Assembly (NCBI RefSeq): GCF_964355755.1
Contig: NC_092673.1
Location: forward strand, 1,245,001 to 1,309,000
DNA: 64,000 nt
From: Antedon mediterranea
Lineage: Eukaryota > Echinodermata > Crinoidea > Comatulida > Antedonidae
Direction of reading: 5' to 3'
Numbering within the stretch: position 1 is the stretch's first letter; each line of letters opens with the position of its first letter. A program made the position numbers and the translations under genes. Below are positions 1 to 64,000 of this stretch, piece after piece. Under the pieces are notes generated by a model. It was not told the origin of the DNA and made no database searches. It was given only the letters and a program-made list of their open reading frames with translations.

Positions 1-868
1 CAATGTTTTACTTCTGAACAGGCCATTGCTGATTTATTCTTACATGATGACGTAATAGGCACAACTGTAGGTTCACACTTTCGATTAACCCAAACCGTAT
101 TTGTGGACGATGAATTTAGATCTTCCCCGAGATCTTCCTTCAAGATCTTACACCCCGAATTTTCGATATTTTCTTGATTATTGAGTTTTTCTAACATACT
201 TTTCAACCATCCTGAAAAGTTAATATGATTTTGATCGAAGGACGTTTTTATCCTATCTTTAATTGGCTTTCTATTTCTGGTGTAAACTATCATATCCGAT
301 GCTTTGCTTTGAACGTGTTGCAAGCTCCTTTCTGGGGTTAATCCAAGACTGCATGATGGTAGTTCACTCATATAACCATTTTTGGTTGAGTTTTGAATAT
401 AAGAATTTGAAACGTCATTATTATCACCACGACGATTGGCTGTAACGTGAGGTTTTAATTTATTTTCATGATTGGTGTCTGAAAAATTTAAAATGGAAAC
501 ATTTGGATGATTTGAAGATGGGCATATGATCTCTTTCATTGGTAAGCTGCAGTTAAGTAACAGTTTTTTAGCATTACATGAATTTTGTTGTAGGCCTATT
601 GATGAGTTGCAACCTGCATCTGGGGAAAAACAAACAATACTTTATCAATATAATATAGGGCCTACTGCGAGGCCTAACTAAGGCCTACTGTAGGCTTAGC
701 CTAGTGCCAGCCTAGGCCTAGCCTAGGCTACACACATTCATAAACCTTTTTTTTAATTTTAAAATTTACTAGCTTTTTAAAAGTTTTTATGGAGTACTAG
801 TCAAAATGTTACTTACTTGCTTTAATTAGTTGGGTTTCCGTTGGAATGGATATATCAAATAAATCCAT
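1..868 (-). CDS. Unrecognised protein, 5' part of gene (partial at window edge)
   Basis: Two coding exons read on the minus strand: 868-817 (start codon at 868-866) and 619-1, open to the window edge. The first exon ends at a GTAAGT donor; the second begins after a pyrimidine-rich stretch and AG. The phase matches: the last base of exon 1 plus the first two of exon 2 give Asn. The protein starts MDLFDISIPTETQLIKAN. The second exon holds ~206 open codons with no stop, rich in Asn, Ser and Lys, without signal peptide or membrane segment. A basic patch (RNRKPIKDRIK) lies near residue 130. I recognise no domain. It is divergent from the next gene, with ~1.4 kb between start codons, so a shared promoter is possible. 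The exon call rests on the long open frame plus the phase-matched splice; identity is unknown. Confidence 0.6.
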
Positions 869-973
869 CGAATTGCCTTTGTTGAACTTTACAAAACTAT
901 CTTGTCGCCGTAGGATTTGCACAAAAAATGGTTAATGTTTGCTATCGAATTTGGTTACCAAAGCAAGTTTCTT

Positions 974-1490
974 AGTTACAAGTCGCGTTTAGAATGCGCG
1001 TTTTTGACGCGTGTCGAGCAATTCCGCCTGATACCATCTGATGGTGAATCAATCTGTTTTAAGAAAAATCAACAATGAAAATTGATTATTTAACCTTTTA
1101 TGAAGCCCACAACTGCGATGATCCTCACGCCGTATGTATCTAAAGAAACAATATCTCAACTAGCGCACACGTCTGACCTGTCGCGGTTCTGGAAGTACAA
1201 TGATCTTAGCGGACACTGGTCGTGCCTCTCATGGGAACCCGGAAGTTGCGTCACTGTTGATATGGTAGAATTAACTTTTACCCTTATATAATGTTGTTTT
1301 AGTAACATAAGTGAATTCTTTCTAGCAACGTGCGTCTTTGCGCATAAAGTCAGTAAGTTAATTAATATGATGACGTTTACGAATTCTTAGTTACAAGTCG
1401 CGCATTTAGCATGTGCGCAATGTTAACGCCGCGTGTAATTCTAACAAGTCGCGTTTAGCTTGTGCGCACATGCTAAACGCGACTTGTTTT
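974..1490. repeat. Inverted/direct repeat cluster ending in a near-perfect palindrome
   Basis: A motif beginning AGTTACAAGTCGCG occurs at about 976 and 1389 and in inverted form near 1445-1488. The last piece is a 46-bp palindrome, 1443-1488: a 17-bp stem (AACAAGTCGCGTTTAGC and its complement) around TTGTGCGCACAT, itself nearly palindromic. This looks like a decayed inverted-repeat mobile element in the spacer between two divergent genes. No ORF inside is convincing. Confidence 0.45.
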
Positions 1491-1555
1491 TTTTTATAAA
1501 TACAATAGTTTTGACAGTAGAATTACTTTTCTTTAAGTAAAATCGTCTTTTAATA

Positions 1556-1625
1556 ATAAACAATATTGATATAGCGCCTAATGGATCACAGACCCCTCTA
1601 GGTGCTTTACATTAGACCCTAACTA
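1556..1625. repeat. Dispersed repeat fragment (TATAGCGCCTAA motif)
   Basis: The string TATAGCGCCTAA followed by CCTCTAGGTGCTTTACA resembles sequences at ~14721-14790 and ~42089-42160 (TGGATTTATA then GCGCCTAAT and CCTCTAAGCGCTG). Three related copies in 64 kb suggest an interspersed repeat. Confidence 0.4.
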
Positions 1626-2159
1626 ATGGTAACATAACAATAGTATTAATAATGACTCGTGACTTGTTGCGGTATTATGAATCATTTTCCAATTTAGGCC
1701 TAATAACCCCCTTATTCACGAAGTCTAGCCTTTCTCTGTACAGGTGCTATTGACGTATTCAAATTCGCACCAGGTGTTACGTCACCGCCCCACAATACAG
1801 TGTTCGTTTTAAGCAATACGTTGCCTACTACAACGTGAAACAAGCTTGATATGAAAAATAGTGTAGTGTAAAGCTTCAAAACGGCAGAAATCAAGGTAAG
1901 AATTTTATTAAAACGTGGCCTATATGGTTTTATTATCTTATCGTGCATGTAATATAGTTATTAAATGTAATTTTAACAATTAATTTCGCTGGATATATCT
2001 GTATAAATTACGGTAGAATTACGTATCGTGTGCATACTAAAATGAAAATAGCAAAAGTGACTGATTATTTATGCAATAGTATGACAGTTCTTTAAACGAT
2101 TTAATATACATGTTTTTGGATTTTAGCTGGTACGTCTATATGCTAATAACAACAGCATA

Positions 2160-2306
2160 ATGGAGGGAGCGTATGACGACGAAGAGCCGTCAAGCTCAAA
2201 ACGTATGGAAGCAAGTACAGTAGTACACCAAGCGACATGCTTCGTCCCGTTGCTCTCGGGTTTTCCAGCCCAATATCCGTCCTTTCCGTTGGGAGCGAGT
2301 CCGACA
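2160..2306 (+). promoter_or_regulatory. Candidate upstream ORF overlapping the start of the coiled-coil gene
   Basis: ATG at 2160 opens a 48-codon frame (begins MEGAYDDEEPSSSKRMEA) that ends at TAA 2304-2306, past the main start codon at 2237 and in another frame. If the transcript begins upstream of 2160 this uORF would have to be bypassed or re-initiated for the main protein to be made. Alternatively it marks an unmodelled alternative first exon. Confidence 0.35.
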
Positions 2307-5300
2307 TAAAAGCTGTTATATCAGATGTTACGTCACTCTTAGTTCTTTCTGCCATGAACAACGAACTTCATAAATCATCAGGTATGATTATAGGTTTTTA
2401 TAGTACCAAGGCATATCTAACAACATGATGCTGAGCTCCGGAGATCAAAGGGTTTATCTGTGGCTGCGATTATACGTAGTACAGTACGCAGCCACATAGG
2501 CCTATTAAGATCAAAGGAGGACTGTTACGAGCTGCTCCTCAGTGTTGTTAGATTGCCTTGCTTTTTAGACATTATTTTAGGCATTGGCATGGCCTAGACT
2601 GTCGGCTCTTAACATCACCCTTAGGCTATATAGGTACATGGTGATCGAAAATCAATAGGTTGGTACCTTTTATTATCTCCCTAAAGCTTGGTTCTCACTA
2701 GCGACGCAACGCAACGTAAATAATTTGACCAATCACATCATCTCGCTTGTGTTGTGCGTACGTCGTCCTTGCGTTGCGTCTCTGTTGGGAACCACGTTTT
2801 ACAGGGTATTATTAATTGTGAGGAGTAGTAGGCCTACAAGCTATTGGTACAATTTAATAAAGTATTAGTTGATTTTCCTTTTTTGTATTTCTTGTCTTTT
2901 TTCTTAATTTTCAAGAATCAAGCGAGGTGACTCGTGATCAACAGGTTCGTCTACTTGAAGCAACCAATGTCGTTATTACGTCACTCAATGAGACCATACC
3001 TCGACCTCTACAGCCATGTACGTATGATGTATTAATGAAACAACAAAAATATTAATAATAATGGTATTACAGAATTGCTGGTAGGCTACTTATTACCTGT
3101 AAAAGTGTGCATAAGCTTTTCTTCACGTGACTGATGTGCCATTCCATTACGGCGTACACAGCCCTAATTATGTTAAAACGCGCGCGTTAAATGTCAATCT
3201 ACGGTATCTGTTTGAAGTTTAAGCTTGGTTTCCACTAGAGACGCAACGCAAGGACGTAGACGTAACACAAGTGAGTTGACCAATCACAATAATTCGTCGG
3301 TTGTAAATGGTCAAATCACTTTCGCGCCGCTTACGTTTTTCCAAGGAACTAAGCATTAATTAAAACATGAATTTTATTTATTACAGCATTTACAGATAGT
3401 GAGGCAACACTTACCGATCCACACTCATTCAAACACTCGGAATCCTGCAACAGTTTAACATCACTCGAATTCAAATCTTGTACATCCAATAGTTATTCTC
3501 AAACATCTGACGTATTCAGGTAAAATCACTCACTAATAGCATTAAAATGTGACACAGTTTGAACGGCGCGAAATTAGGAGGAACATAATAATGGGAGAAG
3601 ATAAAGTAGAACGGTTCGGGATTGGTCTATTATAAAGCTTGGTTCACACTAGGGCGCAACGCAAGAACCTAAACCGCAATGCAAACGAATTAACCAATCA
3701 AAAGTATGCCAACGCGGGTCGCTTGTAATTAGTCAATTTGCTTGCGTTGAATCATAGGGAACCAAGTTTTACAGATACTTCTGCACGCACCTATTTGTAA
3801 AGAGTCTCCCTTTTACTTCATATTAAAAGGGTGAATTTTGTAATTTATAAATACCAGTGTAATTAATAATGTAATTCTTGTCACAGGTCATGTGACTCTC
3901 AATTAGATGAAGATGGCTCCGATAGTGCCACTGAGTCGGACATCGTTGCGTCACGTCAGCCGACAGACAACGAGCATACACCATTTCTTATCGGCGGTGA
4001 AAGGTAAACATGCATGTCACTGTTAATGATATCGAAATGAACCAGTTCGACAAAAACAAATTGTGATGTTCCCAAATATGGTAGTGATATACCATATATG
4101 GATATATTACCATTTTGTCAGTGTGTCAGTCAGTTTGATGGTGTAAACAGAGCTTAATGTTAAAACATATTAATATTAGAAATGTGTGGTGTAATAGTAG
4201 GCCTAAGTATACTCTTTTCTTTTTGTTTCATGCCGGGCATACCTACATATCAACGATTAGGGGCCATGTAATTCGTCACGATTAGGCCCCTTCACTCTTT
4301 TGTTCTACATAAAAGCTATCTCGGATCTCTTTTAGTGAATCTAATGACAACGGGGATTTTGATGAGTATGATAACGAGGAACTCAAAGAAACCTTAAAAA
4401 GTTTAAAACAACGTTTAGACGATCGAATAACATCAGCATTGAATGATGCTATGGCATGGCAACAAGCAAGGCAAGATGGTATGACGTAATAAATAAATTA
4501 AAAATAGAATCCTTCTTATCAATTAATCTTTGCCTAATCCATAGATTTTGACAAATATTAACCAAATTTCCTTTTTAACATGATTTCAACTTGATTTCAG
4601 ACAACGAAGACGTGGCTCTTGTCCAGTATTTGAAAGAACTTCATAGCCAATATATACAGAATGGTCAGGTGACATTGAGTGACCAATCATGGTTTTCATT
4701 GTTAGTTGAAAAAGCTTTATCCAGTAGTCTTCACGCGCATGATATTGTCATGGTAACTATGCGTATTTGAATACATCTTGTTTTAGTTAGGTCCACCGCA
4801 CCCAGTGTTTAATACGCTTGGTTCCAACTAGAAACACACCGCAAGGACGCAGACATAACGCAGAATTGACCAATGACAAGCAACTGTTCCAATAATCCAT
4901 CGCTGGAGGTGGGTCAAATCAATTACGTTGTGTTACGTCGTTGCGTTGCGTCTCTAGTTTAAGCGTGGTTCCCACTAGCGACGCAACACAAGGACGTAAC
5001 GCAACGCTAGTGAATTGACCAATCACAAGCGATGGCTTATTCGCTTGTGATTGCTAACTGTCTATAACTTTGCTTGTCATTGGTTAAAACGCTTGCGTTG
5101 CGTTTACGTCCTTGCATTACGTTCTAGTGGGAACCAAGCTTAACTAAGCTCTAGATATAACGCAATGACGTTAGCGCGAATGTACCGTAATCTGACCAAC
5201 TTAATTTAATAACTTGATGTAATTATATGGGTTGCGTTTAATTCATTGTATATTTTTTAGCTTTCAAAGGAAATAAAATCGTTAAAACGAAATGCTGAGG

Positions 5301-7134
5301 TTAAAGAAGACAACGATGGACAAGCTCAGGTAAGAACATAATTATCAACTTCATTCTCTGTCTAAGCTACACTATCAAACTAGTTGAACTATGCCCAAAT
5401 ATGGCAGTGATGTGCCCAAATATGGTAGTGATGTGCCCAAATATGGTAGTGATGTGCCCAATGGTAGTGATGTGCCTAATGGTAGTGATGTGCCTAATGG
5501 TAGTGATGTGCCCAAATATGGTAGTGGTATTCTAAAAAATGTGGTAGTGATATGACATCATGTCAATATATGGACACATCACATTTTTGATAGTGTAGAC
5601 ACAGCTTCAGAGAGTCGGGAGATGATAATTATATAATATTAATACAATGGAAATAAGCTACTAACCTTTTTAGAGCTATCCTGGAAAAATATTCTAATAT
5701 ATCTGTAGTAATGCTATAACTTTGTATGTATATTTTAAAATATAATAAATATAAATAAATCCAAATAAAATCATACAACCACCATACGCCGTTTAAATTG
5801 CTGACGTTACACTCGCCATCATTTTTTCAGGATACGAAAAGTGTTGACACAGCAATTCAGACTGAGCTATCACTGGACACCGATAGTATTAGCTCACTTG
5901 ACAGTGAAAGGTATGTACTGTAGTCCAAATATACTATGAACAATTAAAAATGTAGTGTCCCCCAAAAATATAAAAAACGAAGATTAATAAAATCAGACTT
6001 TAAATAGTCCATTTTGCAGCTTTCGCGTTTAAAAAGACAAAATAAACGGTTAAATTCAACCAAAAATCTGCTGGCAGCCAATTTGAATGTTTCTTGCTTT
6101 AAATTACAGTTGTTTTTTTTTTCCATCCAATTTTTGGTAAAATTGAATAACTATTATGTAAGATTATAATATCATATTCAACAAAAAAAAAGTTAAAAAA
6201 ATAATTCAGGGGGACAATACATCTTTAAATTATACCACGTGGTGAAACTACTTTTCTATGTAATGTTTCCATGTAAACATTTCTAACTCGCACAAAACAG
6301 TTAAAAAGATAGTCGCACCACCCTGGTTAACAAAGTATCTTTTTAAAATTGTATTTATTTCATTCAGTGATGATCGAAATATGTCCCCAGATTCGTTGCT
6401 AATTCCAGGGCATAGGCATAGCGACCTACACGATCGGTCAGTAGGGTCTCAGAGGTCGGCCTACTTATCTCTACCGCAGCAGAAACCGAAAAAGAAGTTG
6501 GAGGTACCGAGCACGCTTATAGGTAAGATTCTGTTCATTGCAATCATTGTTAAGCTCTGTCTACACTATCAAACTAGTTTGACAACAAAAGTATGATGTG
6601 CCCAAATAAGCAGAGGGTAGTGATATGACATCATTATGTCCATGGGCACATCAATTTTTTGTCACATAAAGTTTGATAGTGTAAGAGATCTTTAGGCTGG
6701 TATTACGAAAAACTTTGTGGAAGACGCCAAACAACAAATATCGATAATTATTGTTCAAATATCGTTGTAGTAGGCCGTACCGCAACATCGTTTTAGCATT
6801 TCGTTTAAAGTTGTTGTTAAATAAGTGCATGAATATCGTACGTCACACATGGGCAACAAGGTACGGAGGACGATCAAAGCATATTCATCGAAACGTCGAA
6901 AAACTCAACTTTTCAGAACTAATATACGTGGTGTACCGCAAACTATATATCAATAAGTTTAATTCATCAACATTAATTTTGCGGGACATTTTCTTTTTAA
7001 AAAACCGTTCACAAATGTTGCTAATTGGATTTTTCACAGGTCAAAGTGTTGATTACACATCTGACGCACCAGCGGCATCTAGTTCGGGATGTTGTCCGTT
7101 TCTTCGATGTTTAAAGCGTATCTGTATGCACTGA
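2237..7134 (+). CDS. Unrecognised Ser/acidic coiled-coil protein with Cys-rich C-terminus, 10 exons
   Basis: Coding exons: 2237-2381, 2916-3017, 3387-3519, 3887-4003, 4336-4478, 4601-4752, 5261-5329, 5831-5910, 6368-6522, 7040-7134 (1,191 nt, 396 residues). Every junction has GT/AG and matching phase. Exons 2-4 encode acidic and Ser/Thr-rich sequence (for example SDSATESDI). Exons 5-7 encode a Leu/Lys/Glu-rich segment (ELKETLKSLKQRL, and LSKEIKSLKR) typical of a coiled coil. The last exon ends SSGCCPFLRCLKRICMH, five Cys in 16 residues beside basic residues, reminiscent of palmitoylated tails; this is inference. There is no signal peptide or membrane helix. The in-frame start is 2237, because TGA at ~2174 closes that frame upstream; an earlier ATG at 2160 opens a different, overlapping frame. 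A polyadenylation signal follows at 7419. I do not recognise the family. Confidence 0.75.
2692..2802. mobile_element. MITE family B, copy 1
   Basis: Starts TAAAGCTTGGTTCTCACTAG and ends with the inverted complement (TGGGAACCACGTTTTA). The interior holds CGCAACGCAACGT and GACCAATCAC, shared by all copies. Lies in intron 1 of the coiled-coil gene. TA-like ends suggest a TA-target element. Non-coding. Confidence 0.7.
3220..3353. mobile_element. MITE family B, copy 2 (decayed right end)
   Basis: Left terminus TAAGCTTGGTTTCCACTAG, then GACGCAACGCAAGGACG and TTGACCAATCAC. The right terminus (TTCCAAGGAACTAAGC) is degenerate. In intron 2 of the coiled-coil gene. Confidence 0.6.
3632..3772. mobile_element. 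MITE family B, copy 3
   Basis: TATAAAGCTTGGTTCACACT at the left and GGGAACCAAGTTTTACA at the right, with the shared CGCAACGCAAG interior. In intron 3 of the coiled-coil gene. Confidence 0.7.
4041..4156. mobile_element. MITE family A, copy 1 (degenerate)
   Basis: Shows the diagnostic TGATGTTCCCAAATATGG and TAGTGATAT core and a right end GTGTAAACAGAGCTTAA. The left terminal repeat is not recognisable. In intron 4 of the coiled-coil gene. Confidence 0.5.
4813..4960. mobile_element. MITE family B, copy 4
   Basis: Left end GCTTGGTTCCAACTAGAA, right end GTTGCGTTGCGTCTCTAG. It abuts copy 5 directly, so the two form a head-to-tail pair in intron 6 of the coiled-coil gene. Confidence 0.65.
4961..5145. 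mobile_element. MITE family B, copy 5
   Basis: Left end AAGCGTGGTTCCCACTAGCG, right end CTAGTGGGAACCAAGCTTAA. The termini are near-perfect inverted repeats, and the interior contains two inverted CTTGTGATTGGT-type segments. One of the best preserved family B copies. Confidence 0.75.
5355..5609. mobile_element. MITE family A, copy 2 with expanded internal minisatellite
   Basis: Left CTACACTATCAAACTAGTT, right TTTTTGATAGTGTAGACA. Between them the ~20-bp unit TGCCCAAATATGGTAGTGA is repeated about seven times, some units shortened (TGCCTAATGGTAGTGA). In intron 7 of the coiled-coil gene. Confidence 0.75.
5956..6216. mobile_element. Short element with TGTCCCCC terminal inverted repeats, copy 1
   Basis: Begins TGTCCCCCAAAAATAT and ends CAGGGGGACA. 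The interior, including AGATTAATAAAATCAGA and CGGTTAAATTCAACCAAAAA, recurs in the element at 61716-62353. The pair defines a low-copy MITE-like family. In intron 8 of the coiled-coil gene. Confidence 0.55.
6551..6694. mobile_element. MITE family A, copy 3
   Basis: Left TTAAGCTCTGTCTACACT, right AAAGTTTGATAGTGTAAGAG. Core GATGTGCCCAAATAAG and GATATGACATCAT present. In the last intron of the coiled-coil gene. Confidence 0.7.
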
Positions 7135-7418
7135 ATGTGACGCTTAGAGGAGGGAGGAGGAGACGGCAATTCACACCGTTTTGTCTGTACTCAGTCGTCG
7201 TACAGTGTGAGATTAAATGTAATTTTACTCCCTCTTAAGTACAGCATAATACAACAATTATAATGGACGTCTGTATAGTGCTATTGGTTTAAGAAATGTA
7301 TAAATTCCTTTTTTGTTAGCCTGTTTGTTTCAATAACTCGTGGCGTTCCTGATAACAAAACACACAAACACTTGGGAAATAGTTACTTTAGGATATTATT
7401 GCACCTCATGCGATTGTA

Positions 7419-7424
7419 AATAAA
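7419..7424 (+). terminator. Polyadenylation signal AATAAA for the coiled-coil gene
   Basis: AATAAA 285 nt after the stop codon at 7134, followed ~20-30 nt later by a G/T-rich stretch (GTGGTTTGTGTTG), the usual arrangement of a cleavage site. Confidence 0.5.
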
Positions 7425-8316
7425 TTTATATCGTGTTAACAGTGGTTTGTGTTGTATTTATTACAGTGTCCCTCTCACGGATCAACCGCAGTGGTCACGT
7501 ACAACACCTGAAAATATAATATATACCGTAGGCCTATTTATTCGAAGCCCCGCTTTAAATAAACGCCTCCCTCGAATACATTTTTTTTTACAAAATGCAT
7601 CTTTTTAACCAAATTCCTATAAAAGGCGTTTTCATAATCCACAAAACAGATATACTAAAGTTCATTGCCATGTTCTAGTGACTTTTCTCTCATCACACGT
7701 AAAATGCCTACTCTTCTCTTGTACCTTTGCCTTGGTCCGTTTCCAATAAAAGAATCTGAGAATATTGTAAGGAATCCTCTAGTAGGCCTACAGCTATTCA
7801 TTGTGTTTTGGAAGTTTATGTGACGATGTAGTGTAAACATTTTAAATGAATAAACAATGGCAGTTTAAGGAAGGAAATGAAAATAAAGGCTAAGTTTCCG
7901 TAGGAGGTAGGTTAGGAGTGTCTTTTTTTGTCCGCGTTTTAGGGTTACAGATAAATTATTTTGTTCAAGTTAGAGAGACCAACATCACCCCGCATTTTAG
8001 TTTACACGAGTGCTATTCAGAGTAAACATGTCATCATTCTATTCTTTTCTTTACGGTTCCTTCCCCGTTTCCTTCCAAACATTTTATTTACCATTCAAAG
8101 TCCGGGATTTCCCAAGTCAGTAGGCTATTATCAGATCTGGTTGGACCGCCCTCGGAAAATATTGTTGAAATAAATAAAACCATGGAACTATTATAGTTCC
8201 ATGATAAAACTAAATACATTATACGCCGGGCATTGGTGGGACAATCGATCGCAAGATTCGCGTAAAGCAGCTGCGCGCGCATTATATGCCAGGAGATGAT
8301 GCGCGTATATTGTGTG

Positions 8317-8328
8317 TGCGCATGCGCA
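8317..8328. promoter_or_regulatory. NRF-1-type palindromic site TGCGCATGCGCA
   Basis: An exact match to the vertebrate NRF-1 consensus YGCGCAYGCGCR, in a locally CpG-rich stretch ~300 bp upstream of the candidate first exon of SLF2 (8626) and ~830 bp upstream of the in-frame ATG at 9151. Function in this species is inferred. Confidence 0.4.
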
Positions 8329-8625
8329 TAACAAATTGATAGATGAGAGGAGCCGATGAGCAGCTGCTAGAGCAGCTAGAGAGAATGAGCTGAAATATGA
8401 TGGTGTGTGGTCCCTCGATTTCTCATCATCATAAAATACATTTTGGTATCATTTTTATGCCTAGTAAGCCAATTAAAGGCCCCATTCAAACGAATAGAAT
8501 ATATTTACTATAATTATGCCATGAAAAGGCATAATATGTGGGGGTAAGTTTTTCAAATACTACTATTTAGTAGGCTAGGCCTAGCTAACCCGACGACCAA
8601 TCCAAGGAATCGTTGTCAGTGAAGC

Positions 8626-8729
8626 ATGTTTTGTTGGTTGTCTCATTGGCGGACGTTTCAATCTGACAAGCCTAGGCATAGGCCTAGTTCCATATGCCAA
8701 CGAAAACAACCAAAAAGCCTGGGCCTATT
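8626..8729 (+). CDS. SLF2: Candidate alternative first coding exon of SLF2
   Basis: ATG at 8626 opens 34 codons plus two bases, ending at a strong GTAAGT donor (8730). The two leftover bases join in frame to the acceptor TTTTTTGTCAG before 9181, bypassing the ATG at 9151. A second ATG (8695, MPTKTTKKPGPI) reaches the same donor in a frame that does not continue. Supported only by splice consensus and phase; transcript data are needed. Confidence 0.3.
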
Positions 8730-9150
8730 GTAAGTTTTGACGATAAAATCGTCTAATATAAATAGGCTAGCCCCCTACCCTAGTAAAAAGGGATTTTTAA
8801 AATATAAATTGAGTGAGGTCTGACCTGGCCACATCATTGTTCAATGTTTATCAATTGTTGTTTGATGGTCGCATCATCATTCATTAGCCTGATGATTAGG
8901 CATACTGTAGGCTAGTAGTAGTAGAAAGGGTGTTTTGATATTTATAAACTAGGCCTAAGATTAAGAATATTCCTACTTGATTTGTTTATATTATTATTAA
9001 TTGATTGCAAAACACAAAAACAGCACATTCTTCTTGAAGAGTATGAATAATTAATACAGTTGGTAAACTGACCTGAGCATTGCTTAGGTAGTTACAGTAA
9101 GACTATGTCTAATTAACTGTGCAATATAAGTTCCTGGGGTATTACATTCT

Positions 9151-12100
9151 ATGAATAAGATTCTTGCGTTTTTTGTCAGATCAAATCCCATCAGGAAGTA
9201 TGTTCGTCTCTCAAGTAATTCTGAAAGAGGTGAAGATGGTGGACATAGCATTCCTGGTGTGAATTACATACATACTATGAACAATACAAAAGAAGTGAGA
9301 AAGCCAGCGTTGCTTCCCACTCCACACGATGTGCTCCTCAAGGGACATACAGACCCAACAAGAGCAGACGGAGGTCACACGAGTTCAATACGGCCAGAGA
9401 AACCAGGTTTACTTCCAACACCCGTCACAAAAACGTTTCAAACTAAGTCGGGATTGTTTCCCAGCAGTCGCGACACAGTTGGTTCACTTCAATCAGTTAG
9501 CAGACCAACAAGTGGCCCACCACAATCAGTTAGCAGACCAACAATCGGGTCACCTCAATCAGTTAGCAGACCAACAAGTGGGTCACCTCAATCAGTTAGC
9601 AGACCAACAATCGGGTCACCTCAATCAGTTAGCAGACCAACAATTGGGTCACCTCAATCAGTTAGCAGACCAACAAGTGGGCCGTTAGTTGTCAAAAGTG
9701 AAGAGACTAAAATTAAACCTCAAAACGTAAATATTTCAAAATGTGACAATGGGTCCGAATTGGATGTTTTATTGCCGACAAAAACTAACCCGACAACTTC
9801 CCCATACTTTCCGAACCTTGATGAATTCCTTATGTCTAACTCTGAAGATGAATTGCCCATAAAAGATCAACCGCATAATAAAGAAACTACAGATACTTTA
9901 TCGGAGGTCGGTGGCAATATTTCTGGTGGCAATAATGTTGGCGAAACCAAAAAGAACGCACATGTTTCTTGTTCGTTTATAGATCGTAAACGTTACCAAT
10001 CTGGGCCTGGTTACGATGACATACTGAGAATGGCAAATGAGAATGTAAAGAAACAACGAAGACTATCACAACAGGATCATGTTCACAAACAGGATAATAG
10101 TACCACTGCTACAAACAAAGTTCTTCAAAGAAGTAACAGTGCCAGTCCAAAAAAAAAAAAAGTGCATGAATCGCCCAAGAAATTACTTGATACTTGCACT
10201 AAGAGGAAAGAACAATTGGTTATTGTACCAGAAGTACAAGTAAAGCTTCGCCAAAAAGGAATGCTAAAGATATGTTTGAACAAATTGAATATTGCTTCAG
10301 AAACAATAAAACTTAGTGAAGAACAAGAAACTAGTGAGCATGATAATACAGGTATGTTCAATACAATAAAAAGTTTCCCAATGTTTTTGCTATTTGAACA
10401 TTATAATATACCGTAACATGAAATTTGCATTAATTATCTAACATTCAATTTTCATTAATTATCTAACATTTAATTTGGATTAATCTTGCAGAAAATGTGC
10501 ATTAATCTATCAGTATCATGAAATAAAATTTGCATTAATCTAACATGAAATTAGATCAGGCAATGTTGACCACTAAAAGGGCAACAATTTTTCTTTTCAG
10601 AAAGAAGATCACTTTTCCAAAGTTTTTCAAATAATGAAGAGATTCAGTCAATTGTAAATGAGAGGTTGGAAGAAATATTCATGGACACCAGTGAAACACT
10701 CTGTCATGATTTACCACCACCAGCTGATAACACTGAGGTTCCTCAAGACACCATTCAAAACCCTGCAGACAAAAAGAGAGAAGAATTTGGACTATTTGAT
10801 CGTTTTAGATCATCCGTTACAGTCTCGCCAAGTCAAACACAAAATGAGACGTCACAAGATTCACCTCCTAAAAACAACTCCCCAAAAAAGAACCTTTGTA
10901 AAATAAATCTATTAAACTTTAAAAAATTAAAAGAAAAAGTTTCTACAAGTGCTAGTTCCATTATGCAGATAAAATCTGAACTTGAACCAATACCATGTGA
11001 CCCTGGAAGTGTTCCTGATACTCATCAACCAATCACAAAGGAGAAAGATGATTCATTGGATATTATTAGCAGTGATGATGACGATGATGATTTACCAGAA
11101 CCATCTCTATTTTTAGGAAATGATACTAAAAGGTATTTTCATTTCAGTTATTTAGTTAACTGAATTGTTCAGTTAACTTGTTAAACTAAAGCTCTTTCTA
11201 CACTATCAAACTTTGACAAAACAAAAATTGCGCCCAATAATGGTAGTGATTTGCTTAAATATGATAGTGATATGATATCATCATGTCCATATATGGACAC
11301 ATCACATTTTTTATCATAAAGTTTGATAGTGTAGACGGAGTTAAAATTCTAAAATATTGTGTATAGGTCATAGTTGCTTCAACTACCTAACATGGATATT
11401 TCTTCTTTCCATTTATTATATCAGACTGTTTTTGTAATTTTGCACTCTGTGCTTCCAACAATATACGCTTATTTTTTTAAAATCATTTTAAATAACATAT
11501 CAAATATTAATTAGTAGTATTTGCATCTACAGTAGTTTACTATACTGTGTTTCTCTGTGTTTTATAAATTTTTAAATATTTTAATTTCAGGTCAAAATTG
11601 GAAAATACAACAGAAATTGAGATCTCCTTCTCTCAAGACAGCCTGGTATGGAATACAACATTTACAATATTTACAAACTTGAGATGTACTTTTTAGTTGT
11701 GTACTGAATGAGTATTAGAATTATAGAAGATGTTCAAAATGAGTATGCTTTGCTTCTTTCCTTTCAGAGTGATTCTCTGTATAACAACTCTATAAATGAA
11801 ACTGAACCAGAACCAGACAGATTTAAATTATCCTTGGACTCCATGGTGCAGAATAAACAGAAAAATGTAAGCTTTATATCATTTTTCATTACTATTATTA
11901 TTTCTATACTACTCTTTCAAATGACAAAATCATTATTTTGAACACATTTAGATGCATTGTACACAAAAAACACAGCATAACAACTAAAGTGATGTCGACA
12001 CATCCTCAACCTTAATTTTGTTCTTTTCTGAAACATGTGGTCTTGTTCTGAAGAGGTCCCTCAGTACAATAAAGTTCTGTCTTCACTAAATTTTATGTGA

Positions 12101-15100
12101 GAAAAAAAATGTGTTGTGCCCATATATGGACATATTTAAGCATATCACTACAATATTTGGGTACATCACACTTTTTTGTTTGATAGTGTAGACAGATCTT
12201 AAAAATAAAACAATTATTAATGTAGATAGTTAATGCATTTCCTTTAGGAGTTGAAAAATGCTGAGCTACAGAAAATGACTGAAGACTTACAGGGGGATTT
12301 GAAGACCAATTTGATGGATGAAGCTGACAACCTTGATGACTCCACATCAAATTATATTCTACCAGATCATAAGAGAAAACTAGATAATGTAATGTATCAT
12401 TAATAATGATAAATGACAATGTAGCACTGGCATCCTCCACCCAAGTGACGCTCATGGCGCTATGTGCATTAATAACTTTAAAGAAGTGAACTTTATTAAA
12501 ATATTAAAATACATACATACATAACGACACAATTTGTTAGGTATGAAATAATGGGAAGTGTCAGTCAAAATTTACAAGCTATAAAAAGAATTGGAAAAAT
12601 AAATGGAATATTCCTTAACTACACTAGAGTACAGAGTTTACCAATAAGTAATCATAGTCATACTCTCTATATGCTATTTAACATTCACTTGGTTTTGTCA
12701 TTAGTGAAATAAGCACTTTTTATTATGCCATAGCATTATTTAGTTTTTACGTGTTTTATAGTTTGCCAATCCAACCAATCATATGCCAGATATGTATCCT
12801 GGAGACGAGATTTTCAATCTTAACCAACTTGGTAATGTAAGTATCCTTACTTTACTCTACACCAATTGCTATAGCAACAACAAATGCACCATTAGTTGCC
12901 ATGGATATCATGAAAGCTTATATCAAATAGCTACAGATTTTTAAATTAAGTGCAATTACTGATAACAAAGAACATAAAAAACTCCATTCTAATTTATTTT
13001 AGCATTTATTGATATTTCACTCAAATTAATTTACCAGCTACTCACTCTATCTTTTATGTATTCATGTGCCTTCTTGGTTGTACTCAGGTATTTTATTCCA
13101 GTCCACTACTGTTTGTCTTGTCTTACGTTTCTCCTTGATTGAGGATTGCTGTCTTTTCATTTATGGCATCTATTTATCTGTAATTTGTGGAATGTTTTCC
13201 TAACCATTCCAGGAGCCTCAGTTCCAATCCATGACTTTTCAAAACTGATTGTCTTTTCAGATATTTTCTTTTCCATCCACGTTACGCTTGGCTGACTGCG
13301 GCTTCATCCCAGTCAGAGGAAAGGCAACAGACGATCTCTTGTGGAAAGCCTCCCCAGGTATAACAACAATTTTTTTTTTAAAGATTAAATGATGAAAGAT
13401 TAAGCAATAAAAGACAAACTTGCACTTTCTACACTATCTCTTAATTCAAAGTCATAGGTTTAGCATACATTTTGTTTTACAATCAAAGTGTATGTACACT
13501 AATCAAATGGACTAGAAGCTTTTATATACAGTACAAATAATATATATGTGATTAATTTCAGATAATCTGGTTGGTGTGATTGATTCCTGTCTACTTGTTG
13601 AGGCTCATCTGGTTAAACCATGCCAGGATAGTCTTATGCTTTGGATATTTTATTTCAGTGAGTAACTGTGTATTCTTTAATCTTGATCTTTTATCATGAT
13701 TTTCTAAACACCCTAAAAGTACTTCAATACAAATTTCAATAATTTAGCATTCTAGCTTATGAGACGTTTTCGGGGAAAAAAAGAAGCACCTTATTATTAT
13801 TATTTTGTTGTTTTGTATAGTGTCTATCCATGGTAAGGTTCACACCATCATGCAAGCGTTTAGGACAATGTGGTCTTTGATGAACAACTCAATCAGATTT
13901 AATCAAAGTAGAGTCTGGCTACCAACACTTAAACAGATTACAAGAGTTTTATTAAATTATGGTAAGCCATTTATTGTTTTACTTATTTCTTTTTTTTGTG
14001 TGCATATTTAAATTTTAACTGAAATACTTTCCCAAATCATATACTGAATATGATGTGAAAAATATTATCTTTCTAAATTCTATTTTACTATGATTTTTGT
14101 AATTATTAATTGGTTTTGTTAATTTGTTGTTTCATAGGTGCTTCATTTGAGGGGTTATTTCCTGCTCCTGGCTTGGAACCATCATTCACTCTCAATGAAG
14201 TTGTGTAAGTTAACACTTTGTTTTATGGGATGATGGATGGATGGATGGAAGAAGATCTTAGGCTCTGTCTACACTATCAAACTACTTTGACAAAAAAAGT
14301 GTGGTGTGCCCAAATATGGTAGTGATATGCTCAAATATGGTAGTGATATGACATCATCATATCCATATATGAGCACATTACATTTTTTGTCACATAAAGT
14401 TTGATAGTGTAGACAGAGCTTTAGACAAATTTACAAACATCAAAAGCTGTATTACTAAATAAAAAGCATTTCAAACAGGAATTGAATTAGAGTAAATTAT
14501 CATTTAAAACTACTTCTTTTTGTATTTAGAAATGAAAGTGGGAAAGGTAAAGAGAATATGGTTGAGGAAGGAACGGAGAATTCAACAAAGAATCAAAGTT
14601 GGACGACAAAGAGATCCTTTCCAACGGTTGGATTGAACCATGTGATGAAGATCATCACACATGGTATGCTCTTAAGAGAGAAGTACAAGCAGTAAGTAAA
14701 TAGAAATATTTCATTTTGATAATAATAATAATAATATCCTGGATTTATAAAACACCTAATGTTGTGGAACCTCTAAGCGCTGTATATATTATTACCCTGG
14801 CCATTTTTGGATCAAACATGCACACATGTAAACATACTCCGATACTGCAGACAGTAATCAATGCAAAGTTGTGTCTTGACCTTACTAGGTACCCATTTGT
14901 ACACCTGGGTGGACAGATTCATGTATTTTTTAAAAATGTATTTAATCACACTCTTGTTTACAACAAGACCAGCTAAAGATTTAAATATCAAACAAAATAA
15001 CAAGCTTGTTATCCAGATACAAGCTTGTTATCCAGATACAAGCTTGTTATCCAGATACAAGCTTGTTATCCAGATACAAGCTTGTTATCCAGATACAAGC

Positions 15101-18100
15101 TTGTTATCCAGATACAAGCTTGTTATCCAGATACAAGCTTGTTATCCAGATACAAGCTTGTTATCCAGATACAAGCTTGTTATCCAGATACAAGCTTGTT
15201 ATCCAGATACAAGCTTGTTATCCAGATACAAGCTTGTTATCCAGATACAAGCTTGTTATCCAGATACAAGCTTGTTATCCAGATACAAGCTTGTTATCCA
15301 GATACAAGCTTGTTATCCAGATACAAGCTTGTTATCTAGATACAAGCAGTGCGACACATTAGATTCGAACCCACCATCAGTAGTCAAAAAACCTAATTAC
15401 CTAATAATTCTATTAATGTATACTTCTTTCATACACTTCTCTGTACATGATCAAATTATCTATTGATTAACATAGTTGGCTATGATTTCAGACCTGTATT
15501 TTACACTGAAGATGAATTGATGCAGTTGGTTGGGCTTGTTTGTCGTGTTGCCTTGGAAACAAAAGCAAAAGAGTATGTAATCATTTTAGTTCACAAAGTA
15601 ATGTTGCAAATGTTTCAATACCAGTTTTCTTGATTTAAGATGTGGTAGTTAGCTACTTATTAAAATATCTATTTTCTTAATTTCACTTTAATAGCGACAC
15701 ACTTGGTGAAGATTTTATGCTCTGCTCATCCTCAATAATAGATGCATTTTCCCAACAATCTTGGTCCTCAAAGGTATAGTGTTTCTCATAATGAATTGAT
15801 TAATTCATTCAATCTTTATTTGTTACATACATAAAAAGGTGTACATGGAAAAATTGTTTTTTCTAGAAAGAAATATAGTAAAACAAACAAAACAATTACA
15901 GCATACATTTGATGAAATTAAAATTTACAAAAATAAGATTTATTAAAACATACATCAATCCAATATAAAAGTACTATGTTGTGGTATTCTTTAATTAATT
16001 TAAATTAATCTTTTTTATGTCAGTGCAAAGAATTATGTCGGGTTCTGCCAGGTTTAACTACTCATCATCACAATTTGGTTCACCTTGTCGACTTGTTTCC
16101 AACGTTCACCGATAGAGGGCGGAGCATTAGACGTCTTCTAAGGTAGGAATTAATTATACACCCACATCTCTCTTGATCACCCCACATCTAGTTACACCTG
16201 TAAAGGCTAATTTACACAGACGAACGGTAATGGTATTAAAATTATAGAATATATGTTACTCCTTATGACCATTCACACACAGTTTCTGCTCAGGATGGAT
16301 ACAGATTCTATGTGGGACAAGCTTTAGGTTTTCCACTTTTCTTATTTTTTATTTCAGTTATTATGCCATCCTTAAATTGATGAGTGAGGACAGGCCTGCT
16401 GGAAGTGTAAAAATAAAAAATGAATATCTAACAAGTGAGGAACTTAGAGTAAGTATGCACTTAGCATTGTTTGTTGTTAAATATTGAACAGTAGAGCTGG
16501 ATATGAAATGCTGTGAGGAAATTGAACAACATGTTGGCCAAGAGATTGCACACATTCAGCCACTAGGTTGTGGATATCAATTTGAGTCTCAATGTAAACT
16601 TTTCCAAGACAAGAACTAACAGTGTAATATTAAACAAATAATGCACAAGTCAGAGTGCGTTAGTGGAGATTTAGCACACTTGTGGTATTTAAAATGATGC
16701 GACATGCACGAGGCGCAGCCGTTGTGCCTTTTTGCTGCACACTTTTTGCACTACAGTGCATGATAGTGAAAAAATAAAAGCGCACACGTGACTCATTTCA
16801 ACGCATATGATTGGCTACATCCCATGTTATAAATAAGTATTATTGACTCTTTCATTCTTAGTTTTTTCCATATATGTTTGCTTTATATGTTTATAATATA
16901 AGGCCCTTGATTGTCAGCATACACTCTTTAGGCTCACATCACCCTCTATAAATGAGGTTAATATAAGGCCCTTGATTGTCAGCATACACTGTTTAGGCTC
17001 ACGTAACCCTCTATAAATGAGGTTAATATAAGGCCCTTGATTGTCAGCATACACTCTTTAGGCTCACATCACCCTCTATAAATGAGGTTAATATAAGGCC
17101 CTTGATTGTCAGCATACACTCTTTAGGCTCACATCACCCTCTATAAATGAGGTTAATATAAGGCCCTTGATTGTCAGCATACACTGTTTAGGCTCACGTC
17201 ACCCTCTATAAATGAGGTTAAATACAAAAAAATAAATAAAAATTTGTGTTTTTTTTTACTGCAGGTGTTTCATTTATTTCCTATATTAAATTCAATCCAT
17301 CTAACAGAGAAGACAGACTATTATCAACTATACAGCCTGATTGTGATAGTGAATACATGCATTGGTAATGAGAAGCTTCCTGGTAATGAGAAGGTAACAA
17401 TGATGATAAACAATGATATTTAAATTTAAGTTGTTGATTTGAAGGCTAGCAGTATAGAGTCGGGTTGGTGAACATCAGTCCAAAATACGCAGAATTTTTT
17501 CCAAAATACGTCAAGTTGAGGGCGCTATACTAATCCAAAATACGCGTGTCTTTCCAAAATACGTCGACTTGAGGGTGCTATTCATTTTCCAAAATACGCG
17601 AATTGTCCAAAATACGTTAACTTGAGGGCGCTATTCATTTTCCAAAATACGCGATTTGTCCAAAATGTGTCATATTGAGAGTGTAAGGTAAAATTACAAT
17701 TTAATGTAAAAAAGTTTCTTAGGGTAAAACAAACAAGTACATTTTAGTTATAAATGAAATTATTGGAAGGCAGAATTTTTTGTAAATAAAATGTCATATA
17801 GTAGCCAATTATTATTTTTCAATGTAATCATTTATTACTGAATAAAAACAAATATGTGCCAACATCAGTCAATAGACAGTGCCTATAATATAATAATGTC
17901 GGAACGATGTACGATTGCATGCACGTACGTAGCTAGAAATGAGGCATAAACCGGCTACAAAAACAGCATGTACAAGTATAGTCATAGGTGATGTGTTATG
18001 TATTATATATGGTGATCTACAAAATTGATATTTTTCCCGAGCTCGATAGCCCAACATCGCTTTCAATTTAATGTACTTATGGTCTTATACAAGTCACCTA

Positions 18101-21100
18101 ATCTGAAATCTAACATAATAGTTATTTCATATAATATATAATAATAAAAAGAATATGGTATTGTAATTAAAATAATATCAATAATTAGTTAGTTATTTTT
18201 TTACACGAAAACGGCAAAATACCCATAGTTAAAACAGTTAGTTAAAGTTCAAAATGGTTCGGCTAAGCGAGAGAGATCTAAATGTAACATTATTATGATC
18301 CTCAAACTGAACTATAATATCATCTTCAATCTTGATGAAAAGTATAGTAATAATAATTAAAACCCATTAGTGTTAAAATGTTTAAAATAATATTAATATT
18401 TGGTTATATAAGTAGTAAGTAATCGTTTTTTACGCGAAAACGGCAAAATAAAAATGTTTTTATATTATGTTATATACATATGATTACCTTTACTTTAGGG
18501 TGTTTAATTGTTAAAAAATACCTGAAATGAAATGATGAATACGAGAAGGGGAAAAAAGAGGTGACTAGTTTAGAGTCACAACTGCACCTTAATTTTTCAC
18601 AATAAATAATATATATATATATATAAGATGGGGCGTATCAATTTGATCTCTGGTGCGCGTGCATACAATTAAGGGACTAGTGCTTTTCCGCCGGACCACG
18701 CCGAGAATATAAAGAGTCGCTATCAGATCGGCTTTGAACTATACCATGAAAGCGCCAGTGGTCTAATGGTTAGCACATCTGCATATCAAGCAGAAGATCC
18801 TAACATACAACAAATATTGATATATTGGCAATGGACTACCGTACTACAAGAACTATTATCTAATATGATACAAACTGAACTTAAAACTTACCAAAATGGT
18901 TCATCTTTTCAATGTTGAAGATACAATCCTTTATAGTAATTTTTAAAACAGCCTCGCGTTTTGAAGGTTCGAATATTTTTTGGGAAAATTTGCGTATTTT
19001 GGAAAACTGTGCCTTCAAGTTGGAGGGTATGTCGGATAACTTTCTTATTGTAGAAAATTAATAGCGCTACAAAAGTTGTTTTAAGTTGGATAACTCAAGT
19101 TGACGTATTTTGGAAAGACTCGCGTATTTTGTATTTAGTATAGCGCCCTCAAGTTGACGTATTTTGGAAAAATTCTGTTTATTTTGGACTGATAGCAGAT
19201 AATAGTTGGATAATTTTCAAATTTAGAAAATTAATAGTGGCCTCAAGTTGACATATTTTGGAAAATTACTAACGCCCTCAAGTTGACGTATTTTGGACAA
19301 ATCGCGTATTTTGGAAAATGAATAGCGCCCTCAAGTCGACGTATTTTGGAAAGACTCGTGTATTTTGGATTAGTATAGCGCCCTCAACTTGACGTATTTT
19401 GGAAAACATTCTGCGTATTTTGGACTGAATTTCACCAACCCTATTGGCAGTATACAGTATGTACAGTATCATCACAATCTTTCTGAGTGTAGGAAACCAT
19501 CAATGGGACAACTTTATTCAGTTAAGGTTTAAAATGTAAAGCACTGTCTACATTTTATGTGACAAAAACATGTGATATGCCCATATTATGTCATATCACT
19601 ATCATATTTAGGCATTTCACTACTATATTTGGGCACATCACACTTTTGCTGTCAAACTAGTTTGATAGTGCAGACAAAAGATTTATGTTAATCGTTAAAT
19701 GTACAGTAATTATAGTAGTATAAGAGAATATTTAATAAATGCATGAAATATTCTCACCATAAACATTCATTATCTGTATACTACTTACAGTAGTGTATAA
19801 TTGTATACAAATAATGTATTCATGTTTAATATTGTGTACATTATTTGAATTCTGTTCTTTGTGTTTCTTCAAAGAGTGATTTGTATAAACTTGCAGACAA
19901 GTTACACCGCATCAACACTAAAATCAAAGTGTCGCCTAATTATCCATCAATGTCAAAGGTTAAGCATATTCTTCAACGACTACAAATCAAGTTCAAGATC
20001 ATGGCTGACTCCATGGTTACTAAACAGGTATTTATACATTTATTTCTTTTTTCCCAAGAATCGCACTATATTACATTTTATAGACTCGCCCTGTACAAAC
20101 AGTTTTTACCTGCTTTCCACTCTAGGATGTTTACCCAGCATGGTTAGGGAATATAGACTCCGACGAGGAGGAAGATGTAGGCTATGAAGAATATTATAAC
20201 GTAGAATCATTTGAAGATGAGATAGTTATTATAAATAGTGAGGTAGAACATCAAGAAGATGAGATAATTATTATAGATAGCAAGGTAGAACACCAAGAAG
20301 ATGATTTAGTGTCTAGTAAGAAAGAACTAGCAACAGAGACTAAGCAAGGTAGAAACATTAGTAGCATTCATAATCGTTCATTTTCTCATAGTGAAGATTT
20401 AACAGTAAATGTTGAGAAAAACAAAGTAGTAGTAACACAGGAAAATAATGTAGAGCCTTCTTGTAGAAAAGAATTAATTATCACAAAAGAATTTTCACCT
20501 CAAGAAAGTTACGCAGAAGAGGAGAGTTCTCAGTACAGTTCTGTTGGCAATATTAGTATTAATGATAGTTATCAGTATAGCCCTGTTAGTAACATTGGAC
20601 AGTATAGTAGTATTGGGAGTTATCAGAGTAGTGAAAGTAGAGCTAGTATAGCGAGCACTTGGACTAGTTCTTGTAGTGTAGCGAGTTGCAGTAGTGAGTA
20701 TTCCGACGCCAGTTGCAGTTCTACAACTTGTACAACAAGTACAAATTCAATTGGAGGTCCTAGTATAGAAGAATCATTAAAATATTTACGATCATCCTTG
20801 CATATAAGCAGTGAAAGTAGTGCTAGTATATCACGGAGTAGCAGTTGTTCTACTTCCTGTAGTTGTAGTGAGTGTTCTACTGACAGTGGTAGTTGTAGTA
20901 GAAATGCTGTTGAAAGTCCTCCGTGTGATTTTATTGTCTCTAGTGCTTGGTCATTAGGACAGCCTTGTATTAATTATTATCCAGAAGAGTCCTATCAAAA
21001 TCTGTGTTCATCTGCACCGGCATGCTTGAATAAACATAAAGCATGGCAGAAACGTGGTGACACACTGGTAGATGTGGAAAAATCTAAAATTAAGAGAATG

Positions 21101-21508
21101 TTGAACTTTCATTGCATTGAGACTTCTGAGGAGAGTATACAACACTCTATAGTGAAAGATGAAAATAATAAGTTAGTCATTGTTAGCAAGAAACATGTTG
21201 AATCCGTAGGTAGCCAATTGTCGACAGATGGTAGTGAAGTGGTGTTGTCATCCCTACCACTGTCTGGTAGTGTTGCTAGTAATAGTGCAAGTATAGATAC
21301 TATAGATCACCATAGTCACAGCCAATCACATCAAAATTCACAAGACTTAGACACTATTAGTCATCATAGTCACAGCCAATCACATCAAAACTCACAGGAC
21401 TTAGACACTATTAGTCATCATAGTCACACCCAATCACATCAAAACTCACAAGAAGTCAACTTTTCTAGTCAAGAAAGTTACACTAGTGATCAGGATATAT
21501 TTGCTTAG
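9151..21508 (+). CDS. SLF2: SLF2/FAM178A orthologue, SMC5-SMC6 complex localisation factor, 18 coding exons
   Basis: Exons: 9151-10351, 10601-11132, 11591-11645, 11768-11866, 12248-12388, 12762-12836, 13261-13357, 13562-13657, 13821-13961, 14138-14204, 14530-14691, 15492-15572, 15695-15773, 16024-16142, 16358-16448, 17265-17393, 19875-20027, 20126-21508; all phases match (1,566 residues; human ~1,170). The FAM178 helical domain is residues ~702-1106: IFSFPSTLRLADCGF, LWIFYFMSIHGKVH and LTTHHHNLVHLVDLFP resemble SLF2 (LSSHHHNFLKLVQLVP in human, from memory). In vertebrates SLF2 with SLF1 links RAD18 to SMC5/6 at damaged DNA in the nucleus. The N-terminal ~700 residues are disordered, with six 11-residue repeats (residues 111-176) and an acidic run in exon 2-3. 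The C-terminal exon is long and Ser-rich. The start is uncertain: a phase-compatible exon at 8626-8729 could splice to 9181. Confidence 0.88.
9481..9678 (+). repeat. 33-bp coding minisatellite, six copies, in SLF2
   Basis: Six head-to-tail 33-bp units encode GSPQSVSRPTS/I with few substitutions. The period keeps the frame. Low divergence between units argues for recent expansion or ongoing homogenisation. Each unit has a Ser/Arg/Pro context (SVSRP) that could be phosphorylated; no function is known. Confidence 0.85.
11187..11342. mobile_element. MITE family A, copy 4
   Basis: Left TAAAGCTCTTTCTACACT, right AGTTTGATAGTGTAGACGG; core CCATATATGGACACATCAC. In the SLF2 intron after exon 10601-11132. 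Confidence 0.7.
12070..12201. mobile_element. MITE family A, copy 5
   Basis: Left TAAAGTTCTGTCTTCACT, right GTTTGATAGTGTAGACAGAT. Lies just upstream of SLF2 exon 12248-12388, ending 46 bp before the acceptor. Confidence 0.7.
14259..14423. mobile_element. MITE family A, copy 6 (well preserved)
   Basis: Left TAGGCTCTGTCTACACTATC, right GATAGTGTAGACAGAGCTTT. Two internal units CCCAAATATGGTAGTGATATG. In an SLF2 intron. Confidence 0.8.
14721..14980. repeat. Interspersed SINE-like repeat
   Basis: Starts with an AAT microsatellite and TATCCTGGATTTATAAA; contains CCTCTAAGCGCTG, GACCTTACTAGGTACC and CATTTGTACACCTGGGTGG. The left part recurs at 42089-42160 and weakly at 1556-1625. In an SLF2 intron, directly before the 19-bp array. 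Confidence 0.5.
15003..15345 (+). repeat. 19-bp tandem array, ~18 copies
   Basis: The unit AAGCTTGTTATCCAGATAC is repeated about 18 times with almost no variation; each unit has a HindIII site. Because 19 is not a multiple of 3 and the unit lacks stops, all three forward frames are open through it, producing spurious long ORFs. Lies in an SLF2 intron, 150 bp before exon 15492-15572. Confidence 0.95.
16897..17221. repeat. 65-bp tandem repeat, five copies
   Basis: Unit starts ATATAAGGCCCTTGATTGTC at ~16897, 16962, 17027, 17092 and 17157. Copies differ at a few sites (CACTCTTTAGG or CACTGTTTAGG). In the SLF2 intron, ending ~45 bp before exon 17265-17393, close to its branch-point region. Confidence 0.9.
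17457..19446. mobile_element. ~2-kb foldback DNA element with long inverted arms
   Basis: The left arm (from ~17462, GGGTTGGTGAACATCAGTCC) is the inverted complement of the right arm ending ~19441. Both arms are arrays of CCAAAATACGTCAAGTTGAG-like units. GCAGTATA lies on both sides (17449-17456 and 19447-19454), a candidate 8-bp target duplication as in hAT elements. The ~1.3-kb centre is AT-rich and has no convincing ORF, so the element is non-autonomous. It sits in the SLF2 intron between 17393 and 19875. Superfamily is inference. Confidence 0.75.
18751..18800 (+). other. tRNA-like 5' half (fragment)
   Basis: GCGCCAGTGGTCTAATGG followed by TTAGCA resembles the D-arm and A box of a tRNA, then CTGC-ATATCAA-GCAG forms an anticodon-like stem-loop. 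No T-arm or B box follows, so this is a broken tRNA or tRNA-derived repeat head inside the foldback element. Confidence 0.35.
19537..19680. mobile_element. MITE family A, copy 7
   Basis: Left TAAAGCACTGTCTACA, right AGTTTGATAGTGCAGACA; core CATATCACTATCATATTTAG (minus orientation of the unit). In the SLF2 intron before exon 19875-20027. Confidence 0.65.
20216..20299 (+). repeat. 14-residue coding duplication in SLF2 tail with SUMO-interacting-motif look
   Basis: Two 42-bp units encode DEIVIINSEVEHQE and DEIIIIDSKVEHQE (residues ~1137-1164). Each has a four-residue Val/Ile core flanked by acidic residues, the pattern of a SUMO-interacting motif. A similar LDIISSDDDDDD lies in the second long exon (about 11057-11092). 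Binding is inference. Confidence 0.55.
21296..21457 (+). repeat. 54-bp coding minisatellite, three copies, in SLF2 C-terminus
   Basis: Three units encode DTISHHSHSQSHQNSQDL-like 18-residue repeats (His/Ser/Gln-rich), differing at a few positions; the third ends in EV rather than DL. This is part of the large low-complexity C-terminal exon. Confidence 0.85.
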
Positions 21509-21736
21509 AACCAAAAAAGAAGCAACATAAATTAGAGAAGTTTTATGTTCTCAAAACGGATATGATTTCAAATTTCTTAAAAACAACGAATAGAAATTTG
21601 TAACTCATCACCATATGTATATAATTTTAATTTGTTTTTACTAATATAATTTTTTTCATTACTAACTAACATAATGTTAATATGTGCACCTTTATCATTA
21701 AATTTTAGTATTCTAAATTTCTAGATTTTGTTTGTC

Positions 21737-21742
21737 AATAAA
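21737..21742 (+). terminator. Proximal polyadenylation signal of SLF2
   Basis: AATAAA 229 nt after the stop at 21508. MITE copy 8 begins only 8 nt downstream, so the element lies where the cleavage region would be. This may favour use of distal sites; inference. Confidence 0.4.
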
Positions 21743-21749
21743 CAAAATA

Positions 21750-21878
21750 TAAAGCTCTGTCTACACTATCAAACTTTATTTGACAAAGAAATGTGATGTG
21801 CCCATATCATATCACTACCATATTTGAGCACATCCCACTTTTTTGTCCCACTAGTTTGATAGTGTAGACAGAGCTTTA
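21750..21878. mobile_element. MITE family A, copy 8 (well preserved, short)
   Basis: Left TAAAGCTCTGTCTACACT, right AGTGTAGACAGAGCTTTA: essentially perfect inverted termini over ~25 bp. Downstream of the SLF2 stop, in the 3' UTR region. Confidence 0.85.
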
Positions 21879-22298
21879 ATACCATATCTAAATTCTATAA
21901 AAGAAAAAAGAATTCTATAAAATTATAAGAAACAGAAGAACCATTCTATATATTCTAAATAAATTCTATAGGAATATGTTGTTGTACTTTTATATAAACA
22001 CCATAGAGCTCTATAAAATGTTCTATAGATTCTATTGAAAACTTTTATAAGGAAAGGTTAATACGTTTAGGCTCAGTTTAACTGGGTCAGTAGGTGACCT
22101 ACCCATCAATGTTAATAATTGACCAATGAAACCAATTTACCAAGGTAAATAGCTACGCCTGAACCAGAGAATACCTCCCTGCCTGAACTCACCCAATGTT
22201 ATATTAACACATGTTACAGTTTTTCTCACATTGTTCATTTTTAAAATTTGCACCGTTGATATTGATTGCCATGGTTTGTAGAAAACTACTTTATCTCT

Positions 22299-22494
22299 AA
22301 TGCTCTGTTTATCAAACTATGTGATAACAAAATGTGATGTGCCCATATTTGGAAATAATGATGTCATATCACTACCATAATTGGGCATATGACTACCATA
22401 TTTGGGCATATGACTACCATATTTGGGCATATTACTACCATATTTGGGTACATCACACTTTTTTGTCAAACTAGTTTGATAGTGTAGAGCTTAA
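22299..22494. mobile_element. MITE family A, copy 9 with four internal units
   Basis: Left TAATGCTCTGTTTATCAAAC, right GTTTGATAGTGTAGAGCTTA; the internal unit ACTACCATATTTGGGCATATG repeats about four times in minus orientation. Just upstream of the alternative exon at 22547. Confidence 0.75.
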
Positions 22495-22546
22495 CACCTG
22501 TTATTGTTTTTTTCTTCACATTGTTTTTTTTCTTGTTCTTGTTCAG

Positions 22547-22798
22547 TTTGATGTTTCCACATATGTTTGCGCTAACCTTAATGACACGCCAGTTGAGCAT
22601 TTGATTGAATCCAAAGACTCTGATGTTGAATCGGCAGACGATGATGATAATGATGATGACGATAATGATGATGACGCGGCGATGGAAATCCATTGTCAAA
22701 GTGTTTCAAGCATTGATTGCAATGAGGCATTGATAAGTGATACGTCACATGAAGAAGCAAATAATACTAAGACAGTTTTGATTTGCGACGACCTTTGA
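22547..22798 (+). CDS. SLF2: Candidate alternative terminal exon B of SLF2
   Basis: A pyrimidine-rich acceptor (TTCTTGTTCAG) precedes an open frame in phase 0, the phase required after exon 19875-20027. It encodes FDVSTYVCANLNDTPVEHL, a very acidic Asp-rich run (ESADDDDNDDDDNDDD) and ends LICDDL at TGA 22796-22798. Its acidic character resembles the start of exon A (GNIDSDEEEDVGYEE). Splicing would replace the 460-residue Ser-rich tail by 83 residues. Evidence is splice consensus, phase and composition only. Confidence 0.45.
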   Translation, partial: FDVSTYVCANLNDTPVEHLIESKDSDVESADDDDNDDDDNDDDAAMEIHCQSVSSIDCNEALISDTSHEEANNTKTVLICDDL

Positions 22799-23870
22799 CC
22801 TAGGAACACGTTATCTCAATGAGATGGTGCATCCTCACTTGGCTACATTTTTGCCAAATTCGAGATCGAGGCAATGAAATATGCGTAATTCCTAGGTTGT
22901 ATCAAATCAAATGATTCCTAAAACTTCATTTGATTAAGCCTTCATTATGTCTATGCTAACAACAACCTATTTCATGCATAGGTTATTTAATCATTTTAAC
23001 AGAAACTTAAAACAAATTATTTATATTATTTATTTAATATGAGAACAATTTTTCTTTTATTTGTTCTAAATTTTTATTATATTTATTATTTATTTATTTT
23101 ACATCACATGCAATAATGAACACTAAGCCTGTCTCTAATCTTGCATATATTATTAATGATTGAAAACTATTTGTTAATCATTTAATAATATTGCAACCTT
23201 CAATAAAATTCTTTTTTTCTCCTTTTTAATTTATTATACTATGTATAAAACATAATAATAACAATAATAATAATAATGTTTTTAATTTTTATTAAATTGG
23301 TATGCATGTGTAGATGTTGGTATTTATTAGTATATATAGTTGACCCATAAGGGCTTATTGGTATAGAAGTAGAACGTATGGGTGCTTTGGTTTTCAACAG
23401 TCTTGGCACCTTATTCTTAGGCATGTTAACCTCACTTTATTTCTCAACACATTTTTGGCAGATTTTAAGTCCAGACCAACGCCACAATATGTATAGATCG
23501 TACTTTAGGCCATCAGATTGAAAGCACTCTGTATATATGCTATTAAATATTTAATGCTAAACTCTACAGTATTTAAAGGTAGTTAAATATATAAAGTAAT
23601 TTATATAATATATATGCATGTGCCTGCAAATTTATATATACATACTTGCTTACATAATAATACAAGCTGATACTACTGTATATAGCGGGATTCATTATGA
23701 TACATTATTTTGCCGTCATATTAAATCTTAAATCTTTTTACTGTCCAATTTTGTTAAAGGTGAAAACAGGGTTCCACTGTAAACAAGCCACTAACCATGT
23801 TATATTTATGTACTACATTTTTATTTATTAAATTTCTTATAAAAACTAAGTTTGTAATTAATTTTTTCAG

Positions 23871-23930
23871 TTAAAATTTATCAAAGAAGAAGACTTTATT
23901 GTTTTGGAAACTATGAAGTTGGAAGAATAA
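23871..23930 (+). CDS. SLF2: Candidate alternative terminal exon C of SLF2
   Basis: Acceptor AATTAATTTTTTCAG precedes 19 codons in phase 0 (LKFIKEEDFIVLETMKLEE) and TAA. The stop overlaps an AATAAA signal (23926-23931), followed by a G/T-rich stretch (TGTTGTGTGTGTCC), making a compact 3' terminal exon. Could follow exon 19875-20027. Unconfirmed. Confidence 0.4.
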   Translation, partial: LKFIKEEDFIVLETMKLEE

Positions 23931-23931
23931 A
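23926..23931 (+). terminator. Distal polyadenylation signal overlapping a stop codon
   Basis: GAATAAAG: the TAA stop of candidate exon C is inside AATAAA. A strong G/T-rich downstream element lies at ~23948-23961, typical of a plus-strand cleavage site, so transcripts of SLF2 may extend to here. Confidence 0.5.
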
Positions 23932-24000
23932 GTGTTTTTAAATAACTATGTTGTGTGTGTCCACTATGTTTAAACAGTAGTGACAATCAACTTTTTAAAA

Positions 24001-24600
24001 TTCAATAATTATGCGATAATATGGCTATATATGCGCATATATTGTGTTATCATCATCTTATAGTGCCATAGTAACTAGTTATGTCAAAAAATAAAAGGGT
24101 TGAAATTTACCTATTTTTCGAAAATTTCCCAGAGTACAGGGATTTTTTCCAAAAAATGGCCAAAATATCCACTTTTTTAAATTCAATAATTATACGATAA
24201 TATTGCTATATATGTGCATATATTGCATTATTATCAACTTATAGTGCCATAGTAACTAGTTAGGTCAAAAAATAAAAGGGTCGAAATTTGCCAATTTTTT
24301 TAAAAGTTCCATGTCCTATAGTACAGGGATTTTTCAAAAAAATTGCGAAAATATCCACTTCTTTAAATTCAATAATTATGCGATAATATTGCTATATATG
24401 TGCATATATTGTGTTATCATCATCTTATAGTGCCATAGTAACTAGTTATGTCAAAAAATAAAAGGGTTGAAATTTACCTATTTTTCGAAAATTTCCCAGA
24501 GTACAGGGATTTTTTCCAAAAAATGGCCAAAATATCCACTTTTTTAAATTCAATAATTATGCGATAATATGGTCGAAATTTGTCAATTTTTTGAAAATAT
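24001..24600. repeat. ~183-bp tandem repeat, three full copies and a partial one
   Basis: Units start with TTCAATAATTATGCGATAAT at about 24001, 24182, 24368 and 24549. Each contains ATAGTGCCATAGTAACTAG, AGTACAGGGA and AAAAATGGCCAAAATATCCA. The fourth copy breaks off. Satellite-like, non-coding. Confidence 0.9.
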
Positions 24601-26521
24601 AGTGCCACAGTAAACAGTGTAGTCTTTTTTTCAATAGTACAATATATACAATCAATCAAAATATAATCCATCATCATATTCACATACTCATAAAATATTT
24701 AATGATATTCGTCCTTATCAAGTCAATCTATCCTCATTATCAAATACAATAGAGAAGAGTCAGAAAACAAACAATTGTGTACAAAAAAAGGGCTTTATTA
24801 ACATGTATGAAAACATTTTTCTGTTTTTATTTTGTAACTTGGCTAACTATTAGCCAAAAGTTCATGAGAAATATCACTCATAATAAAATTCAAATTATTA
24901 AAAGTCTAACTCTAAAAAGTCTATCGGTATATTAAATAAAACAAGCTTTATAACCGTAGCATCTTTGCCTACAATTCTGTTTAAACTAATCAAATAATAA
25001 GGTCTATAACTAAATATCAACAAAATATAACATTAATAACATTGTGTAACTGTTTAAATGTTGAATAAGTGCTAGGAAGGTTTGCCATATATGTGTTTCC
25101 GAAAGGAAATCAAGTTGAGAATATCTTGACGTTTTCGTTCTTACGCTACAATCTGGAGAATGCAGTTATAAAATAAACATTAACAGCCTTCTATTACGCA
25201 TAATAATCAATAACATTATTGGCGAATAGAAGCCACAAAACAATACTCAATTCACACAAATGTAACAAATTGTTACATCTCACACACCATGGACCTAATT
25301 ACAGGTCCATGCCCACATGCTAGTTTTTGTACGGTGAAACCTAAACACTGCAAAAAACCAATTCATTTTAAAAAGTTACATGCAATCATTACAGACATTG
25401 CTTAGTAAAGATTACAGACTTGGTCTGAACATGTTTTCTTTGGAACAAAAACGCTTTAATTTTTGTACCAATATATGTTACTGTTTGAAATAGTTTTAAT
25501 ACGTGTGAATCGAGTACAAAACTTTAACAGAGAGTACTATCAGGGAAGAATGAAATTATACTCTTCCCTGGTAATATACACTATTTTCAGGTATAAACTC
25601 TCCACTACATTACATTACAAATTTGATATAGCGCTCTCAGAATGAAACCGTGATCAAAAGCTCTGTACATTGAAATTATGACGTTTTTAGTTGACGCTTC
25701 AGACAGAATTGACACTGGAAGATATTTCCATACCAGTGGACCCGAGATGCCAAAAACCTGTCAGCAAAGGTTCTCCTGGTTGTTGTGGGAACTTCTAGCT
25801 TACAGGGATCGAGGCCAGACTGCTCTCCATTAATTTCACTTGATCACAAATGTTATTTATCATATTTTATCAAAAACAGTATTATTAATGGGAATAAACT
25901 TTCCCCCTGAGAATATTATCCGGTATTTTACAACGGAATATTTTCTGTATTGCTGAACGCATATTATGTATTTGTATCATTTGTATTAGAAAGAATATTA
26001 AAGAAAAATTAATTAATATTACTGGATATGACACACTTGATGACTTTAAATGCCAAAAAAAAATACAAAGTGAAAATATATAAAACCTGAAACATAACCA
26101 TATAACGTAGAACATTGTGTTGGTGTATACAGTATATACAATTGTTCTTTCTCTTAAAAAAAAGGTAAATAGTGATGAGTAATTTACACACAAGAGGTTA
26201 CTAATCATGACTCATGTATGTAAAGTGTTGTCTCACAATTTGTTTTCTCATTTTACAATTGTGTTTTCTACAAATCTAAATCAAATCTAAATCAACTGAA
26301 GCTTCCATTATACAACCTACTGTACTCAACATAAATATTTAAAAACTACAAAATCTAATTTGAAAAAATAAAACCTAATTTATACTTTGCCTAAATAAAT
26401 AAATATTCAAACTGAATTTTTGGAAAAAAAACGTGGTTTATTGATTGCAATAAGATAAAAAAAAGTGTATTAAAAACTCAAAGTGAGATATTTCCCCAAA
26501 GTATTTCCTAGTTGTTTTCAC

Positions 26522-26622
26522 TAAAGCTCTGTCTACACTATTGATAGCGATATGTCATCATGTCCATATATGGGAACATTGCATTTTTTGTCACATAAAG
26601 TTTGACAGTGTAGACAAAGTAT
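26522..26622. mobile_element. MITE family A, copy 10 (internally deleted)
   Basis: Left TAAAGCTCTGTCTACACT, right AAGTTTGACAGTGTAGACAA; only GATATGTCATCATGTCCATA remains of the core. Confidence 0.7.
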
Positions 26623-26925
26623 AGGATATTTTTTACCATTTTCCTTTAGCCTAAACAATGAATGGTGAATACAGCCACTGGTTCATTTAGGATTGTACTG
26701 GCATTAAAAGCATACTAAATAACCATAAAGGCAACCCAAATCTGTTCTATAATTACAGTACACATATTGTAATCACAATAATAACATAGTTATGTTATAA
26801 AAATGTTGATAAAAAGTAGTGTTAAACCATTAATCTGTAGGAAACCAGCAACGTGGAAATAAATCAAGAAGCCTACATAAAGTTAGGTCACATATTTATT
26901 ATTGTAATACAATACAATATTAAAC

Positions 26926-27065
26926 TTGGTTCAAACGCATTGAGATCCGAGGGGAGAAAACATTGGATACCCAATTTGGTTCAATGAAATGGAGTCGGAG
27001 GGGAGAAAACATCGGATACCCAATTTGGTTCAATGAATTGGAGTCGGAGGGAAGAAGACATTGGA
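26926..27065. repeat. ~50-bp tandem repeat, ~2.7 copies
   Basis: Repeated GGATACCCAATTTGGTTCAA and GGGGAGAAAACAT with a 50-bp period. Non-coding. Confidence 0.8.
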
Positions 27066-28906
27066 ACAGGAATGTCAACAGTATGATGAGCATATATTTA
27101 CATTATTTACTATCAAATAACACATTGAGTTATCGTTGAATTTAATTAATACAAAATAATGGCATTTAAATACACCTAGATCTACAATAATTACAGTATA
27201 ATTACACTAAGAGTTGAAACCAACTCAAATCTTGGCACCATTAGCAGTTTATTTACAAGAAAGGCATTAACCCCAAAGATAAAAAAAAAACATCCTTATC
27301 TCACAATGGTAGTGTCCATTGTGAATGTTTCATGTTCTTATTTTATTGTTTGTTAAAAAAAAGGGAAACAGAATTTTGATTTTCATGCCAGGTTATGCGG
27401 GTAATTTGTGAGAACATTTCGTATAAAAACTATATTGTATAGATGCTACGATTATAACCCAAAAAGGCATGGATAAAGTCATACACTGTACATATTAAAT
27501 TGATTGAGTGCCAAAATATTAATATATTAAGTAGAATGTATTAGAATAACAACCCGAAAGTTCAATCATTACTCCACGGTTCAATGGATCGGAATTAACT
27601 GTAGTGTTTTATAATTTACTTAAATTTATTTGAGTTTCGCTTCATTTATTTCCTTCTTGACGCAACAATATTAAAATTGTCACTTTATGTTATGTACATA
27701 TTGAGACAAATGTATTGTAAATCAAAAGAATTTTTACTATTTATAAGAAATTGTTTTGTCAAGTAAGACAAAAACCTCCGTGCAGAGGACTTGATGAGCT
27801 GATCCCTGAGTGACCTTTAACCTTATCGTTTCATGCATATATTAATAGGTGGTTAGTGTATGCCTATTGGCTAGCAAGCTGTTAACATGGTTTGCTGTTA
27901 ATACTTGGGTACTAAAGCTAACTGTGGTATTCCTATTTCAAGGCCAACCTAGCCATTGGCTGTTGTAGGCCTTTTTGAAGACTTGAAGGTTTAGAATGTT
28001 TGTAGAGTAATGCCAAATATCTGAATCAATGAATGTCTTTTCCTTTGGTTTTAATCATGGTATTCTGTCTTGTCCCTGAGATGCTGATGAATATTAAATT
28101 ATAGGTTTCTCCAAAACTAAAAGATATAAAAATTGCATTTGGTTATAATTTATGTGTGTCAAAGACATCGAATATATATACTGATTCATTCATAACATCA
28201 ACCATAGATATTTACAAAAAGGCAACCATTCATTCATACCATGGAGTAAAGAATTACTCCATGTTCATACAAAAAATACAATAACTTTACAAAAAACATA
28301 GTGTTAAAAAATGAAACTACAACAAAATGTTTTGTAATACTGTAATGTAACAATTATTCATTTTAGTAAAAAGAAACAACACTGAAAAAAAAAGTGGATT
28401 TATAAATGATAAGAATTTTGAAACCTGTACGATACTTTCCATCGCTTGTTCTGTGCTTCACAACGTGGTCCTCTTTAATTTCTGTTTTTATAATGTTAAT
28501 TCGTTATTCATTCATAAATATAAAAAAAAATAAAAGAAAATAAAAGAAGTAATGATATCCGAATCTGAAAAAGAAAGCAAAAACTCATGAAAATATAATA
28601 TATACATACAGTATGTATACACTATACATGCTTCTCTATGCGTTTGTATTCATGTACAGTACATACTGCCCTGTAAACACATAATTCATGTTCAACTTCT
28701 TTGTGTGAAATCAGTAGGCCTATGTGAATATCCATGTTTGGTACTTATGTGTGTGTTTTCACAATGCAGGTTAAAACGCCCATGTCATACAACATTACAG
28801 TAACTTACTAGAATCAATGAACAATATTCATGGGGACAGAGTGAACATGGAGTAAACTCCATGGAGTGAACCATAAACATGGATTACTTGAAAGCTTTTG
28901 CCAATG

Positions 28907-29007
28907 TAAAGCTCTGTCTACACTATAAAACTTTATGTACACTACAGTATATAGGCACATCACAATTTGTTTTGTCAAACTAGTTTGATAGTGTAGACAG
29001 AGCTTTA
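28907..29007. mobile_element. MITE family A, copy 11 (short)
   Basis: Left TAAAGCTCTGTCTACACT, right AGTGTAGACAGAGCTTTA; internal minisatellite missing. Near-perfect termini. Confidence 0.8.
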
Positions 29008-29036
29008 GTCCTCATTCTAGTTCTACCCAGAATGTT

Positions 29037-29215
29037 GTGAGTTTTTATATATACTGTATATAATATAAATCCAAAGGCAAATTACTGAAAAAAATCAGTG
29101 GTCGGATCTCATTGGAGATACAAAAAAAAAAGCGAAAAGCTAAATCAAAACGATAAGTAAAACAGCCAGAAAAGTTAGCAGAGCTTTCGGGCAACACTAG
29201 CCCTTCATCAGTGCA
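29037..29215. repeat. Dispersed repeat related to 41110-41255
   Basis: AAATCCAAAGGCAAATTACTG, then GGATCTCATTGGAGATACAA and AGTAAAACAGCCAG, also found at ~41110-41255 in the ARM/SPRY gene. Two copies only; family unknown. Confidence 0.6.
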
Positions 29216-29512
29216 AGTGAAGGAATTTGGATAACGTCATACTGTATAATTGAATGAAAATGAGACATATTTATAATACAATCTAAAAGATTGACCTGAA
29301 GACAAACATTTATAATGTGTTGTTTAAAATAAAACAAAGAGACAGTTTGAAACATTAACATTAATACATAGAATATAAATTTAAAAATTGTATAATAATT
29401 TTGATGTTGTTTAAAAATGTTATTATATGTTATTAAAATCCGACGGTACTTATTCTTTGCTACTAGTCTAATAGTCTATACTGTTTCCTTGAATGAATTG
29501 TAGTGCTGTGGC

Positions 29513-29546
29513 TCACCCTACTGTGTAGACAGATTTCAAACTTGGC
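29513..29546 (-). CDS. Candidate alternative last coding exon of PWWP2A/B
   Basis: Minus strand: acceptor CTTTCTTTTCCAG, then G CCA AGT ... to TGA (29515-29513). Phase fits the two bases left by candidate exon 34920-34876; the encoded end would be RPSLKSVYTVG. Short, so chance matches cannot be excluded. A rival terminal exon with the same phase begins at 29956 and stops at 29880-29878. Confidence 0.25.
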
Positions 29547-29593
29547 CTGGAAAAGAAAGATATAGATAAGCCATTAGTTTTTTCTTACAGCAA

Positions 29594-29749
29594 CTAAAGC
29601 TCTGTCTACACTATAAAACTAGTTTGACCAAAAAAAAGTGTAATGTGCCTAAATATTGTAGCGATATACTTAAATGTGGTAGTGATATGACATCATCATG
29701 TCTATATATGGGCACATCACATTTTGTTGTCACATGAAGTTTGATATGT
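29594..29749. mobile_element. MITE family A, copy 12 (right end decayed)
   Basis: Left TAAAGCTCTGTCTACACTAT, core AAATGTGGTAGTGATATGAC; right end only AAGTTTGATATGTG. Confidence 0.7.
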
Positions 29750-30002
29750 GTGTATATATAAATTGACATTATATTTGAAATATTTACAAGAATTAAAGGT
29801 TATTATATGGAAATGAAATATTAGTTTAGTTGTAAATTATTTTCCACTTGTGTCCTAAATGTTTAGTTTAAATAAAACTATAGGTAGGAACTAAATAACT
29901 GCTGATTCCCTTGACCTTTGACATTCTTGTAATGGTACATATTCATTCTTGTTAACCTGAAAAAAAAAATGGATAAAAATTATTAAAATAATACATAATT
30001 AT

Positions 30003-30180
30003 GATAACTGAGTGGTTAGGACACTCGACTATCGTACAAAAAGTCCCGGGTTCAATTCATGATAAGAACAACTCCCAGTCTACGTGAGTACTGTTTTGTA
30101 CTTGGTTGAAAAATACTAGGTAAGGAAAGGAACCGGCCTTGCTTGCAAATACAGGCTAGGCTTGCTATTTGTAGTAACTA
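30003..30180 (+). repeat. tRNA-derived SINE-like element
   Basis: A tRNA-like head has an A-box-like ACTGAGTGGTTAGGACACTC and a B box GGTTCAATTC (30049-30058) at tRNA spacing, followed by a non-tRNA body (CTACGTGAGTACTGTTTTGT). This is the classic layout of a SINE. It directly precedes the 73-bp array. Confidence 0.5.
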
Positions 30181-30243
30181 CTACAACAAGGTCTACTCAT
30201 TCACCACATTCAGAAGGAATAGGACACATCTTTGCTCAATTAA

Positions 30244-31346
30244 ATTATAATAGTATCTATTGCACGCCATTTGACCCACAATCGTCTAACCAAATGACAA
30301 GAATATATCTAGGTGTGTTATAATACTGTCTATTGAATTCCCTTTGACCCACAATTGTCTAATCAAATGACAAGAATATATCTAGGTGTGTTATAATACT
30401 GTCTATTGAATGCCATGTGACCCACAATCGTCTAACCAAATGACAAGAATATATCTAGATGTGTTATAATACTGTCTATTGAATGCCATGTGACCCACAA
30501 TCGTCTAACCAAATGACAAGAATATATCTAGGTGTGTTATAATACTGTCTATTGAATTCCCTTTGACCCACAATTGTCTAATCAAATGACAAGAATATAT
30601 CTAGGTGTGTTATAATACTGTCTATTGAATGCCATGTGACCCACAATCGTCTAACCAAATGACAAGAATATATCTAGGTGTGTTATAATACTGTCTATTG
30701 AATTCCCTTTGACCCACAATTGTCTAATCAAATGACAAGAATATATCTAGGTGTGTTATAATACTGTCTATTGAATGCCATTTGACCCACAATTGTCTAA
30801 TCAAATGACAAGAATATATCTAGGTGTGTTATAATACTGTCTATTGAATGCCATGTGACCCACAATCGTCTAACCAAATGACAAGAATATATCTAGGTGT
30901 GTTATAATACTGTCTATTGAATGCCATGTGACCCACAATCGTCTAACCAAATGACAAGAATATATCTAGGTGTGTTATAATACTGTCTATTGAATGCCAT
31001 GTGACCCACAATCGTCTAACCAAATGCCAAGAATATATCTAGGTGTGTTATAATATACTGTCTATTGAATGCCATGTGACCCACAATCATCTAACCAAAT
31101 GACAAGAATATATCTAGGTGTGTTATAATACTCTCGATTGAATGCCATGTGACCCACAATTGTCTAATCAAATGACAAGAAAATATCTAGGTGTGTTATA
31201 ATACTGTCTATTGAATGCCATGTGACCCAAAATTGTCTAATCAAATGACAAGAATATATCTAGGTGTGTTATAATACTGTCTATTGAATGCCATGTGACC
31301 CACAATCGTCTAATCAAATGATTGACAAGAACATATCTAGGTGTGT
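30244..31346. repeat. 73-bp satellite-like array, ~15 copies
   Basis: Unit begins TTATAATACTGTCTATTGAA and contains GACCCACAAT and AAATGACAAGAATATATCTA. Two main variants alternate (AATTCCCTTTGACC with TGTCTAATC; AATGCCATGTGACC with CGTCTAACC), suggesting higher-order duplication of pairs. End units are more diverged. Non-coding. Confidence 0.95.
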
Positions 31347-33452
31347 CTTGTATTAAATACTACCGTTAGTTAGCTTTTTGAAATGCTTACTACTGACTGA
31401 AACTATATTATGAGATAAATAACAAAAAATTATATTTTATTTGATCGATTTAAAAAACAAAAAAAAACTAGAGGCATAAGTGCATAATACCATCAAATGT
31501 AAAGTACATAAAATTTCCATACAATATATATTTTTTTCTTTTTTTTTCTTAATGCTGTGTGTGATTGATATAGGCAAATTTGAATACAGCTAAAATAGAC
31601 ATGAGTAGTTTTATGATTCTAAAAAATTTTTAGTGGTTGGACACCCAGTTGGTACTAAAAAAAAAAATACAAGGGCGTCGGTTCAGGAGAACCAGCAACA
31701 CAAAAACCCCACCAGCCCAGAGAGGAGACAAGGCTGTGTATCTTGTATCATGAGTACAATTCCCATATGGAAGGATTTGTATCTCATCTGCTACACCTCT
31801 ACGATCCTCTAGGTCATGGGACAACTAGAACTAGAACAAAATTATGTCACGCTTTTAATTTTAAGCTCACAGTCATATAATATTTCAGATATTTATGATT
31901 TTGTTTTGAATATCATGCATGAATGAGTTTTTATAGCAAGCATGTGCTAAAGAAGTGAAGACGGATTGATCTTTTGTATTAATATAAGCAGCCTGATCAT
32001 TGTTTACATGGAGAAGAACACAAAGAGAGCTCTGCAGCCTTTGTGCCTCATGTTAGTACTCAGCTGCTCATAGTTAAGCATGAATGAAACTTTAAATTTG
32101 ATCAGGAAGCCATACCTGAAGCCTTCTGGGTTTAAATGGCAGGACTTTTAAGTAAAAATGTTTGCGCATGAAACAATTCCAATCATTTTTTATCAATTGT
32201 TTATAATTGTACAGTAATCCAATAAATTCTATATGAAAAAATACAATATCAAGAAGTGATAAAATACAGTAATAATTGTATCAAAATGCTTTGTAAATTA
32301 TACACCATGAAAGTCAATGAATTCTATAACAAATAGAATGTTTTATACTACAATATAGTGAGTATATATGCATGTGGTGGGGCATTTACTTGAGGACAAA
32401 AATAAAGGCCCTAGGGTGTGGCTTTATTTGAACAAATACAGTATACATACAGTATCCAAAATGCATTCTAGTCCTATCAACTTATGTTGTAGGCTACATA
32501 TTTTTATTTCCATAATGCCAACATAGTTATTTTTCTGTTGAGCTATGTACAGGTACACACTGTACTATCCCTACACATGTTTTCTATGTCTGTCATATAA
32601 TAACCCATATGATTATACATTATTTCTAGATATGGGTGATACAGTGTTTTGCTGTTTTTCTTTAAAAAGTTGCACTAACTGACTCTCTCTGATTTCCACC
32701 ATATAATAAAGACAAGTATACCTAATACAGGTTGTTCTGAATCACAAATTGCTGAGCCCAGTTTGTCAACTAACAATACATAGAGCATCATCACATCAAG
32801 TGTTATACAGTAACTGTAATAAGACTTATTTATGTCATTTTTATCACTATGGGATAACAAAAATAATAATATGACATAACAGAAAATATCAAGAATCCAG
32901 GTAGACCTATGCTAGGCCACCTGTGTACAATATCGCAGTGGATGGATGGTTTGTAACGGGGTGGGTTACAAGAGGCATGTTTTTAAATTGGGATTCAAAC
33001 CTGGATTTAGCAAACTGGATATGATTTTACCATGGAGGTATGAAACCTTCATATTGTACCTAAAACCTCAATTTAGCCTAGGCCAATTACTGTTGAGTAC
33101 TCAAGTGATTACTCTACCACAAGACATTCCAAAATAATGAGTAATCGAGCAACAAGGTTAATGACTTTAAACTATAATAATGTGCATGTATCATGTGCAT
33201 TATCAGTCGTTTTACTTGTGCTTTACTAATTAAGCACAGGGCTGTTATTATTATTGACATTGTTGTTAGTCACAATTTATCTCTAAAATATACCATAATA
33301 AGTACAGTTGTTAAATATGTGGGGGAGTTTTATTTTCAAAACAATGATTAAAATTGAATACATGTGTGTGAGTCTTTAATTAAGAATTATTACATTACTG
33401 AATACCACAAGAAAAGCAGACAAAAAAGTTCACTTTCGATCTATATGAACAC

Positions 33453-33523
33453 GTGTCTATGACGCAACGGTAGCACGTCTGTTTCCAGATGAGAAAGTGC
33501 ACGTTCAAATCATGTTTTGGTCA
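33453..33523 (+). pseudogene. tRNA-Trp-like pseudogene
   Basis: GCAACGGTAGCACGTCTG (D-arm and A box), anticodon loop with CCA in CTGTTTCCAGATGAG, and B-box region ACGTTCAAATC followed by TTTTGGTCA closely follow eukaryotic tRNA-Trp(CCA). The acceptor stem does not pair (GTGTCTA against the 3' end) and the T-stem is weak, so it is judged a decayed copy or SINE head rather than an active gene. Confidence 0.55.
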
Positions 33524-34740
33524 AGTCTAACGCCAAAGTTTTTAAAGATTTTAGGTACAACTAATATCTAAAATCAAATAACCCAGTCTCATACAAATAT
33601 TTATTCACAGCCTGTCCCATTGGTTGCTGTTCTCACTTGTATTACACTTAAAATCATGCCTATTACTTTGTAGTCACTGCTAGATTATTTAGAATTTCAG
33701 CTTGTAAAGTTGTGATTAATCAATAAATGGAGTAAATCTTAATTAAATTATAGTTTGTGTTGATATCAGATTTAATAAAATATTCAACTAGAATTGTTCA
33801 CAGTTTATGTGGATGAAATTTACCAAAATAGAAATTTAATGTACTCAAAATGTCTACAGTAACCGAAATGTGTTACAAGTTTACAAATAAAGAAAGAGTA
33901 ATTGATATAAAATTGTCATGAGAGCTACAGCTTGAACTACACAACATTAGTTGCACCACTCAATCCTGAGGATGGATTCAAGTATAGAACATTCCAGCAA
34001 GGAGATGTTATTACAAATATTCCACAATACTAAACGCTAGTTTTACCAACTAAAGAGAAACTAAAAATGAACAAAGAAAACATTGACTCAAGTTGATCAA
34101 GTTCACATTAAACACACACTTTGAATGGAATGATGATCAGGTCAGAGACATATTATTTGGATTTTTTTTTTTTTAACAAAATTCAATACAGCCAGAAATA
34201 GGATACTGTATTCTATAGGAAAAGATATAGTTGGAACTATAAATATACCCTTTGGGAATTTGTTAAACACTGTTACCATTCAGTTTAATTTGATTTGTAG
34301 ATATTTTATACCTTTAGGTCAAATAAACCAATAAAAGTTGACTATTAATATTCATATTATATCTTGATTTCTAATGTATTGGATTCTACTGCAGCAGGAA
34401 ATACAAGCACACCACATAACCAAGAAAAGGATGGATTGCAGAGACTAACTCTTGGCAAACAGCCAAGATAGTATGATAATATGTTGCTGAAAGAGATTTA
34501 ATTTTCCTACAAAGCTAGACATTCTGAATTTTTATTTCTCTTTTAATCAGGTTTATAGAGTAACAAGATTAATAGCAATTAAGAACATTTTCCAATTGCT
34601 ATAAAACTACACTGATATTAACACTGAATTAAGAGGTGAAAGTCTACATTCTGTGAGTCAAAAGCTAAAATACAGCCTTTATTGCGATAACCAACCGCTA
34701 AACAAAAATGACCACCACGTCACCTATTTACACTATTACA

Positions 34741-34861
34741 AAATCCTTAAAATCAATGGTATTATTACAGACATACGTTGATTATGGTTACAATAGCTAT
34801 GAAATCCTTAAAATCAATGGTATTATTACAGACATACGTTGATTATGGTTACAATAGCTAC
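34741..34861. repeat. 61-bp tandem duplication
   Basis: AAATCCTTAAAATCAATGGT to CAATAGCTA occurs twice at a 61-bp period with virtually no difference: a recent duplication, just downstream (on the minus strand) of candidate exon 34876-34920. Confidence 0.9.
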
Positions 34862-34875
34862 AGTATGAAGCCTAC

Positions 34876-34920
34876 CTTGCATTTCTTGGCTCTCTCAAAA
34901 TTCTCATCTCAGTTTCTTTC
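34876..34920 (-). CDS. Candidate alternative 3' coding exon of PWWP2A/B
   Basis: Minus strand, 45 nt bounded by a textbook acceptor (CAATTTTCAG) and donor (CAAG then GTAGGC). In the phase that would follow a donor inside the last codons of the main PWWP2 exon (GAAAC, GTCTGC) it encodes KETEMRILREPRNA without stop. The upstream donor is weak. Evidence is splice consensus and phase only. Confidence 0.3.
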
Positions 34921-35870
34921 CTGAAAATTGATTAACAATATTTTTATTATTAGACTAGAATTCCCTACAAACAACTTTGGCAAAATAACCAATACATTTT
35001 AAACAATTGTTCTCATAATTATTTATATTAATTATAATATTTTACCAGACCAGTAAATAAAATCCAAAAAGATGTTTTTATATGTCTGTATCTTATTCTT
35101 ATCTGTTATTATCATAATTTATCTGTTTTGTGTGACTGACAAAATACCAAAAAGGGTCAACAGCCATTTCAGACATGAGGCAATTCCATTTTCTTCCAGT
35201 TGTCGACATATTACTTGAGACTTTGTAGTGAAAAATTAGATGAAACATTAAGTTCTGTTGCTTAAAAATAAGCTTGAAAGTTTGTTCTTTTATCAAATTC
35301 TTTATTCATTCCGTGTGAGGAAATTTCAAATTTCTTGTTGCTATAGTGATGTCATATCACTATAATTTTAACAATTAATTTGTTGATGGGAGGTACAATA
35401 CTCAATAAGAAAAAACAACTACTTACTAAATTTGTAATGCTCATCCAAACATCAGAAGATAAATAAAAAGTAAATAATATGAATGCACAGTCAATTTGTC
35501 CAACAATTCTCAATCTGTTACTGAATGCTAAAACAAGTTTCACAATTCCTGGATATTAAATCTAAACTAAATCTTAAAAAAAATTTAAGCTAATTCTATA
35601 ATAATGACCTGTAAAAAAAAGATAATATAATTTGATTTATTTAAATGCACAACTGAAGCGCTAATAACTAAGAGAAGAATTCTATGATTGATTAAGAAAA
35701 AATGTAAAAATAATATGCCATTTGTTGGTTGAAATAATACATGGACGACAAGTTTCTAAAAAAAAGAGCTGAAAAATACAGTTTAAAAATTTGATTAAAA
35801 TGATCTATAACAAATAAATGTTATTGAAAAAGACATGATTGGTAGAAATGAATTGTATGCTGTAGATTAG

Positions 35871-35972
35871 GGAGCTTTCAATGACATATGGGTGTCATTG
35901 GCTGTTGGCCGCACCCCAACATAACTAAATCCAAGGTCATCGACAGTTAATAGTATATCTATCATGAGGAAC
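35871..35972 (-). CDS. Candidate alternative terminal exon downstream of PWWP2A/B
   Basis: Minus strand: acceptor TTGTACCATTAG, then an open frame FLMIDILLTVDDLGFSYVGV continuing to TAA near 35871. The phase also matches the putative weak donor after GAAAC in the PWWP2 exon. It may be coincidental. Confidence 0.2.
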
Positions 35973-36299
35973 CTAATGGTACAAAATAAAAAATTGATTA
36001 AAATAGGATGTTTGTAAATGAAATGATTATACTATGAAAACAGTTTTAATAAGAATTAAAGTTAATATTCAATCAAGGCAATCTAACAACAGGACACTGA
36101 GCTTGTCTTGCCAAGATAGGAACTCGTAACAGTCCTTTGATATTATGTCTGGCTGCGGCATATACCAACAGTACTGTACATATTCTCTGCGGGGTGGGGT
36201 GTCTGTTATTAGGGGCGTGGAACTGACCATCATGTTGTTAGATTGCCTTGATTCAATTCATTGAATAATGTACAGTAAACAGAAAAAACAAACCTAAGA

Positions 36300-38099
36300 T
36301 CATGGTTGCAGAGCAGACGTTTCAAACATGGTGTTAAGAGCTCGTACTTCAGGCGTCAAAGCCAGAGCCTCTGTGTTTGCCATCTTCACTGCTTCTTTAT
36401 AAACACCTCGTCTTTTCTTATCAAACCTAGACTTGTAATATTGAAGGAAAGGAAACAGTTTTTCGACGTTGATGTACGATATCGTGTTGGCCGCAAACCA
36501 CTTGATTAACGCTTCTTGGTTGACGACCGTCCCGTTGTCTTGTCGACTTACGTTCATTCTGACAACTCGTCCCGGCCACCACGGGAACCCAATAATCTTT
36601 CCCCATATGACATCACCTATACACATTATACGTCCGTCACCCAGAACAACCCGCGTGATATTCTTTTTATGAACGTTGACTTTGACGCGTGATGGAGTCT
36701 TTCCGTCCGATTTATCTGAATCAATTTCGATTTCTTCTACATCCGATTCCGAATCATCAGAATCGAAATCATAAACATTAACATTATGTGCAATTATTTT
36801 GCCATTTAATTTAAAGTTTGTACTTCCATTTCCGTTCATTTTCTTGGGTGCAGTTGTCAGAGTTCTATTTTCAATCGGTTTCTTTGAAGTTTCATCTGAA
36901 ATTGAGTTTTTACCTGTCAATTTTGTTGACACGATTTCCTTCTTTGTTGATTTTTTACAATTGTCTTTTATCAACCCATTTCGTTTTACAACTTTACCTA
37001 TATTTTTAGTCTTTGCCAATTTATTAACACCGCAAATGTTTTGTTTGTTATTCGGTTTTAGTTTTGTTGTTTTCTCATTTGCTTTTGACTTCGCTTTCTT
37101 TAAAACAGTTTTTGCTCGTTCTAATTTATTTTGCTTTGATGTTTTTACAGATGGACTTATTGGAAGGTTTACAATAATGTCCTTTTTCTCTTTCTTTGGT
37201 GCTGCATATGATATTTTTATTACTTGTTTTTCGCTACATATTGTATGCGTCTCTATACAGTCGCTTTTCTTCTTTTTATTTGCAGTAAAGTCATTATCGG
37301 TCTTGCGTTTCATAGGTTTTACAAGTTTCATTGGACTTGGAATGCCTTTCAAACTGTGTTTACAACGACTACACAAAATGTTTCGTGGACGTAACCTAAA
37401 AGGTCGCGTTCTTGTACTCATTCGTTGTTTCGGATCGCTGCTGCAGTTTCGTTTGGGAGACATTAAAAAAGGTCTTGGAGGTGGAAGAGGCAAGTTCTGA
37501 TGATACGTTTGTCTGTAGGCTAAAGTTGTGTGACCCTCAGTAGCTTTTGGAACGCTGGATTCTAGAGCTGATGTCATTGACTTCTCTTCATCACTTTGAG
37601 TAGCTGGATTGACTGGTGCTGTAATTGGTGGAGTCACTCCAATCGGACCACTGCTGGGACGTCAAAAGGAATATATTGTTAGAATACTATATATACAAAA
37701 TCACATAATAATATAATCAATCAATTCTGGATTTTCATTCATTTCACACTTAGTCTTACCAAACAAAGCTAGGCCTACCAATACCATAGGCTACACTCTA
37801 CTAGACAGGGAGGCGAGCACTACTAGCAGGCTAACTAGGCTAGCCTTCTACTGATGTACTAGCTATATACCAATAGCTAGGCCTACACGGTGTATATAGT
37901 GACACTCAAAACAGAATGACACAAAAAAAAAACAAATTAACTTTTTTGAATACCTTTTCAGTGCATCGATCAAAACACCCCGAAATACTCGATCTCCATG
38001 CCTCAGGCACACAACAAGAACATCATTTAATGAATCTTCAACTTCTGCAAGATATACTGTGCCTTTTTGTGGAGCTTGTTTATTGTCTTCGGTGGCCAT
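36300..38099 (-). CDS. PWWP2A: PWWP2A/PWWP2B orthologue, PWWP-domain chromatin reader, two exons
   Basis: Coding exons 38099-37954 and 37650-36300; the split Arg codon and phase 2 match (498 residues; human PWWP2A is ~755). Residues ~15-55 (LNDVLVVCLRHGDRVFRGVL) align with the conserved N-terminal block of PWWP2A/B, continuing across the intron into SGPIGVTP. Next come QTYHQNLPLPPPRP and a Cys pair in RPRNILCSRCKHSL (residues ~135-146), both typical of the family. A Lys-rich middle and an acidic run (~340-360) precede the C-terminal PWWP domain (residues ~391-478, GDVIWGKIIGFPWWPGRV). Vertebrate PWWP2A binds H2A.Z nucleosomes and H3K36-methylated chromatin and recruits MTA/HDAC subunits of NuRD. 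The 2A versus 2B assignment is not possible here. The invertebrate protein is shorter, mainly in the N-terminus and middle. Confidence 0.9.
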
Positions 38100-38221
38100 T
38101 TTCCCAAAAGTAGGCCTAGGCCTCCGCTATCTTCACACACACACCACCACAACAACCGGCCGTACGAACGCAATGAAGTAAGCTTGTGGTGTTGTGTGGA
38201 ACGTAGAAAGTGTTGAACTTG

Positions 38222-38233
38222 TACGCATGCGCA
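38222..38233. promoter_or_regulatory. NRF-1-like site upstream of PWWP2A/B
   Basis: TACGCATGCGCA lies ~125 bp upstream of the PWWP2A/B start codon (38099, minus strand), one base off the NRF-1 consensus palindrome. Likely in the core promoter. Confidence 0.35.
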
Positions 38234-38239
38234 CTATGA

Positions 38240-39281
38240 AAGGGTGCTATTGTAAATTTGATGGGGTATAGTGCTTTCGATAGCCTTTATTTGAATAATT
38301 AATCTGTATTAATTATTATAATATATAGTGCAGTATTAACAGTTTTATTTTTTCTAAATTTAAAATGTTTTTAATTTGGTTTTATGTCATTATAATGGCA
38401 TCCATAAAAAAAAACTTATCGTTTTTACGGTATTGTGTTTTTGTTCTTGACTTTTTATGTCTAAGTCCCAAGCATAAAGTCCTTTTCTTCGATGTTTTTA
38501 TTTAGCTAAACTTTTTCTTCTGTAATTTGTACAGCTGCTTTACAGCAAGCCCAGGATTGTGCTCATAGCCATTATCTACGCCACTGAACTGATGTTATTA
38601 AATGAGCTTTTAATAACTCTATTAAAGTAATTTAAGAAAAATTCTTAAGCACGAACATTTATTTCTTATTTTGGTAGGATAGGAGACAGTGCCTTTTTCA
38701 CTCAAGCTCCTGTGAATTTTGTTCCAGCAAACTCTCAAAGTGTTGGAAAACGGAGTGATGTAAATGGTTCCTCTGCTTCACTTTTGTGTGTGCTTAGAAA
38801 CATTGTATTAGGCACTATAAGACTACCATTATAATTATTTTATTAACATAAATACAAACAAATGTATACAACAATTGGAATTTTAACAAAAGTCTTGAGT
38901 AAAGGAATGTTATTTTATCGGAAAACAGCTGCGATTCACACACACTTCAAAAACACATTGAGAATTAGGGTTACATAACCAGGTCTATTGCATGCTATGT
39001 TTCTTTAAGATCTGTCTACACTATCAAACTAGTTTGATAAAAAAGTGTAATGTGTTAAATATGGTAGTGACATGACAAAATACGGTAGTGATATTACATC
39101 ATCATGTCCATAATATGGGCGCATCACATTTTTTTTGTCGCGTAAAGTTTGATAGTGTAGAGTGTAGACAGAGCTTTAGCGATTAGATGGATGATTTCAT
39201 TGGTATACTGTCATTGTCATTAATTGAAAGGAAAATTTCATTTTTCATATTATTCCTAAATCATTCCTTAAATTAAACATT
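38240..39281. other. Spacer between PWWP2A/B promoter and the 3' end of the ARM/SPRY gene
   Basis: AT-rich, no supported exon on either strand; contains MITE family A copy 13. A stretch near 38690-38760 repeats bits of the downstream gene's last exon in altered form (AGCAAACTCTCAAAGTGTTGG), perhaps a decayed duplicate. Confidence 0.35.
39006..39178. mobile_element. MITE family A, copy 13
   Basis: Left AGATCTGTCTACACTATC, right TAGTGTAGACAGAGCTTTA with a small extra GTAGA duplication near the right end. Just downstream of the ARM/SPRY gene 3' end. Confidence 0.8.
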
Positions 39282-39293
39282 TTTATTTTTATT
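39282..39293 (-). terminator. Two polyadenylation signals of the ARM/SPRY gene
   Basis: TTTATTTTTATT on the plus strand gives two adjacent AATAAA hexamers on the minus strand, 42-53 nt after the stop codon at 39337-39335; this implies a very short 3' UTR. Confidence 0.45.
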
Positions 39294-39334
39294 GAAATTT
39301 TTAGTTCTTATAAATCCTATTGTTTTCCCATTTG

Positions 39335-42300
39335 TCAGGACTCTATTTTGCCTTGCTGAAAATCATGCAGAAGTGCAGCCATTGATAGTCTCTGTTCCAA
39401 AGAGTTTGCTGGACTGTACAAGAACATCCTATTGCCAAAATTGAAGTCTAACAACTGGGTGTCTGTGATTGGAACAATTGGTGACACACCAACTTCTTCA
39501 TTAGCAAAGTAGAACAGTTTATCTGAAAATCAAAACAATTATTAAAGTAATCAATACATATTTTATAAACATATAAAAAAACATTTTCATCTTATGATGT
39601 TTATAACTTTTATTGATCACAATCGGCGTCTATAGGCATATTACAGGCCTATGCACATTGATCTTCCTGTATCCTTTGTCACGGGTAGCACTCAAGGCCC
39701 AACGCCCCACCCCTAAAAAAAATGAACTTTGTTAACGTCCAAACAATCGGCGGTTCCCACACCGAACACATGAGAGAAAATACTCATTCTGCCCAGGTGA
39801 TAAATGAATCTTACTTATTGAATGTCCATTGACGGTAAAGAATATTGTGCCGGCAGGAAGCTGTAAACCACATCCAATAGTTATATTACCATTACATCCA
39901 AACTAGAACATAAAAACAAATAAATTGTAAATATTTCATCACCAAAAACCTAGTACTGAAATACTGTTTCTTGGTAGGGTGAAGAAAATATCTTAAATGA
40001 AGGCTGTAATACCTGAATGTTAGTACCATCTGGTAACTGGAGACTACCATCAACACTGTAGATACCAGAAACTTGATCTGTACCTTCAATACTACTGTAT
40101 CCAACAGCAACCGATCTTAAAAAGAGGAAACAAATTGTAAAAAAAATAGTTTATATATAGATTGGCTATAGTGGGTGAACTCCTGATTGGGAGCACAGAG
40201 AAATTTTATAAACTAAATCGCAATAAAATGAATAATTTCTTGGTAAATTTCTAGCAATTTTGCATACGTAGTACTGTGTGATTGCATTGAAGGTGTGACT
40301 GGTGTATTAAAGTGGTTGATTCAAATGGCATACTGTTGGTTAATTCTCCATGAAGAATCACTTTTTAACTGCGATTACATTGGAGTCCACCCTCTAGCCA
40401 ATCAATATATAAACTCTTTGTTAAGAATGTCTGAATCACGTTTAATTTCTCACCACCGCCCATATGGCCCCACTCATCTCCATAGACTTACTTTGGTGAA
40501 TCTGCTGTCACTACTACTTCATAATATAATGAAGGGCTCTCATCAAGATGTCTGATTGGTTGATTTAAATCAGTGTTATCATCAACTGATTTCATTGGTT
40601 GTATTTCAATTCTGGAATCAAAATAAGGCGACGGCGAATCACAAGTGCTATCTGAAATCATCTTAGGTTGCAAGCGTTTCATACCACCATCATTTTTTGG
40701 TACCATTCTGTCTCCTCCTCCCCCCATCAAATACATACAATCCTCATTAAAAGTGTGATCTTCCTCATTTGTGATAATTGCCATTTCTTCTCCACCTCCA
40801 TTTACTCCTTCAATCAAAGTCTCATCTTCAAGGTCAATGTCGATCTCCTCCTCCTCCTCTTCTTGAAATGGAACCCACCATGACACTCCAGGAACGTCAT
40901 GATAACGAGATGAGAAGGTAACTGGTGTGGAGATAATTTCACGATATGCAACGTAACCAGGTGGCATAAGATTACCATATCTATGCAATAAATCAAAATT
41001 ACACAACCTTTATTTTATGCTACATAATTGGTGAAGTGAAATTTAACTAGGAGACAGCAGAGTGATGCTAACAGTATATAAATATTATACATAAATCAGA
41101 ATACTGTGTATACTGTATATATATATAAATCCAAAGGAAAATTACTGAAAAAATGACAATGTTGTGGGTATCAGTGGCTGGATCTCAATGGAGATACAAA
41201 AAAAAAGCAAAAACCTATTAAATCAAAATGATAAAGTAAAACAGCCAGTGCAAGTGATATAATATGAATTTTAAACAATTAATTTTTGAGCTGTGAATTA
41301 CATTAAAGATCACATTAAAGGTAATTCTACAACATCATTAGACAGATGCTAACAACATCTTTTGTGATTACCTGAATGGCTTGTCCCCAAAGTTGAAAGC
41401 AATTTGCTGATTTGTTGATAAGGAGCATGCTGGGTAAAAGGATCTTTTCAAATCTATATTCTTAAAAGCCACGCCCATATTGAGACCTCTCAGCCAATAG
41501 GAGACATTTCCATGCTTATCAATCAAACAACTAATGACGTCACTTTCTTTCCATTCCTTTCCATAATCATTGTTCTGAAATTATGATAATAATATCATCT
41601 TTATTTTTGTAATAAAAGTGGGAGTGGGGCAATCAAGTGGGTGGTGTACCCAAGGGTGATCCCCATAAGGAAAGGGAAGGGCCTTTTTGTGAAGAAAAAA
41701 AAACTCTCTGTAAATATCCTGGCTATGGGCTTGAGTTCTAATATTATTATAAAACAGTTACAGTTGTCTCCAACTTTTAATCAGATTTGTCTGTAACTGG
41801 TTTAATCTAGTTTCTATAGATTACGGTCGCCTTGTTGATATAATAAACCTTTCATCATTCACCTCATGCCATTATTTGTACCATTGCACTCATAAACATT
41901 CATTATTTGTATACTATTGTATTACCATTTGTTCTGTGATTGGCCCACTCCATATCTTACATCTGGCTCCATCAAAAGCATACGATTCAGTGTCATCTCC
42001 TACGCCCATCCCTACGAAATATAAATACTTTAACTGAAATGAAAACACTTTTTTTTTGTTGCTTTACAATTTACTGTAAACTCTGGACAAATAATAACAA
42101 TAATAATATCCTGGATTTATATAGCGCCTAATATTGTGAAACCTCTAAGCGCTGAATATTAGGCACATCACACCTTTTTTGTCAAACTAGTTTGATAGTG
42201 TAGACAGAGCCTTACCTTTTTCAGGTTCTAAAGAACATTGTCTGGTTGCCCAACCAATTTGTACTATTCCAGAAGAGTATAGTTCTACCTAAATAAATAA

Positions 42301-45300
42301 ATGTGACTGACTTAAATAAAAGCAAATTGGTTTCATATAATGCAGTACAAAGATTTACATTTAGATCTACTGTAATGATATTTAATAATTATAACAGGGT
42401 CCACTAATATATCCTGAAAATGAAAAAAATCAAATTGAATCATTAAATGGCTTGTTTGATTGTTTTATATTGTGATATAGTACAGTAATTATATTTGTGG
42501 ATTTAGGTCCATTTTAAAATCTAATTTCTTCATAGCATCAATGCTATTCTTTCCCCATGTTTCATCTTTTTTGAGGTTCAGTAGTAGTACATAATTACAT
42601 AAAGGAGGTCTTTTTCTGTCCTCAAAAATGAATTCAATAAAGTTCAATAATAGGTGGTTTTGTTGTCTCAATATAAAAACCTGAATAAATAAACTTATAT
42701 ACAACAATACAGTATACAGGGTAGCGTACCTCAAAGTACCATCCGATTGGTAAGTGTTTGCCTGCACTTGGTACAGAAATATTTCCAAGTATGCTTTCAA
42801 ATGTCCAGCTATCATTGCGAACATCCAATGCATTGCCACTACAAATCAACGCTGGTGTTTTAGTTGTCAAGTCTAATCGAACCGTACAGTTATCGCAATG
42901 AGTTAGTTCTACTGTTGACAATCGCGACAATGTTGAACAGATAGCAAGCTGTAGAAAAAACAAATTATAGTAGTACTATCTGAAATAATAATATGCAAAC
43001 AGGGTGATTAAATTAAACTGATTATGTATTTGAATTTAAAAAATATTTCAGTTTAAATTTGAAGATTTCCGAAAAATAAAAGATACAAAAGCTAAGATGC
43101 CTGAACAGAAGAAGAGAGTCATTCATATGTTTTCAGCTTTTTGTAGGTGCTAAGAATAAATACTGTACAATTGAAAACATACGCTGATAGATTTCTTCAA
43201 ATTGTCCCGACTCAGAAGTAACGCCCATATGAGATGTATTGCTCCCGTCTTAATTAACATCATCTGCACAACTTTAAACAATTCTAATAAAAAATTGTAT
43301 AAATAAACAAAATAGTAATACGATGCTTGTCAGTTTTATTTATTTATCGAGGGTAGTCTAAATAGTCTGAAGACCGGTTTCTATTGGAGTCATGCAAGGT
43401 GAAAGACCTTAAATTAATCATAGTTCTGCACTTTGTTAAGCTGTGTCGATTTTCCGCAGGGTGAGCACACAAGTTTGGGTTACTAGCCTCATCATCGGAC
43501 AACTCAACCGAATGTAGTTTATTTATTTAATTTTGGTTACAAGTATCATGAATTACCTTTATCCTGTACTGCAGCTAAATTAACCAGAAATTGTATGGAA
43601 TGTAGTGTTAACGAAGTGTAGACATCTGCATGCTCAATTTGAGCAAATCCTAAAAGAAAATGTAAATAAGTTTCATCTTCATCATTATGAGTTCCCACAA
43701 TCATCACAGAACTAGTCGGCATGGTGGCAGAATTCACAGCTGTTTTTGGGTTAAGTTTTAATTACAATCAACTGCATGATTACTGTGCCTAATCAATCTC
43801 AATAAGCTTTGGTTTAAAACTAAAGCTGGTAAATAAATATCCCATTATACATTTAAGTCTTATTCAAAATCCTTTCAGTTCCCTGTGGTATTTATTCTTA
43901 AACAGTCTACATTAATAAATGTGAACAGCTTTTAATATTGTATTATCACCTCCCATTACTTTAATGATGAAAAAAACAAAAACAAAAACTGTTCCGGCAC
44001 GGTTCTGGTCCTGCATGAATCTCCACACGGCTATGTGCCGATTGATATGCGCGTACCTGCATGAAAACAAAACATTAACGTTCGTTTTGACTTGCCAGCG
44101 CTGGACCGGAACCATGCCGGAACAGACGTGAAAGACCGTTAATATAATATGTATTTAATTAGCAATAGTGTAACATTTATGATGCTACAGTACCTCCTGG
44201 TAACTCTGACATCGTACTGTCGCCATAACCAACATTCTCAACAGTGCTAGCGCCACCAACATTAGCAACCGGTCTGAACGGTGTGCTGGTAGACACGGTT
44301 GATAATGCATCTTGGATACTGTCTATACTAATGCTGTCTGCTAGACTATCCTGCCGCGTTTCACAGAAATATCTAATTTATTCAAAGAAAAATGTGTGTA
44401 TATATAAAAGGCAAACATTTTTTAGGAGAGTTTTTTCTTTTTAATACCATAGATAAGTCCAAATCAGTGAAATGGGCTAGAGGTTAAGGCAGAGGCAACA
44501 ATATCAGCATGGGTTTGGGGGAGATTCTCTCTAGTTATGGTGGTGGAAGGACAATAAACCGTAGGCCCAGTGTACACAGTTATAACCTTTGTGCACTGAA
44601 ACCAGTTCATTATTTGAGACAACTAGGGAGAATTACACTGGTGAACTGGTTCACAAAATAGCCACTGTATCAGGGATATTACCATCTTCTGATAACACAG
44701 CAAGTGAATTATTTGCTATTGGTAATTATTGGACACATGTGCCTAAAGACATAAAATAAAAATAACAGAGATTTGGAAAACTTACAAACTGCTGGGTACA
44801 TTAGACTCATGTCCAGACCTGCTGAATGGTCTTGTGGATGCTAGACTCCCTTCCAGCGTAGCTTTAAGCCAGACACTAACAAGTTCATACAGCAAAGATG
44901 CAACTGCATTGACAGTATCATGTAAAAGCATTTTCTTACGATATACATCTGAAAATGAAATTGAATTGTACACAAATAAAATGGTCATATTAATATTATA
45001 GGAAACAAAGTTAGGTTATTGATTTAACCATTTCAGCCAAAGGTTACTCAGTAGTTGGACAAACATCATGATGGTTCTTTAAGCGATATTCTTTACATCA
45101 TAACAGATTTTGAATTAAACATTTCCTTACACTATACCCATTTGTATAGGATTTTCCACTGGCCAACATAGTGTAAATAAATGTTTAACCTTAAATACTT
45201 TCTTACTTTTAAAAACACAATATTAGATGAAAACATTAATAAAAACAAATACCATTGACAGACAAGACAACTAGAAGCTTCAGGGCACCAAGACAATGAG

Positions 45301-48300
45301 CTACTAAAACCGGTTCACCTTGGCTTTCATCAACACCCTTTTTTGAACAATACCTACAAAATAAATAAAAAGTAATCTTTGTTTAATACTACTTTTTGTT
45401 TACAGATCTCAAGCAAAGTTCACATACTGCAGCGTACATGTGTTATATACAGGTAACTCAAGTTTGATTTATCTAAAGCTCTGTCTACACTATCAAACTT
45501 TATGTGACAAAAAATGTGATGTGCCCATATATGGACATGATGATGTCATATCACTAACATATTTGAGCATATCACTACCATATTTGGGCACATCACACTT
45601 TTTTTGTCAAACTAGTTTGATAGTGTAGACAGAGCTTTAGGAGGAGTGGACCATCTGTGCATTAGTGTATGCATAGAGATATTATAGTTCACTATAATAA
45701 TTATCTCTATTGTGTATGAGAACTTTGAAATTGAAACAGTACTTACCAAATTGAAACAGTACTTACCAAATTGGAGAGCTTAAATGAGGAATCAATTGAT
45801 ACTGTAAAAGAACGTCAATGTAATAATCCGGTCTTGCTACAATCTCTACAAGTTCTAGACTGGACGCTCGGCTGATTGGACAGGTCAGCGGTAAGGACAG
45901 TAGCAGCTTCAACTCTGGATCCAATACTAATCTTATGACACGATTCTTTACAATGCGTTCTGCCAAATAAAAAACAAATTTGGATGATTAATAAGAATGA
46001 AAATTGGTATACTACAAGTTTAAGTGTCATTGCTAATTAGTTTAATGCTTAATGATGCTCTGATATTGTTAAAATAACATAGTATAAAACTGATTCCAAA
46101 TAACGAGAGGCAAGCCATGTTTTGATCTTTATTTGATCACTGTCTGTAAAATGAAATTAATAGCTTAAATGTATCACTTTGTTTGGTCGCATAAAGGTCA
46201 TTGAGTGGATCAATGACCAAATGACAAAATAATGACCCAAATTATTTACTGCATAAATGTTAAAATACTCCTGGTGTGGCCTTAATAAAACACAAGGACA
46301 CTAATTGTATTATAGCTATATTTGACATGGCAATGACAAATGAATCTATTCATCTATTCTATTTAAGGGTGGTTAAAGCTACATAATTCAAACCAGTTGA
46401 TAGTTTACCATATGGGAACTTTAATTGCAGATCTATCTCTTTGCAACTTTTACTAATATGCCAAACATCAAGTTTCTTGTCATCATCTAAAATGCTTACA
46501 ATCACACACATATGATCAACAGGAAGGCTCAAAAGATCAGAGGTTAATGTTCCAGTTACTGTGGTGTGCTCACTGAATTTCAAGGTTTCTTTCAAGTCTA
46601 TAAAACAGTACAACAATAATATAAGGCTTATTTTTCTTTGTTTTGAAGCAAAAATATTATTCATATTTATAATATAAAGACATAAATAAATAAAATCATT
46701 CATATTTAATTTAACATCTCTGTTAAATTAAACTTCATTTAATTTACGCCAGTTCATATCAAACTTATAGCAAGATAATAATGATGACTAACTAGTTTGA
46801 CAAAAAAAGTGTGATGTGCCTTAAAATATGGTAGTGATATACCCAAATATGGTAGTGATATATCATCATGTCCATATATGGGCAAATCACAATTTTTTGT
46901 CACATAAAGTTTGATAGTGTAGACAGAGCTTTACCTTTGAGAAGTCTTGGTCCAAATTCTCCTTTAATTATCATAAAAACAAGATTGCCAATAGCATTTG
47001 GTCCAGCTTCCTCCAAACAAGGTATCTTAATGGCGGTCATGTCATCAGACATGGTGTCAAGGTTGAAACTTTGATGAATTGATTGACAGCTATGCAATGT
47101 ATCCCACATCATAACACTGATCTATTAGAAAAAATATCAAATTTTAAACATAATTGAAGAGGTATGTAAACATTTTGTGCTTATGATATTTTGAAATAAT
47201 TGACTTAAAACAAAGTTACGATCATTTTTTTTTTTTACTTCTGAAGTTGTTTATGACTATAAAAGGTCACAAATAACTGTATTTGAAATCAGTTTCTAAA
47301 ACTTCCAGACATGGATGTTTGCACTGTAAGTGTATTCAGTTCTGAGAGAGAAAAATGCAAAAGAAACCAATTACAGTATAACATACCCCATGAGAGTTGA
47401 GGTTAAAATCTTTGTCAACAACACAGACTTTGGCAATATCAACGCCGCAATGAACTTTAATTGGGAGAGCACCCTCTAAAAAAAGAAAAAAATCAATATA
47501 TAAAATAAAACCTAAAATAATTGTAACAATAATTAGTGCTTTTTGATTTGATAATGGCTTATTACAAATACATGAACTAAAGCTCTGTCTTCACTATCAA
47601 ATTGTATGTGATGTGCCCATATATGGACATGATGATGTCATATCACTACCATATTTGGGAATATCACTACCATATTTGTGCACATCACACTTTTTTGTCG
47701 AACTAGTTTGATAGTTTAGACAGAGCTTAAAATAAAACATACCTACATATCCCATCATGACAAGAGTTTTGGCGGCCATTGTAGTCACCTGACTGTTGTC
47801 ATAGTCACCAAGTGCTAACTCCATTAAAGTGTGAAGACCACCAGCTTGCAGAATATACAACTTTACTTTATCTGTGAAAATCAGATAACTACACTTATTG
47901 ATCCATACTATTTTTTTAATAACTTAACATTTAACATTAAAACTGGACTTTTCACATCTGCAAAAAGTAACAACTTGTATCAAGTTGTAACCAGGTTTGC
48001 ATAGTGTGAAGACAATTTTGTGGAAAATCTCCCACAGGGGTCCCTTGAGAAAAACACACAGATGAGAGGTCTGTTTTTTTGTTCCGAGATGTCCCAAGTT
48101 GTTACTGCATGCGTGCATTTATTGCCCTGGTTTTAAACTGACCAATCATAGTAATCAAATAGTTCGCAATTTCTCCAGAGATTTTTCACGGTTCGCATAC
48201 GAAACGTGTAATAAATCAGGAGTTCAAAGCTGGTTGCAAGTTGTAACAATCTATGCAGATGTTAAAAATGGTATTACTACCTGAAGTCATGGCAAGGTTA

Positions 48301-51300
48301 AGCAGCAAGGCAGCAGACCAAAAGACCAGGTCAGGATCATGCATTTCAGAGAACTTTAAAATACCAACTAATGCACCAGCTTTTACTACACGTAAATGAA
48401 GACTTTCTGTACATAAAAATTGAAAATGGAAAAAAAAAAATCAATATTAACTGGCTTAATAAGTGTTCACATCTTTGTCTTGTCTGTTTTTAACATCTCC
48501 CTACGACCATAAGGCCTACACATGACTGACTTTGTAGTAGAACGAAAGAATTTAAATAGCTGGGTATTAACGAGACGATACCATGCTCTCCAAAAAATGA
48601 TGTACAGTAGTACTTTTCCAGAAATTCCAGTTTTATAAAATTTTTCACAATGTATAAAAAGAAAACTTTGATGTATTTTTTATGGGAAGAGTTGACTATA
48701 TAATTAAGATGGAAGATATAGCAGATCTTTAATGTTGATAAAAATACAGTAATGTTTAACAACATGGTTGCTAGCTAAAAGCAAGTTATTGAAATTAATA
48801 CAAATTATATTTATTGTAGAGCTTACCACACGAACAGAAGAATCCAAGCGTTTCAGCAAGGAGGCGCAGTTGAACAGTGTCGTCCGTCGTCCTTATGATG
48901 CTGATAAGTGATTCTATTATTTTATCATTGGTAAAATTAAGAAGGTTTTCCAGAGCTCTTCTACCTAAATTATTACAAATATTACTTTTGATATTTAAAA
49001 TGATTTGTAAACTAGATCAGCATTGCCAAACAAGTTGGTTTTGCATATTGCATAAATTACACTATATATAGTAAACAATACTAGACACACCCTTGGGCTG
49101 GTATAATATGTCTGGGTGGCTGTAAACACTAACGAATGTGTTTAAGGGCCCGTTTCTGCTGCCAACCCAAAATATACCGTATAAATATACCGTATAAATA
49201 TACCGTATAAATATACCGTATATGAAATTCGTGCACCGTTTCCGCTGCACATACTTCGTGGGTGGGTTGTAAAAAAGTTGGCTTTCATTACCCAAAATGC
49301 ATTTCGTGAGACGGAAGTATGGATTGACCTAGAGTCTCGTGTAGTGAGGTTACATGACAGCATTGCTTTCTATTTTAAATCTAATGAGCAGAAGTGGCAA
49401 CGAATTTACACCGCACATACAAGCACAATCTAGAAATGTCACTATAAATAAACTCTGTTATTCAAATTGAGTTTATATTATGCTATATTATCCTATATTG
49501 CCGTTTTAATTTCCATTTTCTATTATACAGTATTTTACCATGATTTTACATCACGTTGTTGTCGTGTAAGAACATTCGATTTATTGTAATTAAAATCTCG
49601 GTATCTCTTCTGTTGCCATGCAGTCTCCCCCCCCCAACCTTCGCTTCCCCCCACAATTGAATTGCAAAAATAGTGATTTGTTCGGTCCACAGTGACATTT
49701 TGATCTGTTGCTTGCTTTTACACGTGTGTTTCAACTTTCAATGCAGCAGAAAAACCAAAACAAACGCGTCGCGCTCTGTTAGTTTTTGACCTCGTGTCAC
49801 GAGTCGGGCCACATTTACGGTATATTTTGAGTGCAGCAGAAATGGGGTACGAAATATACGGTATATTTTGGAATATACCGTATAATATCCACAAACGATG
49901 GGGATATTTATACGGTATATATACCGCATATATATACGGTATATTTTTTATGAGACCCATTTCTGCTGCCAAAAAATATACCGTATATAAAATATACCGT
50001 ATATATACGGTATATTTTTGGCAGCAGAAACGGGGCCTTAATGTTAGGAAAAAAGTTGGAAACTTTTGACCTCAAGGAAAGAATTTCTGGTTTTCAGGGA
50101 CAGTCTGCTATTGGGAGAGTCGACTAATTTAATCATTTGTAGAATAGTACAGTAAAATAATGTTAGTTACAATAACTATTCAACACCGTACCGGTCATGG
50201 CGATACCATGCACCAAGTCAAGTGACCAATGCATCACTTCCTTTTCACCACTTGCAAGGCATGTTGGGATATGCTCAATCAAACCTGTCTGGTTTATCAA
50301 TAGCTGTTTGAACTTATCTGTCAAAATCAAAGAATTAAATAAGTTAAATAAATGAAATATGCTTGGGTTTTAACTGTAGTTTCTCATCATCATCATCATC
50401 ATCATGTTCAAATACATTAAATTTATTGCATGTAGTAATTTGGAAACATTTATATCTTTCAATTAACTTGTTATTAAATCAATTTCCGATTGTAAAGCTC
50501 TACACTATCAAACTATTTTCCAAAACCATTTTGCCCAAATATGGTAGTGATATGCCCAAATATGGTAGTGATATGCCCAAATATGGTAGTGGTATGCCCA
50601 AATATGGTAGTGATATCATCATTTCCATACATGGGCACATAACATTTTGTTGTCACATAAAGTTTGATAGTGTAGACAGAGCTTTAGACAGCTAGTGAAA
50701 AATTAATTTTTAAAACCAAAAAAGGAACTCTGCTTTAAAATACTTGGTTACCCAGATTTTCAGTTTTAATATATAGATTCAAAATAAGATTCAAGATAAC
50801 TTTATTGTCAAGATAACATAATTTGAAATTTGTCTTCATGAAAGAGCCTAAAGTTAAAAAAGTTATATTTAAATTTCCAGTATGTAATGTAATAGGAAAG
50901 AATTGGGAACTTGATTTAGGAGAATTGTATATTTACCATTATGAGCAGACAAGAAGCAGATAACCCTTAGAACAAGAAGCTGTACTGATGCCTCTCCACC
51001 TGTCTGGAGAGCTTTCTGTAAACTGTTTATCAAAAATGGTGTCTCACATATTTCATCATGCATGAAATCTGAAATAAAAGAGAAAAAGGATTTAGTTTAA
51101 GCATACAAATACAGTATAAACACTATAAAGGGAACACTTTTGGGACCACTTAATAGCAGTATCGTCTGAATAGGGTTGCTGTAGTGTTAAAACATATATT
51201 ACCCCACAATTGTTTCACACTAAAACGTTCCGTTAAAGCGTCCCCTTAAAAGGGCGTTCTACTGTAACTACAGATACAAATATCAAATTCATTGTTAAAA

Positions 51301-54300
51301 CAAAAAAATATACCAACTATAAAATGATCTTCAGTTTATGGATGCATAAGTACGGTAACAGATTAATGTTTATTTAAGAATGTGAAAAAAATGTTGATTA
51401 CCAGCAATAGAGAATTCATGAATAAGAGCTGCAGCCCAATAAACAAGCTCTGTGTCACCTGACTTCAGACATGTGACTGTCAGCATCAACATACCACTAT
51501 CAGCTATTTTTTGTAAACCCTTTTTGCTCTTTTCTTTCTCTGTAATGAAAAAGACAAATAATCAAATGAAGATTTGGCAATAAACGTGAGAGCATAACAT
51601 TGAGCCTCACTTAGAATTTACTCTTGTTATACTATTAGGGACTTTTAGATTTGAGTAATAAAAGTGAAGTTCAGGTCCACATAGGTCGTAGTGGATTATT
51701 ACTCGTCGACAGATATATGAACATTTAGATTATGTGGACATTTACGCTGACGTGCCAGTGAACGTATGATATAATGACCTTGGGATCATCTTGTAATCTC
51801 TAGTAGCATGCTCGTCTGTGCAGCTATTCCACAGATTCTGGTCCGACGGAAGTGTACGGCTTAGGCCAGGCTAAGTGTGTAGCTTAGTAGGCATAGCCTA
51901 GATCTTTAATTTTCTGAACAAAGGCTGGCTTCCTAGTGATAAGACCCATGTCATAACCTGTATTATCATAAGCTTTATTTAAAATAACCAATACAAATTA
52001 ATAATTTAGTGTGCAAATATAATTTCAATGCAGTAGTGAAAATGAAATTAATTTGTAAGCATAACGATACAAGAATAATGAAGAAAAAAGAAAAGAATGC
52101 TTCTAACAAACCTTGTTGTAGGTTATTGATAAAAATCACAAGAATTTGAAGGCATAATCTCTGAATAATATTATCACCATAGTTACACTGCATCATTGAT
52201 GCTACAACCTCCAACCCATTTTTTCCAATGATTTCCTCAACCAATGTTTCTGGAAAAAAATTGTTAAAATACTTAGAAACATTGTATAACCCTATATAAC
52301 ACTACCATTATTATTATACATTGTGGCTTATCTCCGTTTGTTGTCGTTTTACAGAAATATTTTTAAAAACATAAAACTTTGAAAGAATTTGATATTTCTT
52401 ACCATGTAAACTTAACTGATGAATAACAAATATAGAAAAGCGAATAACCTCCTTACATCTTGTATTCTGAAGAAGTTTTAGAAGAACTTCAATAAACAGT
52501 GGACATTCCTCAACTAATACATCTTTCTTGAAATCTAGTAAAACATCAAATTATTGTTGTTAGATTATTGGATAATTTGGCCAAGTCCTTACGATGGTTA
52601 ATATACATTTATGATTCTCAAATGGAAATTGAGCCATGTGGGACTACATCAGAATGGGAAATGTGGCTACCATTCACATTGAGACCAAAATTACTTCTTT
52701 AATATATATGTAAATTAGGGCTTGTTTATACAACACGCTAATTCAACATGGTTCTTGGTTGGGGTGTAGAATAAACGGAACAGAAAGAGATTACGTGTAA
52801 TTAAAAAACTACCTGGAAAGGATACTTAAAAAGGCTTCTCAAGGACCGGTAAAATTTGGCCGGGTGGTGAGCTGAAGTAGCCTTTTTAAGTTGCCCTCTG
52901 TATGTAATAAAGATGACCTAATTAATTTTCATGTATGAACGGCTATGTTTAGGGGATTACAACTTTGAAAGTGTCAAAACCATGCCTTCTTAAATATCAG
53001 ACTGATTTCTTAACCTTGCTCTATCATGCCTGTCTTTTCTTTCCAAAGTCAGAACTTGTTTTACCTGAATTACACGCGAAATCAAAGATGGCTGCTAGTG
53101 TCATACGTTGAATTCGCTCACACGTCGCTTGATGGTCTGCCTGCCATTTGTTAATGTTGGAGCGTGGTTGTAAAGACCGAAGCAAACAATAGCCAAGTGT
53201 TTGTACAACCTGACGGTCTAAATTAAGATATCTACAGTCAACTAGAGAAAAAAACATATTTAATATGAGAATCATTATAAGAAGTTTTTTTAAATTTATT
53301 TATTCAGGTTTATATAGTAAAAAACATGCAGCACGAAGGCTGAAATTGTTGATTTACAAATATATATATATGGAAACACAAATATTTGGATGTAACTGTA
53401 ATGGCCCCGTGTTCTCAGTTAAATGTTTCAATCAAACCACAGCTAATGTATCAGTGATGTTGTAGCGTAGTACCCTGTGTCAAAGGAAGCTTGACTAATG
53501 TAGCAAGATACTACAAAAAATAAGTACTGTAATCATATAGCCTAGTGAGCTTTTGCATCAAGACAAAATACGAAATGAGACGGTAAATTAGAGTATGAAG
53601 TGATTTCCATTCTATTGTTAAATGTATTTGCTTTCAAGACAAAAACTTACGATGGTAAGCCTTTTCCTAGGCCTAGCTAACAGACAGGCGGGCATGTTTA
53701 AGAACGTTCTGTGGCTTTAGGTCAGAGTGAATGTCAGTCGCAACAATCAACAGAACGAAGCATACTGGGCTTACACTGTACGCATGCGCAGCATTTTAAT
53801 CGTTTTAAAATTACTGTCACATTTTGTTTCCGTCGCGATGAGGAAGCTCATATTTCTATGTCATAATTCAGCTGTGGTTTAAAAAAATAGTGGTGGTATC
53901 TAGCAGTAACAAATAGTTTTTTGAGGCTCTTACAAAATGTTTTCTTCTTTGATATAACACAATAAAGTAATTATACAGCACTTACTACTTTTAAGAATAA
54001 CACAAAGAACAGTGCATCCTTTGTGAGCACGCTCACTGTCTGAACTGTAGCATTCTTTGAGTACATAGCAAAACTGTGACTCTAAATAAAGAAAAGTAAA
54101 TTAATGTAACTCAGACAGCATTACGACAAGGTCCTGACGAGACGAGTCGTCTTGATATGGCGTCAGGCGTAATATTTAGGTCGTTGAGAAAACTGTAAAA
54201 AAAAAAATTTAGAGACTAAGGAACATGAGTGGCATAACATTGTCTGCCACCAGTGTGCGAAATTTGGAAATGTATCAAAAAAGTTTATCTTGTTTGTGGT

Positions 54301-55785
54301 TAATATGGTAATACACACCAAGGATAGCCCACCAAGTCTGTAGACTTATTTCTGGTTAGGTTCCTCTGGTGGTAAATTCAGCAGTGCACTAGGAGACAGT
54401 CCCTACCCCTTACTCATTTTCGAAGAGTGTACTGCATTCTTTAAGTTGCACTATATATGGGACCAACAGGATTCGATTTAGTGGACCAGAGGAAACGTAT
54501 GGTATTTCACAGTTCAGCGCACAACAAGGCGGCTACCACCACCGCTTTAGCCAACTGTATATTATCATGGAGGATATATTTGTATAATTTACACTTTATA
54601 CAGTACTTGTAGGGCTTGGTTATAATCTATAGGACTTGGTATTTAGGAGGACCCTGCATAAGATGAGGCAAGTTCTAAACCCTCCTGGACCCTTACTTTG
54701 AGTTATTCTATCCAGAAGCAGTTGCTCAGCACTTCTTCTTAGACTTGCATTCGGAGATCTTGTGAGCACCGAAAGATCATCAATACTGATCTCTGGAACA
54801 ACAAACAAATAAAACGTTAGACGCGTGATTTAATGATTTGTACAATTTGTTGGTGTTCAAGAATCTTACCTAGGCCTATGTTCTGTGTTATTTTGTGTTC
54901 ACCTCTCAGGTATTGAATTGTACATTTTGCAAGACAATACTTGAGCAAATTCAAATTACAAAGACAATTTTTAGAATTCTCACAGGCACATATATAAAAA
55001 TATACTAGAAAAATATATAAATAATAAATATCTTAAAATGTTTGTCTAGAGATACAGTACTGTATCCATACTTCTAAAAACTAAAAGGTACAGCAGTAAT
55101 TATCCATACTCACTGCACAATATGAATAAGGCGTATACTATAATGATACAAGGATAATAATAATATGGTATAGGCCTATAATTATCTGAATCTGAATGTT
55201 TGACACCACTATAAAAAAATAATGGAACAGTCCTGCTTTCAATACACGCCAAAAACTCAGGTTGATTCTAATAATAAAATATTAAATTAACGCTCTGTCT
55301 GCTAATCCAATTCATTTTACTAATAAGTAGGCCTTACGTTACCTAGTAGTAGTAGACCGCCTACTCTGGGGCCAAGCCTACTACCTAGGGCCTGCCTACT
55401 TACTAGGCTAGCAAGACTTATCTAGTCTGGGTGGCCTAGGCCCTAGTAGGCTAGTCCTAGGAGGCGTACTACTAGCCTACTGTACTATGATTAGGCATAC
55501 CTATGTACTGTTTGTATCATTCGACATTATGTAGCCTAGGCCTAGCCTAAACTGACCATTTTCGATGCGATCTTCAATTTTGCGAGACTTTTTTAACCTG
55601 TTGAGAACATAGCGTATATTATACAATATAAATGATGCACTTCCAGCAACTATCAAGGTACTACCTATAACAAAAAACACATTGTTCTTCGGTATATGAA
55701 TCATGGTGTTGTGGGTGGGGGACCACCATGTTTTTGTGATTTGTTGTTGAAATGTTTTGTAAAGTATGGCGCGCCAAGCTGTCAT
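39335..55785 (-). CDS. Membrane-anchored ARM-repeat protein with two SPRY(-like) domains, 29 coding exons; family not recognised
   Basis: Exons from 5': 55785-55557, 54792-54697, 54081-53986, 53241-53065, 52534-52403, 52249-52112, 51539-51402, 51068-50937, 50317-50192, 48964-48827, 48406-48281, 47871-47743, 47475-47387, 47121-46935, 46597-46409, 45959-45767, 45353-45253, 44948-44786, 44372-44194, 43739-43557, 43271-43183, 42948-42730, 42288-42216, 42011-41926, 41574-41372, 40980-40492, 40115-40013, 39902-39815, 39522-39335. All phases match (1,492 residues). Residues 36-56 form one membrane segment (VFFVIGSTLIVAGSASFILYN) followed by basic residues. Residues ~77-552 are ARM/HEAT-like helical repeats (LTRSPNASLRRSAEQLLLDR). 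SPRY 1 is ~1040-1203 (VQIGWATR, YAFDGARCKIW, YGKEWKESDVISCLID, FNFGDKPF). An acidic linker (QEEEEEEIDIDLEDE) precedes a divergent second SPRY (~1355-1475; IFFTVNGHSI, LDFNFGNRMFLY). Function unknown; a membrane-tethered interaction scaffold is inferred. Confidence 0.85.
41110..41255. repeat. Dispersed repeat related to 29037-29215
   Basis: AAATCCAAAGGAAAATTACTG, GGATCTCAATGGAGATACAA and AAGTAAAACAGCCAG match the element at 29037. In the ARM/SPRY intron between exons 25 and 26. Confidence 0.6.
42089..42160. repeat. Interspersed SINE-like repeat fragment
   Basis: TATCCTGGATTTATATAGCG and GAAACCTCTAAGCGCTGAAT are shared with the repeat at 14721. It joins directly to MITE copy 14 in the small intron between exons 23 and 24. 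Confidence 0.6.
42161..42213. mobile_element. MITE family A, copy 14 (one end only), abutting a 5' splice site
   Basis: Only the right half remains: GGCACATCACACC, then CAAACTAGTTTGATAGTGTA and GACAGAGCCTTA. Its terminal TTA forms, on the minus strand, the GTAAGG donor of exon 42288-42216. Confidence 0.75.
45474..45639. mobile_element. MITE family A, copy 15 (near-intact)
   Basis: Left TAAAGCTCTGTCTACACTAT, right ATAGTGTAGACAGAGCTTTA; core with two minus-orientation units. Flanking TA on both sides is consistent with a TA target. A good reference copy. In the intron between exons 16 and 17. Confidence 0.85.
45731..45770 (-). repeat. 20-bp tandem duplication that doubles a 5' splice site
   Basis: TTGAAACAGTACTTACCAAA occurs twice in a row. 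Each copy contains a GTAAGT donor on the minus strand. Use of the exon-proximal one (exon ends 45767) keeps the frame; the second would add 20 nt and shift it. Confidence 0.85.
46790..46933. mobile_element. MITE family A, copy 16, abutting a 5' splice site
   Basis: Left end degenerate (ACTAACTAGTTTGACAAAAA), right end TAGTGTAGACAGAGCTTTA. On the minus strand the element starts TAAAGCTCTG directly after exon base 46935 and one G, giving the donor GTAAAG. Confidence 0.8.
47578..47729. mobile_element. MITE family A, copy 17
   Basis: Left TAAAGCTCTGTCTTCACT, right GATAGTTTAGACAGAGCTTA. Ends 14 bp from exon 47871-47743, near its donor but not overlapping. Confidence 0.8.
49146..50037. mobile_element. 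TTAA-flanked ~0.9-kb element with inverted repeats
   Basis: Left end GGGCCCGTTTCTGCTGCCAA matches the inverted right end (TTGGCAGCAGAAACGGGGCC). TTAA is on both sides (49142-49145, 50038-50041), the target of piggyBac-type elements. Both arms carry many AATATACCGTATA units, and the interior repeats GCAGCAGAAA-like motifs. No transposase ORF: non-autonomous. In the ARM/SPRY intron between exons 9 and 10. Confidence 0.75.
50493..50686. mobile_element. MITE family A, copy 18 with four internal units
   Basis: Left TAAAGCTCTACACTATCAAA, right ATAGTGTAGACAGAGCTTTA; TGCCCAAATATGGTAGTGATA repeats four times. In the intron between exons 8 and 9. Confidence 0.85.
53776..53788. promoter_or_regulatory. 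NRF-1-like site inside an ARM/SPRY intron
   Basis: GTACGCATGCGCA matches the sequence seen ahead of PWWP2A/B (GTACGCATGCGCA at ~38221). It lies in intron 3 of the ARM/SPRY gene within a locally CpG-richer stretch (CGTCGCGATGAGG at ~53832), suggesting a possible internal promoter. Confidence 0.25.
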
Positions 55786-57032
55786 TTATTCGGAAATAAA
55801 GATATCTTAGTTTAAAATTTGGTGTGCCATATGAATAAAAAAAAATGAATCATCTTTATTTGGGTCATGTACATTGACCAGCGTAAAATTCTTCTTCTAT
55901 AATAAAAAAAAATCTACCATGTTCATTACGGCTCCCTGCACTATTTGTTTTAACATGATTTAAAATAGATTTTAGACCCCCACTCTTCCACCAGTAATGT
56001 TCACAGCTTACGTCAATGTGGCGTTTCTTGTGAAGAAAAATGATATTATGATCATTTTTCCATCCATTAAAAGTCTCCTATTTTGTTTGATTGTCTTAAT
56101 CCCCGTACGTTTAAGGAACATACAGTATGAATATTGGTAGGCCTATTATCATTAAGGTTGGTAATGCTTCTCGATTTTAAATTGCAGAATGAACATTCGT
56201 TTATAATAACATTATGTAAATATTATTTTAAACGTTATTTTGAACGTTCTTATAACGTTAAGTAAATGTTATAAATAACGTTATGTAAATAACATATTTT
56301 GAATTATTCTAAACGTTCTTATAACGTTAGTTAGATGTTATCAATAGCGTTATGTAAATTATTTTATCGTTATTTTGAACGTTCATAAAACGTTAGGTAA
56401 ATGTTATCAATAGGCCTAATAATAAGGCTTTGTAAATAACAATGTTATTCAGAACGTTCTTATAACGTTCAAATGATATTATGAAAAAACATTCTCTGAA
56501 TGAACATTGTTTGAATGTTATACGAACGTTCATAGTGAACCTACTAGACGCTGTAACCAAAATTAACGTTAGCTGAACGTTACGTGTTTGCTGGGAAGTA
56601 TACCGTAGTTAATGTTTTAAATCATGATCATGTGTAGTTTTACGACTACGACTCATTTTACAGCCTATGACGGCAAAATGCACATTTATCACTGATTTTA
56701 GGCTCTGAAAACAATTATATCGAAAAACTTGGTTGTCTGACGCGATAAATGCACACACTACTACAATGTCCATGTATGACCACCACCGCGACGCGATCAT
56801 CCTACACTGTCGCGCGGCTTATTGTCAACTCGTGCCGCCGCCTTGCGCGTCTATCGTTTTTTATGCGCTGCATCTCTCAATTGAGAACCTTTAGATATTT
56901 ATATCACGTCCTTATTATGATGAAATGCATGTTTGCCTTGTATTTGGAAACCAAGCTTTGCGTAGCAGTCTAGTAAATGAATATGTTTGCGTTTTATACA
57001 GTATAACAGTTGTAATCCATGATGAAGCCAAC
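55786..57032. other. Spacer between CHT gene 3' end region and the ARM/SPRY gene start
   Basis: Promoter side of the ARM/SPRY gene. A degenerate ~55-60-bp repeat built on AACGTTCTTATAACGTTA fills 56205-56580. A CpG-rich stretch (CCACCGCGACGCGATCATCC, CGTGCCGCCGCCTTGCGCG) lies at 56780-56860. No supported exon. Confidence 0.4.
56205..56580. repeat. Degenerate tandem repeat of AACGTT motifs
   Basis: Repeated GAACGTTCTTATAACGTTA and GTAAATAAC blocks at roughly 55-60 bp spacing, each locally palindromic around AACGTT. Diverged; not coding. Confidence 0.7.
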
Positions 57033-57175
57033 TAAAGCTTGGTTCCAACTACGCAACGTGACGCAAGCCGCAAAGCAAGCAAATTGACCAAGTACAAGCA
57101 ACAGTTCGAATAATCCATCGCTTTGATTGGTCAATTTGCGGCTGCTTACGTCCTTGCATTCTAGTGGGAACGACA
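57033..57175. mobile_element. MITE family B, copy 6
   Basis: Left TAAAGCTTGGTTCCAACTA, right CATTCTAGTGGGAAC; interior GACCAAGTACAAGCAACAGT and TGATTGGTCAA. Confidence 0.7.
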
Positions 57176-57269
57176 CAAAGCCAATATTATGTTATACAAA
57201 AGAAAAATAAACAATATTTATCATAAAGTAAGTTTATTGAAGGAGTAGGTTAATGATTCATGGCTCATT

Positions 57270-57425
57270 ATAAGCTTGGTTCCAATTATTTGCGCGCAAC
57301 GTAATGGCATATACGCGCAACGAAAGTGAGCTGACCAATCACGGGGACCAATCACAATCAACCAGTATAGTGATTGGTTAAATGGGGTTACGTTGTGTTG
57401 CGGTCGCGTCTTAGCCTAGTAACCA
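57270..57425. mobile_element. MITE family B, copy 7 (diverged)
   Basis: Left ATAAGCTTGGTTCCAATTAT; interior GACCAATCACGGGGACCAAT; right CGTCTTAGCCTAGTAACCAA. Only ~330 bp past the CHT stop codon. Confidence 0.55.
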
Positions 57426-57737
57426 AATGATAATGTAAGCCTATCGACCTATTTTCTTTCCAAACTCAACAGTTGTCTTTATAACACTTAAAAATTAGAT
57501 ATACGTTTTATTGAATCTATTGTGTACACTTAATTAACAAACAGACGGTACATGACGGAGTCTAGCGTTAATACAAATAATGAATAATTATTAAATTTGT
57601 GACTTAATGAGTTTCTCTCTATACTTGCAAATTCGATAATGAATAAATCTTTATCAGTGCTTTATTGTTGAGTAGTCATTCATTGTGATTTAGGCCTACT
57701 TAGCTATAACCCAACATCAACATATACACCTTATCAG

Positions 57738-57743
57738 TTTATT
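57738..57743 (-). terminator. Polyadenylation signal of the choline transporter gene
   Basis: TTTATT on plus is AATAAA on minus, 13 nt beyond the stop codon (57758-57756). A second lies near 57660. The 3' UTR is probably very short or uses the second. Confidence 0.4.
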
Positions 57744-57755
57744 GTGTTTAATAAA

Positions 57756-60700
57756 TCATTCATTATTAGTTAGCATAGATAACCCCACATCAACAGTAAG
57801 ACCATTTTGCGTTTTGAAAGCGTTTTTCCTCTCATCTTCTTCAGATGGAATGTTTGTCACACATTTTAACAGATCCCATTTCTTATCTAAAATATTATTA
57901 GTAAATAAATAATGAAATAGAGCCGATACGACACACAGCGTTGTTAGTGAAACGAGCATCGCAAATGTCCGGAACGGAAATAATTGCTCGCCATTTTCAT
58001 AAAACGGGTATTCTATAAAAGGTTTAAGGCCCAAAAGCGGTTCACCGCCCCCAAGTCGCAGTATCAGCCCGAGAAAATAACCAACAAGCACACCGTACGT
58101 ATTCGAGAAACTGACATACACTACGCAGACGAGTTGAGGGAAAAGTACGACGTATACGAAATCGGAACACAGATAGAAGAGTCCATAAATTGAATCAATT
58201 GTTATTGCTAAAGTACTGGCGATAGTTCCTGAAACCAGAATTGAGCATCTCATAACCCATATGATTTCTCTTTCACTTGCCTTGAAATAGAAAAAAAAAT
58301 ACAATAAGTAAAATTTATTAACAAAAAACAACTTGGTTCCCTTATTCGCAACTCTCGGACGTGTAGACGCAACGTGAGCGAATTGACCAATGACAAGTGA
58401 CAGTTCGAATAATCCATGGCTTGTGATTGGTCAACTCACTTACGTTGCTTTATGTCCTTTTGCTGCTTCTATAGTCGAAACCAAATATAGTTTGTGTAAA
58501 TAATGTGTTCTACAATTTAAAAGAATACAAATATAATTACATTTGGTCTTATTATACGTTTGTATACATTTCTAGCGAACATCGAACTTGTTGAAAGTAG
58601 TGACGAATCGGCTGATGACATCACAGCGGCGCAGACAGCTCCAAGACCGATGATGGAGACAACTTGAGGAGTCAGGTATTGTAGCACTAGAGGAAGTACA
58701 ATGTTGCTGTCTGTGATTTCTTGGCCATACGCGGTCTCATTCCAATCTATACAGCAAACAAGATTTTAAGATAATTAAGTAAATATTTCCTTAAAAGGTT
58801 TTCCATAAGCTTGGTTCCCACTAGCGACGCAACATAAAGGACGTATTGAAGCAAAGTTCTTTATTGCGTAATAACAAGTGGCAACCGACGACGCAACAGT
58901 GCTGCAAACATCGCAGATTTTAATTGATGCAGGTGGGGACAAATAGAATTATTGGAAGGGCATTTTCTAGGTTGCGTACGTTGCGTAGTGGGAACCACGC
59001 TTTATGGTACTAGTTTTAGTTATATCACGGTTTTATCCATAAATGTACTTACTAGTACTAGCTCCAATGGCGCCCATGAGAAACGATGGAATTGTCATAA
59101 TCATGCATCCCGCGGCACCAGCAAACGACAAAATTCGTGCATAACGAGGGGTTTTGGCAGACAAAACACGTTGAAAATACGCCTGCCATGGTACTCCACC
59201 TAGACTCTGAAAATTAAAGCAATTGAGAAAAATAATGAACAATCCTCCAGTGGCAAAACTAGGCCTATAGGAATGTTATTAGCAATGATATTAATCGATT
59301 ATGAAAATGAATCTTTAAACAATGACTATAACAACAGGCGGTGGTGTGGTTTGATTTTATCTGATCCAATCAACCAAGAAGTATAACATGGCCAAAACAA
59401 CTAAAATTTCATATGCATATATGCTGAAAACATCTGTTAACTATAGTTTACAAAGAAGTTATCCGACGTACCAACAGCAAAACACCCTCGATCCAGACAC
59501 CAGTATATTTGTTCTCCCAGGTGCCAAACCAATTCGTCTCTGTGATACTCGTAACATGCTCGTTTGTCATAGCAAATGGAATCGCCAACCACTAAAAATA
59601 CACAAACAAAATAATTCAGACAATTGTAAAGTTATCAAAGTAAGTTAAACTGGAGCAAGATACAGATGCAGATTAAGCCTAAAGCTTTGTTCCAACTAGG
59701 ACGCAACGGAAGGATTTAAACGCAAAGCAAGCGTGTTGATGACCAATGGCAAGTGACAGTTCGAATAATCCATAGCTTGTGATTGGTCAACTCACTTACG
59801 TTGCGTTACGTCCTTGTGCTGCGTCTCTAGTGGGAACCAAGCATGGACTGGAGGACGACAGCTATTATTTATATAAGCTCAGCGTTGTCTTCCATTTTTA
59901 CAAATAAATATGACATTTAAAATAACATTTCAATTCACGTACCAATCCGAAAAATATACAACTTAACTGGAGGACATCAGTATAGGCCACTGAATAAAGT
60001 CCTCCAAAGAGAGTGTAAGACATGGCAATACACGTTGATACGATTATAGCAAGCGTTTTGTCGATACCAAGTATTACACTGAATGTTGAACCTGCAAAAT
60101 ATACGTCATATATATTGAAAGAAAGAACATGTATTCATTAACCATACTTAAGTGAGATATTTCCCTTAAATACTAGGTATTAAACTTAAGTAAATATTTA
60201 AGGATTTCCCAATTAAGTCTTGTTCAGAAAGTGAACGACTACTAGCGGAATTGTAGTCCTAAGATACATTTCACACTTTTAAAATTTTCAGGAATTATAA
60301 AATAAAAGATTACGATATTTACTGTATAAAAGTCAATGTTGGAACTCACCAAGTGCTGCTAGAATGGCGCTTGACCAAAATATTTCTCCAGAATAAGCTG
60401 CCAAAAACATGAGTACACCTACTCGGTCGCCATACTTAATCTGGTATGGATCTAACATGGTTACGTAACGTTGCTTTCTTAGATGGGTAGCAAAGAACAG
60501 TCCATCTTAAAAGACAAGAAATAATAATTATTATCTACAGCTATAATTATTACACCATGCCTATATTTGACTAGTCTAAGTTCTAAAATGTGTTTTGACA
60601 TATACTTCATATATGTATAATTACGGAAGCCCGTTCGGGCCACAAGTTAACTATTATTTTAAAAGCTGTTATGTGGCGGCCGCCACTTAATTATCTGGCG

Positions 60701-62603
60701 GCCGCCACTTAATTATCTGGCGGCCGCCACTTAATTATCTGGCGGCCGCCACTTAATTATCTGGCGGCCGCCACTTAATTATCTGGCGGCAGCCACTTAA
60801 TTATCTGGCGGCAGCCACTTAATTATCTGGCGGCCGCCACTTAATAATTAGTACATGTCCCGTCACGTGACATGTACGTGCATTGGATCAGAGGCGATGT
60901 TGCATATGGAGCGCCATCGCCGCCTCCGGCAGCAAACCTTAATTCTATTCGGCTCTTTTACCATATTACGTTCGGCTCTTTTAGCATTCGGCGTATTTCT
61001 ATTCGGCCCATTTACCATTACGTTCGGCTCTTTCAGTATTCGGCGCATTTCTATTTGGCCCATTTACCATTACGTTCGGCTCTTTCAGCATTCGGCTCTT
61101 TTTTATTCGGCCCATTTACCCTTACGTTCGGCTCTTCACGTGACGGGACATGTATCTGGCGGCCGTCAGATAATTAAGTGGCGGCCGCCAGATAACAGCT
61201 TTTAAAATATAGTTAACTTGTGGCCCGAATGGGCTTCCGTATAATACTTGAGATCAAACAAAAATCAAAACGTTAACACTAACATAAAAAGAGAATATAC
61301 TACAGACTTGGGGAAAGTCAAAACTTAGGCCCACTTTATTGCACAGTGAGATGTTTTATACGTAAAATTAGATGTTGAATTAAAAGAAGTAAAGCACGTA
61401 CTTATAAACAAGCTGAGAGAGTAAGCCCATGGGGCCTGTGCCCAAATTAAGCCAGTATCATAAATCGACTGAGCTGTACCGTTGATATACCCGCCACCAA
61501 CCCATGTTGCTGTAATAGTAATAAAAATATACATATTTATTTACGAATGAAGCAGTTCAGATTAGCATCAAATTAGGTCATTTTCTCTTAATTAAACGCA
61601 GTTTATTAAGAGAAAATTAAATCTTACGTTTGTGGCCGATAGCATAAGGCAATCTAACAACTCTCTTCGCCGCCATAGTTAAGACTATAGTATTATAAGA
61701 ATAGATAAAGATGTATGTCCCCCAAAAGCATGAAAAATTAGATTAATAAAATCAGATTTTGAATAGGCCATTGCAGTTTATTCGCTTTAATTCTGTAGAA
61801 AAAAAATCAACAAACATAATTATTTCATTTATATAAAGACAAAAGAAACGGTTAATTTTAACCAAAAACCTTTGTCTGACAGGCCACAAGTTTATTTAAA
61901 TCTTAAATCTTGGACCAATCAGGGAAGAGCGAGATTGGACCAATCAGGGAAGAGCGAGCTTGGACCAATCAGGGAAGAGCGAGCTTGGACCAATCAGGGA
62001 AGAGCGAGCAAACACTGACCTTCCTTAAAAGTTAGAAGAAGCAAAGGCCGCATGCATGAAAGCCACCCAAAAATTAAATACTAGTAATATATACTTTTGT
62101 AGACAGTGATATTGAAATGTTTACCTTGCCATAAATAAACATACATTTTCTTTCAACTTACCAAAATTGGTGATAAATGTATAAAATGGCAAGTATAAAT
62201 TATTAGCCTAATTAAATTAAAGCATGAAAATATATTCAATTGATTTCAATAAAATAAAAAGAAAACCGTACATACAGTTCTCTTCAAACATCATATAAAC
62301 ACATATTAGTTTCTAATTAGGTATTTTTTTAAAATTATATTTTCAAGGGGACAATATATCTTAAAGTTGATCAATTAGTATAATGCAATTTAATAACGAC
62401 TCAGATTTATAAATTATGATATAATAATAATTATGACCTGTCATAGTAAAAACACCGAGAAACATCCCAATGTTTCGTCCAGCCAGCATGACATCTTCCA
62501 TAGATGATTTTCCTTTATTCTTTCTGGAAGCATAAATTCCAATTGCTAAGATGATGACGTAAAAGATGACGACACCGATAAGACCTCCCCAGTTCACCGC
62601 CAT
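57756..62603 (-). CDS. SLC5A7: High-affinity choline transporter (SLC5A7/CHT1-like), complete, 8 coding exons
   Basis: Exons 62603-62438, 61509-61402, 60505-60350, 60091-59943, 59591-59472, 59206-59053, 58746-58541, 58280-57756; all phases match (527 residues; human CHT1 580). Sodium- and chloride-coupled choline uptake across the presynaptic plasma membrane for acetylcholine synthesis. Family signatures in order: first helix ([17 protein letters not shown]), [121 protein letters not shown]. The SMSSADSS-type helix typical of sodium-solute symporters is intact, so the protein looks functional. The cytoplasmic tail after the last helix is ~40 residues, shorter than in vertebrates. A non-coding first exon probably lies at 63200-~63262, spliced to 62627. 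Several introns hold MITE family B copies. Confidence 0.93.
58331..58485. mobile_element. MITE family B, copy 8
   Basis: Left ACTTGGTTCCCTTATTCGCA, interior AATTGACCAATGACAAGTGA, right TAGTCGAAACCAAATA. In the last CHT intron, ~50 bp from exon 58280. Confidence 0.6.
58806..59004. mobile_element. MITE family B, copy 9
   Basis: Left TAAGCTTGGTTCCCACTAG, right TAGTGGGAACCACGCTTTA. Interior diverged. In the CHT intron between exons 6 and 7. Confidence 0.75.
59680..59843. mobile_element. MITE family B, copy 10
   Basis: Left TAAAGCTTTGTTCCAACTAG, right TCTAGTGGGAACCAAGCA; interior GACCAATGGCAAGTGACAGT shared with copies 6 and 8. In a CHT intron. Confidence 0.75.
60623..61240. mobile_element. GC-rich compound palindromic element (~620 bp)
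   Basis: Outer inverted ends: ACGGAAGCCCGTTCGGGCCA on the left, inverted on the right (TGGCCCGAATGGGCTTCCGT). Inside is a 22-bp tandem array CTGGCGGCCGCCACTTAAT.. (60674-60845, ~7.5 copies, each with a NotI palindrome) that reappears inverted at the right (61152-61196). Then a palindrome GTACATGTCCCGTCACGTGA, and a core of TTCGGCTCTTT / ATTCGGCCCATTTACC units. The two longer forward ORFs are by-products of the repeats. In the CHT intron between exons 2 and 3. Confidence 0.8.
61716..62353. mobile_element. Element with TGTCCCCC ends, copy 2, carrying a CCAAT tandem repeat
   Basis: Begins TGTCCCCCAAAAGCATG and ends AGGGGACA; shares AGATTAATAAAATCAGA and CGGTTAATTTTAACCAAAAA with the copy at 5956. 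It contains four exact-to-near 25-bp repeats TTGGACCAATCAGGGAAGAG.. at 61910-62009. In the first coding intron of CHT. Confidence 0.6.
61910..62009. repeat. 25-bp tandem repeat with CCAAT box, four copies
   Basis: Four head-to-tail units each with ACCAATCAGGGAAGAGCGAG. Two related single units (GGACCAATCAGAGAAGAGCA; TTGGACCAATCATAGAGCGA) lie at ~63326 and ~63373, upstream of the CHT start. These could act as CCAAT/NF-Y-type sites; inference. Confidence 0.75.
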
Positions 62604-63719
62604 GTTTGTTGCAAAAATCGTTCAAATCTTGACAAAATACAAACAAAAACAGTATGAGTTTTATTTTAGAAAATAAACAATTTGAAATGATAACAACAAC
62701 AAGGGCCACACGCATCTATAATCAAGGCTATTATGTTTGTCTCGTTGTATGCCCCATTATAATTATAAAGGACACCTGCAGACGAATATGCAAATAATGC
62801 AACATGCAGACCTAGTAGGCTATTTACATTAATAACTACGTAAACACTACACTGGAAAATTAGTGGATGGATACAGAGGGTCATGCTATGTCAGACCACA
62901 CTTAACATGAATCATATCGCTGTCAAATATAAAATAAATACAAATTTAATCTAATATAATATTCTAAAATAAACACTAAACTCTATATAAGAATATTTAT
63001 TTATTTATATATATTTATAGTTTTAAAACAACCTTTCTATCTATCTATCTAGACATAGTTCATCCATATGTTGAATACCCTAGTCCATGCAGCCGTTAAA
63101 ATTGTATCAAATTGTCCTAAACATTCATAATTTACAGTAGCCTTATAGAATGATATGGTTCTGATGAACTATCCATTTTTCTTATTTATTTATATTTACC
63201 TTCTCCAGAGTAGACGTGTGATGTTAACTTGAGTGGCGAGTGCTTCTAACTGAAACCTGTCAAACATTCAATTATATTTCAAACGATCGCGATGGTTAGC
63301 ATTTTTTTTATCAGTTTTAAATTCGTGGACCAATCAGAGAAGAGCAAGCAAAAGATGATCATCATTAAATCTTGGACCAATCATAGAGCGAACAAAGGCT
63401 GACCTTCCTCGAATCACCGACATTACGTGAAAATAATCAAGATTACAATTCACTAATTAAGTTTTATTTTGTTTGATTGTGTGCTTTAATTCTAGAATGT
63501 TTAGATTATGTAAAATATACAGAAATACCAAATGATCAAATAAACGTATTATCTATTTATTTCTATTTCCATTTATTATTCTTTATTTGAATCATTAGAC
63601 TATATGACGTTGTTTTGTTAAGATGTCGTTAGAATTAAATGTAAAGAAAGTTCAACACGAATCGATTATCGATTTAAATCTTGTAGCAGTGAAGTTTTTA
63701 TAAATAATAATTGTAACCA
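62604..63719 (-). promoter_or_regulatory. CHT 5' region with candidate non-coding first exon
   Basis: Spacer between the two CHT genes. On the minus strand a candidate 5' UTR exon (~63262-63200) ends CTGGAGAAG then GTAAAT, and an acceptor TTTTGTCAAG precedes 62627, 24 nt before the ATG. Upstream lie two ACCAATCA motifs related to the 61910 array. No other ORF is supported. Confidence 0.4.
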
Positions 63720-64000
63720 TCATGGTTTAGACCTAGGCCTAACTATGTCATCCAGACCGACATCTGCCGCCGGTGATGTAATGTTTGTTACGCATTTAAA
63801 AATGTCCCATTTCTTGTCCAGGACATTTTTGGTAAATATGTAGTGAAATAGATAAGAGAAAAGGATAAGTGTTGTTAAGGAGACGAGCATAGAAAATGTA
63901 CGAAACGGAAACAACTGTTCGCCATTATCAAAAAACGGGTATTCTATAAATGGACTGAGACTAAGTAGTGGTTCACCTCCACCGAGTCTTAGTGATAGTC
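63720..64000 (-). CDS. Second, tandem CHT-like gene: 3' end of last exon only
   Basis: Open from the window edge to TGA (63722-63720), 92 residues. It reads [20 protein letters not shown] and [19 protein letters not shown], closely matching the last exon of the neighbouring CHT ([20 protein letters not shown] and [19 protein letters not shown]). The cytoplasmic tail differs: CVTNITSPAADVGLDDIVRP ends the paralogue, versus [16 protein letters not shown] and ~19 more in the complete gene. Same strand, so it is upstream of and tandem to the complete copy. The rest lies outside the window, so intactness is unknown. Confidence 0.9.
   Translation of the reverse strand, partial: LSLRLGGGEPLLSLSPFIEYPFFDNGEQLFPFRTFSMLVSLTTLILFSYLFHYIFTKNVLDKKWDIFKCVTNITSPAADVGLDDIVRPRSKP

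What the first reader, a model, noticed from the sequence alone, without database searches (positions are those of the whole stretch)
39335..55785. Large membrane-anchored ARM-repeat / dual-SPRY protein I cannot assign to a family
Twenty-nine phase-consistent exons give a 1,492-residue protein: one N-terminal membrane helix with a basic flank (the layout of signal-anchored ARMC10/ARMCX-type proteins), a long ARM/HEAT-like array, a canonical SPRY domain, an acidic linker and a second, divergent SPRY. I know of no named vertebrate protein with this exact order. RSPRY1 shares an ARM-like plus SPRY layout but is shorter and ends in a RING, absent here. A tethered scaffold that presents SPRY ligand pockets would be a new type of adaptor.
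Basis: partly seen in the sequence, partly recalled or inferred. Interest (0 to 1): 0.75.

Follow-up and report, generated by a model that had tools for sequence, protein, structure and literature searches.

The report
Unnamed membrane-anchored ARM–dual-SPRY animal gene
The window holds a real, single-copy animal gene that joins an armadillo-repeat array to two SPRY protein-binding domains, probably behind one membrane anchor; the parts are familiar, the combination matches no named family I could test, and its function is unproven.

Summary
Two SPRY domains pass Pfam's cut-off (whole protein E=1.1e-27; SPRY2 alone 1e-7). Residues about 200–553 are an ARM array with one repeat per phase-1 exon (best PDB matches: designed ARM proteins, Vac8, beta-catenin). 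Three caveats: residues 553–1014 match no known fold, so the array is shorter than claimed; the membrane anchor rests on exon 1, which has weak coding support; no transcript data were available. The gene is single-copy in a 354-Mb genome. RSPRY1, RyR and other SPRY genes lie elsewhere in that genome, so it is not one of them. SPRY1 most resembles the RNF123/KPC1 type (43% identity, against a sequence recalled from memory), then RSPRY1 and RyR. No RING, CTLH/CRA, HECT, lipase or Arm_2 domain was found. Best reading: a membrane-tethered, non-enzymatic scaffold, a new arrangement of known modules. I could not search eukaryotic proteomes; unnamed orthologues in other invertebrates are likely and could not be checked.

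The parts
55557..55785 (-). Exon 1 (aa 1-77): N-terminus with hydrophobic helix at about aa 36-54 and basic flank; alternative start M28 at 55704
   Evidence: Hydropathy maximum 2.2 and no acidic residue before position 71; best first-exon candidate in 2.4 kb by donor score, but weak coding score
53065..54792 (-). Exons 2-4 (aa 77-200): helical lead-in, probably N-terminal part of the solenoid
   Evidence: Phase 1-1 exons of length divisible by 3; no clear domain match of their own, the weak ARM-type Pfam hits lie just after them
47743..52534 (-). Exons 5-12 (aa 200-553): ARM array, one repeat per phase-1 exon of 126-138 nt
   Evidence: phmmer to designed ARM, Vac8, beta-catenin; Pfam Arm 0.001, just under cut-off; alternate exons alike, e.g. 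7 and 9 z 9.4
43183..47475 (-). Exons 13-21 (aa 553-1014): middle region, no recognisable fold, with Ser/Thr-rich stretches
   Evidence: No significant PDB or Pfam match; coding-like codon use
42730..42948 (-). Exon 22 (aa 1015-1087): joins the end of the middle region to the first strands of SPRY1 in one open frame
   Evidence: Continuous frame; SPRY match starts at aa 1084
41372..42288 (-). Exons 23-25: body of SPRY1 (match aa 1084-1204)
   Evidence: Pfam SPRY; PDB RyR SPRY domains up to 5.8e-28; RNF123-type by pairwise comparison
40492..40980 (-). Exon 26 (489 nt, aa 1208-1371): end of SPRY1, acidic linker, first strand of SPRY2 in one exon
   Evidence: Single open frame; 33 D/E and 10 K/R in aa 1225-1375
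39335..40115 (-). Exons 27-29: body of SPRY2 and C-terminus
   Evidence: Pfam SPRY 1e-7; PDB RanBP10 5.8e-6
39282..39293 (-). Two AATAAA poly-A signals just after the stop codon

Best explanation
This is one protein-coding gene for a large, probably membrane-tethered, non-enzymatic scaffold. The N-terminal helix would fix the protein to a membrane with the rest facing the cytosol. The ARM solenoid would hold one partner. SPRY1 would read a short peptide motif on a second partner, and SPRY2, joined by an acidic linker, would be a degenerate or second docking face. With no RING or other catalytic domain, it would bring clients to a partner enzyme or complex rather than act itself. Shown: the gene structure, the two SPRY domains, the ARM array, single copy. 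Inferred: membrane side and organelle, partners, adaptor role.
For: 29-exon model with consistent phases and GT-AG splice sites. SPRY domains. ARM array. Codon use coding-like in all regions apart from a few exons. One exon spans the start of SPRY1 and one spans SPRY1-linker-SPRY2, so the SPRY half is one unit. No RING-like motif on this strand from 57700 to 37000 and no other Pfam domain over cut-off. Hydrophobic helix with basic flank near the N-terminus.
Against: No RNA evidence. Exon 1, the only source of the anchor, has a codon score no better than many open intron stretches (182 of 794 null windows reach it), and about 6% of ATG-started ORFs in this window have as strong a hydrophobic stretch (4 of 64). 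The middle third has no known fold. Partner binding is untested.
Confidence: 0.5

Rival explanations
1. The same gene encodes a soluble cytosolic scaffold: exon 1 is a mis-assigned ORF and the true first exon lies further upstream without a membrane helix.
For: Exon 1 has the lowest codon score of all 29 exons, a donor of 6.1 bits (the other exons range from 4.5 to 11.3) and a poor start context; ORFs in this window reach the same hydropathy about 6% of the time.
Against: It is the best candidate in the 2.4 kb upstream of exon 2, in phase, with a basic flank and no acidic residue before position 71. Exon 2 itself has no start codon, so some upstream exon is needed.
Confidence: 0.25
2. A relative of the RNF123/KPC1 ubiquitin ligase that has lost its RING and gained an ARM half, acting in the same pathway as a substrate receptor or competitor.
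Against: RNF123/KPC1 has an N-terminal SPRY and a C-terminal RING (PMC7802972); here the SPRY lies C-terminal and there is no RING. No RNF123 body was found in the genome, but that search had no positive control.
Confidence: 0.15
3. Two neighbouring genes (an ARM protein and a SPRY protein) wrongly chained into one model.
For: The middle region has no homology, and AATAAA hexamers occur in intron 20.
Against: Phases chain without a break through exons 12-22, middle exons show coding-like codon use, and no stop interrupts the chain. Introns throughout are of ordinary size (110-1227 nt).
Confidence: 0.08

Closest known systems
RNF123/KPC1 SPRY domain
   Same: SPRY1 about 43% identical over the domain, including GVGD..SYA/FDG, YGK.W...D..SCLID and FNFG..P.RY (human sequence recalled from memory)
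   Different: RNF123 has its SPRY at the N-terminus and a C-terminal RING; I know of no ARM array or second SPRY in it
RSPRY1
   Same: Helical (ARM-like) part followed by the same broad type of SPRY; 32% identity in SPRY to the RSPRY1 of this very genome
   Different: 576 aa, described as secreted, with a RING (PMC11817781); its orthologue is at G000:C8:8.386-8.390 Mb
Ryanodine receptor SPRY domains
   Same: Best solved-structure matches to SPRY1 (5.8e-28)
   Different: RyR is a channel of about 5,000 aa with a C-terminal pore; its gene is at C10:20.76-20.78 Mb
RanBP9/RanBP10 (CTLH complex)
   Same: Best solved-structure match to SPRY2 (5.8e-6)
   Different: No LisH, CTLH or CRA domain here; a RanBP9-like gene is at C8:10.98 Mb
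ARMC10/ARMCX and other anchored ARM proteins
   Same: Single N-terminal hydrophobic helix with basic flank before an ARM array (layout only)
   Different: No Pfam Arm_2 match; no SPRY mentioned in the ARMC review PMC8666550
Vac8
   Same: ARM array sequence similarity (2.8e-9)
   Different: No SPRY in Vac8; anchored by lipid (own knowledge)

Membership tests
RSPRY1 | C-terminal RING finger | tested here: not met
   No RING in Pfam scan; only one CxxC in the protein; no RING-like pattern on the strand
RSPRY1 | Being the orthologue in this genome | tested here: not met
RNF123/KPC1 | RNF123-type SPRY | tested here: inconclusive
   Closest of the SPRY types compared, but the human sequence was recalled, not fetched
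RNF123/KPC1 | C-terminal RING and KPC-type body after an N-terminal SPRY | tested here: not met
   No RING; the ARM array lies before the SPRY
Ryanodine receptor | Pore region and RyR-specific domains | tested here: not met
   Only SPRY over cut-off in Pfam; RyR gene found elsewhere
RanBP9/CTLH | LisH-CTLH-CRA | tested here: not met
   No such Pfam match
ARMC10/ARMCX | Arm_2 domain (PF04826) | tested here: not met
   Absent from Pfam lists up to E=10
ARMC10/ARMCX | N-terminal signal anchor | tested here: inconclusive
   Helix predicted, exon 1 weakly supported
SPRY-domain protein (superfamily) | SPRY domain over curated cut-off | tested here: met
   97 bits whole protein, 32.5 bits for SPRY2 alone, cut-off 26.3
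ARM-repeat protein (superfamily) | Tandem repeats of about 42 aa with ARM similarity | tested here: met
   Matches to solved ARM proteins down to 1.9e-10; Pfam Arm itself just below cut-off (19.5 vs 20.6 bits)
Any characterised full-length family | Full-length match in eukaryotic proteomes | not testable with these tools
   No eukaryotic protein collection; viral and prokaryote scans with SPRY1 gave nothing

The most novel reading that the evidence does not exclude
An uncharacterised animal protein family, lost or never present in vertebrates, in which a membrane-anchored ARM solenoid presents two unlike SPRY domains: a tethered substrate receptor built from an RNF123-type SPRY without a ligase domain.
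Probability: 0.3. Interest if true: 0.5.

Novelty: new variant of a known kind. Interest (0 to 1): 0.35.

Why it matters
If the architecture is real and conserved, it would be a ligase-free SPRY reader fixed to a membrane, a way of placing SPRY-based recognition at an organelle surface that none of the named SPRY families compared here offers. At present it is a well-supported but uncharacterised gene made of known modules.

Tried and rejected
An extra exon at 54192-54117 was rejected: out of phase. RSPRY1, RyR, RanBP9, DDX1, ASH2L, FBXO45 and SPSB identities were rejected because each has its own locus elsewhere; except for RSPRY1, these names were assigned by eye from the translated pieces. 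Viral and prokaryotic relatives of SPRY1: none. RNF123 orthologue elsewhere in the genome: not found with two body segments, but without a positive control. Literature searches for ARM+SPRY proteins gave no such family. The idea that a transposon created splice donors in this gene was tested and not supported. An attempt to name the organism from contig C17 failed: the stretch read is not mitochondrial. Leave-one-out profile scoring of the ARM exons gave no usable scores.

Full report
Gene model. I translated the minus strand of 38800-56800 in all frames, read the sequence, and chained exons by hand from splice signals. The result has 29 exons from 55785 to 39335, every intron GT-AG, phases consistent throughout, 4,491 nt, 1,496 aa and one stop at the end. 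For 26 of the 29 exons only one frame is open, and it is the required one; the other three have one further open frame. A further splice-flanked segment (54192-54117) does not fit the phase and is dispensable.

Is it coding? A codon model trained on homology-supported exons (4-12, 22-29) against the introns scores the held-out exons 0.09 bits per codon. Open windows of intron average -0.23. Base composition by codon position is nearly the same in both exon sets. Exons 1, 3, 21, 23, 25 and 28 score weakly on their own; of these, 23, 25 and 28 are backed by SPRY homology. Two AATAAA signals lie about 40 bases after the stop.

Domains. Pfam finds SPRY twice at 1.1e-27 for the whole protein, and SPRY2 alone passes the cut-off (32.5 bits). 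The nearest solved structures to SPRY1 are ryanodine receptor SPRY domains, and to SPRY2 RanBP10/RanBP9. The ARM half matches designed ARM proteins, Vac8 and beta-catenin. Exons 2-12 are all phase 1-1 with lengths divisible by three, and exons 5-12 carry one repeat each. Alternate exons resemble each other most: 7 and 9 (z 9.4), 7 and 11 (5.1), against values near or below 2 for most neighbouring exons; 5 and 9 also score 5.2. The array may have grown by duplicating exon pairs (inference). Residues 553-1014 have no significant match, so the claim of one long array up to the SPRY is not established.

Membrane anchor. The strongest hydrophobic stretch is aa 36-54, with no acidic residue before position 71 and a basic flank. 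A start at M28 would put the helix close to the N-terminus, as in ARMC10-type anchors; it has an A at -3, whereas M1 has T (read from the sequence). Exon 1 is the best available first exon by donor score, but its codon score is weak and such hydropathy occurs in 4 of 64 ATG-started ORFs of this window. I treat the anchor as likely but unproven.

One gene or two. Exon 26 holds the end of SPRY1, the acidic linker and the start of SPRY2. Exon 22 holds the segment before SPRY1 and its first strands. The frames chain without a break through the middle exons, which show coding-like codon use. This favours one transcript, but only RNA can prove it.

Which family? The window gene is the only locus found in its 354-Mb genome with the protein as query, although only the best candidates are scored. 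The genome's RSPRY1 orthologue is on another contig, and loci that I recognise as RyR, RanBP9, DDX1, ASH2L, FBXO45 and SPSB from their translations lie elsewhere. In direct comparison SPRY1 scores z 56 with RNF123, 33 with the local RSPRY1, 31 with RyR2 SPRY2 from the PDB alignment and 16 with the local RyR SPRY1. The RNF123 sequence was recalled, so this is a strong lead and not a formal placement. RNF123/KPC1 has SPRY at the N-terminus and RING at the C-terminus (PMC7802972), so the window protein is not a member by architecture.

Function. SPRY and ARM are both protein-binding folds, and no catalytic domain was found. The most economical mechanism is a tethered scaffold: ARM holds one partner, SPRY1 reads a peptide on another, and SPRY2 is divergent and may bind or only support. 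Which membrane and which partners is unknown.

Novelty. The human SPRY proteins I can list from memory include none with this order, and a review of ARMC proteins never mentions SPRY (PMC8666550). Eukaryotic proteomes could not be searched; uncharacterised orthologues in other invertebrates are likely. I therefore rate it a new variant of known kinds, of moderate interest.

Noticed in passing
whole window, e.g. 45476-45637, 46931, 42212: A very common short inverted-repeat transposon (ends AAGCTCTGTCTACACTATCAAACT, mostly TA flanks); 24 ends occur in 64 kb. In two introns of this gene (after exons 14 and 23) it starts exactly at the splice donor. Genome-wide the donor-like context AGGTA is rarer than AGCTA (18 vs 53 exact matches), so creation of introns by the element is not supported.
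   Followed up: partly
36300-37661 (-): Open frame with a PWWP domain (1.5e-12), probably a PWWP2-type chromatin protein, next downstream of the gene.
   Followed up: partly
57756-58430 (-): Frame resembling the C-terminal part of a high-affinity choline transporter ([16 protein letters not shown] motif, from memory); no Pfam match to this fragment.
   Followed up: no
14858-15466 (+): Short tandem repeat read as LVIQIQACYPDTSLLSRYK in the open frames; a minisatellite, not a gene.
   Followed up: no
49140-50040: Intron 9 holds palindromic ATATACCGTATA-rich repeats, probably another transposable element.
   Followed up: no
20126-21508 (+): 460-aa serine-rich, acidic open frame with tandem HHSHSQSHQNSQDLDTIS repeats; no Pfam match.
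   Followed up: no
L081 (G000:C17:1-5000): Small contig C17 encodes a receptor-type tyrosine phosphatase-like stretch (recognised from memory), not mitochondrial DNA.
   Followed up: no
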